Below, piece by piece: positions 1 through 64,000 of a stretch of DNA of 64,000 bases. Source of the stretch: Sanderia malayensis (taxonomy: Eukaryota > Cnidaria > Scyphozoa > Semaeostomeae > Pelagiidae); assembly GCA_013076295.1 (NCBI GenBank), contig RQOL01000882.1, forward strand, positions 1,674,001 to 1,738,000, given 5' to 3'. A model generated the notes under the pieces. That model was not told where the DNA came from and made no database searches. It saw only the letters and a list, made by a program, of their open reading frames with translations. Made by a program: the position numbers and the translations under genes. Positions within the stretch are counted from its first letter, which is position 1; each line of letters starts with the position of its first letter.

Positions 1-2199
1 TGCAGGTTCAGCATTCCAAAAGGCCTCATCCTAGCACCAGATGTGTCATGTGTGACGTCATTCACGTCACAAGTGATTCGCGAGACGCGCCAAATCTCGC
101 AAGCGCTGTCGGTGTCTGCGCAAGTGTCCGGAGGCGGATGGGGTGTGAGCTTTTCAGCGAGCGCAGAATACAAGAAACAATCGTCCGCAATGTCGTCATT
201 GGACTCCATTTTTATTTACTCGCAAGCGAAATGCGACTACTATTTCGCCATGTTGGATGAAATTAGGCCACCCGCACTCACACCCTCCTTCATCCAATTC
301 GCACGAGCAATCAAAGGCGAAAATGACGTGTACAAACTGTTCGATTACTTCGGTACTCACTTCATGACACACGTGACTTTTGGCGCGAAATTCGTCTACC
401 AGCACAAAATGTCGAAAACGCAACTGAAAACGGCGAGCAGCTCATCTCTCAGCATATCTGCGCAAGCCAGCTACTCTGGCCTCTTCAGTCTCAGCGGCGG
501 GTTTTCAATGAGCAAATCACAACAACAAGCAGCCGAGAGTTTTCAAAGTAAAGTTGAAACATCAACAATCAGCATTGGAGCACCGCCCCCGGCCAATGGT
601 GATACAATGACCTGGGCGTCTACTGTTAAAGATAGTCCTGTACCAACACGTTACAAGCTGTCACCTATTGATGATCTGTTTACGCCGAAATACATGGCCG
701 ACACAGGTACATATGATATTCTAATAGACACGCGCACTTTAATTTTAACAGAAAAAATCCATCTTAAGTATTACTTTACGAAATGAATTCATACGCATTT
801 GCACTTAAATTTTACATTTATCTGCGTATTCGAAGCTCTGAGCCTTAACCCCACCCTTAATCCTAAATCCTAACCCCACCCTTACACGAATTCTAAGGCC
901 TAACCTTACCCTTACATTAACCCTAATCCTAAACCCTAACCCCACTCTTACACTAATTTTAAGCCCAACCCTACCCTTACATTAAGCTTAATTCTAAGCC
1001 CAAAGCCTTAACCCCACCCTTACACTAACCTTTCCTAAACCCTAACCCCACCCTTACACTAATTGTAAGCCCTAACCCCACCCTTACATTAACCCTAATC
1101 CTAAACCCTAACCCCACCCTTACACTAATTTTAAGCCCAACCCCACCCTTACATTAAGCTTAATTCAAAGCCCTAAGCCTTAACCCCACCCTTACACTAA
1201 CCCTAATTCTAAACCCTAACCCCACCCTTACACTAATTCTAAGCCCTAACCCCATCCTTACACTAACCCTAATCGTAAACCCTAACCCCACCCGTACACT
1301 AATTGTAAGCTCTAGCCCCACCCTTACAATAACTTAAATCCTAATCCTTACCCTAGTACTAAATCCTAGTCCCACCCTAACATTAACTCGAGCCCTAATC
1401 CTATGCACCTACTCTAATCCTATGCACCTACTCTAATCCTATGCACCTACCCTAATCATAGCCCCAGTCTCCAGCTCATGGCATGAGCAACCATATTTGT
1501 GATGATTAAACATTGCAAAGTGTACAAAGAACTTTGTTTGTCTTCAGCTGCATGTTGGCTAAAACGATATATCGCTAAAATATCTTCTATTCATCATGTA
1601 CAGGCGTGGACCTCAAGGCGATATCTACCCTTATCAAGAAAACGAAAACAAAATACTGCAACGAGCTGATGAAAAAAGGGATCGTGGATTCGTGTAAACA
1701 AATCGAAACATACAAGGAGTTCAAAGAGATCTGTTTGGGATCAACGTATTACAAGTCCATGTCGAATCAGAACCACGAATCATGCGTCAATGCCTGCTTA
1801 GAAGAATCGACCTGTATTGCCAGCGACTACCATTCTGATTCTCGCAAATGTTATCTATTCGACAGCAAAAAAGCGCACACCGCAACGAAAACCGCCAAAG
1901 CCATCACCACGTTGTTCATCGATAACATGAAGCTGCTCGATGTCAACATCACGATCAAAAACATCGCATTCAAGGATTCTGTGGTAGATATAGGAGGTGG
2001 AGGTAGTGGCCAGGTTGAAAACGCCACAGAGTGTGCGTACAAGTGCTTGAGAGCTTTGCCTTCGTGCAGGGCGTTCAGCGTGGTTGAAGGAGCGCCGAAA
2101 AATATTTGCAAGCTGTACACAGAAAACGTCATTGCTGATGGCGTGTTGAAATTCAAAGCGGGAGCAACGTTGAAGATTGTCACGAAATTCAAGCAATAA
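1..2199 (+). CDS. MACPF-domain protein with two PAN-like modules (3' part)
   Basis: Two exons are visible, 1-706 and 1604-2199, joined in phase 1 (donor ACACAG/GTACAT, acceptor TGTACAG/GCGTGG). The frame is open from base 1, so the 5' end lies outside the window; about 433 residues are seen. The first exon carries the MACPF signature YFGTHF at about 346-363, followed by Ser/Gly-rich membrane-hairpin-like sequence. The second exon is Cys-rich with two apple/PAN-like patterns, ESCVNACLEESTC...KCYLF and ECAYKCLRALPSC...ICKLY. MACPF proteins are secreted pore-forming or adhesion proteins of immunity, venom and development; PAN modules usually bind protein or sugar. Which role applies is not shown by the sequence. 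Stop at 2197-2199; an AATAAA lies at 2358-2363. Without the splice the first exon would end at 784-786, but the second exon continues the frame and fold well. Confidence 0.85.
838..1470 (+). repeat. Telomere-like intronic minisatellite
   Basis: Inside the MACPF intron (707-1603). The dominant motif is CCCTAACCCCACCCTTACAC, with interspersed CCCTAATCCTAAA. It contains many CCCTAA hexamers (complement of the animal telomere TTAGGG) but with degenerate spacing, so it is an interstitial, telomere-related or telomere-like array and not a true telomere. The last 75 bases switch to three copies of an 18-bp unit, CCTATGCACCTACTCTAA. Confidence 0.85.
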
Positions 2200-2428
2200 A
2201 ACGATTGAGTTGCTTCGTGGACAAATTGAGTAGTATTTGAGTGAATAGTAGAAACTGTATCATAGTAATACTTGGAATAGCCTCATCTTTCTTGTCTTTG
2301 GCCAATCACATGCTTAACCAACGTTTAAAATGGACACGTATTGTTCAACTGTTGTTTAATAAATAACAGGGTATTCATTTGAGGATGCTTAAAGGAACAC
2401 ATGCTTTTTCGTATCATTAACGTTTCAC

Positions 2429-2770
2429 TTATTAGAGAAAGAGACCTTCATAGGGGGCGCTTATTAGAGAAAGCGACTATTATAGAGTGCGGTTATTAGA
2501 GAAAGCGACTATTATAGAGGGCGCTTATTAGAGAAAGCGACTATTATAGAGTGCGGTTATTAGAGAAAGCGACTATTGTAGAGTGCGGTTATTAGAGAAA
2601 GCGACTATTATAGAGGGCGCTTATTAGAGAAAGCGATTATTATAGAGTGCGCTGCGGTTATTAGAGAAAGCGACTATTATAGAGTGCGCTGCGTTTATTA
2701 GAGAAAGCGACTATTATAGAGTGCGCTGCGCTTATTAGAGAAAGCGAATTTCACAGAGGGCACTTATTAG
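2429..2770. repeat. 32-bp minisatellite, ten copies
   Basis: Tandem units beginning TTATTAGAGAAAGCGACTAT and ending in TATAGAGGGCGC or TATAGAGTGCGG. Ten copies are visible; three late copies gain a five-base GCTGC insertion. It lies between the MACPF stop and the 3' end of Rab11. The unit shares GGCGCTTATTAGAG with the ends of the AAGCGCC-type inverted-repeat elements elsewhere in the window. Confidence 0.85.
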
Positions 2771-4187
2771 TCCTTTTCGCATTTTTTTGCCAGTTTGCCA
2801 AGGACTTTTTCATTACACTGTCACTGATAAAACAGCAATGAGCCCACAGTATGATCTTACTCTTTAGCATTAAATTAAATGATTAAATTAGAACTGATGA
2901 TTTGATATTGTCTTTGTGAATCACCCGTTTTTTCTAAACGCAAATCTGTCAACAATACAACAAACAGGAAATATTGAATGACCAATACCCAACGATTACA
3001 GAAAAAATGGGTGGGGAGGGGGGGGGGTTAAGCCGGCGGAACTGACTATCAATTCATCACACACTTGACCCCCTGATTTAAACAATGAAACTCAATAGAT
3101 ATTGTTCTGTAAACAATGAATACGTTGTATTGCGGTCAACTGAAGGAGAAAATGATCAACGGAAAACGCTGGCGTGTCTAGTTGTGCAACACCCGATTGC
3201 TGACGAAAGTGAAATTAACTTAAACTAGTAAAGCTGTATGCTTAACTCTATTGTCCATATCTGCTTGCAGGACTGGTACAAATAAGAATTAAACTTCCAC
3301 TCCAATAGTGTCCCTGAAAATATTCAATATTCCTGACATTAAATATTCCTGAAAATTGAGTACAGTCAAATCTGCATAGATCGAACTCGTGTAATTCGAA
3401 CTCTATTTAATTCGAACGAAATTCTCTGCCCCTTCAATTATCACTAATGAACCAACTCTTATATAAAGCAAACCTCTATAAACTCGAACGTTTTGTAATT
3501 CGAACATTTTCACCCTTCCCCCACTTTGTTTAAATTAGACAGAGTTGACTGTATTAAGATTCTTTGCGGAGTAAAATTTGGACAAGTTTAACAAATGGAG
3601 ACCCAGATGCCAAAAAGAAAATGACACTTACAGAGCACGTCATGCGCAGATGAAGCTAAACTCATAGCTAAACACTCCGAAATACGACATAAAAACAATC
3701 CACCTCGTTGGGGCAAAAACACGTGTCACGTCAAATAACGCTTCGTGATTGGCTACGACTCCATTCTTTGTAATTAAGGTCGCAAAACTAGGACAAATCA
3801 ATGATGCGAACTTTCCATACATGGAAGGCATACGTGATTTACTGATTTAAGCACTATCAACCCACTAATAAATGAGATAAAAACACGAGTGTCTAGAACT
3901 TGCAATATTTCCTGCTATCAAAAGAAATCACCGTCTCTAAGAACAAGAAAGCAGATTTAGCGAATCCAATGAAGGCTGCAATCATTAGCATAAAAGTCAT
4001 TGACCATTAAACATTGACTACTTGAGCATATATTCGATGTTAACATCTTTAAGCGGCAATGCTATAATTCCAGCAATTTCATATATTATACAGGAAAACT
4101 ATTAAAGATAAACATTGAAGATATTGTTGCGACAAACTGGCAGATAACTAAGTGAACTATTCAATCACCGATCATAAACATTGGAAA
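2771..4187. other. Convergent intergenic spacer (MACPF / Rab11 3' ends)
   Basis: No convincing exon on either strand. It contains a poly-G run near 3018-3028, one inverted-repeat element (3361-3553, listed separately) and AT-rich sequence. The minus-strand open frame at 3640-3831 has no splice context or recognisable protein content. Confidence 0.5.
3361..3553. mobile_element. Pogo/Tigger-like MITE, copy 1
   Basis: Starts TACAGTCAAATCTGCATAGA and ends GACAGAGTTGACTGTA, with internal repeated attcgaac words. Terminal inverted repeats, flanking TA and the CAGT...ACTG termini fit non-autonomous pogo/Tigger-type (Tc1/mariner superfamily) elements. No transposase frame is present. Confidence 0.7.
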
Positions 4188-4600
4188 GTGATTAATGGAT
4201 CAGAATAAATCATGAATCAGAGTAAATCATGAATCAGAGTGAACCATGAATCAGAGTGAACCATGAATCAGAATGAACCATGAATCAGAGTGAACCATGA
4301 ATCAGAGTGAATCATGAATCAGAGTGAACCATGAATCAGAGTGAATCATGAATCAGAATGAATCATGAATCAGAATGAATCATGAATCAGAATAAGCCAT
4401 CACCAGCGAATAATGTATCAGAGTGAATCATGAATCAGAACGAATCATGAATCAGGGTGAACCATGAATCAGAGTGAATCATGAATCAGAGTGAATCATG
4501 AATCACAACGAATCATGAATCACAACGAATCATGAATCACAACGAATCACGAATCACAATGAATCATGAATCACAACGAATCATGAAACAGAATAAACCA
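4188..4600. repeat. 17-bp minisatellite GAATCATGAATCAGAGT
   Basis: About two dozen tandem copies of GAATCATGAATCAGAGT with variants (gaacc, cacaac). It ends roughly 145 bp beyond the Rab11 stop codon and therefore lies around or just past the Rab11 polyadenylation region. No coding content. Confidence 0.9.
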
Positions 4601-4669
4601 CGATTGATAAATCATATTAATTATATAAAGAGCTGAGCAATATTTGATGCTAAATGTCGACTACGAGTT

Positions 4670-4675
4670 TTTATT
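4670..4675 (-). promoter_or_regulatory. Rab11 candidate polyadenylation signal
   Basis: AATAAA on the minus strand, about 70 bases past the Rab11 stop codon (4745-4747). Position and motif fit a cleavage/polyadenylation hexamer. Confidence 0.5.
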
Positions 4676-4744
4676 ACACTCAACAGTGTTAGTCAGTTGA
4701 GGAAGAAAAATAACACGTTCATTCACTTACTACTACTGCTGTTG

Positions 4745-7700
4745 TTACTGGCAACAATTTAACTTCTTCCGTTGGTCATTTTCAGTCGTCGGTTGAACGT
4801 GGATTGGTCGAACGTTGTTGCTAACCTGAGCGTTTTCTTGATCATTTGCATCTCGGATTTGCTTCTGAGAAACGATGTGATAGATTTCTGAAAAAAAGAA
4901 GACGGTAAATAACATCTCTTGTCTGATATCGAGATAGAAATAAACCAAACTTGGCTTGAGAAAAAATAAATTTTAAATGCACGAGTCTATCTATCTATCT
5001 GATACGTGTTCGTTTAATTTAACATGGCGCAGCTAACTACGGAGTGCCATAACGGTCTATTATTTGCTAAGTATTCATCATTCGCTACAAAGATTGTTCC
5101 ATCTTGCTTTGCCATCACCACCCTTGCTCTCTCAAGATCTTTTGCAATCATTTTCATCCATAAGAGTACAGTAAACGCCCGCGTATAAGAACCGTGAATT
5201 CTGCCTCCAGCCTATTGTTCAAATACAATAGCCTATTGTTTTTCTATTGTTTTGAGCAGGGATTTCAGCCCGCAAGGTTTTTAACTCACTGGTTCGTATA
5301 TACGGGTGTTTACTGTATATTGTACTGTACTGCACTGTACAATGCACAAGGAGAAGAAAAGACAGTAAAAGACAATTCATTGAAATTCAGAAGAGTGACA
5401 TACCTTCAAGAATATTTCTAAATGCAAGTTCCACATTGGTTGAGTCTAAAGCAGACGTCTCTATAAATGACAGACCGTGTTTTTCTAGAAGAAAATTACA
5501 AAAAACGTTAGTGTATAATGATACATCATCAAGAGACGGTTAAAGTAATTGACGTAAATTCATATTAAATTAAACCATCCATGGAAAGAAGTGAGTCCCC
5601 CTCCACAGATAATTTGGGCATTCACTAAATAAGACTGATTTTCAATTCACAATGGGCTTGAAATTGTTGTAAGAAAACTCCCTTTCATTTCTTATCCTCC
5701 GTTCAAGATTGGGCGACTCAACAGAGCTCAACTAAATCTGAATTTAAATGTATAGCAAAGAATGAAACAAACTACTTTGACAAAGCCTCCACCTCCTTAA
5801 AGGAGTATCTACTCTAAAGAGCATTAAGTACATAACATATGTAGATTCAACAGTACCTAAAGATTTGAGAAAACTCGCATCTTAAAGGAGCATCTACTCT
5901 GAAGAGTATTAAGTGCATAACTTATGTAGGACTGAACGGTATCTAAAGAAACCACTCCGAGAAGACCCGCACCTTAAAGGAGTGCCTACTCTGAAAGAAT
6001 TAAGTGCATAACATGTTTTAATACCTGAGAATGCTTTTGCTTCTTCAGTTGGAACGGCTCTTAAGTGTCTCAAATCGCTTTTATTCCCAACTTGCATAAT
6101 GACGATGTTTGAATCTGCATGATCACGCAACTCCTTCAGCCATCGTTCAATGTTCTCATATGTGATATGTTTGGCAATATCATATACTAACAGAGCTCCA
6201 ACAGCCCCTCTGTAGTACCTGGAAATGTGTAAAAAAAGTTAATGCTTGTTCATATGCAAGTGTATTCAGTTACTCGTTCTTGCCACACAAACTTTTTTAT
6301 TAGAAAGTCATTCATGAGAAATTGTTTTATAAGAAAGTAGTACTGGGATTTGGAAAGTGTTAAGAAATTCTGCACCAGATTTTTAAGACCCGAGAAAATT
6401 GAAAAATCAAAGAAAAATTAATATTCAAGCAGAAAAACCTAATGTTATGAATATAATATATTATCTTCGGCATTATAATGTTTAAAATGTAGGAAAATGA
6501 GAGAGGCACAACTGGAAAGATTATTTAAAACATTATTTCCCAATGGCATTCTCTTTATACTTGTGTCTCAACTGCCATCTTGTTACTACCTCCAATATAA
6601 TAATTTGGTCATCATTATCATTCTGCAGGTATGTTAGAATCATGGAGGAGGGCTATTGTTCCCATATGCTTCCCCAGTAATTATAAGGCCCCCAAAAGGC
6701 AAAAGGGTGGGGGTCAATAATGTTGGAATCACTTACGCACTAGTAATGGCTCGGTATCTTTCTTGACCAGCTGAAATAGTAATGCAAAAATTGTATTAGA
6801 AAGAGCAAGTAATCAGGAAATATCGAATTTTAACACAGGCTGGGGGTTGTGACAGCTGTGCAGAAAACTTTGGCTTGCAGTCTGAGAGCATAGAATGTCA
6901 TTTAATGAATATCCGGGGTATAAATTTACAAATCTTGGAAGGATGAACAGCTAAGTAGGGTGACAATTGGTAAATGGTGGTCTTAGAGATTTGCGAATTT
7001 CAAGTTTGAATCCAGAAATGGTTGAAAGTACCGTGGGCCTATAATTCAAACCCATGACAGCTAGTAATCAAAGATACACAATCTTAACTGCTTCATCACA
7101 ACTACAAACATATCCATCTGAACAAAATGAAAATAGCTCACGTATGAAGTGATTGGAGGAATAAATAATGAGCATGCAAAGGAAAAGGGCATAATGACAG
7201 CGTGCATCATGAAATATATCCATTGTCAAGCAAAATAAATAATGTTACTCAAAGGTAAACAAATCAAAATCTTAAAACACGATTGGCTTATGTTACGACA
7301 ACAAGGATTAAACAACGATCAGTAGCTTACTGATGCAAGCAGGTTAGAAGAGAATCAAAGGGTTTGTTTCATTGTCAACAGATTAATTTGGACTCAAAGT
7401 GGACTTGTTCAGAATTAAAAGATTAAATTGAATTCATTCACGGAAACATAAACGTCATTGAGAAATTTGAGTAAAGTTAGTTCACTCAAAATCTAAAAAT
7501 TCATGTGGATTCTAAAGATTCCTTTGGATTTCATGCCAGATGATGTATTAGGATTAAAAAGATCAATTAGGATTCAAATCGATGATACATGTAGTTTGAT
7601 GAAGATGTGTCTATTAAAGAAGGGGGTCAACAACGATAAGTCATTCATTAACTGAATAAAGACAGATATGCAAAGTTCTGTGAATTCTAAACATTATACA

Positions 7701-10700
7701 GTTGAATTGAGCTGTGTTGAACTTGCATGGGAAAGAAAATCTGCTCAATCACAGTGGCAGTTCGAGATACCAAAGACTAAATTCACACTGGGAAAAATGG
7801 GAATCCGTTCGAGATAACCAAATTTGAGTTAGTTAGGTTTGATTTTATTGGATCGATAAAGATTGCAAGTACTTGCTTCATGATTCATTGCGATAAACTC
7901 CAAGTTTATTCTGGCAACAAGATCTATCTATACATCTATTTATACAGTATTGTACAACAACCTACATTGGTTATTACGTACATGTTTGGTTAGTCAGTTA
8001 CAGTATTAATTATTAATTATTAAAGTTAAATTATTATTAGCTTAAAATAAGAAAAATATAAGGGCTATTTTATACAATTAAACTGTTCAAAGAAGGACGA
8101 AAGACGTTATGAGTCAGGTAATTATCAACAAAAAGCTTACCAGTATCCCAGATTTGTGCCTTGATGATTTTGCCCCCAATTTGAATACTTCTTGTAGCAA
8201 ATTCCACTCCGATTGTGGATTTCGATTCAAGGTTGAACTCATTTCTTGTGAACCGTGACAACAAGTTTGATTTGCCAACACCAGAATCACCAATCAACAC
8301 AACTACAAAGAAAATGAGATTGTTAAAACTCAAGGTCTTCAAACCAACTTAGTTTAATCCTATTCTATTATAATCCCATTGTAATGCTTTTAAAGAAGTA
8401 TTTCATAGGGATTGGCAGTGTGTGCCAGTCCTGTGGTAGTAAGTTTTGTCATGTCAATAATAGAATTGCTTTCTGCTCTGCGACTCGCTGTATAGCCAAC
8501 AATTTGTGGCTCATCTGCTACTGTTTGCAGAAACAAATCCAGAAAATTCCTGCTTAAAACGAAAAAAATAGCTTGGCTGGAAAACTTTCAAGTTCTCAAA
8601 CGAGGGTTTTATTGTGCATGGAAGTAACGCATGAATTTTTAAAACCATGTATTAGATTCAACATGCGGTGAAATCCTGAAACTTTTCAATGCACCCAAAT
8701 ATAATTTGGCAACTTCTAAAGGAAAATAAGGATTCTAATTTGATTGAAAATTAATTGTCAGACAAGACTTAATTATCAGACAAGACATAATTATCAGACA
8801 AGAATTAATTATCAGACAAGAATTAATTATCGGATAAGAATTTATTATAAGATGAGAATTAATTATCAGATGAGAAGAGCACCAGCCTTGCTCGGAATGA
8901 GATTGCACTTCTTTTCCGTTTAAATGTAGTGAGATATCACAGTTTATTCTGGCCTCTCAATCCATCAACTACAGTTAGAAGAAGAGCCACACAGTGCAAA
9001 GGGATATATTACATTTTTGTATGCACAGTAGTAATTGCTTGTTTTCGTTTTTGTTGAAATACTAAATGATATTGGGTCCATACCCAATATTCATTGAAAT
9101 ATTGGGTATGGACCCAATATAAATATTGGGTATGGAAACGAAAACTTGAAATATTCATTAACCTCAGAAACCTCTGTTGCACGAAGCAGTAAAAATGCAT
9201 AATTTGTATTAGGAATTATGAAAAAGGTGATTAAAGGACATATTCATTAAGGCAAATCCAATAATTATTTCAAAAAGAAAAAAATTATTTCCTTATTTTT
9301 ATTGTTGGCTGTTTATAAAGTACCTGGCTCAAAGCCTGCTTTCTCCTTTGTTGAAACTCTGTTCATGTACACTTATTTTTTTAATACGCAACTAGACTTT
9401 GGTCCAGCCCTGAAAGTTGCTTAAAGTTTTGGATATTTTAGCCCTCAAAGTTGCTTAAAAGTTGCTTAAAATTGTTTGTACCTATAACAGCCTCTCCTAA
9501 GTTCGTGGGACAAAATCATCAACTGTAATGCCTACAGCACAAGACTTAAGAGACAGTAAGTGTAAACATGTTACTCAAGAGCTTCAACAGCACAGTGAAC
9601 ATTCCTGCCCAGTTTTGGCAAGTTAAAATAAATGACGGTTGAATTCTTAGTTGCTAACAGTAATTCAATTGAGCCCTCGAGTTGCTTAATGTTAGGGTCA
9701 ATCCAGCCCTAGTTGCTTATTGAGCAGTTGCTTATTAAATAAAATAAGTGTACTGCATATGACTCACATAGTGTCATGAAAATTGCACATGACAAACAAA
9801 ATCGTTGAAGCTTTGATAATTGAATGCTTTGTTATATGATACAAAGAGCTCATGTGGGGGCAGATAAATTTGATTACAAATAAATTGAAATTGCTTCCTC
9901 AATAATAATCAACCTCAATAAATTTGCAGTGATTAACATTTTCAAATTTACAATATTGTAAATTCAGGTATTATTTAACAACAAAAAATTCAGCATTTTG
10001 TAGACTGCATATAAAATGGTCTTTTAAGAATAATAAACGTACCATTTTTGGTACACAATTGGAACAAAATGAACAGAATAGAAAATGATTAAATCAAAAT
10101 TTCAAATGGGGGGCTGGGATTATTAGGATTGTTAGCCTGGGTGCATATGGGGTGGGGTGTGTTCATTGGCAGCAAAAACTTAAGCACACTGAAATTAAAT
10201 GAAAATTATAAAGACAATTCAAAATTCTCCAACATATTAAGCAACCCGTCTTGAAAGAAAACAAACTCATTGAGGTTGAAGGGCATTTTAAGTATCTCTT
10301 GGGCATAATTAAAGAGATTACAAAATCTGAAATGCCTTTGAAGGGCAAAGCGAACTTGCACAAAGTTCGTAAGCACAAAGAGTAGAACTTGTTAAAAGTT
10401 GAGTTGATGAATGATTTCGTTTGATAAAACAAATGAAATACGTCTTTGAATATTCGCAACCGAAAAGCAATGAGTTGAGTTTCGTGTTAAATTCAATTTC
10501 CTCATTCAAATTGTCTCCAATTTCGAAATGCGAAATAGTCTCAGCTTGAAGTTTATTTCTCGCATTCACGTTGTTCGGGTGGCTTTTCTTTTGAGCAATA
10601 TTAGGACGACGCTTCTCTCGCGAAAAATTGAATTCTCAATTTATAAAATCTTATAGTTGGTATACCCAGAAAATTTATATGTTTTCGTGTCCTGGATGGA

Positions 10701-11079
10701 TAACGAATAAATGCAAACCGTTGCAAAATAATATTAAACAAAGAAATCGATCCATATCTTTTTGAGCTTGTTGAAAAAAGAGCTTACAAATCATCAGATC
10801 AAAAAATATTAATTTGACATAAAATTGATAAAGGTATAGCCTGAATTTCAACCTCGTTATTGCATAAAAATCTATCAATTGCAGCTCGATTTGGCCTAAA
10901 GCATCTTTCTTTGTATTTTGTCATATGCATTTTCCAGATATCAACTGCCCTGAAGAGACCAGTAGACTTAAAAATGACACGATTCTCAACTTGTGAGAAT
11001 GTGCAACAAGGACCTCACAACATCTACAACGATACTTACTTTTGAATAAATAATCGTACTCATCATCCTTTGTACCCAT
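4745..11079 (-). CDS. Rab11: Rab11 small GTPase (complete)
   Basis: Six exons on the minus strand: 11040-11079, 8141-8302, 6737-6770 (34 bases), 6025-6218, 5404-5484, 4745-4887. All junctions are GT-AG and in phase, giving 217 residues, the usual Rab11 length. The protein starts [13 protein letters not shown] and shows P-loop GDSGVGKS (residues 18-25), the effector region with [28 protein letters not shown], and the Rab11-type C-terminal tail [10 protein letters not shown] followed by CCQ, the geranylgeranylated double cysteine. Rab11 controls recycling endosomes, exocytosis and delivery of membrane to cilia. No missing catalytic residue was seen. Rab11A and Rab11B are vertebrate paralogues, so a single invertebrate Rab11 is the safe call. 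It lies only ~0.6 kb downstream of ANKMY2 on the same strand. Confidence 0.97.
5167..5317. mobile_element. MITE with TACAGTAAACRCCCGC ends, copy 1
   Basis: In Rab11 intron 5. Starts TACAGTAAACGCCCGCGTAT, ends ATACGGGTGTTTACTGTA, with an inverted pair around CTATTGTTTTGAGCAGG. Other copies are at about 34971-35107, 38535-38681 and 56956-57104. TA flanks suggest a Tc1/mariner-type non-autonomous element. Confidence 0.65.
5793..6015. repeat. ~90-bp tandem repeat, three copies, Rab11 intron 4
   Basis: Each unit contains CTTAAAGGAG, ATCTACTCTRAAGAG, then TTAAGTGCATAACATATGTA. Three diverged copies start near 5797, 5882 and 5971. The array ends next to the donor of the 6025-6218 exon. Confidence 0.65.
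8755..8872. repeat. 18-bp TTAATTATCAGACAAGAA array
   Basis: Six to seven diverged tandem units of TTAATTATCAGACAAGAA inside Rab11 intron 1. Low-complexity, non-coding. Confidence 0.7.
9069..9120. repeat. Perfect 23-bp inverted repeat
   Basis: Arms 9069-9091 and 9098-9120 are exact reverse complements (core ATTGGGTCCATACCCAATAT) separated by six bases; a third half-copy follows at 9121-9137. Located in Rab11 intron 1. Confidence 0.85.
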
Positions 11080-11694
11080 TGCTTGTAACGACTTTCAATT
11101 ATCACGAATAAATGATAAAATATTTCTTTATTTCCCCACTTCTTTGCAGAAATTCAACAAAAAGTATAGACTTTGATATCTCTAGTATCCCAATCAATTC
11201 TATACAATTGTCTATTGCGATTCACCTCTGAGGATGTAACGGATATCAATGTACATAGCTTGTCTGGCCTAAATTATCGCCATTTTGCTTTTCGCAAGAT
11301 GACCAATTTGCTTCATAATTTTTCAAGCAGAGACGCCCAAAGATATCACGTGACTAACAACAAGAAACTTCCCATTCCCCCCTCCCTGGAAAAATCTTTA
11401 AAAAGACCCCCTTTGGGATGAGAAAACAATGATAAAAAATAATATATAATAAATATTAAAACAATTATGATTAATAATGACAATGATAATAACAATATTC
11501 ATAAACAATGTCCAAAGACTCAATTTACATCACTTTATACCGTCTAATTACCAATTGTAAATGTGTATCTGGCTAAAACTAAATTATTTGTCTAAAGTTC
11601 TACTATATATACCCTAAAAACAAGCAAAAGGAAATATCCACACACAAATACATGAAATAACCATGGCGTCAACAGCCTCCTTATCAATCAGTCA
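11080..11694. promoter_or_regulatory. Rab11 upstream region / ANKMY2 3' spacer
   Basis: 615 bases between the Rab11 start codon and the ANKMY2 stop codon, both genes on the minus strand. It must hold the Rab11 5' end and the ANKMY2 3' UTR. A CACGTG E-box (tatCACGTGac) lies at 11347-11352, about 270 bases upstream of the Rab11 ATG. No TATA box could be assigned with confidence. Confidence 0.4.
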
Positions 11695-14600
11695 TTATCC
11701 ACAAGCCTCGCTTTGATTATCTGTCGCATTGTTCTTATTGTTGCCTTGGTCATGTCCGGCGTCACCATTGCAAACTGTTAATTGAGTCTCTTGGCCTTTT
11801 AACTGTTGGGCAAATTTAGCACATCGCTTTTTGTGCGTGGACCAATGTAATTCTTGGCAATTCCTGCTACAATAATCAACCTGGACAGAGAAGCAAAGAC
11901 AGACAAAATCGATTATAGTTGTAAACAATGCAATTCAATGCAGTATGAGGCAATGATGAATAACAACAATGCAATTCAATGCAGTATGAGGCAATGATGT
12001 ATAATAACCATGTTTTTCAAGTTACTTCTAACCAATGACTCCCCTGATAACTAAAGCCTATTCTTAAAGTGCCCCTACGGCTTTATTTTGTTGGCTAAAA
12101 CTATAGATTTGAATGCGTTGAATTTGACACTGTTTATATTTTCTTGATCTGATGAGTAGTTGTTGAGTTACGAGCGTTTATATTCACACCTTCGTGTCCC
12201 ACTTTTAGGACTGGGTAGAGTCCACTATGACATCATAGTTGGAACACATCAAATTTACAACCGAATCTACAATCTACAAGCGAAGCTTTGCGATAAATTG
12301 AGCATTTTAGTTAGCTTTCAACAATATACAGTTTCCTTGTAGAAACAGTGTTAGAGCGCCTCGTAATAAAAAAACCGTCAAAATGGTTCTCTATAAAACA
12401 TCATGTACAGCAGTTCGTAATGAACACGGGCGGTATATGCCTATACTATAACTATATGATAAAACTATAACTATAACTGTATGATAAAACTATAACTATA
12501 ACTGTATGATAAAACTATAACTAGTATAACTGTATGATAAAACTATAACTATAACTGTATGATAAAACTATAACTATAACTGTATGATAAAATGAAGCAC
12601 ATACCACTTTGCATTTTCCACATTTCTTAACATCTTCTTTACGACCACATGTCGCACAAGTTTCCGAGAAATTTGCACTACAAATAAAATTACAACAGAA
12701 TCAAGCAATCGAAAATTTTCTGCCTAGGCAGTTGCTAGAGGTAACAAATACGATACAAGTCGAGGGGATGCAGTAATTTGTCCACCATGCTGTGTTCCGT
12801 CTCTTATGTCACAATTTACTCGTGAAGGCCTAATGTCCGATACGCATTAACTAATTTTTGAAAATATTTCAAGCCACGCTCTTACCAGTATATCGAGAAG
12901 TTAAGAACTAAAATTTTGTTTTATCTGTGATAAAGACATCCACGTTGAAACCACAATGCTTGAAAGTGAATCAGCGTCAAAATATTGGTTCAATTTATTT
13001 GTTAACGTGACTGCATGAATCTACCCCTCCCCCAGCCAATTTTACCCCGCCCCCAATCGGTAATTATGCACCAAAATGGGTATATTTTAAGACAGGCTAA
13101 ATTGATAACTGAAGGGTATATGTAAAGGCATATGTGAAAGTATTTCTAAAGGGATAAAATTACCTTTGTAGGCCATTGATTGATTGAGTTAGTGCAGAAA
13201 GTGCATTTATTTCTTTGCTCTAAAATGTCAAAATAAAAACAATGATACATAGTAGCTACAGGGCGTCGTGGCATGACCCACCCTGTGAAAGCAAAATCGT
13301 TGGATTTGTCGGAAATTTTGGAGATTTTTCCACTTTGTCGGAAAATTTTCAGCGTTTGACTCACTTTTCGGAAATTTTTCGTGTTTGGCCCACCCTAAAA
13401 TTCAGGTCCCGCGACGCCCCCAAATAGCTATATAACGCAAAGTCAAGAAATGGGTAAGATTAGTCCGACTGCTAAAAGACAAAGAAGCATTGGCAGTTTT
13501 TAATAGCAATGCAGGACACGATGAAGTAAATAATGAAAAAGGTGCAAAAATAGAAAATGCATACCCGTCAAATAGGCAATAAAAAAGTCGAATTAAAGAA
13601 AAGATTTCAAGAAATTTTTCCCATCATTATCAATGTTTCCGTTTGTCTGTTCAGTGATTTTCATGGTAAGAATATAAGTTGATCATGTTATTAAAAGGAT
13701 TGTTTATGAGTGCGACATTTCAAGAGATACTTCTCTCTTCATTGGGCGTGCAATATGGTTACCTCCCCGATTGCTCTCATTGTGACAGTCGCTAAACAAA
13801 CAAACACCACAATTTCATTAGAACATAGTTACCTTTTCAGGATCAAGTAAGCTTGCCTGGAAAGTTTGAAACAAATTGGATTGTTGAAAGGGAAAGGTTA
13901 TGATGGATTCTAGGATGAAATCTTGAATAACGAGTTGGAAGCCATCTTCTTGCCGACCTTTGACCAACCTTGAAAGTAAATAGAAATTCAAGGTAACTAT
14001 TGCTTCATACTAAAACTCATTATGTATATTTTTATCTTACTTTATATTTACTCATCTTTATCTTAATTTATCCTTACTTGACTTCATCTTACTATATCTT
14101 AATCTGTCTTTATCTTCATTTATCTTTTCTTGTCTTTATCTTACTATATCTTAATCTGTCTTTATCTTATTTTGTATTTTTCTTACTTTATCTTTTATTA
14201 TCTTACTTTATCATTACCTGTCTTTCTCTTACTTTATCTTTTTTTATCTTTATCTTACTTTATCCATACCTGCTTTTATCTTACTTTATTTTACCTGTCT
14301 TTCTCGCACTTTATCTTGACCTGTCTTTCTCTTACTTTACTTTACGTTTGTTTATCTTATTTTATCTTAATATGTCTGTATCTTAATTTATCTTAATATG
14401 TCTGTATCTTGATTTATCTTTTCTTGACTTTATCTTACTTTATCGTTACCTGTCCTTCTCTTACTTTATCTTTACCTATCTTTATCTTACATTATCTTTA
14501 CGTTTGTTTATCGTATTTTACCTTTATCTATTTTAATCTTACTTTTTGATGAAGGCCGTGATGCCATCTTGCTTTTCGCCTGAACCTTTCCTCCATTTTT

Positions 14601-17600
14601 GGCACTTTTGAAGAATACACAAGAAGTAATGAATCTTCAAAGCAACAACTTCTCTGATGTCATTCTTGTAAAGTTTATCACGGATCAGATCTAGTGTCTT
14701 CTCAACTGATGCGAAATTGTCAAGCAGAATAATGTGATCTCTGATGAAGTTGCAAACCTGAATAACAGAAAAGAAATCGCATTTACAATCCCACACTGGC
14801 ATAGTTATCAGATCACCTTGCGGCAATAACTGTTCTTGTTGTTGAAACGTGTTGAAGCAAATGTTGATGCAAGAACGTTTATGGTGGCAGCAATTGCTAC
14901 AAGAGGAAGAACTGTTCTTGTTGAAACAATTGTTGCTGCAAGAACGTTTATGGTTCAGCAATCTTTGCTGCAAGAATTGTTCTCGTTGAAAAATTGTTGA
15001 TGCAAGAATACTATTGTTGCATCAATATTCTCTGCCCATCCCAGACAAACTAATCACAGGGACTCCAGTCAAATAATGTAGAGTTAGTAGAAATTAACCG
15101 TAGAGAAATAATAGATATTTAGATGCAAAATAACTGGATGGGTGTACAGTCGACTCTCGCTATCTCGAACTCGCAGGGGATATGTAAATTTGTTTGACAT
15201 AGCGGGAGTTCGAGATAACCGAGTTCGATATAGCGACATTTCTACTGTATAATTACAGTCAGAATAAAAAAGGTGGGTGAATAAATGCGCCACCGCATAT
15301 GAAAAACGATTACTTGAATTGTCACACACAAAATCTCACACAAGTTGTTAATCGCAGTTACGATTTAATTTGCAAAAATCAATTTTAAAAAACCTGCTTC
15401 ACTGTCTTCATATTTTGTGCAATAAATGAAGAAAAAAAGTGTAAGGACGATAAAAGAAAGGAAAAGTTATAAAAATTGACCATGTCCACTGGTCATTACT
15501 AAAATGATTCTAATAAATGCTTATTAAATTTCTCAGACTTTAAGCGGGGCGTTTACTGGAGGAACATTTTAAAGAGGCGGTTCATTGAAAGAGCAGTTTA
15601 AAGAGACAAGGTTCACGGGAGAAGAGGTTGTTCGTTAGAAAAACATTCAAAAGTTAGACGCTTATTCAAAGGGGTATTTTAAAGGGACATCTATAAACAA
15701 AGGCGTGTTAAAATAGAACAGGGGAACTTAAGACAAAAGCATTAATCAGAAGCATTACGATATGTGGCCTAATCTCTTGTTTTTGTTGTTGATCTTTTTA
15801 GCCGACGAATCGTCTGTATCGAATAAAGATTCTTCGTCTTGACAAATTAACAAATCTTCGTGTTGGATAAACGAATCTTCTGCGATAGGAAACAACGTAT
15901 CTGCGATAAGGAACGATGTATCTTCTGCGGGAGGGAAGGACGTATCTTCTGCGAGAGGGAACGACGTATCTTCTGCGGGAGGGAACGACGTATCTTCTGC
16001 GGGAGGGGACGACGTATCTTCTGCGGGAGGGGACGACGTATCTTCTGCGGGAGGGAACAACGTACCTTCTGCGGGAGGGAACGACGTACCTTCTGCGTGA
16101 AGTGACGGGCCTGAAACAAATGACAAAAAAATTAAAGCATGAATGCAGAGCATAAGAGAAATGTACCAAAACAAAGCAGATAAAACTCTTGTTGGAAGCT
16201 GCAATAGGGAACAAAGGTCTATGGGACACCTGAAAATTGCATTCGCTAATGCTATGCTTCTCCACACTTTGTTCCCTGTGAGCAGAATCCAACCCCCCAC
16301 TTCCCCCAAACAATGTTGTCTTGTGCACCAGTCCTTTCTCATCACCAAAGCCAAAAGAATTTCGGCGATATTGAAAATAACCGCCTCTGCAGACAACATC
16401 GTTTCGGGGGAGGGGGAGGGGAATGAAGTATGCGTGTAAAACTTGCTAAAATCCTCGGTGTCCCAGGACTGTTGTCCCCTATTGTATGTGCGTGATGAAC
16501 CTCTGATGGTCGGAAATACAAAATGGAAATTCCTGTCACTGAATTTTATTGCAAAAACTAGCAAAAGGGTAGGATGCGTTCTGCTGTCATTATTCCTCAA
16601 ACATGTAGTATACAACGCAACCCTGCCATAATCCATATAGTCGCTTTATCTTGATTGGGGCCCGTCAATAAAAGAAATCACTGTTGCCAGTTGGAAACTG
16701 TAGGACGTGCTACAGTCTCCAACTGGCAACAATATCGACAAACGATCAAACTGGTTCATAGAATCATTACTGCAAGAGAAGAAATGAAAATGGTAAATAA
16801 AAGAGTAACTCCTTACCTAGCGGTGGGTGGCATAATCGTTTTGGGTTTCTTCGTTGTTACTACGGGTAATGGAGGCTGTACTGTATTTGGAGCAGTCGTT
16901 TTTATTTCCGGTGGTTCAATGGTAACAACTTCAGTAGTTGGCTTAACTTCCGGTGGTTCAATGGTGACAACTTTAGTTGTTGGTTTCACATCCGGTGGTT
17001 CAATGGTTATAGCTTCAGTGGTTGGCTTCACATCCGGTGGTTCAATTGTGACTACTTTAGTTGTTGGCTTCACATCCGGTGGTTCAATGGTTATAACTTC
17101 AGTAGTTGGCTTCACATCCGGTGGTTCAATGGTTATAACTTCAGTAGTTGGTTTCACATCCGGTGGCTCAATGGTGACTACTTTAGTTGTTGGTTTCACA
17201 TCCGGTGGTTCAATGGTGACTACTTTAGTTGTTGGTTTCACATCCGGTGGTTCAATGGTTATAGCTTCAGTGGTTAGCTTCACATCCGGTGGTTCAATGG
17301 TGACAACCTCAGTAGTTGGCTTCACATCCGGTGGTTCTATTGTCACCACACGTTTAGGATTGGTTGGTTTGGCAGTCTTTTTTTCACCTGGTAAAGGAGG
17401 ACGCAGTGTCGCATCAGGCAATGGTGGTGGGGCCAAGGTCACTGGTGGAATTGGTGGAATTGGCGGAATGGGTGGCTTTAGTTCCGTTTGTTGCTTACCA
17501 CCGCCATCCAAACTAGCTGAAATAACAAATTTCAAGAGAGTGTTATTTTCAAACACCAAAACACCTATTTTTACAAAAAATAAGTACTCAAAAATCAGAA

Positions 17601-20600
17601 AAATCAGAAAGTATCCGCGGCAAAAAATTCAAGAATCTGATTTAATATGGAAAACATACAAAAATCCAGAATTTATATTATTTTATCTTGGGAATACAAA
17701 TTGTTCAACTTTGAAAGGTTTCAAAAATCCAGTACTGGATTTTGAAGTTAAGAAATTTTCCAGCACTATACTGGAAACTTTCTTAGCTCCTTGATGAGCT
17801 GAGTACTGCTTTCAAAACACTTTCGTATAAAAACATCTAATTCTCCTTCAACGAACTTCCTACAACCATTCCCACAGCAGAAAATACAAAATTCTTCCAA
17901 ACAAATTATAAACAATTTCAGTAACGCCCGACAATAAAAAATCGTTGCAATATATTAAATATCTATAATAATAGGCACCTTGATCATACAATCGAAATAA
18001 TGTGAACTGTAATAAAAAAAATAAATGTTACCCACCTTGACTATTCTCTGTGTTTCCAGAACTTTTCTCTGCGTCAGAACTTATCAATAAAATTGAAAAC
18101 AAAAAGCAAAGCAAAGTTTTGGCCATGGCGAAAAGAAAATCTTCGTTTTCCAAACTGAGTTGGTCAAATGCAAACGAAAGTGTTATGAAAAGACAAACAA
18201 ATCATGAATATAAATAATTCCTCGCAGACGAAAGGGGGCACTACAAGCCCCCGAGCCTACAGCCGCACGTATTTTCAAAAATCAAAATAGAAAACAAACA
18301 ACGCATGTCAGAACTATGGAGGAAATAAAAGGGAGTACCAGCATCGTGGCCCATTCCGATATTCAAAGAGCAAACTAAGTTGTCCACTTAATTGACCAAT
18401 TAGAAAAATCAGCAAAATAACTCTTCAAAGAGATGAAAGAGATGGATGAAAACATTCTACCATCTCATCCCTTCTTCCCCTTTGCTCCTCTACCTCTTTG
18501 TCCCATCTTCCCCTTTGTCCCCCTTGCTCCTCTACCTCATTGCCCGCCCTTCCTCTTTGCCCCTTTGCTCTTCTACATCTACTGTTTAATGAAACATATT
18601 AAACACTGTACACATCTTTCTTTTACGAAAAAGGCAATTCTGTACACGCTTTTTCCCAAGTAACCAAATGACACTAACATTTAACGAGCTGATACTACTA
18701 AAAACAAAGCCCCTAGGTAACGTTCCAAAATAAAATGCGTCTCTTTGCGTCTATGTAGTCTTTGATTGCAAAGTGGGGCGATTCAAATTAGGAAGCTATC
18801 AAAGAACGTTTAACAGTAAACTTGGTCAAAATAGGCCGCGAAACAAGGTACTTTAAGAGGTACTCTTAAAGTTGGCCTTGATGTTGGCTCTTTATGAAAA
18901 GACGTGTATCATGGGGCAGGCTTTCGGGTTGTGCGCCGCAAAAGGACCGACAGATCTTGAAGGATTTTGTTGCGGCTGTTCAGCAAAGACCGCTGCAAGC
19001 TCAAATTACTTGCGGTGCGTAATCGTGATTGTGAATTGACGTGAAAAAGCTGTTCTTTAAGCGAATGAATAACAAGAGAAAAGTAAAAGAGAGCCTTAAA
19101 AATATCTGAACACTGCTTCTTTTCTTGTTACTACGTCAAAAATGACTTGGCCCGTATGTAGTGTAATGTGTTGAGATGGCATTTGGAAAGAAAAAATGAA
19201 TGAGAACAAATTGGAATGGGGTGGGTCGTCTTGTTTATGAAGCTGCATTGCGCAAATGCATCAAAAAGAGCAAATTATTTCCATTGCGAAGGGAAGACAG
19301 AATAACAATAGTTCTCCATGTCCGCCTTCAACATTTAAGGGAGAAGAATAAAGGAGGATACAGAAAAACATTCCTTTATTTTCAAGGTACTTACGTTTAC
19401 TGGATGTAAATTTGTGATGTTGACAAATTTCTGCAACGGTTCGGCTAAAATTGGCGGCAATTTCGGCTCTTTCTCCAGACCTCCAAAAAACAGATGATAT
19501 CAGATATACAACACACCCCGTTAACTGTAGTAGGTGTTCAGGGGCGCAGATGAGAGTTCACACCCCCCCCCCAAAGTTTTTAAAACCCGGCCCCAGTTAC
19601 TATTTTTAGTGATGAAGTTGGTCCCGATCCAGCTGTGGGCTTGAACTGTTTCTTGTTTTCAATTAAACCGAGTTGTACCCTGGGTTGTACAATTTGGAAA
19701 CAATTTGGTCTTTTAATCGCACCCCCCTGAAAAAATGTTGGATTCGCGCCCCTGTCGGTGTTAACCTTACGTTCGTGCATATTACCGAAATTTAACTAAA
19801 TTTCGTTTAACAGAACATTATCAACGCTTATTCATATGCGAGTAAGCAAGAAATAATTGAAAGAACTCCTTAAAGACAAACATTGACAAGGACAGTACAC
19901 CCATTCTTTTTTGCCAAGAAACTATGCAAAATTTGATCCCAGGGCTTCTTACTTTCTTAGGGTTTGGTACCTAATTATGGTACGAAACGTTTCTTAGCAA
20001 ATCTCTTAAAATTGTTGAGATTCGTTACAAATATGTGGGAATGAAGTGCGCAAATTGTTTTTAACATTTTTTCTCGTTAAAACAACATAACAAGATTCTT
20101 AACTTCGTTCAGTGACACAAAATCTCCTACCAAGGTTTCCTATTTTTGAAAATAAGGGCCTACGGTTTCTTATAAAGGGTTTCTTATAAAAATAAATGGG
20201 TGTATTCAACCATACCCTAAGTTACTTGACTTTTGAAGCAATTAAATTCTAGCAAAACTGGTTACCTTGTGTTCGAGTGTAGTATTCTATTACAGATTTT
20301 GAAATGTAGTTGTTGATTAGGCTGACACAGCCATGTCTTCCTGAAAACAAACAAACAAAGTATTGGTAAACAAAGTTCAAGCCAGCAAAAAAGTCAACAC
20401 CAACAAAAGCAAATGATATAGTTACTTAATAAAAATTTGCAACAAATTCTATTGATCAAGTTAGAAAACAGGCGCAGTTCGTTTATACCTCCCACCCCTT
20501 GTAACAATGTTTCTGCATCTATACAGTAAATGGTTGAATAGACCCCCAACTCCGAATGAGCCCCCCTAAATAAACCTCCATAATTATTGGCAAGGATGGT

Positions 20601-23600
20601 GAGATAAAAGTATCGGCATATTGTGTTGCAAATAGCAGCGATCTCAATCCAATGGCTTTATTGATTGACTGAGTAAAACATAGGCAAATCTTTTAGCCAT
20701 GACTGATGTGCCAATTCTGGCTACTCCCAGCGACAAACACAATTTTGTCTTTGTTATTATCTTGCACTGCACCATATTTAACATTTCCTTAACTTTGATA
20801 TTCTGGGCATGATCTTTCAAAGACTGCATGTATCAGTTTACTTCACCATGTTAACTCTTATCGGCATCTGAACCGATAAGACCTTCCACGGTGAAGTGAA
20901 CAATTACAGTTCTATCAATTCCATAATTTGTTGTTTGATCTCCTCCAAGGCTACTCCCGCAACAAAGACAATTCTGTCTTTGTTATTATCTTGCACTGCA
21001 CCACATTTAACATTTCCTTAACTTTGATATTCTGGGCATGATCTTTCAAAGACTGCATGTATTAGTTCACTTCTCCATGCTAGCTCTTATCGGCATCTGA
21101 ACCGACAAGACATACCATGATGAAATGAACAATTACAGTTCTATTAACTTCATCTCCTCCAATCTTTGTTGTTTTGCATTTAACAATTCTTCTCAAAATC
21201 TCTTCCAAGGCTACTCCGGCGACAAACGCAATGCTGTCTTTGTTATTATCTTGCACTGCACTATATTTAACATTTCCTCAACTTTGATATTCTGGGCATG
21301 ATCTTTCAAAGACTGCATGTATCAGTTCACTTCACTATGCTAGCTCTTATCGGCATCTGAACCGATAAGAACTTCCACAGTGAAGTGAACAATTAGAGAT
21401 CTATTAGTTACATAACTTCATTTCCTCCAACCTTTGTTGTTTTGCATTAAACAATTCTCTGCAAAATCTCTTCCAAGGCTACTGCCGCGACAAATGTTAA
21501 ATATGCTGCAGGATAATAGCAAAGACAATTCTGTCTTTGTTATTATCTTGCACCATATTTAAAGTGTTTGTGCAAAGATACAAGGCTCTGTTTAAAAATA
21601 GATCGAAACTCATTTCAATATAGACATGCGCAGTACACCGTCACATAAACTGAACTGATCACATGAATATTTTGAGATCAGTGATGAGAACGGGAAGGGA
21701 ATGCTAAGTGTGGCAACAACAACAGGCCTAATGTTGGCCAACATCCACTCCGCGGCATCTCCAAGAGAATCAAAATGTAAACGACGTTTTATTCCGTCAA
21801 ATTTCTCTCACAATTTCTTCGCTCTATCACCATATCCAAGGTGTATGTGGTGTGCCTTTCCAGGTCTCTTACCGGCACGTTTGGCAGCTTTTCTTGGCGG
21901 AGAACGAAGCTGTGGATCACTGTCCACCATTTCCCAGTTCACTAATTTCATGGAAGAGAGAGACTGTTCATGTGAAAAAATTACATCTTCCCCTTTGCGC
22001 TTCTCTGATTGGTTAATAAACCAAATCAATTTTTAGCAGTTGCGAAAGCACACCGTTTAACCTTGCAGATTCCTTTTACATTTCCTCAACTTTGATATTC
22101 TGGGCATGATCTTTCAAAGACTGCATGTATTAGTTCACTTCACTATGCTAGCTCTTATCGGCATATGAACCGATAAGACCTTCCACGGTGAAGTGAACAA
22201 TTACAGTTCTATTAGTTCCATAATTTGTTGTTTTATCTCTTCCAAGGCTACTCCTGCGACAAAGACAATTCTGTCTTTGTTATTATCTTGCACTGCACCA
22301 TATTTAACATTTCCTCAACTTTGATATTCTGGGCATGATCTTTCAAAGACTGCATGTATCAGTTCACTTCACCATGCTAGCTCTTATCGGCATCTGACGC
22401 GACAAGACATACCATGATGAAATGAACAATTACAGTTCTATTAGTTCCATAATTTCATCTCCTCCAATCTTTGTTGCTTTACAATAAACAATTCTTCTCA
22501 AAATCTCTTCAAAAAATTTTCTTGCTTCCTTGATTCTTCCACCAATCTGTTTTCTTACAACTGGTAGGAGACTTTCAGCAACATAGACATTTCAAATATT
22601 TCTTCATATCAATTGGCCAGTCATAATACAAGCATTTAGTTTTCTTCTCAGATTAGGATCCAGCACTGGAGATCCATTTTATTTTATCTTCTTCAACCTT
22701 TCTTTATTCATTTCAAAATATTTTCTGATATTTCTTGTCAAATCAGAAACATTATACAACAAAACCATTTCCGCCAAACCAAACAGATTTGCAGCTGAGC
22801 TTAATTTTCACATCCGTACTCTTCATTCTCAACCATTTCAAATTAATTGTCTTTATTTTTGTTGTTGATTTCATTGGTGTTGTTTTTGATGTTGATTAAT
22901 CCAGATTGGTTTAAAGAAAAGAGCAATTATCAAATAATGTTGCGATAACTGTTATGAATAAGCCCCGTTTGTCTTCTGCGAAGCTGTTTTCATTATTTAA
23001 TTCCATCCAGCCAATGTTGAAATAATGTGGCTATTGCATTGAATAGAAACCCAGCCAAAAATTCATTTGTGCAAATAAATCCCAACCTCTGTGGTGGGGA
23101 TATTCAAGCATTTACAGTAATACAGAATAAAAAAAGATTTCATATGATTACTGTAGCGAGATGATAATTTTTTGAGATTTACCAACAAAGGCTCCCATCA
23201 TAGTAGCTGTCTTCTTGATTTTATTCTCTGCATCTGGGTTGGCTCCAGACTCCAACAACAATTTAGTGGTCTCCTCAGAACCTGAGTAAAATGTAAACAT
23301 AATAAGTACTTTAATCATAACAGTTGTAAACAGAGTTTAACTGGGTGCTGCTCGGGTGTGTGTTATAACAGTGCACCATGATAATGCAGGGTTGAAATGC
23401 GAACGCGCATTGACTCATTCTCGTAATTAGAAAATCTATGCACACGATTCCAGATATTAATTTTGGCGAGTGTGTATCTATCGGTGGCGAGTCTCCAAGC
23501 AGATGTCGCTGGATATGTACAGTTATAGCCACTGTTGGCCCTCATCACCCCGGCGTACAAACAGAGTCAGTAGCTGAATACGATAAGGTAAATGGTTTTT

Positions 23601-26326
23601 CGGCGTTTCTGCCGAAAAACCATTCTCGACGGAAAGACGAAAAGTCCCGGTACGCCGGGGATCTACTTTCTCTTGTAGTTCCTCGAAGTATCAGCACGCC
23701 TTAATTTCAGCTCGAATCTAGGGACGTGCATGGAATTGAACCGTGAACCCTCAGCGTGGCAAACACAAGTCTTTACTGCACAGCTACCAGATTTGAACTA
23801 ACAAGTGGGTAAACAAGTGGAAGAGATCAATTTTGAGTGGACACAAACTCAAATCGTCAGCGGTCAAGATCAAATTAAAATATTACAATACTTAAACCAA
23901 CATTTATCGAGGCCATGCTGTTCACTTCACAAACTAAAGTCAATCAACAATTTTCTAAGAATGGAAATTTTACAGTTTCTTGATTATTCTTGAGCCTAGT
24001 AAAAATTTTCTCAAATTTTGGACCATCCCAATTCTAGTTTCTTATCAACCAGTTTCTTATTTATTAAAAACAAAACGTGTGCCCCAACAGAACATTGAAT
24101 ATTTGGCTTGATGTTGACACTGGGGTGTTATCTATTTAAAAACACTTCAATACAGCAGATATCTCTAAACATTTTTGTCCCTGCAGTTTAAAACATTTTG
24201 GGACAAAATTGGAAGGATAAATAGCATGTTCATTAATCTTTTTGAAAAAGCAACCTTTATACAACGGACACCTCTCTACAAGGGAAAGGTCAAGGTTCTT
24301 TAACTGTACAAAGGTTCCCCTCACTGTACAATTGAAGGAAAAACCTTTTTAGGGAAACATAAATACTTTTAAAGAAAAACTTTCTGGAGTCAATTCTTGC
24401 AGATAAGGTGAAAATTGAAAATCAAAAAAAGATAAAACAGATAATCCCTATGATATCCCCAAGCAAATTCAAAAATGAAAGACTTTCTCACCTGCCAGGG
24501 TCGAGAACATCAAAGGAGTATACTAAAAAACAATAATTTAATTATATGAGATAAAGCAAAAGAGAAGCATGGAAAAGGCAAGACAGATTCTTTGTTACTC
24601 TGAGTTTGAGCACTTGTCAAACGTCAGAAAAACTATAAGTGAAATAATGAATGAGATGAAGTATAAAAACTATTAGGGCTGTATTTACCCATAGCCCCCC
24701 TAAGATTCTTAGATTTAAGGGGCCCCAGACAAAACTTTGAAAAATCTATGAACTGCTCTTGATTTTATTCTTGTGTTTGAATTGAGAAACAACACAGTGG
24801 CTTCATGTATTTGACAATATGTGATCCTCTAAATAAGACATTGTTCTTTGAAATTGGATATCATAAACTGAGTTTAGTGCCATAATTTTATTGCCGTTGG
24901 TAAATGGTTATTTAAATAAAATTGTCCATAAAATTCATGCTTACAGGGTGCTTAGTACTATACACTTTACAAAAACTTGTTTTGGTGTATTTCAAGGGGC
25001 CAAAATCAATTTTGGGCCCATGGCCCCAACCAGCTTACGTGCAGCCCTGAAAACTATAATTTAATATGATAACAATAATATAATAAATCCTTGGAAACAG
25101 AAATTTAAAAAAAACAACAACAAAAAAGTAGTAGCAACTTTTATTGTTGAACTTGGCTAGCTTCCTTCAAGTCATTAAAATCTTCATTATTAATGAAATT
25201 ACTAAAGTTTCCGGCAACAACGAAATATATGAAATAGAGGCTGACCTCGTGTTCATTGCTCTTTTTGTTGACATCAGCACCATGTGCGATGAGAATTTCA
25301 ACTACCTCTGTATCACCTTTGTATGAAGCATGCATCAATGCTGTCATGCCATTCTAAAATAAATCATTCAAATGGTTAATAATCAATATTAATAAAATAA
25401 CAACAGTGGCGTAGATAGAGGGGAGTGAGATGAGTAGAAAAACCCCCCTGTCAAGCTAAACCATTTTTTCATAAAAGTGCTGATCTTGTCGGAATATAAA
25501 TATCTTCTGTTTACATTCAGTTATAGCTAGTTTCCTTATCTTATATTCATAGTCTTGAAGAAACAACAATGCTTATTAAATATTTGTCAGACAATCTAAA
25601 TTTCTCCCTTCCCCCCTATAAAATCTCCTATTATGCCATTGAATAACAATCATTAATAAATTATTACTGTTACGTTATTTATGATTAAGTAGAAGGAAAA
25701 TTCCTTAAAAATGCATATATTTGACCATACTAATAAGTAGTTACCATCAAGGTAAAATCAGTGAGTATTTACCAGTAAAATATATGGATTTCTAAGAAAT
25801 ATTTCAATCACCGTCTTAACAACAATGCTTCTGGCAATACTTCAGACATCTGATCATTAAACTTGTCACCCAAACCAATTAAGTGGGCCAAACCAAACAA
25901 ATTTTATCTCGAGGTGAAGTATGAAAGATATTGTATGCAATAGATCCATTATTAAATATTATCCTCATATTATCATAATAATTATCATATTGTTGTAATA
26001 ATTATCACCTGATCCGGGGAATCTATGGAAATTTTGTGACTGGTGAGTCGCCTGATCTCTCCTCTATCCCCTAAAAAATATCAAGTAAATAAAAGCAATT
26101 GGAAAGAGTTTCTTGTTATTCTTGTTATGCGGTGGTGTAGCCAAGTGGTTAAGGCGCTGAATTTCGTATCCTTGAAGGGCAACTTTAATGGGTTCGAATC
26201 CAAGAACGGTCGGAGCAACAAACTATAAGTTACTGGGGTAATAAATGACAGTGTCCCAGATTAGTAAAAATGCTAGATACCTTGAGACTTAAATAAAATC
26301 ATTATTATTACTATTATTATTATTAC

Positions 26327-26360
<34 letters not shown>

Positions 26361-27746
26361 GTAACACATCGGATGAAAGAGTCATGTCATGAGCAACCAA
26401 TCCTTGGCGATGATTATGGGGGTTTATTTAAGGGGGCTCATTTGATTGTGGGGGTTTATTTAAGGGGGCTCATTGTTGAAGAATATGATAACTACTCTTC
26501 TCTCGTTGGCTGATGTAAATAGGCACCATATGATGTCTTGCGTGGTGGACTCAAGTATACTCTATGATCATAATCAGTTGTTGTAGTTCCTTGTTCAGTT
26601 ATGTTGTTATATTGATTTAGGCATGAAATATGTTCAACGCTCATCCGGAGGTGGGGTCTATTCGACCATTTACTATATAAATGCAGGAACATTGCCTGGA
26701 CTTATATGTTGCATTTACAATTTAAGATATCAGACTTTAAATCAATGCAACCAAGCTGAAAATAACTAACTTGAATTAGAAGCGCATGTTCTTAAAATAG
26801 AGTCCATTAATTTTAGTTTGTGTATGGCATGGCCTGGGTGAATATCAAAAATGTTCTTAATTATTGTTTTGAAAAGATTTTAGCTTCTGATTTTCATCTG
26901 CATGGTTTTTCGCGATAATCTGGGTTTACAATATCCAACAAACATGCTTAATTTCAGACAACAAAGCAATTTGAGATCTGATTAAGATAAACATTTGAAA
27001 TTAAGAATCTGTTAGTTTGCTAAGAATTAAGAATCGCTTGGAGTCTTGATCCAAAAATTCTTATAAAAACTTTTTATAATTCTTATGATTATAATTCTTT
27101 AGAACTTAGTTCTAGCTTAGTTGATAACTTGGGTTTTTTTAGAAAAAAACTAAGTTATGGATTATGTAGTGTATAGTGTGGATTAATACTAAGTTTCTTA
27201 ATTTTTTGCTTGATATTTTAGGATACCAAAAGTAGTTGGTCTCATCTATTCTATTATCCAGTAATTTCTAAAGTTGAAAGGTAATTAATGCAACAGTTTC
27301 CTGATTTTTTCTCATTTCTGTGCCTGGTTTCTCACAGAAGAAGTTTCTTTTCTGAACAGACGCCAAATAACACAATACAACACAACAACAACAAAATTGA
27401 CACCAATATCGAAACACCTGATTACATTTTCCAAGCAGATGAAAAGCAGCACTATTTGTCAGCTTTTAATGCATACAAGTACCAAATTCATTCTCTAATA
27501 TTCAGTTGCATTATTCACAGGTATTCACAGGTATTCACAGGTATTCTTCTGACTGAAGGCCCTTTCAGACCACTAGTGTCAGATCTGAATCATCCCCTAT
27601 TTCCACTGTGCGCATGCGTCGATTGGGTGTATAATACGGGTGTATTATAGCACAAATATCTTACCATTCTTAACGGCTTCCATCAATCGTGATTCGTCAG
27701 ACAATTCGTCGTTTTTTTCTGATGTTTTCGAGTTGCTGTCTTCCAT
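11695..27746 (-). CDS. ANKMY2: ANKMY2, ankyrin repeat and MYND zinc-finger protein (complete)
   Basis: Twelve exons: 27665-27746, 26009-26070, 25246-25353, 24492-24522 (31 bases), 23183-23281, 20266-20340, 19395-19480, 14543-14757, 13833-13968, 13164-13219, 12605-12677, 11695-11880. All phases agree, giving 402 residues (human ANKMY2 is 441). Ankyrin repeats span about residues 47-150 (NGMTALMHASYKGDTEVVEI, TPLMFSTLAG, SEETTKLLLESGANPDAENK). A conserved middle follows (EPKLPP, NLHPV, ALKIHYFLCILQKC), then a MYND zinc finger at about 323-360 with the Cys/His pattern CATCGR...CGKCK...CSRNCQ...HWSTHKKRC. In vertebrates ANKMY2 works with FKBP38 to move adenylyl cyclases to cilia and tune Hedgehog signalling. 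The 19395-14757 intron contains a separate same-strand gene (15798-18126). Start chosen as the only upstream ATG in the first exon. Confidence 0.95.
12436..12592. repeat. ~27-bp CTATAACTGTATGATAAAA array
   Basis: Five to six tandem units combining CTATAACTATAACTGTATG and ATAAAA, in the last ANKMY2 intron, ending just before the 12605-12677 exon. Imperfect units without spacers; not a CRISPR array. Confidence 0.8.
14018..14540. repeat. Pyrimidine-rich TTTATCTTAC low-complexity tract
   Basis: Degenerate repeats of TTTATCTTACTTTATCTTAA and related words over half a kilobase in an ANKMY2 intron, directly beside the donor of the 14543-14757 exon. The forward strand is stop-poor because of the composition and gives spurious Leu/Tyr/Ser-rich open frames. 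Confidence 0.8.
15145..15249. mobile_element. Pogo/Tigger-like MITE, TCGACTCTCGC variant
   Basis: Starts TACAGTCGACTCTCGCTATC and ends CTACTGTA, with inverted CTCGAACTCG / CGAGTTCGATA words. About 105 bp, in the large ANKMY2 intron. Confidence 0.6.
15798..18126 (-). CDS. Secreted bipartite repeat protein, nested in ANKMY2 intron (novel)
   Basis: Three exons: 18036-18126, 16817-17516, 15798-16110, joined in phases 1 and 2 with canonical splice sites, giving 367 residues. Exon 1 begins MAKTLLCFLFSILLISSDAE, a clear signal peptide. Exon 2 has a Pro-rich stretch (KPPIPPIPPIPPVTLAPPP) then eleven tandem 14-residue repeats, consensus VVTIEPPDVKPTTE with E/K alternation at the end, ending near KTIMPPTAR. 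Exon 3 encodes about 104 residues with roughly 38 Arg and 13 Tyr, no Asp, Glu, Lys or Cys: eight near-perfect RRRYVVPS units that decay toward the C-terminus (RRRFVYPT, RRRIFIRY) and end RRFVG. The mature protein has no cysteine. I recognise no family. It could be an extracellular matrix or adhesive protein, a cationic peptide precursor, or a multi-copy secreted-peptide precursor; the sequence does not decide. Same strand as the host gene. Confidence 0.8.
15850..16100 (-). repeat. 24-bp coding repeats (RRRYVVPS)
   Basis: Tandem 24-bp units in exon 3 of the nested secreted gene, about eight regular copies then degenerate ones with in-frame deletions. Because the unit is a multiple of three, all three minus-strand frames stay open; splice phase and the synonymous pattern of differences support the Arg-rich frame. 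Confidence 0.85.
16200..16495. mobile_element. MITE with GCAATAGGGGACAAA ends, copy 1
   Basis: Starts GCAATAGGGAACAAAGGTCT and ends TGTTGTCCCCTATTGTA. It lies in the intron between exons 2 and 3 of the nested secreted gene. Closely matches the 32987-33271 copy, including an internal CAAACAATGTTGTCTTGTGC and CGTGTAAAACTTGCTAAAAT. No open transposase. Confidence 0.75.
16897..17354 (-). repeat. 42-bp coding repeats (VVTIEPPDVKPTTE)
   Basis: Eleven tandem 42-bp units in exon 2 of the nested gene encoding the Thr/Pro/acidic 14-residue repeat. The opposite strand is also open over the array (TSGGSMV-type repeats) but has no splice or signal-peptide context. Confidence 0.85.
18127..19394. other. 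Upstream region of the nested gene within the ANKMY2 intron
   Basis: No exon seen. It should contain the promoter of the nested secreted gene. A short pyrimidine-rich repeat (CCTTTGCTCCTCTACCTC) sits at about 18476-18570. No E-box or other motif could be assigned. Confidence 0.4.
19896..20214. mobile_element. MITE of the TTTCTTATAAAGG family
   Basis: Starts TACACCCATTCTTTTTTGCC and ends with TTTCTTATAAAAATAAATGGGTGTA. The paired GGTTTCTTATAAAGGGTTTC end and the TA-flanked ACACCC/GGGTGT termini match the layout of the 48263-48667 and 54287-54450 elements. Confidence 0.55.
20640..22510. repeat. ~228-bp tandem array with conserved hairpins
   Basis: Five copies can be anchored on TTCTGGGCATGATCTTTCAA (near 20800, 21030, 21290, 22097, 22330) and on the hairpin CTTATCGG-catctgaa-CCGATAAG (near 20858, 21086, 21346, 22155; diverged in the last copy near 22385). 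Spacing is about 228 bp, with one 260-bp unit and one unit interrupted by about 500 bp of unrelated sequence (about 21560-22075). Each unit also has outer arms GTTCACTTCACC / GGTGAAGTGAAC and a second hairpin ACAAAGACA-attc-TGTCTTTGT. It lies in the ANKMY2 intron between 20341 and 23182. No coding content recognised. Confidence 0.8.
23585..23800 (-). mobile_element. Probable tRNA-derived SINE, minus strand
   Basis: Read on the minus strand it has an A-box-like TAGCTGTGCAGTAAAGAC followed about 30 bases later by a B-box-like GGTTCAATTCC, then a body with a perfect 11-bp hairpin GGTTTTTCGGC...GCCGAAAAACC (23595-23622). Too diverged to be a functional tRNA. The 3' boundary is uncertain. Confidence 0.45.
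25405..25642. mobile_element. MITE with AGTGGCGTAGATAGAGGGG ends, copy 1
   Basis: Starts AGTGGCGTAGATAGAGGGG; ends CCCCCTATAAAATCTCC...GCCATTG. Internal TTGTCGGAATATAAATATCT and TTCTGTTTACATTCAGTT match the 50701-50896 copy. In ANKMY2 intron 2. Confidence 0.7.
26129..26360 (+). mobile_element. tRNA-derived SINE with (ATT)n tail
   Basis: The head at 26129-26201 has a clear pol III A box (TAGCCAAGTGGTTAAGGCG) and B box (GGTTCGAATCC) spaced as in a tRNA, resembling a Ser/Leu-type tRNA. It is followed by an unrelated body and a (ATT)n tail at about 26300-26360. It lies antisense in the ANKMY2 intron next to the 26009-26070 exon. Confidence 0.75.
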
Positions 27747-28419
27747 AATTACTTACATCTGTTTCTGACCTGACGGGAAAGTGAAACAAAAACATCAAGT
27801 AGAGATGATGATTGATAGCAACGCTCAAAATCAGATTGGATTGTGGATGAAACCTTCACCGGGGGGCAAAACTTTTCGCATGGAGAGTTATTAGGGATAA
27901 ATCTCCTTCTCAAGGGCGTCGTTAGAGGGGGTCAGCAGTGAATGATATTTTTGTCAGAAAATCTGAATTTCTCGCCCCCCCCCCTATAAAATTTCCTATC
28001 TACGCCATTGCTTCTGCTGCTGGTAAATCAACTAAACTAAACATACATTGTATTTAATTGGGTTCTCACTTCTATCAATATCTTTTTTTTTCAATTTAAT
28101 TTATCAATGTTAGCAAATTTCTGAAGCTGACATTAATATCAGGCATCAAATGACGCGTGACCACGTGACTAATAAATATTTCATTCATGGTTGATCACGT
28201 TGGGAACTCTATTGAACATCCAATGGGATCATTGCATTTTGTCACGTGATGATGAATAATTATTCATTCAAATGAGAATTTTATAAACCTAACACGCATC
28301 ACCAGAGAAAGAAAGTTTTCCTGTCTTTCACAACATTTTAGCTGCTTTCCTGTTCTTGCGACCGAATAGCTTTGATACATAATAACGAAGTATTTTGCAC
28401 AAAAAACAAGCCAACTAAA
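27747..28419. promoter_or_regulatory. Bidirectional promoter region, ANKMY2 / CDO1
   Basis: 673 bases between two divergent start codons. On the CDO1 side are two E-boxes, CACGTG at 28162-28167 and 28243-28248, and a CCAAT at 28220-28224, 172-258 bases upstream of the CDO1 ATG. A MITE fragment occupies about 27913-28011. No TATA box was assigned. Promoter function is inferred from gene arrangement. Confidence 0.45.
27913..28011. mobile_element. MITE of the GGCGTAGATAGAGGGG family, short copy
   Basis: GGGCGTCGTTAGAGGGGGTC at the left, CCCCCTATAAAATTTCC then TATCTACGCCATTG at the right; shorter internal part than the other two copies. Located in the ANKMY2/CDO1 divergent spacer. Confidence 0.6.
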
Positions 28420-31400
28420 ATGGATAATGGAAATATAACCCTTCAAATGTTGATTGAGAAACTTCATATTTTGTTTTCGGAAGAAAAAGTTAATGTCGAG
28501 GAAGTTCATCATGCCATGTCTTCTTACAAAGCCGAGAGTAAAGACTGGGAAAAATTCACCAATTTCGACCCATACAGGTTAGCGTATATTTATATTTAAA
28601 GCACTGAATGTCAATAAATTCAAATTATCTAGTCTTTGAAAAGGTTTTTATTGGTTTGAACTTTATTTAAAGCAATGAGAAATTCGATATATTTTATTTT
28701 TGTTCAGTCTGGGACCTGCTGGTTGTGATGCTTTGACCCGTGCCGTGGTCGAGTCACTTTGAAAATATTGTCAACACAATTACGACACTTTAAAACAAAA
28801 GTAATATAAATTATAATATTTGCTAAAAAGGCAGGCTATTAAATTTCTACTTTAGTTTTTGTTTTCCGAGATGTTTATGGTGATTTGTTCAGCTATCATG
28901 ACCCCGAAACGGAATATATTTGCCAACAATTTAGGCCAGTGAAAATCTTCAAATTTACATTTTTATCCTGCTTAAAGTTTGAAATATGTTGTGCAATTGA
29001 TTTATCAAAGTTTTATTTAACAGATCCAAAAACTATGCATTGTTTTGAATTTATTAGCTATATTTTATATTACCTTGGAAGTTATACATTTTTTTAGTCC
29101 CTTCCACGCTTCAATTTTTCGTCGAACACACCTCCTTTCCTCCCCCATTTCCACAGGGGAAACGAAGAAAATTTTCCCAATCCCAGCAAAAAATATACCT
29201 GAATATCAACTATGAAAGCTATTTGATATTGAAAAACATTATTAATTGCTGACAAAACATGACCAACAATATTGCAACTCCCACTCTGAAATTATGATAA
29301 AAGTTGTTGACCACAAACATGCTATTTACTTCTTAAAGATGAAGGCCCTTTTGATAGCTTTCCATTGTGCTTCACAACAGGAAAGTAGTAATTGAATATA
29401 GGAGAGCAATTTTCCTCTTTGAATTTATATTGTTTTCCCCAAGCAATTACCGTGACTTTTCGCATTATCAATTCGCATTATCAATGGTGTCACTGCACGT
29501 ACCGTATTTCCTCTAATAAGCGCCAGGGCGCTTATTAAATATTTCGTGAGGTTAGATTAATATTTTGCAAAATTATTTGAACCAAACAGTGAAAATTTAA
29601 AAATTAGTTCACACTTAGTTCATGATTTCAGGGTGGGTGCTTATTGGAGGGGACGATTAAAAGATGGTGGGCGCTAATTAGAGGAAATACAGTACGCACT
29701 TTGACTTTCAGATCTCTAAATATTGAACTGCGCACGCGTAGTGACCCGATCTTGCGATTGACTGAAAACATATGTCGATATACCAGTACCACCTCAAAAT
29801 TAGTGATAATTTCATTATATTTTATCGGAATATATTTCCTTTTTGGTTAAGCATGATATGTGTGGAGTTAAGGTACTGATGGCCTGTGAAAGCCAATCCT
29901 CTTCTTTCTGAAGCTTATTTAACCTGAGTCACTTCCTTTCCAAGAAGCAAATAATTAAAGGCTTCCTACGAAGCAACAATGCAACCTGTTTTTCAAGCAC
30001 ACTTGAATTCCTGTTTCTAAAACACACTGAAACACACTGTTTGCTAATGATTGTCTCCACACTCGTGTGGAGACAATCATTAGCAAACTTTTTCCACAAC
30101 GTGTCCACATTAGCAAACTCATGTGGACACTTTTTCCACAAGAACATGGTTTATTAGAGTTTGAGGCTCAAATTTTCCAAAATTTTAAAGTAATATGGGA
30201 ATATAAAGCCAGACTTCAGCATTATCAAGGCTGAGATGTTTTGCTTCTCTGGGCTCAAAGCAAGAGCATGGGTCGGTTAAAAATTACTTAGGATTAGGAA
30301 AATCGAGAATTTTAAAGCTCAAAATCGAGAAGTTTCAAGAAGAATGTAAAAATAAAGGCAGGCTAAAGCGCTATCAAGACTAAGAAGTTTTGTGTAGCTG
30401 AGCTCTCCTCTGAAATCAAAGCTAACTTGAGAATAGTTTCGGGCTCAAAATTGAAAATTGTAAGGAATATCGAGTTTCAGCAAAAAATTAGTATTTTTGT
30501 AACAATTTCTGTATATATTATTGCTTTTCTTGTTCTCGCTACAAAAAAATTAATTTGGTTTCAATCCAATCAATTCAATTCAATGAAGAAGGCTACCAAG
30601 TCGACTACCCAGTGGGGTTGTCATAGATTTATCACTTATGCAGTTGCCAATTTAACGAAACAAAACCTTTCCAACTGATAACGAGTGATCAAATAAATTT
30701 TGAAAAATATTCACTCATACATACATTTTATCTGGAAATAGATACACCAGAAAGATCATTCTTAATTAGAGAGATAAAGTAACACGTCAACCTGTTTGCT
30801 CCCTGGTCGATAAGTGTGGTTGAAATATTAGATTTGACATTTTTCCATCTTTAATAAAGTGACTGCGTAAGCTTCAGGTGAATCTATTTTTAATTGTTAA
30901 TTAAAATTATGCATTGTTTATGTGTTGTGTGAAGTCAAATAATAGTTTGTGATGGTTTTGTGTTATGGCGTTAAGCCACCTCAACTCCAGCCATGATTGC
31001 TCGCTCCTAAAACCAATAATGGAAAGAATGTTTGAGTTATCGAGGGTTAGACAGTGCGCCAGCAAAGTTTTCAAGTAGGATGAAAATTTGTTTCCTTATT
31101 CTTAGACTTATCAGGACGCTATTGTTTGTGTGTATGTAGTGTATGTATGCATGTATGTATATAGTGTATGTATATGCATGTATGTATATAGTGTATGTAT
31201 GCATGTATGTATATAGTGTATGTATGTATACAGTGCATGTATGCATGTATGTATATAGTGTATGCATGTATATTGAAGCTAGTTTTTTGGTTCTCCCGTT
31301 GTTACAGCGCTCAATGCACTAAGGTAGAGCGTAGGAGACAAAAAGCAGAAAACTAAACTACAAATTGTATCTCGAGATGGATTTTATAGATTATCTACTT

Positions 31401-34400
31401 TCTGCTCTCTGTTTATGTATGCATGTATTTATGTATGTTTGTCTCTGTATGTATGTAAATGAAATGGCAAATGGGATTGAAAAATGCTGATAAATCGAAC
31501 AAGTAACAAATTGTAAATGAAAAACAGTAAATTTCTGAATCGTAAATCATTAATTTTTAAGGTTGTTTTTCAATGGTAAATACTGAGTCATAAAAAATTG
31601 ATGATTTATGATAGAAATAGGTCAAATAAAACATAATTTTTTAAATATGATCGTTTATATGTTTACGCGTGAAAATGCTTCATCTTTTTTAATAAATCAA
31701 TATTTTCTTCATCACCAAATTCAATATTCCCTGAATGTCAGTTGGTTGTTTCTTTATAATTTCTCAATGTGTTCGTAGCGTGTGGCATTGTTTTCATGAT
31801 TTACAATGAGGACAAGCAACATTCACAATTTGCTTTGTTTCAGTTATTTACTTCATATGGTTATTACTGCATTAGATAATTTAGATAATTAGGTTTCACT
31901 GAATGATAATGCTTTTCTTGGAGTTTGTCTGTAATTTAAGTTTGTTTTCTTCGTATATTTTAGGTACACAAGAAATCTTGTTGATGAAGGAAATGGAAAA
32001 TTTAATCTCATTGTGCTGTGCTGGAGCGAAGCCCAAGGCAGGTAAATGATGACGTGTGACGTGCAATGACGTATCAATGACGTACTTTTGATTGATCTCA
32101 TGATTATGACCTGGTGAAGATTATCTGATTACCACGATAGGCCTGATTCGTTTTTCAAGCGTTTTACGCAACAAGCTTCGCTTCCAATTACCAGTCAGCC
32201 AAACTCCCTCGAGGACCTCGCACTAAATATGTGACCTGAAATAGATTTAGCAAACATGCTGCCCCCTTGGTGTTTTGGCGCTCTATCCGACTGAAACAAC
32301 GTTCTTTAATAAAAGTTGGTTGCTTTTTGCGACAACTTTCGATGTGAATGGAACTACTGTTCTTTCACTATAAGCCTGCATCATTTTCTCTACACGTTTA
32401 GCAAAGAATGCTGACCACATAGTTTTTGATTATTGCTAGAATAGTTGGTGATTATTCCTAGTAGTTGGTGATAATTGCTAATGATAGGTGTGTTTGCTAA
32501 ACTACATTGGTAATAACTGGGAATTGAATTGGGAAGAACATCTTATATATATATTTGCCCCCCCCCCAATGTTTGTGTTTTTCACATTGTCTGTCCCATT
32601 GAATTTTGTGTCCTTGTCTGTCTTATTGAATTTTGTGTCCTTGTCTGTCTTATTGAATTTTGTGTCCTAATCTTGCGTAAATTTTTGTTTTTTTCTTAGT
32701 TGCATTCACGACCATGCAGATGCCCATTGCTTCATGAAAATTCTTGATGGCCAACTTCAAGAGTCCCTGTACGGTTGGCCTAAGGATGGCACCTCCAACG
32801 AGCAAATGGAGCCACTGAGAAAGAATCTCTACAACAAAAATGAAGTCGCTTATATAAATGGTATGTTTCAATTTGCATTTAATACCATCGTCCTGTTCGG
32901 TTTCTGGTTGATTTTTAATGTTTTGTGCTTTTTAAATAATTTCTTAATAATTAAATAATTTGTTCATTCGCATCACTCATTTTGCTGCAATAGGGGACAA
33001 AAGTCCCTGGGACAACTGAAAATTTCATTGGATAATACTGTGCTTCTGCACACTTTGTTCCCTTTGAGCAGAATCCGAAATCCGACCCCCCCCCCTCCCA
33101 AACAATGTTGTCTTGTGCACCAGTCCTTTCTGGTCGCCGGGTTAAAAGAGTTTCGGCGATATTGAAAATCACCGCCCCTACAGACAACATTGTTTTGGGG
33201 AGGAGGGGGATGAAGTATGCGTGTAAAACTTGCTAAAATCCTGGGTGTTCCAGGGCTTTTGTCCCCTATTGTGGGTTCTCAAGAAATTACGACTGAAATC
33301 TTTATTATTGTTGTGAGTATGGCTATGATCAAGGTTGTAATTATGACCGCTTATTTCGAAGTCTGGTCTGATATAAGGAGGCGCTTATTCCAGGAAATAC
33401 GATATGCAACATTAATTCTGTTGCAACATCTTAAACTAAGCGAGCGAGCGATGACTCTTACCTTTAAACTAACTCACGAGCAATGTATTTTTCGTCGTTT
33501 AGATTCAATTGGTCTTCACAGAATTGAGAATTTGAGCCACACCAACCGAGCTGTTTCCCTACACTTGTATTCGCCTCCATTTGAATCGTGTGGCGTGTTC
33601 GACGAGAGGTCTGGAAAGAAGCGATCCTGTAAGGTGACATTCTGGAGCAAGTATGGAGTTCGAACACCCTATGTGGTGAGTATGCCAACATTATTAGCTA
33701 TTAGCTACTACAGTAAAATCCCGATAACTCGAACCTTCATGGGACCGATGAAAATGGTTCGAGTTAACGAATGTTCGAGTTATCGAGGGTTACAAAGTAC
33801 CAGCAACGTTTTCAAGGGGCATGCAAAATGGTTCGAGATATCCAAGGTTCGAGTTACCGGGGGTTTGAGTTATCGTGATTCTACTGTACTCTGGTTGCCC
33901 TATTAAGCCTATACCCTTCTTATAAAGCCCTAATAATTCCTCTTTTGAAGCAAGATTTTGAATTAAGCCCATCCTTTATATCCTAAATTGCGATAGATTT
34001 TTAAATCGTGATTGATTATACCACAGAAGCTCATACAAACTACGTTGCAGTGATTTCACACAAACAACTGAAATTTACTTAATAAATTTATCAGCTGGCG
34101 GTCCACTCTCCAATAAGCCCCCCTTGGAATCAAATTACCCCCCTCCGGGTTTGATATTTGAGTATTTCTGTTGTCTGCGATGAGCATAAATCTAAGCATG
34201 CAATAGTGGACAAATGTCCTTGGAACACTGGTAAAAATAGGAAAACGCTTGGAACCTGTCGCTGGCTTTATGCAACCTCGGACTTTCTCCAAAACAATGT
34301 CGTTGTCTCAGTGAGACCTTTTATTGTTTTATAGCTCTTTTGTGTCAGGGAAAAGCTAGTGGATTTCCTTTATTTGCGAAGTAGCCCCACTTTACTTATA

Positions 34401-34673
34401 CACGAGTTGTAGTGTTATGGGACATGCTCCTCTTTAACAATACCATTTCTGTATCCTGGCAACCTAATCGAAAACTTAGATGAGCGTGAACTTACATATG
34501 ATGATAAAGTGTTTGCTGATGTTAGTTGGTGTATCAGTCAATGAAATGGAATGATAGCCCATTGTATGAACGTATGAAAGTGCAAGAATATGAAACTCCA
34601 TTGATTTAATTTAATTGTTTTTTCTTTTTAGGCCTCATCGTGTGATCCTTGTGCAATTGGAGAACAGAATTAA
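28420..34673 (+). CDS. CDO1: Cysteine dioxygenase type 1 (complete)
   Basis: Five exons: 28420-28577, 31964-32041, 32700-32860, 33503-33675, 34632-34673, all GT-AG and in phase, giving 203 residues (human CDO1 has 200). It oxidises cysteine with O2 to cysteine sulfinate, the committed step of cysteine catabolism and taurine synthesis, in the cytosol. Iron ligands His82 and His84 ([11 protein letters not shown]) and His138 (IGLHRIEN) are present, as are the Cys89 and Tyr155 pair that forms the thioether cofactor and the Ser151-His153-Tyr155 triad ([10 protein letters not shown]). N-terminal VNVEEV and [20 protein letters not shown] match the family. The last exon is short and diverged (ends GEQN). 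It is head-to-head with ANKMY2. Intron 1 is 3.4 kb and holds a palindrome, a MITE and microsatellites. Confidence 0.97.
29500..29694. mobile_element. MITE with TACCGTATTTCCTCTAATAAGCGCC ends, copy 1
   Basis: Left end TACCGTATTTCCTCTAATAA followed by gcgcc; right end GCGCTAATTAGAGGAAATAC then agta. TA-flanked terminal inverted repeats, no coding content. In CDO1 intron 1. Confidence 0.75.
30039..30088. repeat. Perfect 24-bp-arm palindrome
   Basis: Arms 30039-30062 and 30065-30088 are exact reverse complements (core TTTGCTAATGATTGTCTCCA), two bases apart. Related half-sites (GTGTCCACATTAGCAAACTC) follow to about 30130. CDO1 intron 1. Confidence 0.9.
31125..31275. repeat. TATG/CATG microsatellite
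   Basis: Repeats of GTATGTATGCATGTATGTATATAGT in CDO1 intron 1; a smaller tract occurs at 31413-31460. Open frames on either strand here are compositional. Confidence 0.85.
32987..33271. mobile_element. MITE with GCAATAGGGGACAAA ends, copy 2
   Basis: Starts GCAATAGGGGACAAAAGTCC and ends GGGCTTTTGTCCCCTATTG, a near-perfect terminal inverted repeat. In CDO1 intron 3. Matches 16200-16495 along its whole length. Confidence 0.8.
33709..33888. mobile_element. Pogo/Tigger-like MITE, CCCGATAACTCGAAC variant
   Basis: Starts TACAGTAAAATCCCGATAAC and ends GTTATCGTGATTCTACTGTA with repeated TTCGAGTTA words. It begins only 34 bases after the CDO1 exon 4 donor. Confidence 0.7.
34198..34310. mobile_element. 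Partial MITE, GGGACAAA family
   Basis: GCAATAGTGGACAAATGTCC then TTGGAACACTGG, resembling the left end of the 32987-33271 element, with a Cys/Thr-poor internal part and AAAACAATGTCGTTGTC. Right end not found. In CDO1 intron 4. Confidence 0.4.
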
Positions 34674-37351
34674 TCAATAATGTGAGTCAAGAGTACTTCA
34701 TAATTTTTCAACTCTTTTTCATACCCTATTATTTTGATTTTGTTCAAGAATCACTGTTCATCTTTATTTCTAATGATCTTACCAGAAGCGCATTTTCTTT
34801 CCTTTCTTCACTAAGTTTCAATTCCCCTTTTTTTCATGGCGATTTACTAAGCTTTAATTCTTTTTTCTTCAAGATAACTGGTTGTTCTCTATTCCTTCTA
34901 AGCTGAATTTCTATCCATTCTTCTTTCTCCACGTGGTATACTTTGTCATCCTTTTTATTTACGGTTGTGAAGCAGTAACAACCCGCATATAAGAATTTTA
35001 ACGCCATATTTTCTTATGAAAATGATAGCGACGAAGCAATGGCCTACTGTGTCTGAACAATAAACTGAATTAAAATTTTGCAGGTTCTTAATCGCGGGTT
35101 TTTACTGCGTTCGTTATAGCCTTTGTACAGACTCAACTGGTTTGGGTTTTTGAAGAAATTGAGTTGAGTCTGTGCACAGGCTACGTTCGTTACTCTACAC
35201 GTGCTGATTATTTAGATTGTGACGTGTCTATCCTTCAAAACAAACTATTTCAATATCTTCTCATCCTTGTTTCTATGATTGTGATATCTCCCTATTCTTT
35301 ATAATATGTTTTGAGTATTTTTTCATCTGTTACTTTTATCATTGCTTATTAAACACGACTTTTCCATTTTTCATTTCCAGATGGAAAAAATGCTGCAATT
35401 CTTTGAGGAAGGCGCTGTGGATAATTTTATGGAATATTTCTAGCAATGTGGAATGAATTTTAAATTCTTTTGTTTATTAATATTCTTTTGTTAAATACAT
35501 TGTTTTGCGTGTAAAACAATTCTTTCATCATTTTGCTATCAGATAGCCAAATAATTGGATTGTCATTCAACGCGAAGATTTTTTCACTTTCACTTGATTC
35601 TTGGAAGATTGCTGTAGGACGTGAGCTTTCTCTAGTAGTTTTTGACCACTGAAAAATTTTCATGGCCTAATTATTTTTATTAACGCTCAGAGCGTTTATT
35701 GATTTTTAGAGTTTTAAAGTGGGCGTTTATTGTATGTGGGATATTAATAGGAGGCGTTTAATATGTAAAGATCGTTTTTAGAAGCACACAACGCAAAATT
35801 AAACTAATCTACACATTTTTCTTCAAAAGCTACCTATTCTAAAATTAAGGTTTTCTCACAAATTTGACGTGCTTCCAGCTTCCATATTATACCAACTCAT
35901 TCTCCCGTCCTTAAAATTGCGTAAAATATCTTAACCCCAGAACAGTAATCATAGTTTATCGAATGACATTTAAAAAACTTTTTCATCCTTTGTTTTTTTA
36001 TTAATAGCGAAAAAAATGCTGAGCTGAGTTAATCAACTGAAATTGATCTAAACGCCGTTTACATCATTTCCATTCCTTATTAGCAGTAATTTACTTTCTT
36101 CACCCAGAGTGTTACTTACTGTAGATAATTTATTCGCTGAACTAACCAGAGTGAATTAATTTGTAAAATCATATTTAATTCTGTTGTTGTCAATGAATAT
36201 CTGAAATTCATAATACTTCACGCGCATTACTGAAATTTCTGCCATGCAGCATACTTCCTTTGCCTTGCATAACCCATTCCCCTGACCTTGTTCCACTGTT
36301 CCAAGTTCCTTGTCAAAACACATCTGACGTCACATATTCCAGATTAAAAATGACACGAGAAATTCACGAGGCCTGGACACTAGTGGCGGGAAAATTTGTG
36401 CTGCGATGACGAAATTTCTGTTTATTTCTTGTCCTCCTGGACTGTGGACTGTTATTAATTGTTGCAAAATTATTGTTTGACCTTAATCGAATTAATCTTC
36501 GACGATTTCAGATTAATCTTCGAACAGGGTAAGTCTGTTATCAATTTGTTTATGGTTTTGTAACTGACATGTTTGTTATACTCTTCTTGTTGTGAACTTG
36601 AAACTGTTGAATATTCTAGAATCCCACAAAGCTACGACTTTGCAGAGCGAAACGAAAGGTATGACTGTTTATTCTTATATATCAATAGTTAGATGAAAGG
36701 TTTTCAAAATAATCTATACAATTTTTGCTTAAGTAGCGTATACATATTTCTCTTAATTTTAAACTAAAAGCACACAGCATTACAACATCAAAATCATTAT
36801 TACACAAACATTAGTAAACTTTTTAGCTTCAAATAAATTATTTACAAACGGAGAAATGAGATATTTCTCCAAATAGTTAGACACCTTGTTATAATAATAT
36901 AGTTTATAAGAACATTGAAACTGAAATTCTTGAAAATGTAAGAATAGTGTTGATAACAAGAATTAAGCCGGGCTCAAGAACCACCAGGACTGAGATGTTT
37001 TGTTTATGATCTTTCTCACAATGCGTTCGGATAAGAATAGATTAATTTAAGAATAATTTCAAGCTCCAGGTAGAAGATTTGTAAAAACATTGAGCCTGAG
37101 CGAAAAATCCGTGTTCTTAAAAACAAGGGCACCTGAAACAATATACTACCAAAATTTTCTTTAAAATGTTTAAATGAAAGGAAAGGAATTAAAACACAAA
37201 TCAGCGAAATAAACTTGTCAGTTATAAGGAAGCCATGTCACTGTATTTACATGAAACTACGCAGCTAAAGACAGTGTTGTCAAAAGTATGTGTCCACTGC
37301 ACTGTCCCTTTCTCCGCAATGGTGGTAAAATAATCCTCCTCCGCAGTGACT
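34674..37351. other. CDO1 3' spacer with a possible extra CDO1 exon
   Basis: Convergent spacer between CDO1 and the coiled-coil gene. A strong acceptor (TTTTTCATTTCCAG) ends at 35380 and precedes a 63-base frame starting ATGGAAAAAATGCTGCAATT and ending TAG. It could be an alternative last exon (in phase with CDO1 exon 4) or a 3' UTR exon joined to the donor AATAAT/GTGAGT at 34680. A TACAGTAAA-type MITE lies at about 34971-35107. Two exon-like segments with good splice sites (ending 36528, and 36620-36658) have no recognisable coding frame. Confidence 0.4.
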
Positions 37352-40300
37352 TCATTCCTTCAGGGCATCGGGATTGCCGTCTCCACCCTGAACAGGCTCC
37401 TCCACAGCTACGATTGCTTCTTCCGCGGCTGCAAAATTAAACAAAAATGCTGATGAAAATCAATTGGCTTAACAGCACCCTTTTGGGAATACAAAATAGG
37501 ATCTCGTTGAAAGAAAAGTAAAATATATCGTTGATTTGTATGGTCTGTTCACAGAAATGGGCTTTGTAACCATGGACAGGACAGTGATGAATTCTAAAAA
37601 ATGGGGAGTTCCAGGAAGCAGCACCTATGAAATTTGGGTACTCCCCATCGCTTCCACAGATATAACAGGAAAAAAAGTTTATTCGTGCGAAATATCCGAG
37701 TTTGCTTAAAACGCGAAAGTTAGCTACTTCCAGAAATTTCGCGTCTTCTTGCTTTGCGAAAGTTTCACTTCTTTTAAAGTAGTGGAAAATTTCCGACTTT
37801 GGTTAACAATGAAAGGTTTACACCTTTCTGACGAGATAATTGAAACAAGAATGACTACTTTGTGAACATTAGTCCGCCATCTATTATTCTACGTCAAGGG
37901 TTGCCAAATTGAACCAGGGTTGCCACATTGTATATATAACATTAGCAAATGGTAGGAACTTTAAAACATTTTTCATAAAATCTTTTATTACGTGTTTTTG
38001 GGAAAAGAAGACATTGCCTATTTTTACCTTGTTTATCTCACTTTTCATTTTGTAAAGAACGCCTCCCTCTAATGAACGCCGCATGCAAAAGTTGGATTTT
38101 AAAAAGAACGCCGCGGCAATACGGTATTCATAAACCTCAACATCAACAAACAATTATGAGAGAGAGTACTAACCGATTGAATTGTCGAATTTGGTAGACA
38201 ATGCCTTGATTTGTTGTTCATGAAGATTAACTCTTCTTCGTTTACTCTTCCTCGCTCTCAACTTCTCTTCCAGCCCTTGTTCCATTCTAGTCTTATTAAC
38301 AGTCTGGGCTTTCTCAAAGTCAGCCAGCTGATTCTTGTGCGCCTGTTTCAGTTCACTGATATTTCCAAACAGCTCCTCCGAAGTGGGCGGAGGCGCAAGG
38401 TCCGATAAAGGCACTGCTTGATTGGTCGGAGGGCCAGCCTCGCCTGGAATTCAACAATAATTTAATTCAATTCAATTCTTAACAGTATTCGATTCAAGCA
38501 ACACAGCGAAAGATTTCAGCAAATTTCAATAAAATACAGTAAACACCCGCATATAAGAACCAAGGAATTAAGAACCATCCAGGCTGAAGTCCCGATTCAA
38601 GACAATAGAAGAGACAATAGACTATTGTATTTGAACAATAGGCTGGATGCAGCAAGTTCTTATACGTGGGTGTTTACTGTAATAGTCAAGATCCCTTGAA
38701 TGTATGACAGTTGGATCCCGTTAACCCGCACTCTTTCTGTAGCAAGATTTATTACTGTTACATGCCCCTGTAAGCCATGCACCTAAATGTTTCCTTTAAT
38801 GCAAAGATAATGAATAAAATAATAAGCTTGTGAATACAGTCAAATCTGCATAGTTCGAACTCGTGTAATTCGAACTCTATCCAATTCGAACGAAATTCTC
38901 TGTCCCTACAAGGATCACTAATGTACCAATTGTTATAAAATAAACCTCTATAATTTGAACCTTCTGAAATTCGAACATTTTCACGCCTCCACAAGGTGTT
39001 CGAATTAGACGGAGTTGACTGTATTTCTGAAAAATCCTTATAACAAGGTCTGTGCTTACCCAGTCAACGCATCAATTATCAATTATCATATGCCAAATAT
39101 TTCGAAAATAGTTCAAATAAATTTTGAAATTTTGAAAGTAATTTGTTGCAGATATCTACACAGCCACAGAAAGGACCGGGATGACTTTGAAATCCCATTA
39201 GATTTGAAGACCCACTTCTCTCCTTCGCAGGGCTTTGATAACAAAACACGACACACCAAAATACGGTTTAATGAATCCCACGCCACGTCCCTTTGAAGGT
39301 CCAACGTGAGAGGATCCATTTACTATAATAAATGGCACGAATTTTTGATAATATCTTACTTTGTACGGGGGGTTCTGGCACTTTGGTAGTATCATCATTA
39401 TTTTCCACTGGTGGTGGTATGAAATTATCGTTGTCGTCATTCTCAGCCTCGTTTGCGGGTTCAGTTGTTTCCGTGGCAACAGCAATGCTGGACTGGCTGG
39501 TTTTTACATCCAATTCAATATCGGCTTGATCGGTTTCAACCACGTCCAGTTTCCCGATTTCCGATTCCATTGCGGGGTCGCCTTTAATGACCTCGCGGAT
39601 GCAGCGAAGGCGCTCGTGTCGAAGTTGCGCATATTTCTCGTTGAAAAGTCTCGTGGACTCTTTGTGGTCTGGGATGATTTTGTTGTTTATCGTCTGCAGA
39701 ATAAAAACAAATTCGTCAAATTTACGGTAAAAGTAAAGACAAAAAGATTTGGAATAGAAATCACATGGAAAAATGTGTCATAAGTACTAAATATAGTTGG
39801 AAAAAATACATGAAAGATCTAAAATTATTGACAGAAGGTCTTGAGAAAGTGAAAAATTTGCATTGCTTTTCAATAAGAAACACAATTTCCTTGGAAAATA
39901 CAGAGCCACCCCCTCCCCCCAAATCAATGTTGCTATTTTTGATAGACAGGTTTATCAGGGAGTGCTAAAACACTTTCCCAACATCCTCAACATTGAATAG
40001 GGGGAGGGGGTTCGATTTTTTGGGGGGCATGTGAGAAAATACGCGGCGTTCTTTAACTGTCTCACACCTTATGGCAAGGATTGTAGATTGGTATCAAAAG
40101 GGAAGTGGTATCAAAGACGAGTTTAAAGTTTTGCTGTAATTTATTGCAGAATCTCATCAAGCCCCGTCTGAAATCTCAAAAATAAATAAGTACCTGAGCC
40201 TTTGACGGTATTAAAAAACTAAAGTCACATTAAGAGAAGTGGTACGAGATATAGAAAAGAGTGTAAAGCAGATGTGAATAATATAAATTGAATGAAATAA

Positions 40301-43300
40301 TAAGTACCTGGTCCATCCAATTGAGAAGAAGAGCAGAGCGGTAATGATAATATTTATACCATTCCAATGCCCTTTGGTAAGCAGGCATTGATAAAATGTC
40401 GACAACAACTGAATTGATTGAGCCGGTCAGATTCTAAAATGTAGCGAAAAAGAAATTGCTTTAGGTTCAATGCAAGAAAAACCGTCATGTGAAATCAATG
40501 GAATGAAGTTGAATCATGTTCAAGCCTGGCATTCATATCGTCATAAGCAGGAGGGGGGGACTGGTGCAAGTCAGATCGACAATGCATCAGGGACATTCTT
40601 AAGTGTTGAACTGGACCTAACTGTTCCCCTTTCGACTGGAACTTCGGAGATACTGCGGGGACGTTAGGGGCATTATCAAAAAGCGTTCCCATATCATCGT
40701 AAGGGTCCAGTAGTAACACCATCACTCAGTTTGACAAAGTTCCATGTGTTAAGGAATTGTGGCCCGACTTAACGAATGTAAGACTTCTCCTGGTAAGAAA
40801 TTAAATTTGTTAACTCGAACCTCATTCCCTCTGGTGTTCGATTAACCGAGTTCTATTAACCAAGTTCGATTAACCGGTGTTCGATTAACCGGTGTTCGAC
40901 TGCGGCTGATGCATGTTGAATCTTTTCAACACGGCATTGTAACCCCCGGTTCACTATGATGCACAAGCAGACTTTTCATGGAAATATCAATGTGTAAACG
41001 GGGGTTGTGTCACTTACTTGTGAATCTTCAACAGTGAAGTAAAGCAAGTTGCAGTTGAGGTATTCCCTGGTGCGTTCCATGTTGTGGTGAGCAGCGATTA
41101 GGTGGCCTCGAACTTCGGCAACCATTTGGTATCTTGCCTGAAATATGGATGAGAATCGCGTTGAAATTGTGGATAATGTCAATCAGTGAAAAAATGTAAA
41201 TTCAAATATGGATTTGAGACTGTTGTATGTAATTTAAACGAGATGGAAGAACGAGAAAAGGAAAATTTTGAAAAAATGAGGAATGGATCGGCTTGGAAGG
41301 ACAAGATAAAGAAAGATCGTGGAATCTTGGACAGACGAACGAAAGATTATTTTCAAAGAACGAAAAAAGGATTAGGTTAAAAGAATGAGGAGAGAGCAAT
41401 CTTAAAAGAACGAGAAAAGGACCAGCTTAGAAGGACAACAAAAAGTAGCTTGGAAAAACGAGAAAAAGATTTATACTTCGAAGGGAAATAAACGTCTACA
41501 AAGTTTCACTGAATGTTAAACTAGATAAAAATTCAATTGGTGTTGAAAACATATTGAATAGATTGAATAATAATGATTAAAATATGAAAATACTGAAGAT
41601 TGAATAAAACTGGATAAAAATGTGAACAAAAAAACGAACCTGGAGATATTTCGTGTCGACAGTTTGAATTTGTTCCCATCGCCTCCTTGAATATGCCAAT
41701 TGGGAACAGGCGTGGTGCACCAATGTCCTTCCATTGTGCCATTTATAATGAGCCACACTAATGTGTTTCTTGTATTGCAACAACTGTTCACTTTCAAGCT
41801 CAAGGCGGTCTTCAAGATCACTGCCGTAGCCACCATTGAAAATGTTCTCCAGCAATCCGTCTACCTTTGTCTTCAGGTCGTCCAGCTTCGATTTCTGAGC
41901 ACGAATTTCGTCAAGCTCCTTCGTAGCCGCTTCGATTTGACTGCGCAGCCGCTGGACCTTGAAAAAATATTGCGAGGATATATATAAGTAACGAATTATA
42001 TCTATAGATTCTTACTGTCCTTACTGGCATCACAGTGCTGGATGTACAGAAGTACAGAGCAATAATAGAATAGAAGCAAGAAAGTAGACTAGTTCTCTGT
42101 TACTCAGAGTTTCATGCTTTCGCAATCATCAGACAAACTGTAATCATCAAACAGACCACAATCATCAGACAGATTATAATCACCAGACAGACTATAATCA
42201 TCAGACAGATTATAGTCTGTCTGATGATTGCGAAAGCATGAAACTCCGAGTAACAGAGAACTAAGTCTACTTTCTTGCCTCTGCTCGATTAACGCTCTGT
42301 TGATTGTACTTCTGTACATCGAGCACTGTCATATCAGTATAGACAACACGTATCTACAGTCAACTCTGTCTAATTCGAACTCTATGAGGGAATACAAATT
42401 TGTTCGGATTACGGAAATTTCGAACCATAGAGGCTCAAATTATAAAGGTTTTTTTATTAGGGTTTGCTAGGAACCCTTCAAGGGACCACAGAATTTGGTT
42501 CAAATTAGTAAAAGTTCGAATTACACGAGTTCGAATTAGACAGAGTTGACTGTATAGAGTTAAGTAGCATATTACTTATCCGGGTGGATAGGTTACAAAT
42601 CAAAAGGGTTCACTTGTAATTTCAAGCATACAAACTCCAACCTACTTGTTTCTCTGCAACATCTTGTTTGTTTTGCGCTTCAATGAATTCCTCCTTCTCC
42701 TTCTCCCTCGCATCCTCGGGTCCCATTATGTGCATCTTCTCAGATTGAAAATACTGCGCAATGTTGAACTCAACATAGTCCTTTTTCTCTTTTTCCCTGC
42801 AAGAAAATCAAACCATAACTACTTCAATCAGTGCTCTTGCACTGAACTGATGTACTCTTAGGTGCCTAATTGCCAGGGGGTCGGAATAAACGGGGCAGGG
42901 CAGAATTTATGTTCAAAATTAATTGGCAGGGTCCGAATTACTGTGGGGGTCTAAATTATTAAGTTTTTCTGCCAGTGTATGCTTTTCTAACTGACGAATG
43001 AAAATTTTCAAAAATTAATTAGCTGGGGGAATATTGAACTGCAATATAATACAACACATACGTTTGAGCTCTCAGTAATTGCAAATCATGTTCCCCATTC
43101 TTCAAAGCATTTTGCAAATTGACAAGTTGCGATTCTTGGATTGACAATTTCTCTTCAATCTGATTGCTTTCAAGACTTCTAATTTCATTTTCATATTCCA
43201 CGAATTTGCTCACAACCTCAGCTGTTACTCTTTCCTCTCCTAAAAACAAAAAACGTAAATGACAAAAATGTTAATGTCATTACCTGAAATACCAGTGTAA

Positions 43301-43871
43301 GTTCGGGAATTAACATCACTCGATTCCAATATTTGTCTTATTCTATTGTTTTATTGTTTCTCTGTGCAAGTCACAGAGCATCATAAAGTCAAACCAACAA
43401 ATTTTTTTTATTTTTAAATCATAAAGTCAAACCAACAAATTTTTTTTATTTTTAATTTCGTAAACAAAATTAGTCTGTTTTATTGTACTCACCAGTGGAT
43501 GGGGTACCAGCCTCTTTACCATTAGGAGGCTGATCAGATGGAACTTGACCATTGTCCTGTGCCTGAACCTGGGCTTGGTGCTGTGGAGGAGGTGGTTGCT
43601 GCGAAGGAGCTTGTTGTTGAACAGGTTGCTGTGGAGGAGCTTGTTGTTGAACAGGCTGCTGAGGAGGAGCTTGCTGTTGAATAGGTTGCTGTGGAGGAGC
43701 TTGCTGTTGAACAGGTTGCTGTGGAGGAGCTTGCTGCTGAACAGGTTGCTGTGGAGGAGCTTGCTGCTGAGCCTGTGGGGCACTCATACCTTGGACTGGG
43801 GGCTTAGCTGATCCATTACCCACTGCAGGGTGGATTACTGGCTGTTGTTGGGTAGATGTACCACAACCCAT
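37352..43871 (-). CDS. N-myristoylation-type coiled-coil protein, function unknown (complete)
   Basis: Nine exons: 43493-43871, 43062-43239, 42646-42796, 41640-41957, 41018-41137, 40308-40433, 39360-39693, 38174-38443, 37352-37428, all in phase, giving 650 residues. The N-terminus MGCGTS fits Gly2 myristoylation plus Cys3 palmitoylation, and this start is preferred over an ATG 24 bases upstream. Residues ~30-95 are Gln/Pro repeats (QQPVQQQAPP). Residues ~127-260 are charged coiled coil. A conserved-looking block around 260-425 contains LLENIFNGGYGSD, HYKWHNGRTLVHHACSQLAY, EYLNCNLLYF and YQRALEWYKYYHYRSALLLN. Then come an acidic linker (ETTEPANEAENDDND), a second coiled coil with KSKRRRVNLHEQQIKAL at ~595-620, and an acidic tail. 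No catalytic motif seen. Membrane anchoring is inferred from the N-terminus; I do not recognise the family. Confidence 0.88.
38535..38681. mobile_element. MITE with TACAGTAAACACCCGC ends, copy 3
   Basis: Starts TACAGTAAACACCCGCATAT and ends ACGTGGGTGTTTACTGTA with inner CTATTGTATTTGAACAATAG symmetry. In the coiled-coil gene intron between 38443 and 39360. Confidence 0.75.
38835..39023. mobile_element. Pogo/Tigger-like MITE, copy 2
   Basis: Starts TACAGTCAAATCTGCATAGT, ends GACGGAGTTGACTGTA; internal attcgaac words identical in arrangement to the 3361-3553 copy. Confidence 0.75.
40795..40915. mobile_element. Fragment of a TTCGATTAACCG-type inverted-repeat element
   Basis: Contains repeated GTTCGATTAACCGGTGTTCG words and CTCGAACCTCATTCCCTC, resembling the internal part of the pogo-like MITEs. 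Ends are not clear. Confidence 0.4.
42037..42325. repeat. ~290-bp imperfect palindrome (foldback-like)
   Basis: Left arm from GATGTACAGAAGTACAGAGC to CGCAATCATCAGACA; right arm is its near-complement, from TGTCTGATGATTGCGAAAGC to GTACTTCTGTACATCGAGCA. The centre holds four to five copies of AATCATCAGACAGACTAT. In the coiled-coil gene intron, directly left of a pogo-like MITE. Confidence 0.8.
42355..42554. mobile_element. Pogo/Tigger-like MITE, copy 3
   Basis: Starts TACAGTCAACTCTGTCTAAT and ends with its complement ATTAGACAGAGTTGACTGTA, the cleanest terminal inverted repeat of the family in this window. Confidence 0.8.
43540..43790 (-). repeat. 30-bp coding repeats (QQPVQQQAPP)
   Basis: Six to seven tandem 30-bp units in exon 1 of the coiled-coil gene encoding a 10-residue Gln/Pro repeat. 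The forward strand is also open over this array (LLWRSLLLNR repeats) as a compositional shadow. Confidence 0.85.
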
Positions 43872-46748
43872 GTTTAGTCTTGACAAAACTTGCAATGGTA
43901 TGTGTAACTAAAAGCAGAAAAATTTGTTTTATTGTTTCAATTTAGTGTGTGGGGACAACAAATAACTTGCACATAGGAAACATGCAATTGGTTATTATTT
44001 CAAACCTGGTTGGTTGAACAAGACATGCAGATACAGACAGATATCAGTGGGGTACTATTTGCCACTTTTTTATAAATAAAAGAGAAATATGTCCCAAAGT
44101 TGAAGAAACCAAAGAGTCAAAGTAAACTACTGTTCTAAATTTTTTATTTCATTCCAGTGTTTTATTGTTTAACTTTTGTGTGCAACTTGGATTGTGTACA
44201 AACTTTGTTGGCCATATACTGTAGACACTGTACCCAACCAGCCATGTACTGCAGACACTTTGCTTTGTATAGCATGGAGTGTTTGCAACAAAGCAGGCTG
44301 CAGTGTATGGAGACTTTGACAAGATCTCCTGTTTAAAAGGAACTATCCTATTGCTCAATTGCAATAATCTATTGTTATTTTCCATTGTTCTATTGCTCTC
44401 ATAGAATTTCAAATTCTGGTGTACAACTTACACAACAGCATCTTTTTTGAAACATAATAAAATATGTGTACTTTGAGAAATCTAATTCTTAATGGAAATA
44501 AATGCGTGTAACTTTTAAAAAGACAATTGAAAACTGGAAGTATAATTGCGCTCCTCGCCATTACATGATGCACACTGCAAACTACTCTAATAAAGATTGG
44601 CCTATTAATTGTTGTATGATTTTTGTTAAAAAGCAAGTCCAGACAAACAGGGTATAGTTACGAATGAGTAATTTGAAATAAAGATCAGATTAAAAATCAC
44701 TGTTTATACCTTATAAAAGTCGAAGTCAGCCAAAAAAGTAAATAAAGGGATTAACAAAAAATCATCGATCAAAATTGAAGTGGTTTTTATATTTGTCGAA
44801 ATTTCATTTGGATATCAAAGAGATTCTTGACATAACTTTGCAAAACTTTACTCACCAAATCTTGCAATCTTCCAGACTTAGTTTCTCTAATTTGTTCTCA
44901 ATTTTCGTTAAAATTAGCTTTAGTTGTGAAATATTTAATATATATTTTGGTGTTATCACGTAGGCAACTTTTGATTTGTCAAAATATTATCATGGTTGTC
45001 TTTGACGACAATCAAACAATAAAAACAATTGTAAAGTTGAAGTGGATTGCCTTTTGAAAACATTGACAATAAATAATCAAAAAACCCTCAGTTTAAGAGT
45101 CCCAATAGTTTTCAAAGTACAAGGCTGTAGTATTAAAATTTTCAATGTCAGATTTCTCAAAAATGGATAAAATTCAATATTTGTTTCTCCCCCGGCAATA
45201 ACTCCACAGCGCAATGGCCATGATGTCAATTTTTAATAAAAAAGCTCCATTAGACGGGGCTCTCATTTGCGGAAATTCTCCACTTAAGTCGGACTTTATT
45301 TGATCCAACACCCACTTACCGTATTTCCTCGAATAAGCCCCCGGGGGCTTATTTGCAAAAAAGAAATTTTATCCTGATTATTGTTTAATATTAAGCACAA
45401 TAAATGCTATATGATGCAGCAAATCGATGAAGATATTGGTTTAAACTTGCTGCTACTTGCAATATACATTCACGGAACAGCTTCAATGTCTGGAAACTTG
45501 GGCTCAATATCCTTGCAAATGATTATCAGGGGGTATCAGGTTCGGGGGAGGGCTTATTCGAAGGTGGGGGCTTGTTCGAGGATTTACCATACCTTATTTC
45601 CTGTAATAAAAAAGCCCACCTTCTTTTAGCCGCCCCCTCCAAAAAGCGCCCACCCTAAAATAAAAAAGTGTCAACTAAGTCGTACATTTTCACTGTTTTG
45701 TTCAAATAATTTTGCAAAATATTTTTCTAATCTTCCAATTAGTAAGCGCCCGGGCACTTATCAGAGGGAATACCGTACTTACTATTTTGAAGAATTACCC
45801 CAAGTCCGTTTCAAAAAATTCAATGAATGTCGGTCCAACTAATGCTCACACCCCCCCCCCCATCCTTTACTTCTTTTACAAAACCTTTGCTTTCCAGGGC
45901 GCTTGCAGATTTCGGCAGATTTAGCGAGCTTAATGCTGCAATAAGGGCTGAGACTTACTTAATTAACTGATTTTAAGAATGATTTTTTCATGATGCATGT
46001 TTTTATCAAGTTTTTATCGTTTGTCTGTGAGAAATTCTTCTATCCAGAAAGGAAAAGAGGAATCCCATATGGTGAAGTTAAAGACCAAGTTCTTCATTAA
46101 ATTGATTTATCATGTATCCTGTCAAAAATAAAATGTACAATTTCAAATCACAACAACCTTTACATATTTCAAAATTATTCAAACGTCAATTTCAAAGATG
46201 GATCAAAGTTTGCATTGCAGAGGGCAGACACAAAACTGCAAGGGTTTGCCGTAATTAAAAATAATCAACAAGCAAAAAGGCAGAAACGTTGAAAGAAAAG
46301 AAATTTTCTGTCTGCCTGTCAAAAATTTGTTTTCCGAAAGTATTTTCACTGAAAAACATGAATAATTAAATACCATATCGCGGGTAATTATTTCATAAAA
46401 ATTATCATGAAGACAATGAAATTGACGACAGAGAAAATTGCTAATTGAGAAATCAAACAATGAACATTTTAATTTGATTGACAGATTTCCCAATTATTTA
46501 ACCCGTGAACGAATCACGTGTACAATCAACTGATCAGTTTACATACTGTCACCCACTTAAACCAATCAGCAGCTTGTTAGCACGTGATAAAATTTCCCCA
46601 GAAACATGGCAAATTTTTCTCCATCTTGCACGGTCGAGATAACATCGTGCCATCTCACCAAAATCTATTTCCAATTGTTTTCACAATCAGTGATAAAACG
46701 AGCAAGACACATATCTGGAATCTCGCATCCAAAACTTTTCTGTTTAAA
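43872..46748. other. Divergent spacer, coiled-coil gene / PSAT1
   Basis: 2.9 kb with no convincing exon. It holds two adjacent TACCGTATTTCC-type MITEs (45317-45589 and 45590-45777) and the PSAT1 promoter side: E-boxes CACGTG at 46515-46520 and 46581-46586 and a CCAAT (accaatcagc) at 46562-46566, all within 240 bases of the PSAT1 start codon. Confidence 0.45.
45317..45777. mobile_element. Two abutting MITEs, TACCGTATTTCC family
   Basis: First copy begins TACCGTATTTCCTCGAATAA and ends near 45589 (cttgttcgaggatttacca); the second begins TACCTTATTTCCTGTAATAA and ends TTATCAGAGGGAATACCGTA at 45777. The two share the ta at the boundary, as expected for insertion at TA next to an existing copy. Confidence 0.6.
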
Positions 46749-49700
46749 ATGGCTAACGAAGATAGAGTTAAAAACTTTTTCCCTGGACCTTCTGCACTTC
46801 CAGTTGAGGTGAGTTTCGCTGAATTTCTCGGCAACGTGCGATTTTCCTAATTTGGCCTACACTTCTCTTAATATGGCAGATTCCTTATTTGGGATTCGTG
46901 CCAAAATTTGAAACTTCTCATCACCATGGTGTAAAAAAGTGGGTATAATATTAATTCCTTGTAGTAAATAATTAGTTTGTTTCGAATTTCGTTTTTTCTA
47001 AAAAATTATTTGAAGAGTTATTATTTTAAATCGTTGTTTTGCCCTTTCCTTATTTTGACGAGGACATCAATTTTGGGGAGGCGCCGCGCCCCGTTGTTAG
47101 GCTTTGTCTTGCTCGTGTCTACAAATCTATTTTGATTGCAATTAAAATCAAATGAATAAATAAATAAATATAAATATGCAAGAATGTAAACTGATATGAA
47201 AGGAAACGTGTGTTTTGCCTAAATAATCTGCTACGATAGTTGTGATAAGTTACTGATTATTTTTTCATTTCCTTTACTTTGAAAATGAAGTTCTTGAAAT
47301 TTGCATTTCAAAAAGTTTAACACTCGAAGCAACCACAACACAAAATAACAGTGTATTTCAGTCTTCAAACATGGATGTTAACAGTGAAGGTTTTCCAATG
47401 AAATAAAGATGTTAATATTAATTACAACTTTCATATTTTTTGTTAGGTCCTACACAAGGCCGCGAAAGAAATGTTAAACTACAAAGGGCTTGGATATGGG
47501 GTCATGGGTAAGTTTTGGATCCTACTTCCTCATTATCACCCGGGGTAATGTCTGTGCAGTACAGTGGAGGCTGTGCAGTACAGTGGAGGTTGTTCAGTAC
47601 AGTGGAGGGATAACATCAGTACAGTGGGGGGATAACATCAGTACAGTGGAGGTTGTTCAGTACAGCGGGGGGCTAACATCAGTACAGTGGAGGGATAGCA
47701 TTGAGTACAGTGGAGGCTGTGCAGTACAGCGGAGGGCTAACGTCAGTACAGTGGAGGGATAACATGATTTGTGTGGGGGGATAACATCAGTACAGTGGAG
47801 GCTGTTCAGTACTGTGGAGGGATAACATCAGTACAGTGGAGGGATAACATGATTCATGTGGGGGGATAACATTGAGTACAGTGGAGGCTGTTCAGTACAG
47901 TGGGGGGATAACATTAGTACAGTGGAGGCTGTGCAGTACTGTGGAGGGGTAACATCAGTACAGTGGAGGGATAACATGATGCTTTTGGGGGGATAACATC
48001 AGTACAGTGGAGGCTGTTCAGTACTGTGGAAGGATGACATCAGTACAGTGGAGGGATAGCATGATTCATGTGGGGGGATAACATTGAGTACAGTGGAGGC
48101 TGTTCAGTACAGTGGAGGGATAACATCAGTACAGTGGAGGCTGTGCAGTACTGTGGAGGGGTAACATCAGCTTCCTGTCAACTTACGCTATTTTATAAAG
48201 AATAGCTATTTTTCACACTCTACCTAGGCAACCATTAGTAAATGCGTTACCCAACAATGAAATACACGCTTTTTTTTATAAGGAACCTAGCTCGGGCCTA
48301 GTTCTTTAAATTTCTTATTTTGAGACCTCTTTTGACCACTTTGTAGTTCTAAAAGTTCCTTAATTTTAAGTTCGCATTTAGTGGACATAATTAGTACAGA
48401 CGCAAGAAAAGCATTCAAATTCAACGTTTTGCTATAAACTTGTGAAATAATAACAGGTAAAAACATGAAGAAGCTTCATATAATGCAAAAGTACTGAAAA
48501 TCAAGGGAACCGGCTTCCTAATTGTAAATTGTGCGGAAATATAAATATATTCAAAATTAAAAAGTTCCTTAGCGACTTGGCCTTTAGTAGCAAAAGTTCC
48601 TTAAGTTTTTTGACCTTCTACATGTAGGTTCCTTATAAACGGTTCCTTATAAAAAAAAAAGCGTGTATAAGAAAAAAATTACACGCATGTAATGTAAAAA
48701 ATGTGTCGAATGTGTTATGAGATGATAAAACTAACTGAAGATACAATAGAAGCAGAAATTATTCACATCCGCAACCGCAAGACTGTAAAAAGTTTGCAAA
48801 TATCAATGTCTCTCAGTCAAGTAGTTTAGAATTTATTTACTCTAACTCATGTAGATCAAAGGTGTTTGTCATAGGTAGATTTATGTTTTGCTTGGCATAA
48901 CTTAAGACGAGTAAGAACAAAAGACCTTCATTTTTAGGTCAATAAAATAACACAACAAAATCGCCATCTGAAAACGGCATGGTTGCGCTAAGGCCTCCGC
49001 TGTACTGATGTTATCCCCCCACAGTACTGAACAGCCTCCACTGTACTGATGTTATCCCCCCACAAGCATAATGTTATCCCTCCGCTGTACTGATGTTACC
49101 CCTCCACAGTACTGCACAGCCTCCACTGTACTGATGTTATCCCCCCACTGTACTGAACAGCCTCCACTGTACTCAATGTTATCCCCCCACATGAATCATG
49201 TTATCCCTCCACTGTACTGATCTTATCCCTCCACAGTACTGAACAGCCTCCACTGTACTGATGTTATCCCCCCACACAAATCATGTTATCCCTCCACTGT
49301 ACTGATGTTAGCCCTCCGCTGTACTGCACAGCCTCCACTGTACTCAATGTTATCCCTCCACTGTACTGATGTTAGCCCCCCGCTGTACTGAACAACCTCC
49401 ACTGTACTGATGTTATCCCCCCACTGTACTGATGTTATCCCTCCACTGTACTGAACAACCTCCACTGTACTGCACAGCCTCCACTGTACTGCACAGACAT
49501 TACCCCGGGTGATTATTTCAATTTGTTATTGAATAAGAGAGCGACTTGAAAGAAATACACGTATTTATATGTTTATAAAGATACTATTTTATTTTTTCCC
49601 GAAGCTGAATTATCCTTGGAATTTTTCGATTTTGAACTCTAAAATATTTGAAAGTAATTCCTCCTAGCCATGTTTTGCTTTGTGAGCTCAGCCCAGATCA

Positions 49701-52700
49701 AAAAGTGTTAGTCTTGATAACAGTTCAGTCTTATTCTTACATTATTACATACAAATTCAGCTGTTATATAGTACCTGTTACTTTCACACATTTAATTCTC
49801 AGATAAAATCAGGCATCAATGATATTCAGAAACATATGTTGTGGTGATATCAAGAAGAAGAGGAGAGGTGTTGTTTATGTTGCTCTATCTTTCTTAGCTG
49901 ATGACACCTAGTGTATATCATAATTTTATATTTCAGAAATGAGTCATCGCTCAAAAGAATTCCAAAATATTTGTGCTGAAGCTGAACAAGACATCAGAGA
50001 TTTAATGTAAGTGTAATACAACTGGCAGTATTGATCAGATATATTTGCACAGCTCACCTCAGCTCCACCTAGTTTTTGGTAATTCCCCTTCCCAGTTGGG
50101 CAGTGACAGTGTGATTCCCTTTCTCAGTGACTTGTGTTTCTCAACTGGCTGAAGATTGGGGATCACCCTTCTTGTTGATGCAACGGATTGGAGATTCCCC
50201 TTTAATACTTTTCTGCTCTGGTTTATGGTCTTTCTCTTAACTGGAAGACACAATTTGCTTAATATACTACAATTTTTAAATGAGAAGCAACTTTAGCTGA
50301 AGAAAGTTAATTGGGGACTCCATCTCCAGAAGAGTAGCTTGGTGATTCCCCTATCACTTGAAGCATTGACTATATGATTAAGATTGTAAATGCAGGATTT
50401 GAAGCGATATTCAAAGCGATTCAATGTAGATTTTTGTGTTGAGTCAGTAGATTTGATGCTTTCTTGTTTGTGGTTTAACATGCAGCATCCTTTCCATGCA
50501 CCATGTAGTTACAACTAACAGTCAATGTACATCAGTGAACTTCTTTCTAAAGACATTGTATCATGTTGTAGGGTTATACCAGACAACTACAAAATCATGT
50601 TTTTACAAGGTGGATGCACAGGGATGTTTGCAGCTGTTGCACTCAACTTCTTACCTGGTTTGTTCACCTCTCTACTTGTTTTTGAACGTAACTCATAATC
50701 AGTGGCGTAGATAGAGGGGGTCAGGGGGCAAAAAACCCCCCTGTTGAGGTAAATTGCTGTTTTGTCGGAAAATTGCTGATCTTGTCGGAAAATAGATATC
50801 TTCTGTTTACGTTCAGTTCTGGCTAATTTTTAAATTTTGTCGGAAAATCTGAATTTCTCTCCCCCCTATAAAATTTCCTCTATCTACGCCATCGCTCATA
50901 ATGATGATGTGGAAGAGATGTTTTTTACAATTGTTTTGTCTTTTTCAAAGATCATTAGTTTGCATGTCTAGAACACAATACCGTATTTCCTCTATTAAGC
51001 GCCCGGGCGCTTAATAAATATTTCGCAAAATTGGGTGGGCGCTTATTAGAGGGGGGCGCTTATTGGAGGGGGGCGGTTATTTCATAGTCCTAAAATTTTA
51101 AAATCAAGCATCTTCAAAAACAAAACAATAATCTTATGTTAACAATAATAGTGTATAACAATAATCAATGATAACAAAGTTCCGATTGTTATTCATTGAC
51201 ATACGTTAAAAAATGCTATGTTAGCATTTTTTTGGAAGAAATGATAAATGCTACAGCATAGTAAAGCCCCACACATGGACATTGAATTGACAAATATTAA
51301 AAATGGATATTTTCCTTAAAATATAATGACTAACTTTGGTCTTAAACTACTTGCTTATGTTGCCATTGATAAAAGAAAGGAATTGATGTCTATTCACATG
51401 TTTCTACGCTATTATTTGAACCAATCAGTGAAAATGTAAGAATTCTATTAACCGCCCTGGGCGGTTAATAGAGGGGGGCGCTTATTTCACACTTTTTGAT
51501 TTTAGGGTGGGCGCTTATTGGAGGGGGGCGGTTAATAGAGGGTGGGCGCTTAATAGAGGAAATACGGTACTCTGTTTTAATAATAATAAATTGCGATACA
51601 ATTTAATCTTTGACTTAATTTGTTTACAGAGGGAAAATCAGCTGATTATATCATCACTGGCACATGGTCAGACAAAGCAGCAATTGAGGTATGCAAGTCA
51701 CAATAATTCATGATAATTTCATCTAAAAACTAAAATATCTCTTGTAAACTGTAACATGTATCCAAATGTAAAGGCCATAAAGTTACATGCTCATAAATGC
51801 ACCAATATTATCCCATACTTTGCTGCTTCCCTCAGCCTCCCTTTAGTAGTCACCGTTATTACCGCTACGAGGCTAACCCTCCTAGTGGTTTTTGACAACA
51901 CTACAAAAGCTTGATATGTTTCTTGGCTTAACTGCATTGGAAAGGAAGGATAAGATAAAATACAGGAGTTGCACATTAAACTTGTTTAAAAGGCCACCTG
52001 CTGAATGAGTTATCTTCTAACTTGCATATTTTGGGTAACAATATAAGTTGTGCATGCTGAAGAACCCTATGCTCCACTCAGTACGTTTGTGATAATTCAA
52101 CCCTAATTAGCTTTCTCTATTGTTTAGGCTGAAAAGTATGGAAAAGTAAACAGGGTACTTCCAAAAGCAACAAAGTATACAAGTAAGTTGATGCAAGTTT
52201 AATAAGTTATTGCACCATACTTTATCATCTTTCGCAAAACCATACCAACTATCAAGGAATGCACTCCACATATTAGCACTGCCTTTCTTTAAATGGCTGA
52301 TCAGCAATGCCTGTAGTGGATATGGTAATCTATTAAGATAACAGTTTAAAGTTTAGAACAATTCAAGTTCTAAAGTAGATATATCGCAGTGCAAGTGTGA
52401 GGGTCACAAGACTGGAACTGCGCAATAGGAATAATATAACAAAACAATAGTTAACAGTGTGATACGCAATAAGTATATATATAGCGGTGATCATAATAGA
52501 TAATAATGAGTTCTCAACACAATCAATCTGTAATCATTAACAATCTGAGCTCAGTGGAAAAACTGTTCAACACAAAGAAATGATAGTCTTTGTGTTAGGT
52601 GTTGATCTCTGTGTCACTTGGATCTCCTAGTCAGCATTGCAAAAGGATAAGAGCTACTGCATGCATGGTTGTAATGTAATATTACTTGTTACATGTACAC

Positions 52701-55700
52701 ACATGGTTGTTACATTTGTGATATGTTGTTTCTTTCATAGGCATTCCACCTAAATCTGAATGGAAGCATGACAAAGATGCTGCTTATGTGTACTACTGTT
52801 CAAATGAAACTGTTGGGGGTAAGTCTGTCTCTGTTCTTTCAGATGTTTTATATGCCTGCCTGTGAACGTGGCTCAGTTGATGACAAACCAAGAACTAATG
52901 AACACTAATGAACATGGATTATCAGAGAACTCTTTAGCAATAACTAAGCTTGTGAGCATGGGTTAATAATGAACTCTCTGGGAAGTCCTTTGCAATAGCT
53001 ATTGTCACTCACTTTGAAATTTCTATGGTGTGTTGATGTTGATCACCGGTATAGGAGTTGGGGAAACCTTAATAGAAATATTGTTTGGTCTTATATGATA
53101 TGATCTGACCTCCATCCTGTGTTTTTGAGTGTAATTATAAACGAATAAACCAAGGAACTTCACGGCTGAAGATATTATTAATATTATGGTTGGGGGAGAG
53201 GGTAGTGATCCAATTTTATGCTGAAGGGCTGGCAATATCCCAAATAAAACTTTCATAAATAGCTTAACCTAATCTTAACCTTGCAAATAGAATTGAGTGA
53301 AACCGGCATTGAGTTACACAAAAATAACTTATGGTCATTGTGAGGAGATAACTGATGCTGGGTGCCATTGTAGAAGAATGTCTGCTGTACAAAGGTGTGC
53401 AGTAATATTTCACTGTGATCTGTTTAAAGGGAATTAGATGTTTGGTTTGGGTGACGAGCCATACCCAACGCATTGTAAACTTGGCGATTTCATTCGTTAT
53501 TATTCGTTATTTGAGCAATCTCGTTGTACGCAAAAACCACCAAGGCATTAGACATCAGAAATGCATAGTATGTGAATGCAATGGCTCGTCACCCTAATGC
53601 GACCTTGATGCAAAAAAGCAAGGGAAATATTAAAATTCCTGTTAATTGCTGACAAATATTGGGTAATGTTGCTTTGATGTTTATTTTGTTCGATTGCCAG
53701 CAACAGCATTGCCCATTACAGATTCTGCCATCATGTGGCGGGAATAATTTCGTGCCAGGAAATTACCCTAACGAACGGGTTCCATATGCATGGTTATGTA
53801 TTGGCCGTCGTATATGACATTTTGTTATACGTGACCCATTTGGCGAGGGTCAGTCACTGACAGGTCAGAGTTCAGAGGTTACAGGTCAGTCAAGTGATAT
53901 TGTGTACTTCCTGTTTGATTGATTGACCTCGGATGATTGACTGATAAATTATTCAATGCTCTGTTTGGACCAACCAACCAACCCGGTTTGGCTGAATTGT
54001 GGAATGTGTCCTAGGTTGGTGGTGTGGAATGTGAATCGTTGGGTTGAAATTGCTTTTTTGAGAGAGGGTAATTTAAATTGTAAATGCAGGAATTCAAAAG
54101 TGTGTTGGTTCAAACAGGGCACCATAAACTTTTGGTCGGCATAACATTATTAATTAGATTTGCATTTGCTTAATTTTTTACTGGGAAGCTGCAACATTCC
54201 TGTCCCTCTTACACCCTTTAACTGTAAACTAATGCTAGGGGAACGATAATTTGATACAACGGCGTTTCGTTTTATTTCAATCAATGTACACGTTTTTATT
54301 TTATAAGAAACCTAGCTCAAGCCCTACTAGTAAAAGTTTCCAAGTTTTCTATTGTTAAGGAAAACAATAGACAAAGAATCTATTGTAGTTTGACACAAGT
54401 TCAACTAGAAAGTTTCTTATAAAGTGGTTTCTTATAAAGAAAAACGTGTATAGCGTTCGGCTTAGTTCATTTCACCGTTTCTTTATCCATTTATTTTTAG
54501 AGGTTTACCCCATCTCCAAATCCAAGCCCATCTGTTCATCCCAACTTTACACTCTCACCCATCATAATACTTTAGTGTGCCAGCTGTACAGTCCTGGTTC
54601 AATGTCCATAGCGATGGATATAGTGTTTCTGATACCCGCGATATTAATCAGTTACTCTTATTGCAACAATAGGAATCGAGTTCAACGAAATTCCAGAGAC
54701 CAACGGTGTCCCTCTCATCTGCGACATGTCATCAACATAATGACAAAAGAATTTAATGTTACAAAGGTATGTCCTTCATCATCGTGTATCGTGAATTCTT
54801 TTTTATTTGTTTTATGAACTTTAGTAAATATTAATCGAGTTAATGTACTATAAATGGCACGAGGCCGAAAGGTTTTGTATTGGGTAATAATCTTGGTGCT
54901 TCATTCGGGAATGATCTTTTAATAAGAATAAAAATTTAGTATGTTGAGTATGGTTGGGGGTGATGGACAGGCAGCCCTTTTAACTGTACTCTCACCCTCA
55001 GATTTCCCCACTTTTGCCCTCGACTTTTCTTTGCGATTGCTGAGTGCTTAGCTGAGGGCATCAAGTACAATTTTTTTGAATATTAAGAATATAATAGAAT
55101 ATTATATTCTTCTTTATTATCATTCTATTTATTGCTTCTTATTATATTCTCCTTCAATATTTTGAATAACTCGGGAATTTTGAGGCCCTGGGCCAGAATT
55201 CAACTCTCATCATTTTTTATGCACAGTGAACAAGTATTGAACAATTGCTAACCTTGTTTGTTGTCATATTTATTTCAGTTTGCTTGTATTGTCGGTGGTG
55301 CCCAGAAGCTTCTTGGACCAGCAGGTGTCACCATTGTCATTGGTAAGATAACCGCAGCAATAGTGGACAAATCTAACAAAAGTCCTTAGACATTTCAACC
55401 CACCTCTCTCCCAAGAAATATTCTTTAGAATAGTTTTATACAATATCGACAAAATTCTATTTGCAATATGATCGTAGGGTTCTGATTGAGAGAACAACGC
55501 TGTTTTGTGGGAGTGTGGGGTTGAAACTCAAAGCTGTTCAAGGCTCATTACAAGTGTTTCAAGGACTTTGTTCCATTTTAGCGAATACATTTTTATGTCG
55601 ATATCAACACATTTTAACCTAAGTCACATCGTTACATTTGAATCTTGTTTCTTTGCATATGAATTTGATGTGAATACATATTCACATTTATTCATCATAT

Positions 55701-58700
55701 TCATTCATAGTCATTATAATTACATTAATGTTTATTGCATTTATTTAATTGCATTTTTTCTTTCAGCACGCGATGATATGCTTGGCAAAGAGAAGAAGGA
55801 ATGCCCAACAATATGGAATTTCAAGGTACTTCATTGCAGCTTTAATTTCACGACAAACTAGATTTCACCTTCACTAAAGTGCCGACAACTCCCTGTTACT
55901 CTATTCCTGTTATTGATTATACCACTGCCTCTATACATACTGTTGGAGAACTCTTTCTCCCTTTCCAGTTCTTTTATACGGTATGGAATCACACAAGTAA
56001 AACAACTCTTTCTTCTAATCAACTCTTATCTCAATCGAATCACATACAACACAGCTACACTCCAATCCTAAAATTTCACGATCCTGTTCCACACCCAAAT
56101 CATGTGGTGTTAAGTTATGTGGTGTAAAAAGCGCCGCCTCACTGCTGCTCCGCAACACATACAGATTCTATATAAAATGCTTGCTTGTAAAAAACAGCGT
56201 TTACCACCCCCAGCTTTTGTTTTGAATTACCCCTGTTTTGGTTCTTATTGGCAGGGTGAAGGATATCATTTTATGTTTTATTTTTTTTTCTTATTTTATA
56301 GAAACAAGCTGAATTGAAGTCGGCATTGAATACCCCACCATGTTACAGGTTAGTTGCAGTGCTAGCTTGTCTTCCACTTGCCATTCTTCCCTCTTCTTTC
56401 ATTATGCTTCCTTCTTCTTGTTATTCTTCCTCCGTCTTCTAATATCCTTCTTTCTTTTGGCTACTTTCATTTTATTTTTCTTTCGTCTTCTATTACCATT
56501 CCTCCGTTTTATTACTCTTCCTTTGTCCTAACTCTTCCTCCGTTTTCTAATATCCTTCTTTCCTTTGGCTACTTTGGTTTTATTCTTCCTTTCTCTTCAA
56601 TTACCATTCCTCCGTTTTATCACTCTTCTTCCGTCCTTTTATAGTCTTCTTTTGTTTGACTACTGTCCTTTTTCTTCTATTACTATTCCTTTTCCTTCAT
56701 TTTCTATTACTCTTTATTCTGTCTTGTCCTTCTTCCTTCCTCATGTGTCACCCTTGTTTTATCCTTACTTTTGTTTTCTATTTCAACCTTTTTTCTTCTC
56801 CGTGATATTTCGTATCTGTGATTAACAATATCAAACATATTCTTCATTAACATTCAGTATCTACATCATGGGACTTGTCTTAAAATGGATGAAAGCTGAA
56901 GGCGGAGTGAAAGGTGTGTTATTGCCATTTGATATCTTAACATCATTCATTGACATACAGTAGTAAAAACCTGCATATAAGAACCTGTAAATTTCCACCG
57001 AGGCTATTGTTCCAAGACTATAAGCTATTGTTTTTCTTTTGTTTTGAGCAGAAATATCACCCTGAAAGTTCTTAATTGATTGGTTCTTATATGCGGGTAT
57101 TTTATTCCAGTTTTGAAGCATTGCTTTATTTATTTTGCTCCTTTTTTCAGTGTTTGAGGAGAGGAATTCAAGAAAAGCAGAATTATTTTACAAATCCATG
57201 GAAAGATCAAATGGATTTTATGAGTAAGTTATTGGGTTTTTAGTTTTCCATTATTAAGCATTCGGCTATTTCAATATATGCTTCTTCTATCTTTCCATTT
57301 TTCCTTCTTTCTATAGCTCCTTTCATACATTGCTTCTTTCACATTTTGCTTCTTTCACGTATTGCTTCTTCTTTGCATTACTTCCTTTATCTATTGCTTG
57401 ATCTATCTATTGCGTCTTTCATATACTGCTTTCTCTATTCATTGCTTATTTTATCTATTGTTTCTTCTATTAATTGCTTTCTCTATCTATTGCTTCATCT
57501 ATCTGTAGTTTTTTTATCACATTTCTCTTTAATCTATCGTTTGTTTATCTTGCGTACCTCGCTTGAAACTCCTGGGTAGCCAACTTAATTGGCTGTATGT
57601 ACCTCCTTTAAGCGAACTCTTTCAGAACATACATTTTCTTTAAAAACACGCTGAAAATAATTTGTTTTGGTAGGATGTGCCAAACATTATTAACATTAAA
57701 TAGTTTTACGATTAGAAATATTTTTTTCTTTCAGGGCAATAATTGACCCCGAGGCGAGGTCAAGGGTCAATATTCCATTCAGGGTCGGCAAAGGTGATGC
57801 GGCGTTGGAAAAGAAGTTTGTCCAAGAGGCTAAATCACAAGGGTTAGATGGCCTTGCCGGCCATAGGTTAGTATAAAAGAATTTTTGCCTTTCATTCTTT
57901 TTCAAACTTGTTTCTCATAAGAATTTTTTGATTGGGAATTTTGGTCTGTTCTCTACAAGGAGGAATCTTTCCCGATCTTATTGTTTGCAAATGCAATTAG
58001 CATCCTTACTACATCAAGTTGTGTACTTGTATACCCAATTTGTTGCTCCTTCTATCTATTGCTTATTCTATCTATTGCTCCTTCTATCTATTGTTTCTTC
58101 TATCTATTGTTTCTTCTATCTATTGCTTCTCTATCTATTGTTTCTTCTATCTATTGCTTCTCTATCTATTGCTTCTCTATCTATCGCTCCTTCTATCTAT
58201 CGCTACTTCTATCTATTGCTTCTTCTATCTATTGTTTCTTCTATCTATTGCTCCTTCTATCTATTGCTTATTCTATGTATTGCTTCCTCTATCTATTGCT
58301 CCTTCTATCTATTGCTTCTTCTATCTATTGCTCCTTCTATCTATTGCTCCTTCTATCTATTGCTTCTTCTATCTATTGCTTCTTCTATCTATTGCTCCTT
58401 CTATCTATTGCTTCTTCTATCTATTGCTCCTTCTATCTATTGCTCCTTCTATCTATTGCTTCTTCTATCTATTGCTCCTTCTATCTATTGCTCCTTCTAT
58501 CTATTGCTTCTTCTATCTATTGTTTCTTCTATCTATTGCTCCTTCTATCTATTGCTCCTTCTATCTATTGCTTATTCTATCTATTGCTTCCTCTATCTAT
58601 TGCTTCTTCTATCTATTGCTCCTTCTATCTATTGCTCCTTCTATCTATTGCTTCTTCTATCTATTGTTTCTTCTATCTATTGCTCCTTCTATCTATTGTT

Positions 58701-61700
58701 TCTTCTATCTATTGCTTCTCTATCTATTGCTTCTCTATCTATCGCTCCTTCTATCTATCGCTACTTCTATCTATTGCTTCTTCTATCTATTGCTCCTTCT
58801 ATCTATTGCTTATTCTATGTATTGCTTCCTCTATCTATTGCTCCTTCTATCTATTGCTTCTTCTATCTATTGCTCCTTCTATCTATTGCTCCTTCTATCT
58901 ATTGCTTCTTCTATCTATTGCTTCTTCTATCTATTGCTCCTTCTATCTATTGCTTCTTCTATCTATTGCTCCTTCTATCTATTGCTCCTTCTATCTATTG
59001 CTTCTTCTATCTATTGCTCCTTCTATCTATTGCTCCTTCTATCTATTGCTTCTTCTATCTATTGTTTCTTCTATCTATTGCTCCTTCTATCTATTGCTCC
59101 TTCTATCTATTGCTTATTCTATCTATTGCTTCCTATATCTATTGCTTCTTCTATCTATTGCTCTTCTATCTATTGCTCTTCTATCTATTGCTTCTTTATC
59201 TATTGTTTCTTCTATCTATTGCTCCTTCTATCTATTGTTTCTTCTATCTATTGCTTCTCTATCTATTGCTTCTCTATCTATCGCTCCTTCTATCTATGCT
59301 CTTCTATCTATTGCTTCTTCTATCTATTGTTTCTTCTATCTATTGCTTCTTCTATCTATTGCTCCTTCTATCTATTGCTTCTTCTATCTATTGCTCCTTC
59401 TATCTATTGCTCCTTCTATCTATTGCTCCTTCTATCTATTGCTCCTTCTATCTATTGCTTATTCTATCTATTGCTTCTCTATCTATTGCTTCTATCTATT
59501 GCTCCTTCTATCTATTGCTCCTTCTATCTATTGCTTCTTCTATCTATTGTTTCTTCTATCTATTGCTCCTTCTATCTATTGTTCTTCTATCTATTGCTTC
59601 TCTATCTATTGCTTCTCTATCTATCGCTCCTTCTATCTATCGCTACTTCTATCTATTGCTTCTTCTATCTATTGTTTCTTCTATCTATTGCTTCTTCTAT
59701 CTATTGCTCCTTCTATCTATTGCTTCTTCTATCTATTGCTCCTTCTATCTATTGCTCCTTCTATCTATTGCTCCTTCTATCTATTGCTTCTTCTATCTAT
59801 TGTTTCTTCTATCTATTGCTCCTTCTATCTATTGCTTCTTCTATCTATTGTTTCTTCTATCTATTGCTCCTTCTATCTATTGCTCCTTCTATCTATTGTT
59901 TCTTCTATCTATTGTTTCTTCTATCTATTGCTCTTCTATCTATTGCTCTTCTATCTATTGCTTCTTCTATCTATTGTTTCTTCTATCTATTGCTCCTTCT
60001 ATCTATTGCTCCTTCTATCTATTGCTCCTTCTATCTATTGCTTCTTCTATCTATTGCTTCTTCTATCTATTGCTCCTTCTATCTATTGCTCCTTCTATCT
60101 ATTGCTCCTTCTATCTATTGCTCCTTCTATCTATTGCTCCTTCTATCTATTGCTCCTTCTATCTATTGTTTCTTCTATCTATTGCTCCTTCTATCTATTG
60201 TTTCTTCTATCTATTGCTCCTTCTATCTATTGCTTCTTCTATCTATTGTTTCTTCTATCTATTGCTCCTTCTATCTATTGCTTCTTCTATCTATTGTTTC
60301 TTCTATCTATTGCTCCTTCTATCTATTGCTCTTCTATCTATTGTTTCTTCTATCTATTGCTCCTTCTATCTATTGCTCCTTCTATCTATTGCTTATTCTA
60401 TCTATTGCTTCCTCTATCTATTGCTTCTTCTATCTATTGCTCCTTCTATCTATTGCTCCTTCTATCTATTGCTTCTTCTATCTATTGTTTCTTCTATCTA
60501 TTGCTCCTTCTATCTATTGTTTCTTCTATCTATTGCTTCTCTATCTATTGCTTCTCTATCTATCTCCTTCTATCTATCGCTATTCTATCTATTGCTTCTT
60601 CTATCTATTGTTTCTTCTATCTATTGCTTCTTCTATCTATTGCTCCTTCTATCTATTGCTTCTTCTATCTATTGCTCTTCTATCTATTGCTTTCTTCTAT
60701 TCTATCTATTGTTTTCTTTTCTATTTTTCTATCTATTGCTTCCTTCTATTTTTATTCGCTACTTCTATCTATTGCTCCTTCTATCTATTGCTTCTTCTAT
60801 CTATTGTTTCTTCTATCTATCGCTCCTTCTATCTATCGCTACTTCTATCTATTGCTTCTTCTATCTATTGTTTCTTCTATCTATTGCTTCTTCTATCTAT
60901 TGCTCCTTCTATCTATTGTTTCTTCTATCTATTGCTTCTTCTATCTATTGCTTCTTCTATCTATTGTTTCTTCTATCTATTGCTTCTTCTATCTATTGTT
61001 TCTTCTATCTATTGCTTCTTCTATCTATCGCTACTTCTATCTATTGCTCCTTCTATCTATTGCTTCTTCTATCTATTGTTTCTTCTATCTATCGCTCCTT
61101 CTATCTATCGCTACTTCTATCTATTGCTTCTTCTATCTATTGTTTCTTCTATCTATTGCTTCTTCTATCTATCGCTACTTCTATCTATTGCTCCTTCTAT
61201 CTATTGCTTTTTCTATCTATTGTTTCTTCTATCTATCGCTCCTTCTATCTATCGCTACTTCTATCTATTGCTTCTTCTATCTATTGTTTCTTCTATCTAT
61301 TGCTTCTTCTATCTATTGCTTCTTCTATCTATTGCTCCTTCTATCTATTGCTCCTTCTATCTATTGCTCCTTCTATCTATTGCTCCTTCTATCTATTGCT
61401 CCTTCTATCTATTGCTCCTTCTATCTATTGTTTCTTCTATCTATTGTTTCTTCTATCTATTGCTCCTTCTATCTATTGCTCCTTCTATCTATTGCTCCTT
61501 CTATCTATTGCTTTTTCTATCTATTGTTTCTTCTATCTATTGCTTCTTCTATCTATTGCTCCTTCTATCTATTGCTCCTTCTATCTATTGCTCCTTCTAT
61601 CTATTGCTTCTTCTATCTATTGCTCCTTCTATCTATTGCTCCTTCTATCTATTGCTTCTTCTATCTATTGCTCCTTCTATCTATTGCTCCTTCTATCTAT

Positions 61701-62030
61701 TGCTTCTTCTATCTATTGCTCCTTCTATTTATTGCTCCTTCTATCTATTGCTTATTCTATCTATTGCTTCCTCTATCTATTGCTTCTTCTATCTATTGCT
61801 TCCTCTATCTATTGCTTCTTCTATGTATCGCTACTTCCGTCTTATTTTTATCAGACTTATCGCTATTTCTTCTATCTTATCTATTACCCATTCGATTTGT
61901 AATGCCTTTTTATCTTTTTCACAGATCAGTCGGCGGTTGCAGGGCTTCCATGTACAACGCTGTGACGTACGATGACGTCAGAGTTCTTACCAACTTCATG
62001 AGAGAATTCCAACTGACCAATCAGAATTGA
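46749..62030 (+). CDS. PSAT1: Phosphoserine aminotransferase (one-base frameshift in exon 8)
   Basis: Fifteen exons: 46749-46808, 47447-47507, 49937-50006, 50572-50657, 51630-51688, 52128-52182, 52741-52818, 54673-54766, 55279-55342, 55767-55825, 56302-56348, 56858-56913, 57151-57223, 57735-57866, 61925-62030. About 366 residues (human 370). It converts 3-phosphohydroxypyruvate and glutamate to phosphoserine, with PLP, in serine synthesis. Family blocks: FFPGPSALP, EMSHRSKEF, MFLQGG, YVYYCSNETV, PLICDMSS, the PLP lysine in GGAQKLLGPAG (about Lys198), NTPPCYSIYIMGL, RVNIPFRVG, GHRSVGGCRASMYNAV. Exon 8 lacks one base near 54732-54736: the frame hits TAA at 54738-54740, yet the downstream exon phases fit only if one base is restored. 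All other exons look selected, so a sequence or assembly error is likelier than a pseudogene. Introns 2 and 14 carry large repeats. Confidence 0.93.
47535..49513. mobile_element. Foldback-like element, PSAT1 intron 2
   Basis: Left arm 47535-48170 consists of tandem words CAGTACAGTGGAGGCTGTTC and GGGATAACATCAGTACAGTG; right arm 48991-49513 is the reverse complement. The outermost bases ATCACCCGGGGTAATGTCTG and their complement are exact. The 820-bp loop has unrelated sequence including a second inverted-repeat element. Long tandem-repeat inverted arms resemble Drosophila FB-type foldback elements. No target duplication or transposase recognised. Confidence 0.85.
48263..48667. mobile_element. 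MITE nested in the foldback loop
   Basis: Starts TACACGCTTTTTTTTATAAG then gaacc, ends GGTTCCTTATAAAAAAAAAA then gcgtgta. Same family as 54287-54450 (TACACGTTTTTATTTTATAA...AAAAACGTGTA). Confidence 0.75.
50701..50896. mobile_element. MITE with AGTGGCGTAGATAGAGGGGG ends, copy 3
   Basis: Starts AGTGGCGTAGATAGAGGGGG and ends CCTCTATCTACGCCATCGCT; inner words match the 25405 copy. It follows the PSAT1 exon 4 donor by about 45 bases. Confidence 0.8.
50979..51569. mobile_element. Long MITE, TACCGTATTTCCTCTATTAAGCGCC family
   Basis: Starts TACCGTATTTCCTCTATTAA then gcgcccgggcgc; ends GCGCTTAATAGAGGAAATAC then ggta. About 590 bp, with subterminal repeats GGGTGGGCGCTTATTAGAGG on both sides. Longest family member here. 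PSAT1 intron 4. Confidence 0.8.
54287..54450. mobile_element. MITE of the TTTCTTATAAAGG family
   Basis: Starts TACACGTTTTTATTTTATAA, ends TTTCTTATAAAGAAAAACGT then gta, with an inner TCTATTGTTAAGGAAAACAATAGA symmetry. PSAT1 intron 7. Confidence 0.7.
55350..55590. mobile_element. Diverged MITE, GCAATAGTGGACAAA family
   Basis: Begins GCAATAGTGGACAAATCTAA and includes AACGCTGTTTTGTGGGAGTG; right side GGACTTTGTTCCATTTTAGC is a decayed complement of the left end. PSAT1 intron 9. Confidence 0.45.
56360..56800. repeat. Degenerate TTCTATTACCATTCCTCCG tract
   Basis: Pyrimidine-rich degenerate repeat in PSAT1 intron 11 (TTCTAATATCCTTCTTTCTT, ATTACCATTCCTCCGTTTTA). Forward open frames here are compositional. 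Confidence 0.6.
56956..57104. mobile_element. MITE with TACAGTA..CCYGCATATAAGAACC ends, copy 4
   Basis: Starts TACAGTAGTAAAAACCTGCA and ends GGTTCTTATATGCGGGTATT. The left and right ends are imperfect complements. PSAT1 intron 12. Confidence 0.6.
57300..57540. repeat. Degenerate forerunner of the 16-bp satellite
   Basis: PSAT1 intron 13. Loose repeats such as CATTGCTTCTTTCACATTTT and TCTATCTATTGCTTCATCTA share the TTGCTTCTTY..TAT pattern of the large array in the next intron but are far less regular. Confidence 0.65.
58041..61838 (+). repeat. 3.8-kb minisatellite, 16-bp unit, PSAT1 intron 14
   Basis: Unit TTCTATCTATTGCTCC with frequent variants TTCTATCTATTGCTTC, TTCTATCTATTGTTTC and TTCTATCTATCGCTAC; some units lose two or three bases. 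About 235 copies. Because 16 is not a multiple of three, the 48-bp triple repeat encodes the same 16-residue peptide, YCSFYLLLLLSIAPSI, in all three forward frames without stops. It is transcribed inside the intron between exons 14 and 15 and shows no start, splice or protein support. Confidence 0.97.
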
Positions 62031-63258
62031 CATGTGCTGTCGCCAATAACGACATTCGTCAATAGCAACAAGCATCTCATTACTTCATGTCTGCGTGAAT
62101 TCGCTTTGCTTGCTTGCAAATTCGTTCCTATAAACCTACTTGGTTTCAATAAGTAAAGTGTACAAAGTTATAACTAGATCGATTGCTGAAGAACAGTCAC
62201 ATTATGAGAAGGTTTAATGTCGCAATCTAAGCCAATGCATTTGTTGTTTAACAATACACGTTGTTTTATGTAATTCATTTAATTTTATTATGGACAACGC
62301 CTACCAACCACACCCTTAAATTCCCCCATTTATTTACCCTTAGTTGTTAATTTTTCATCATTTAACTCGGAATTTCAATGTCTGTTGTTGATCAATTCCA
62401 GAGATGTTGATATTAACACAAGTACATAATTGCCATACAGTAGTTTAAAATTTTCTTTTAAATTTTATTTCTATTTAAAACTTGTCATTTTAATAAGATA
62501 CATTAATTTTTGGAGTAAATGTCAAATGACGTGAGTTCTTTTTATCTGGTTTCTTTCTGCAAATTTTACATGGAGTCTATTGTTAAAGACAATAAATTAT
62601 TATTCCTTCTTTCTTTCTTTTTATATTTTTTTACCAAGTGAATACTGTCGACAGTATTTTATTTTTCCTTTACAATTTTTCTCAACAATTGATAGAATGA
62701 TGTTGAGATGATTTTCCGGTCAAGATAATTCTCTTGCTACCTTATTCATATCAAAGTTTAGGTGGTATTTTGGCATTTTCCATAAACTTTTCTATCAATC
62801 TTTAATTTCACTTTTATCTATTTTTAACACGTCACTGAGGTCATATGGCTTCGATAGCTCTTTTCAGAGCTCTTTCCATATGTCCTTCAGCAATAACTTT
62901 GTAAATTGATGTAATACCTATATTCTTCTCTGTTCGATTAAAAGTTAACTTAAATATTCATCATATCGTTTTTTCGTATCATTGTAATTAAATATTGTTA
63001 TTGTTGAAAAATACATGAAATTGATTGAATTTATCATCACTTCCATTCCATGTTGTAACTTGATAAATCGAAATGTTTGCGCTGAACACCTGAAAACTGA
63101 ACTGGCTGATAATGGTGCATGTTAAAAATCGTCCAATTTGGTTTTGTTTGATCTTTGTGTCCGTTGTTTTTTATCGACATTTGATCTTCTTCTGTTCTAT
63201 CTACATTTGTGGCCTTTAAACCGTGAAGATCTGTCATTGTTCTTTGTAGATTTTCAAT
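62031..63258. other. PSAT1 3' UTR and glycogen synthase upstream region
   Basis: No additional exon recognised. A candidate PSAT1 polyadenylation signal AATAAA is at 62591-62596. The right half should carry the glycogen synthase promoter; no motif was assigned. Confidence 0.4.
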
Positions 63259-63325
63259 ATGAGCAATCAGGAAGATGAATCGGAGACATTTGTCTTCGAA
63301 GTTGCCTGGGAAGTTGCAAATAAAG
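63259..63325 (+). CDS. GYS: Glycogen synthase, first coding exon (partial)
   Basis: ATG at 63259 opens MSNQEDESETFVFEVAWEVANK and ends at AAAG/GTAATT in phase 1. FEVAWEVANK is the invariant N-terminal block of animal glycogen synthases, followed in the family by VGGIYTV across the exon junction. Animal enzymes have a short variable N-terminus before this block, as here. The rest lies beyond the window; no further exon was seen to 64000. The enzyme adds glucose from UDP-glucose to glycogen in the cytosol. Only 22 residues are visible, so the call rests on that block and the splice phase. Confidence 0.8.
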
Positions 63326-64000
63326 GTAATTTTTGCGTATTAATCCTTTTAAATAACAATGTTTGCGAAAGCTTTTCAAGGCCTAAATGTGGGTCCACCC
63401 ACTTTTTTCATTTGTTTTCGAACGTGTCCATGAACCATGTGTTGTTGTTTGTTGGGCAATTCCGTTACGGGGCGATTTCGTATAATTTTAACAAATGACC
63501 AGCATATTTCGATATCAGTTACTAAACAAAACAGCAGGAATATTAAAATAAGATTGATTCAGTTCAGATTCTTTTATTATTTTTCTGTTTACTTCGTTTT
63601 GGAAATGTATACTGTGACGTGAACAAGCTGATCTATTTTGCTGATGTTTATACCTGTTTAAAAACGAATTTACAATATCTATTAAAGAATAATATATTTA
63701 CGTTGCACATTCGTTCGAAAATGACGCTTTAGAGTGTTACAGGCATTGATAGAAGTAAACCAAAAGCGTGTTTTTTATTGTTCATTGTTCATAAAAAAGT
63801 GCTATTTAAGAAAGTAATACTCTGTTTTTCAATAAGTTAAGAAAGTTCAGTACTGGATTTTTTAAACATAAGAAAGTTGACCAATTTAGACCTAAGTTAA
63901 ATGTCGCTTTTCTCATGTATCAAATAAAATACATGAATTAATAGGTGCATGAGAAGAGCGACGTTCCAGTCTGGAATCGAGGCCCTTCACGCCACAGATC
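63326..64000. other. Glycogen synthase intron 1 (partial)
   Basis: No exon seen. A stretch at about 63770-63900 (GTTCATAAAAAAGTGCTATT, TAAGAAAGTTCAGTACTGGA) resembles the 6290-6390 sequence in Rab11 intron 3, suggesting another dispersed element with unclear ends. Confidence 0.4.

Follow-up and report, generated by a model that had tools for sequence, protein, structure and literature searches.

Minicollagens, used here for comparison, consist of a signal peptide, a propeptide ending in Lys-Arg and a repetitive, proline-containing mature chain. In Cnidoin, a signal peptide is followed by a large putative propeptide ending in Lys-Arg, an arrangement reported to be conserved across a variety of nematocyst proteins (PMC4321713). 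The polyanions described for the Hydra nematocyst capsule are poly-gamma-glutamate and chondroitin (PMC10014300). Most Hydra antimicrobial peptides (AMPs) are described as bipartite, with a strongly biased charge distribution; a complex cysteine pattern is typical, and they usually occur in paralogous families (PMC10945409). Scyphozoan preprohormones, finally, are described with RRR sites and non-amidated peptide variants; the survey script sought GR/GK sites, and a precursor of the type considered below would escape it for that reason (PMC6909153).

Within the window, the 64,000-nucleotide stretch of DNA analysed here, we find a plausible three-exon gene for a secreted-type, Cys-free, two-block repeat protein. 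For Sanderia malayensis, the probable source of this DNA, transcriptome reads from adult tissue exist (PMC7305137). The predicted protein resembles Cnidoin and minicollagen-type proteins in its signal peptide, putative propeptide ending in Lys-Arg and repetitive Pro-containing mature chain (PMC4321713), but differs from them in lacking cysteine-rich domains, Gly-X-Y collagen and silk-like sequence and in its added Arg/Tyr polycation tail; sequences were compared through Pfam, the PDB and the protein database only. Like the Hydra AMP precursors arminin and periculin (PMC10945409), it would be secreted, encoded by short exons and biased, if not balanced, in charge between two parts, whereas its near-neutral front, tandem-repeat tail, lack of a cysteine pattern and lack of detected paralogues set it apart. 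As in scyphozoan preprohormones, a signal peptide precedes numerous short units separated by RR/RRR, a type of site known from those precursors (PMC6909153), but the protein has neither an amidation Gly nor a pyroglutamate Gln, and it has a large Pro/Thr part.

Gene model and coding frame

Three minus-strand segments (Table 1, exons 1 to 3) can be joined in phase at GT-AG introns into a frame of 367 residues plus stop. The coordinates, splice sites and phases given by the first-pass annotation hold, and the 367-residue join has the layout it predicted, with a signal peptide, a Pro-rich part, eleven repeats and an Arg/Tyr domain. Intron 1 has the donor CAAG/GTGGGT and the acceptor TTATTTCAG/CTAG, and intron 2 the donor CTAG/GTAAGG and the acceptor TTTGTTTCAG/GCCC; retention of intron 2 brings an in-frame TAA immediately after exon 2. 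Exon 1 is the sole signal-peptide-like segment, by a hydropathy rule rather than a dedicated predictor, among the three phase-1 ATG-to-donor segments between 17560 and 22516 (~5 kb). We found no AATAAA between the stop codon and position 14700; variants of this signal occur downstream of the stop at 15666, 15557, 15525 and 15369. No hit came from scanning the window for tRNAs or with Rfam at its gathering threshold. Exons of a Ras-family gene and MYND exons lie near the predicted gene in the window.

Table 1. Features of the predicted gene (window positions).
Feature	Positions	Strand	Description
Exon 1	18036..18126	-	91 nt, phase 1 end; signal-peptide-like MAKTLLCFLFSILLISSDA and the initial residues of what follows it (mature or pro region)
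Intron 1	17517..18035	-	519 nt, GTGGGT...TTCAG
Exon 2	16817..17516	-	700 nt, phase 2 end; Pro-rich segment, repeats, short basic Pro/Thr stretch
Repeat array	16888..17349	-	eleven units of 42 bp that code for 14-residue repeats of the VVTIEPPDVKPTTE type; from codon test and tandem repeat rows
Lys85-Arg86	17350..17355	-	immediately ahead of the repeats; may be where a propeptide is cleaved, by analogy with Cnidoin (PMC4321713)
Intron 2	16111..16816	-	706 nt, GTAAGG...TTCAG
Exon 3	15798..16110	-	Arg/Tyr tail and stop codon (15800-15798)
Tail, residues 268-367	15801..16100	-	eight SRRRYVVP-type units, giving way to degenerate RR-aromatic-V units

Most differences between copies are synonymous when either array is read in its predicted frame, more than expected by chance. 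Scored against the majority codon, the sense frame contains 29 synonymous and 18 non-synonymous changes in the exon 2 array (p=1.5e-6) and 8 and 2, respectively, in the regular units of exon 3 (p=0.0013); these p values are uncorrected, and they are optimistic because the array copies are not independent, those of exon 2 forming a 126-bp higher-order unit. One antisense frame per array also scores (28/22, p=4.5e-5 for exon 2; p=0.0068 for exon 3), as expected from the coincidence of codon third positions there. The remaining four frames yielded p values of at least 0.41 for the exon 2 array and at least 0.75 for that of exon 3, and in the acidic frame of exon 3 synonymous changes were not in excess (2 against 7 non-synonymous, p=0.75). 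Openness alone is weak evidence, since 58% of random 24-mers are open in any one frame; only 2% are open with at least three K/R and no D/E.

Other apparently Arg-tailed genes of the genome

Two further secreted-type genes of the same genome, denoted C405 and C815, seem from their sequences to end in unrelated Arg-rich arrays, and C405 also seems to repeat the order of signal peptide, acidic exon and basic exon; neither had been reported in the first-pass annotation. In C405, the signal peptide and an acidic exon (-8) precede a tail of net charge +123 that begins GLKQSDPIFGLLVKLAMRLAARRLIRKAVRR and looks like an AMP. Like the window gene, both combine a signal peptide with a C-terminal array rich in Arg and poor in acidic residues, with 7 residues to the unit against 8 in the window gene. 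They differ from it in their heads and arrays, no homology being seen, and in having less well supported reading frames. No frame of the C405 array fell below 0.05 in the codon test, and the frame of the C815 array is unsettled, the top-scoring sense frame being a third one (p=0.0029). The database model of C815, P0001, takes an acidic repeat frame instead, after a 220-nt GT-AG intron; it removes the laminin-EGF cysteines, which are retained in its three relatives.

Charge blocks and possible functions

The 100-residue tail contains 37 R, 13 Y and 19 V and no D, E, K, H or C, giving a net charge of +37. Its full units are 8 residues long, and the Arg-aromatic-Val pattern runs on beyond the regular array using other Arg codons; the last units retain RR-aromatic-V and lose Pro-Ser, and neither Gly nor Gln stands beside the units. 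In exon 2 the last of the eleven repeats is degenerate. Residues 87-238 carry a net charge of -13, and the entire mature part ahead of the tail one of -6. The mature chain is free of cysteine, as first annotated. Of the strong charge contrast claimed between the halves, the extremely basic tail without acidic residues stands, whereas the first half is only mildly acidic; the suggestion that the pro-region keeps a cationic peptide neutral has little force, because -6 ahead of the tail faces +37 within it. A feature added by the present analysis is the Lys-Arg pair at residues 85-86, the only one ahead of the tail, which falls exactly at the start of the repeats (residue 87), a position that by analogy with nematocyst pro-proteins may mark a cleavage site.

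We tentatively favour, at somewhat less than an even chance, a real and probably taxon-restricted jellyfish gene for a fast-evolving block polyelectrolyte, Cys-free and secreted, with an Arg/Tyr tail that binds polyanions outside cells. The signal peptide would direct the chain into the secretory pathway, and a propeptide (residues 20-86) might be removed after Lys85-Arg86, as in nematocyst proteins. The Pro/Thr repeats would then form an extended, mildly acidic and possibly O-glycosylated spacer, and the tail, with an Arg cluster, an aromatic residue and Val every 7-8 residues, would bind polyanions through charge and cation-pi contacts and condense them into a matrix, in which tyrosines may be cross-linked. 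The nematocyst capsule would be the likeliest site, followed by mesoglea or mucus. The in-phase gene model with its signal-like first exon, the synonymous bias, the extension of the Arg-aromatic-Val pattern beyond the regular units, the +37 tail free of acidic residues, the Lys-Arg site with its Cnidoin parallel (PMC4321713), the polyanions of nematocysts (PMC10014300) and the apparently Arg-tailed genes C405 and C815 suggest such a polyelectrolyte. Several observations suggest otherwise: residues 87-238 and 239-267 fall on the ordered side by a charge-hydropathy rule, AATAAA is absent downstream, no homologue was found, the C405 and C815 frames are without codon-test support and the C815 database model uses the acidic frame. 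Convertases could also cut the RRR sites in the tail. The predicted sequence contains the signal peptide and putatively cleaved KR-ending propeptide described for nematocyst proteins (PMC4321713); its mature chain is Cys-free, and the protein therefore cannot join the disulphide-linked capsule wall.

The same tail could serve host defence, the less charged front carrying a membrane-active, Arg-rich C-terminus that would come into action once secreted or released. The bipartite, biased charge common to most Hydra AMPs (PMC10945409), the tail charge and the AMP-like appearance of C405, with its signal peptide and acidic exon, all point this way, yet we consider it unlikely: the front is long and, at -6 against +37, biased rather than balanced, the complex cysteine pattern typical of Hydra AMPs (PMC10945409) is absent, and searches of the gene's own genome returned no paralogue, whereas Hydra AMPs usually form paralogous families (PMC10945409). 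A multi-copy peptide precursor, in which convertases cut at every RRR and free YVVPS-like peptides, would account for a signal peptide followed by about ten short units divided by RR/RRR, and RRR sites are known in scyphozoan preprohormones (PMC6909153). It is very unlikely given the large Pro/Thr spacer and the absence of Gly for amidation or Gln for pyroglutamate beside the units; since the last units lose Pro-Ser while keeping RR-aromatic-V, no single peptide is conserved.

Other alternatives concern the gene model itself. Exon 3 might belong to another transcript or be read in its acidic frame (SFPPAEDT...), or intron 2 retention might end the protein in exon 2. No database protein matched the model, exon 3 can also be read without a stop in its +1 frame, as far as 15755, retention gives an immediate stop and P0001 provides a precedent for an acidic frame. 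We nevertheless regard a partly wrong model as quite unlikely, because phases and splice consensus fit, the synonymous bias of exon 3 lies in the Arg frame and not in the acidic one, and P0001 loses the cysteines of its relatives. That the true gene is the plus-strand open frame at 16655-17794, with the minus-strand reading as its shadow, is barely credible, and we rejected it. The plus-strand frame is longer (379 aa against 271 aa for the sense frame) and one antisense frame of the exon 2 array has synonymous bias, but that bias is expected from the coinciding third positions, the sense frame scores better (1.5e-6 against 4.5e-5) and the product would be a hydrophobic Gly/Ser/Val string, extending out of the array on both sides.

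If expressed as predicted, the protein that we favour would be a naturally occurring block polyelectrolyte built on a regular Arg/Tyr code, and a model for Arg-Tyr driven condensation outside cells, bearing on cnidarian polyanion condensation (nematocysts, mesoglea, mucus) or surface arming. A bolder extension, which we hold to be decidedly improbable, is that jellyfish repeatedly convert coding minisatellites into Arg/aromatic polycation tails attached to secreted proteins that are otherwise unrelated; on this view the protein described here would be a purpose-built soluble polycation that packs or Tyr-cross-links a polyanionic matrix, for example nematocyst poly-gamma-glutamate, and represent a Cys-free scaffold class beside minicollagens. 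The apparent recurrence of Arg-repeat tails makes it testable whether coding-exon minisatellites are a recurrent source of polycationic domains.

Database and own-genome searches

The assembled protein matched no Pfam family and no PDB sequence at E<=1. In the protein database, none of the 8000 candidates scored per threshold, which were limited to 0.55-1.75 times the query length, passed at E<=0.001 or at E<=1, and the literature yielded nothing for three exact motifs of the protein. Within these limits, the earlier statement that no known family has this layout is borne out. Neither a homologue nor a database gene model that fits the prediction turned up, and the gene thus offers no evidence of conservation between species.

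The gene appears to be a singleton. Searches of its own genome returned only the gene's own exons and weak low-complexity matches, with no paralogue; distant or repeat-rich copies could escape them. Among sets of 118, 31 and 126 matches we examined the loci named here and the small loci L057 and L064, and screened L035-L039 by an Arg filter only. Four loci were set aside. The frame behind the C809 match (43% identity, E=1.1) is a low-complexity array of WRRYARTS, and nothing similar was seen around it; the array at C836:679917 (GRRGVKF) lies within a 101-aa frame with no gene context seen, and the C478 matches belong to a large YSLQGIL/STRYSLF array. The array at C815:2068500-2076500 looks intronic, since it is surrounded by exons of what we take, from their YWTD repeats, to be an LDL-receptor-related gene.

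Gene model and conserved repeat frame

The first-pass annotation had read a secreted repeat protein on the minus strand at 18126-15798, and this reading was reproduced: three exons join in matching phases and yield the layout that it had described. The two introns, of 519 and 706 nt, both have GT and AG ends; intron 2 starts at AG/GTAAGG, and its retention leads from ...PPTAR to an immediate stop. Exon 1 opens with a signal-like segment, a predicted signal peptide judging by its hydropathy and Ser-Asp-Ala end. Of the three phase-1 ATG-to-donor segments at 17560-22516, exon 1 is the only one with a hydrophobic signal-like stretch. From the stop to 14700, AATAAA is absent and only variants were seen. 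The gene model is backed by sequence arguments, with its splicing predicted. Intron 2 also holds a near-perfect hairpin (16682-16731; 25-bp arms, no spacer, 92% complementary), possibly the remnant of a small mobile element.

Open frames come easily in arrays (in any one frame, 58% of random 24-mers lack a stop, and the tandem repeats of the window fill 104 rows, overlapping rows counted), and we therefore tested frame conservation among copies. Differences from the majority codon were split per frame into synonymous and non-synonymous, with an expected synonymous fraction of 0.28 for the 42-bp array. With p values uncorrected for six frames and copies treated as independent, the sense frame gave 29 synonymous and 18 non-synonymous differences for the eleven 42-bp units of exon 2 (p=1.5e-6) and 8 and 2, respectively, for the eight 24-bp units of exon 3 (p=0.0013); the exon 2 copies are in fact non-independent because a 126-bp higher-order repeat is present. 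The remaining two sense frames yielded p>=0.47 (42-bp array) and p>=0.75 (24-bp array). One antisense frame per array also scored (4.5e-5 and 0.0068, respectively), as expected because codon third positions coincide. The regular exon 3 array ends at 15871; past this point, the last ~24 residues retain RR-aromatic-V with different Arg codons.

Features of the window and of two further loci of the same genome
Feature	Position	Strand	Description
Exon 1	18126-18036	minus	91 nt; encodes MAKTLLCFLFSILLISSDAEKSSGNTENSQ; ends in phase 1
Exon 2	17516-16817	minus	700 nt; Pro-rich segment and 14-residue repeats; ends in phase 2
Exon 3	16110-15798	minus	RRRYVVPS tail and stop
MACPF domain	open frame 1-783	plus	profile match, E=2.4e-30
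PAN domains	open frame 1579-2196	plus	profile match, E=7.3e-11
Neighbour-gene exons	5912-8348 and 11698-11934; 33214-33906	minus; plus	Ras-family GTPase (E=3.4e-18, 9.1e-19), MYND finger (E=4.5e-6), cysteine dioxygenase (E=1.7e-13)
C815 gene	L031 (C815:1669000-1678000) 4096-7656	minus	uninterrupted 1186-aa open frame
C405 candidate gene	L067 (C405:2298000-2306000) 4975-4912, 4716-4612, 4474-3849	minus	three exons picked by hand

Composition and relatives

The tail (residues 268-367) comprises 37 Arg, 13 Tyr and 19 Val, and zero Asp, Glu, Lys, His or Cys. A composition count confirmed that the mature protein has no cysteine. The strong charge contrast proposed between the two halves holds for the very basic tail, which lacks acidic residues, but less so for its counterpart: residues 87-238 have a net charge of -13 (pI 4.4), yet the entire mature part ahead of the tail reaches only -6. 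By the charge-hydropathy rule, residues 20-86 and the tail fall on the disordered side; since residues 87-238 and 239-267 score as ordered, we do not claim disorder for the stalk. A Lys-Arg pair at 85-86, absent from the first-pass annotation, is the only one ahead of the tail, and repeat 1 starts at residue 87.

Searches with the window protein returned zero Pfam families and zero PDB sequences at E<=1, and no match in two protein-database searches with 8000 candidates scored in each, in line with the first-pass view that no family with this layout is known. This database very probably includes Sanderia malayensis: it holds a EukProt protein 100% identical across 88% of the C815 query, so the window gene model is either missing there or very different in length. 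In its own genome (184,004,477 bases, 918 contigs; the window spans bases 1674001-1738000 on contig C836), the whole protein gave 118 matches, namely its own three exons and 115 others, none of which scored better than E=2.9e-6, with identities of 19-35%. The first 86 residues found their own two exons and a single place at E=6, nothing else. Within reach of these searches, the gene looks like a singleton.

Candidate arginine tails elsewhere in the genome

Tracing these own-genome matches led to two further apparent Arg-tailed genes. The C815 frame begins signal-like and continues with a long region of helical appearance; next come a cysteine stretch that appears EGF-like by eye (a factor VII match reaches only E=0.16), a laminin-EGF domain (E=2.2e-6) and, last, some 340 residues of (Y)RRR(G/Q/R)VV repeats. 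In three relatives (39, 39 and 34% identity), similarity to the head extends to the end of the laminin-EGF cysteines, after which they carry other sequence in place of the tail; one, P0002, carries an Ldl_recept_a domain. The database model of the gene, P0001, removes 220 nt with GT-AG ends, lacks the laminin-EGF region and enters the acidic TEDV frame; we think it mis-spliced, and it may instead be an alternative isoform. The Arg frame of this array gets no support from the codon test (p=0.49; acidic frame 0.22, third sense frame 0.0029).

In the C405 candidate, a signal-like start precedes an acidic exon of 36 residues (net charge -8); of the 207 residues of its tail, 117 are Arg, for a net charge of +123, and the beginning of this tail resembles an amphipathic cationic helix. 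The second donor of the candidate is atypical (GTACTA), its codon test does not tell the frames apart (p=0.68 for the Arg frame), and its only matches in its own genome are its own exons. Both are weaker cases than the window gene, from which they differ in heads and arrays. As no homology is seen between these two and the window gene, Arg tails would be a recurring design, not a family. The contig that holds the window also carries a short GRRGVKF-repeat open frame (C836:679917-680141; 101 aa), seen without gene context.

Possible roles and the rest of the window

We favour a polyanion-binding block protein, in which a spacer would carry an Arg/Tyr polycation. Arg-Tyr contacts can drive condensation. 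Nematocysts contain poly-gamma-glutamate and a chondroitin matrix (PMC10014300). Cnidoin has a signal peptide and a large putative propeptide ending in Lys-Arg, a layout that diverse nematocyst proteins share (PMC4321713), and by analogy these points suggest a nematocyst role; the disulphide linkage of nematocysts, which is impossible for the mature chain, counts against it. The protein may be a host-defence (antimicrobial) precursor, which would fit the bipartite charge typical of most Hydra antimicrobial peptides, but these also carry a complex cysteine pattern and come as paralogous families (PMC10945409), for which reason we do not favour this role. The protein may also be a peptide precursor, since RRR sites and non-amidated variants occur in scyphozoan preprohormones (PMC6909153).

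The polyanion-binding protein would come from a gene that is odd, well supported as sequence and apparently single, with its expression predicted. Secreted, low-complexity, taxon-restricted proteins are a known kind; the layout with a Lys-Arg site and an Arg/Tyr tail is a new form of it. Three exact motifs occurred in 0 of 5.39 million open-licence papers, a set outside which most subscription journals lie.

Elsewhere in the window, the MACPF and PAN frames (1-2199, plus strand) possibly form one gene. Two minisatellites, 47576-48170 and 48993-49472, have reverse-complementary units (CAGTACAGTGGAGG and CCTCCACTGTACTG) and lie ~0.8 kb apart, resembling the arms of an inverted element. At 58043-61837, a 3.8-kb array of ~239 copies of a 16-bp unit leaves three plus-strand frames open, each over more than 1300 aa.
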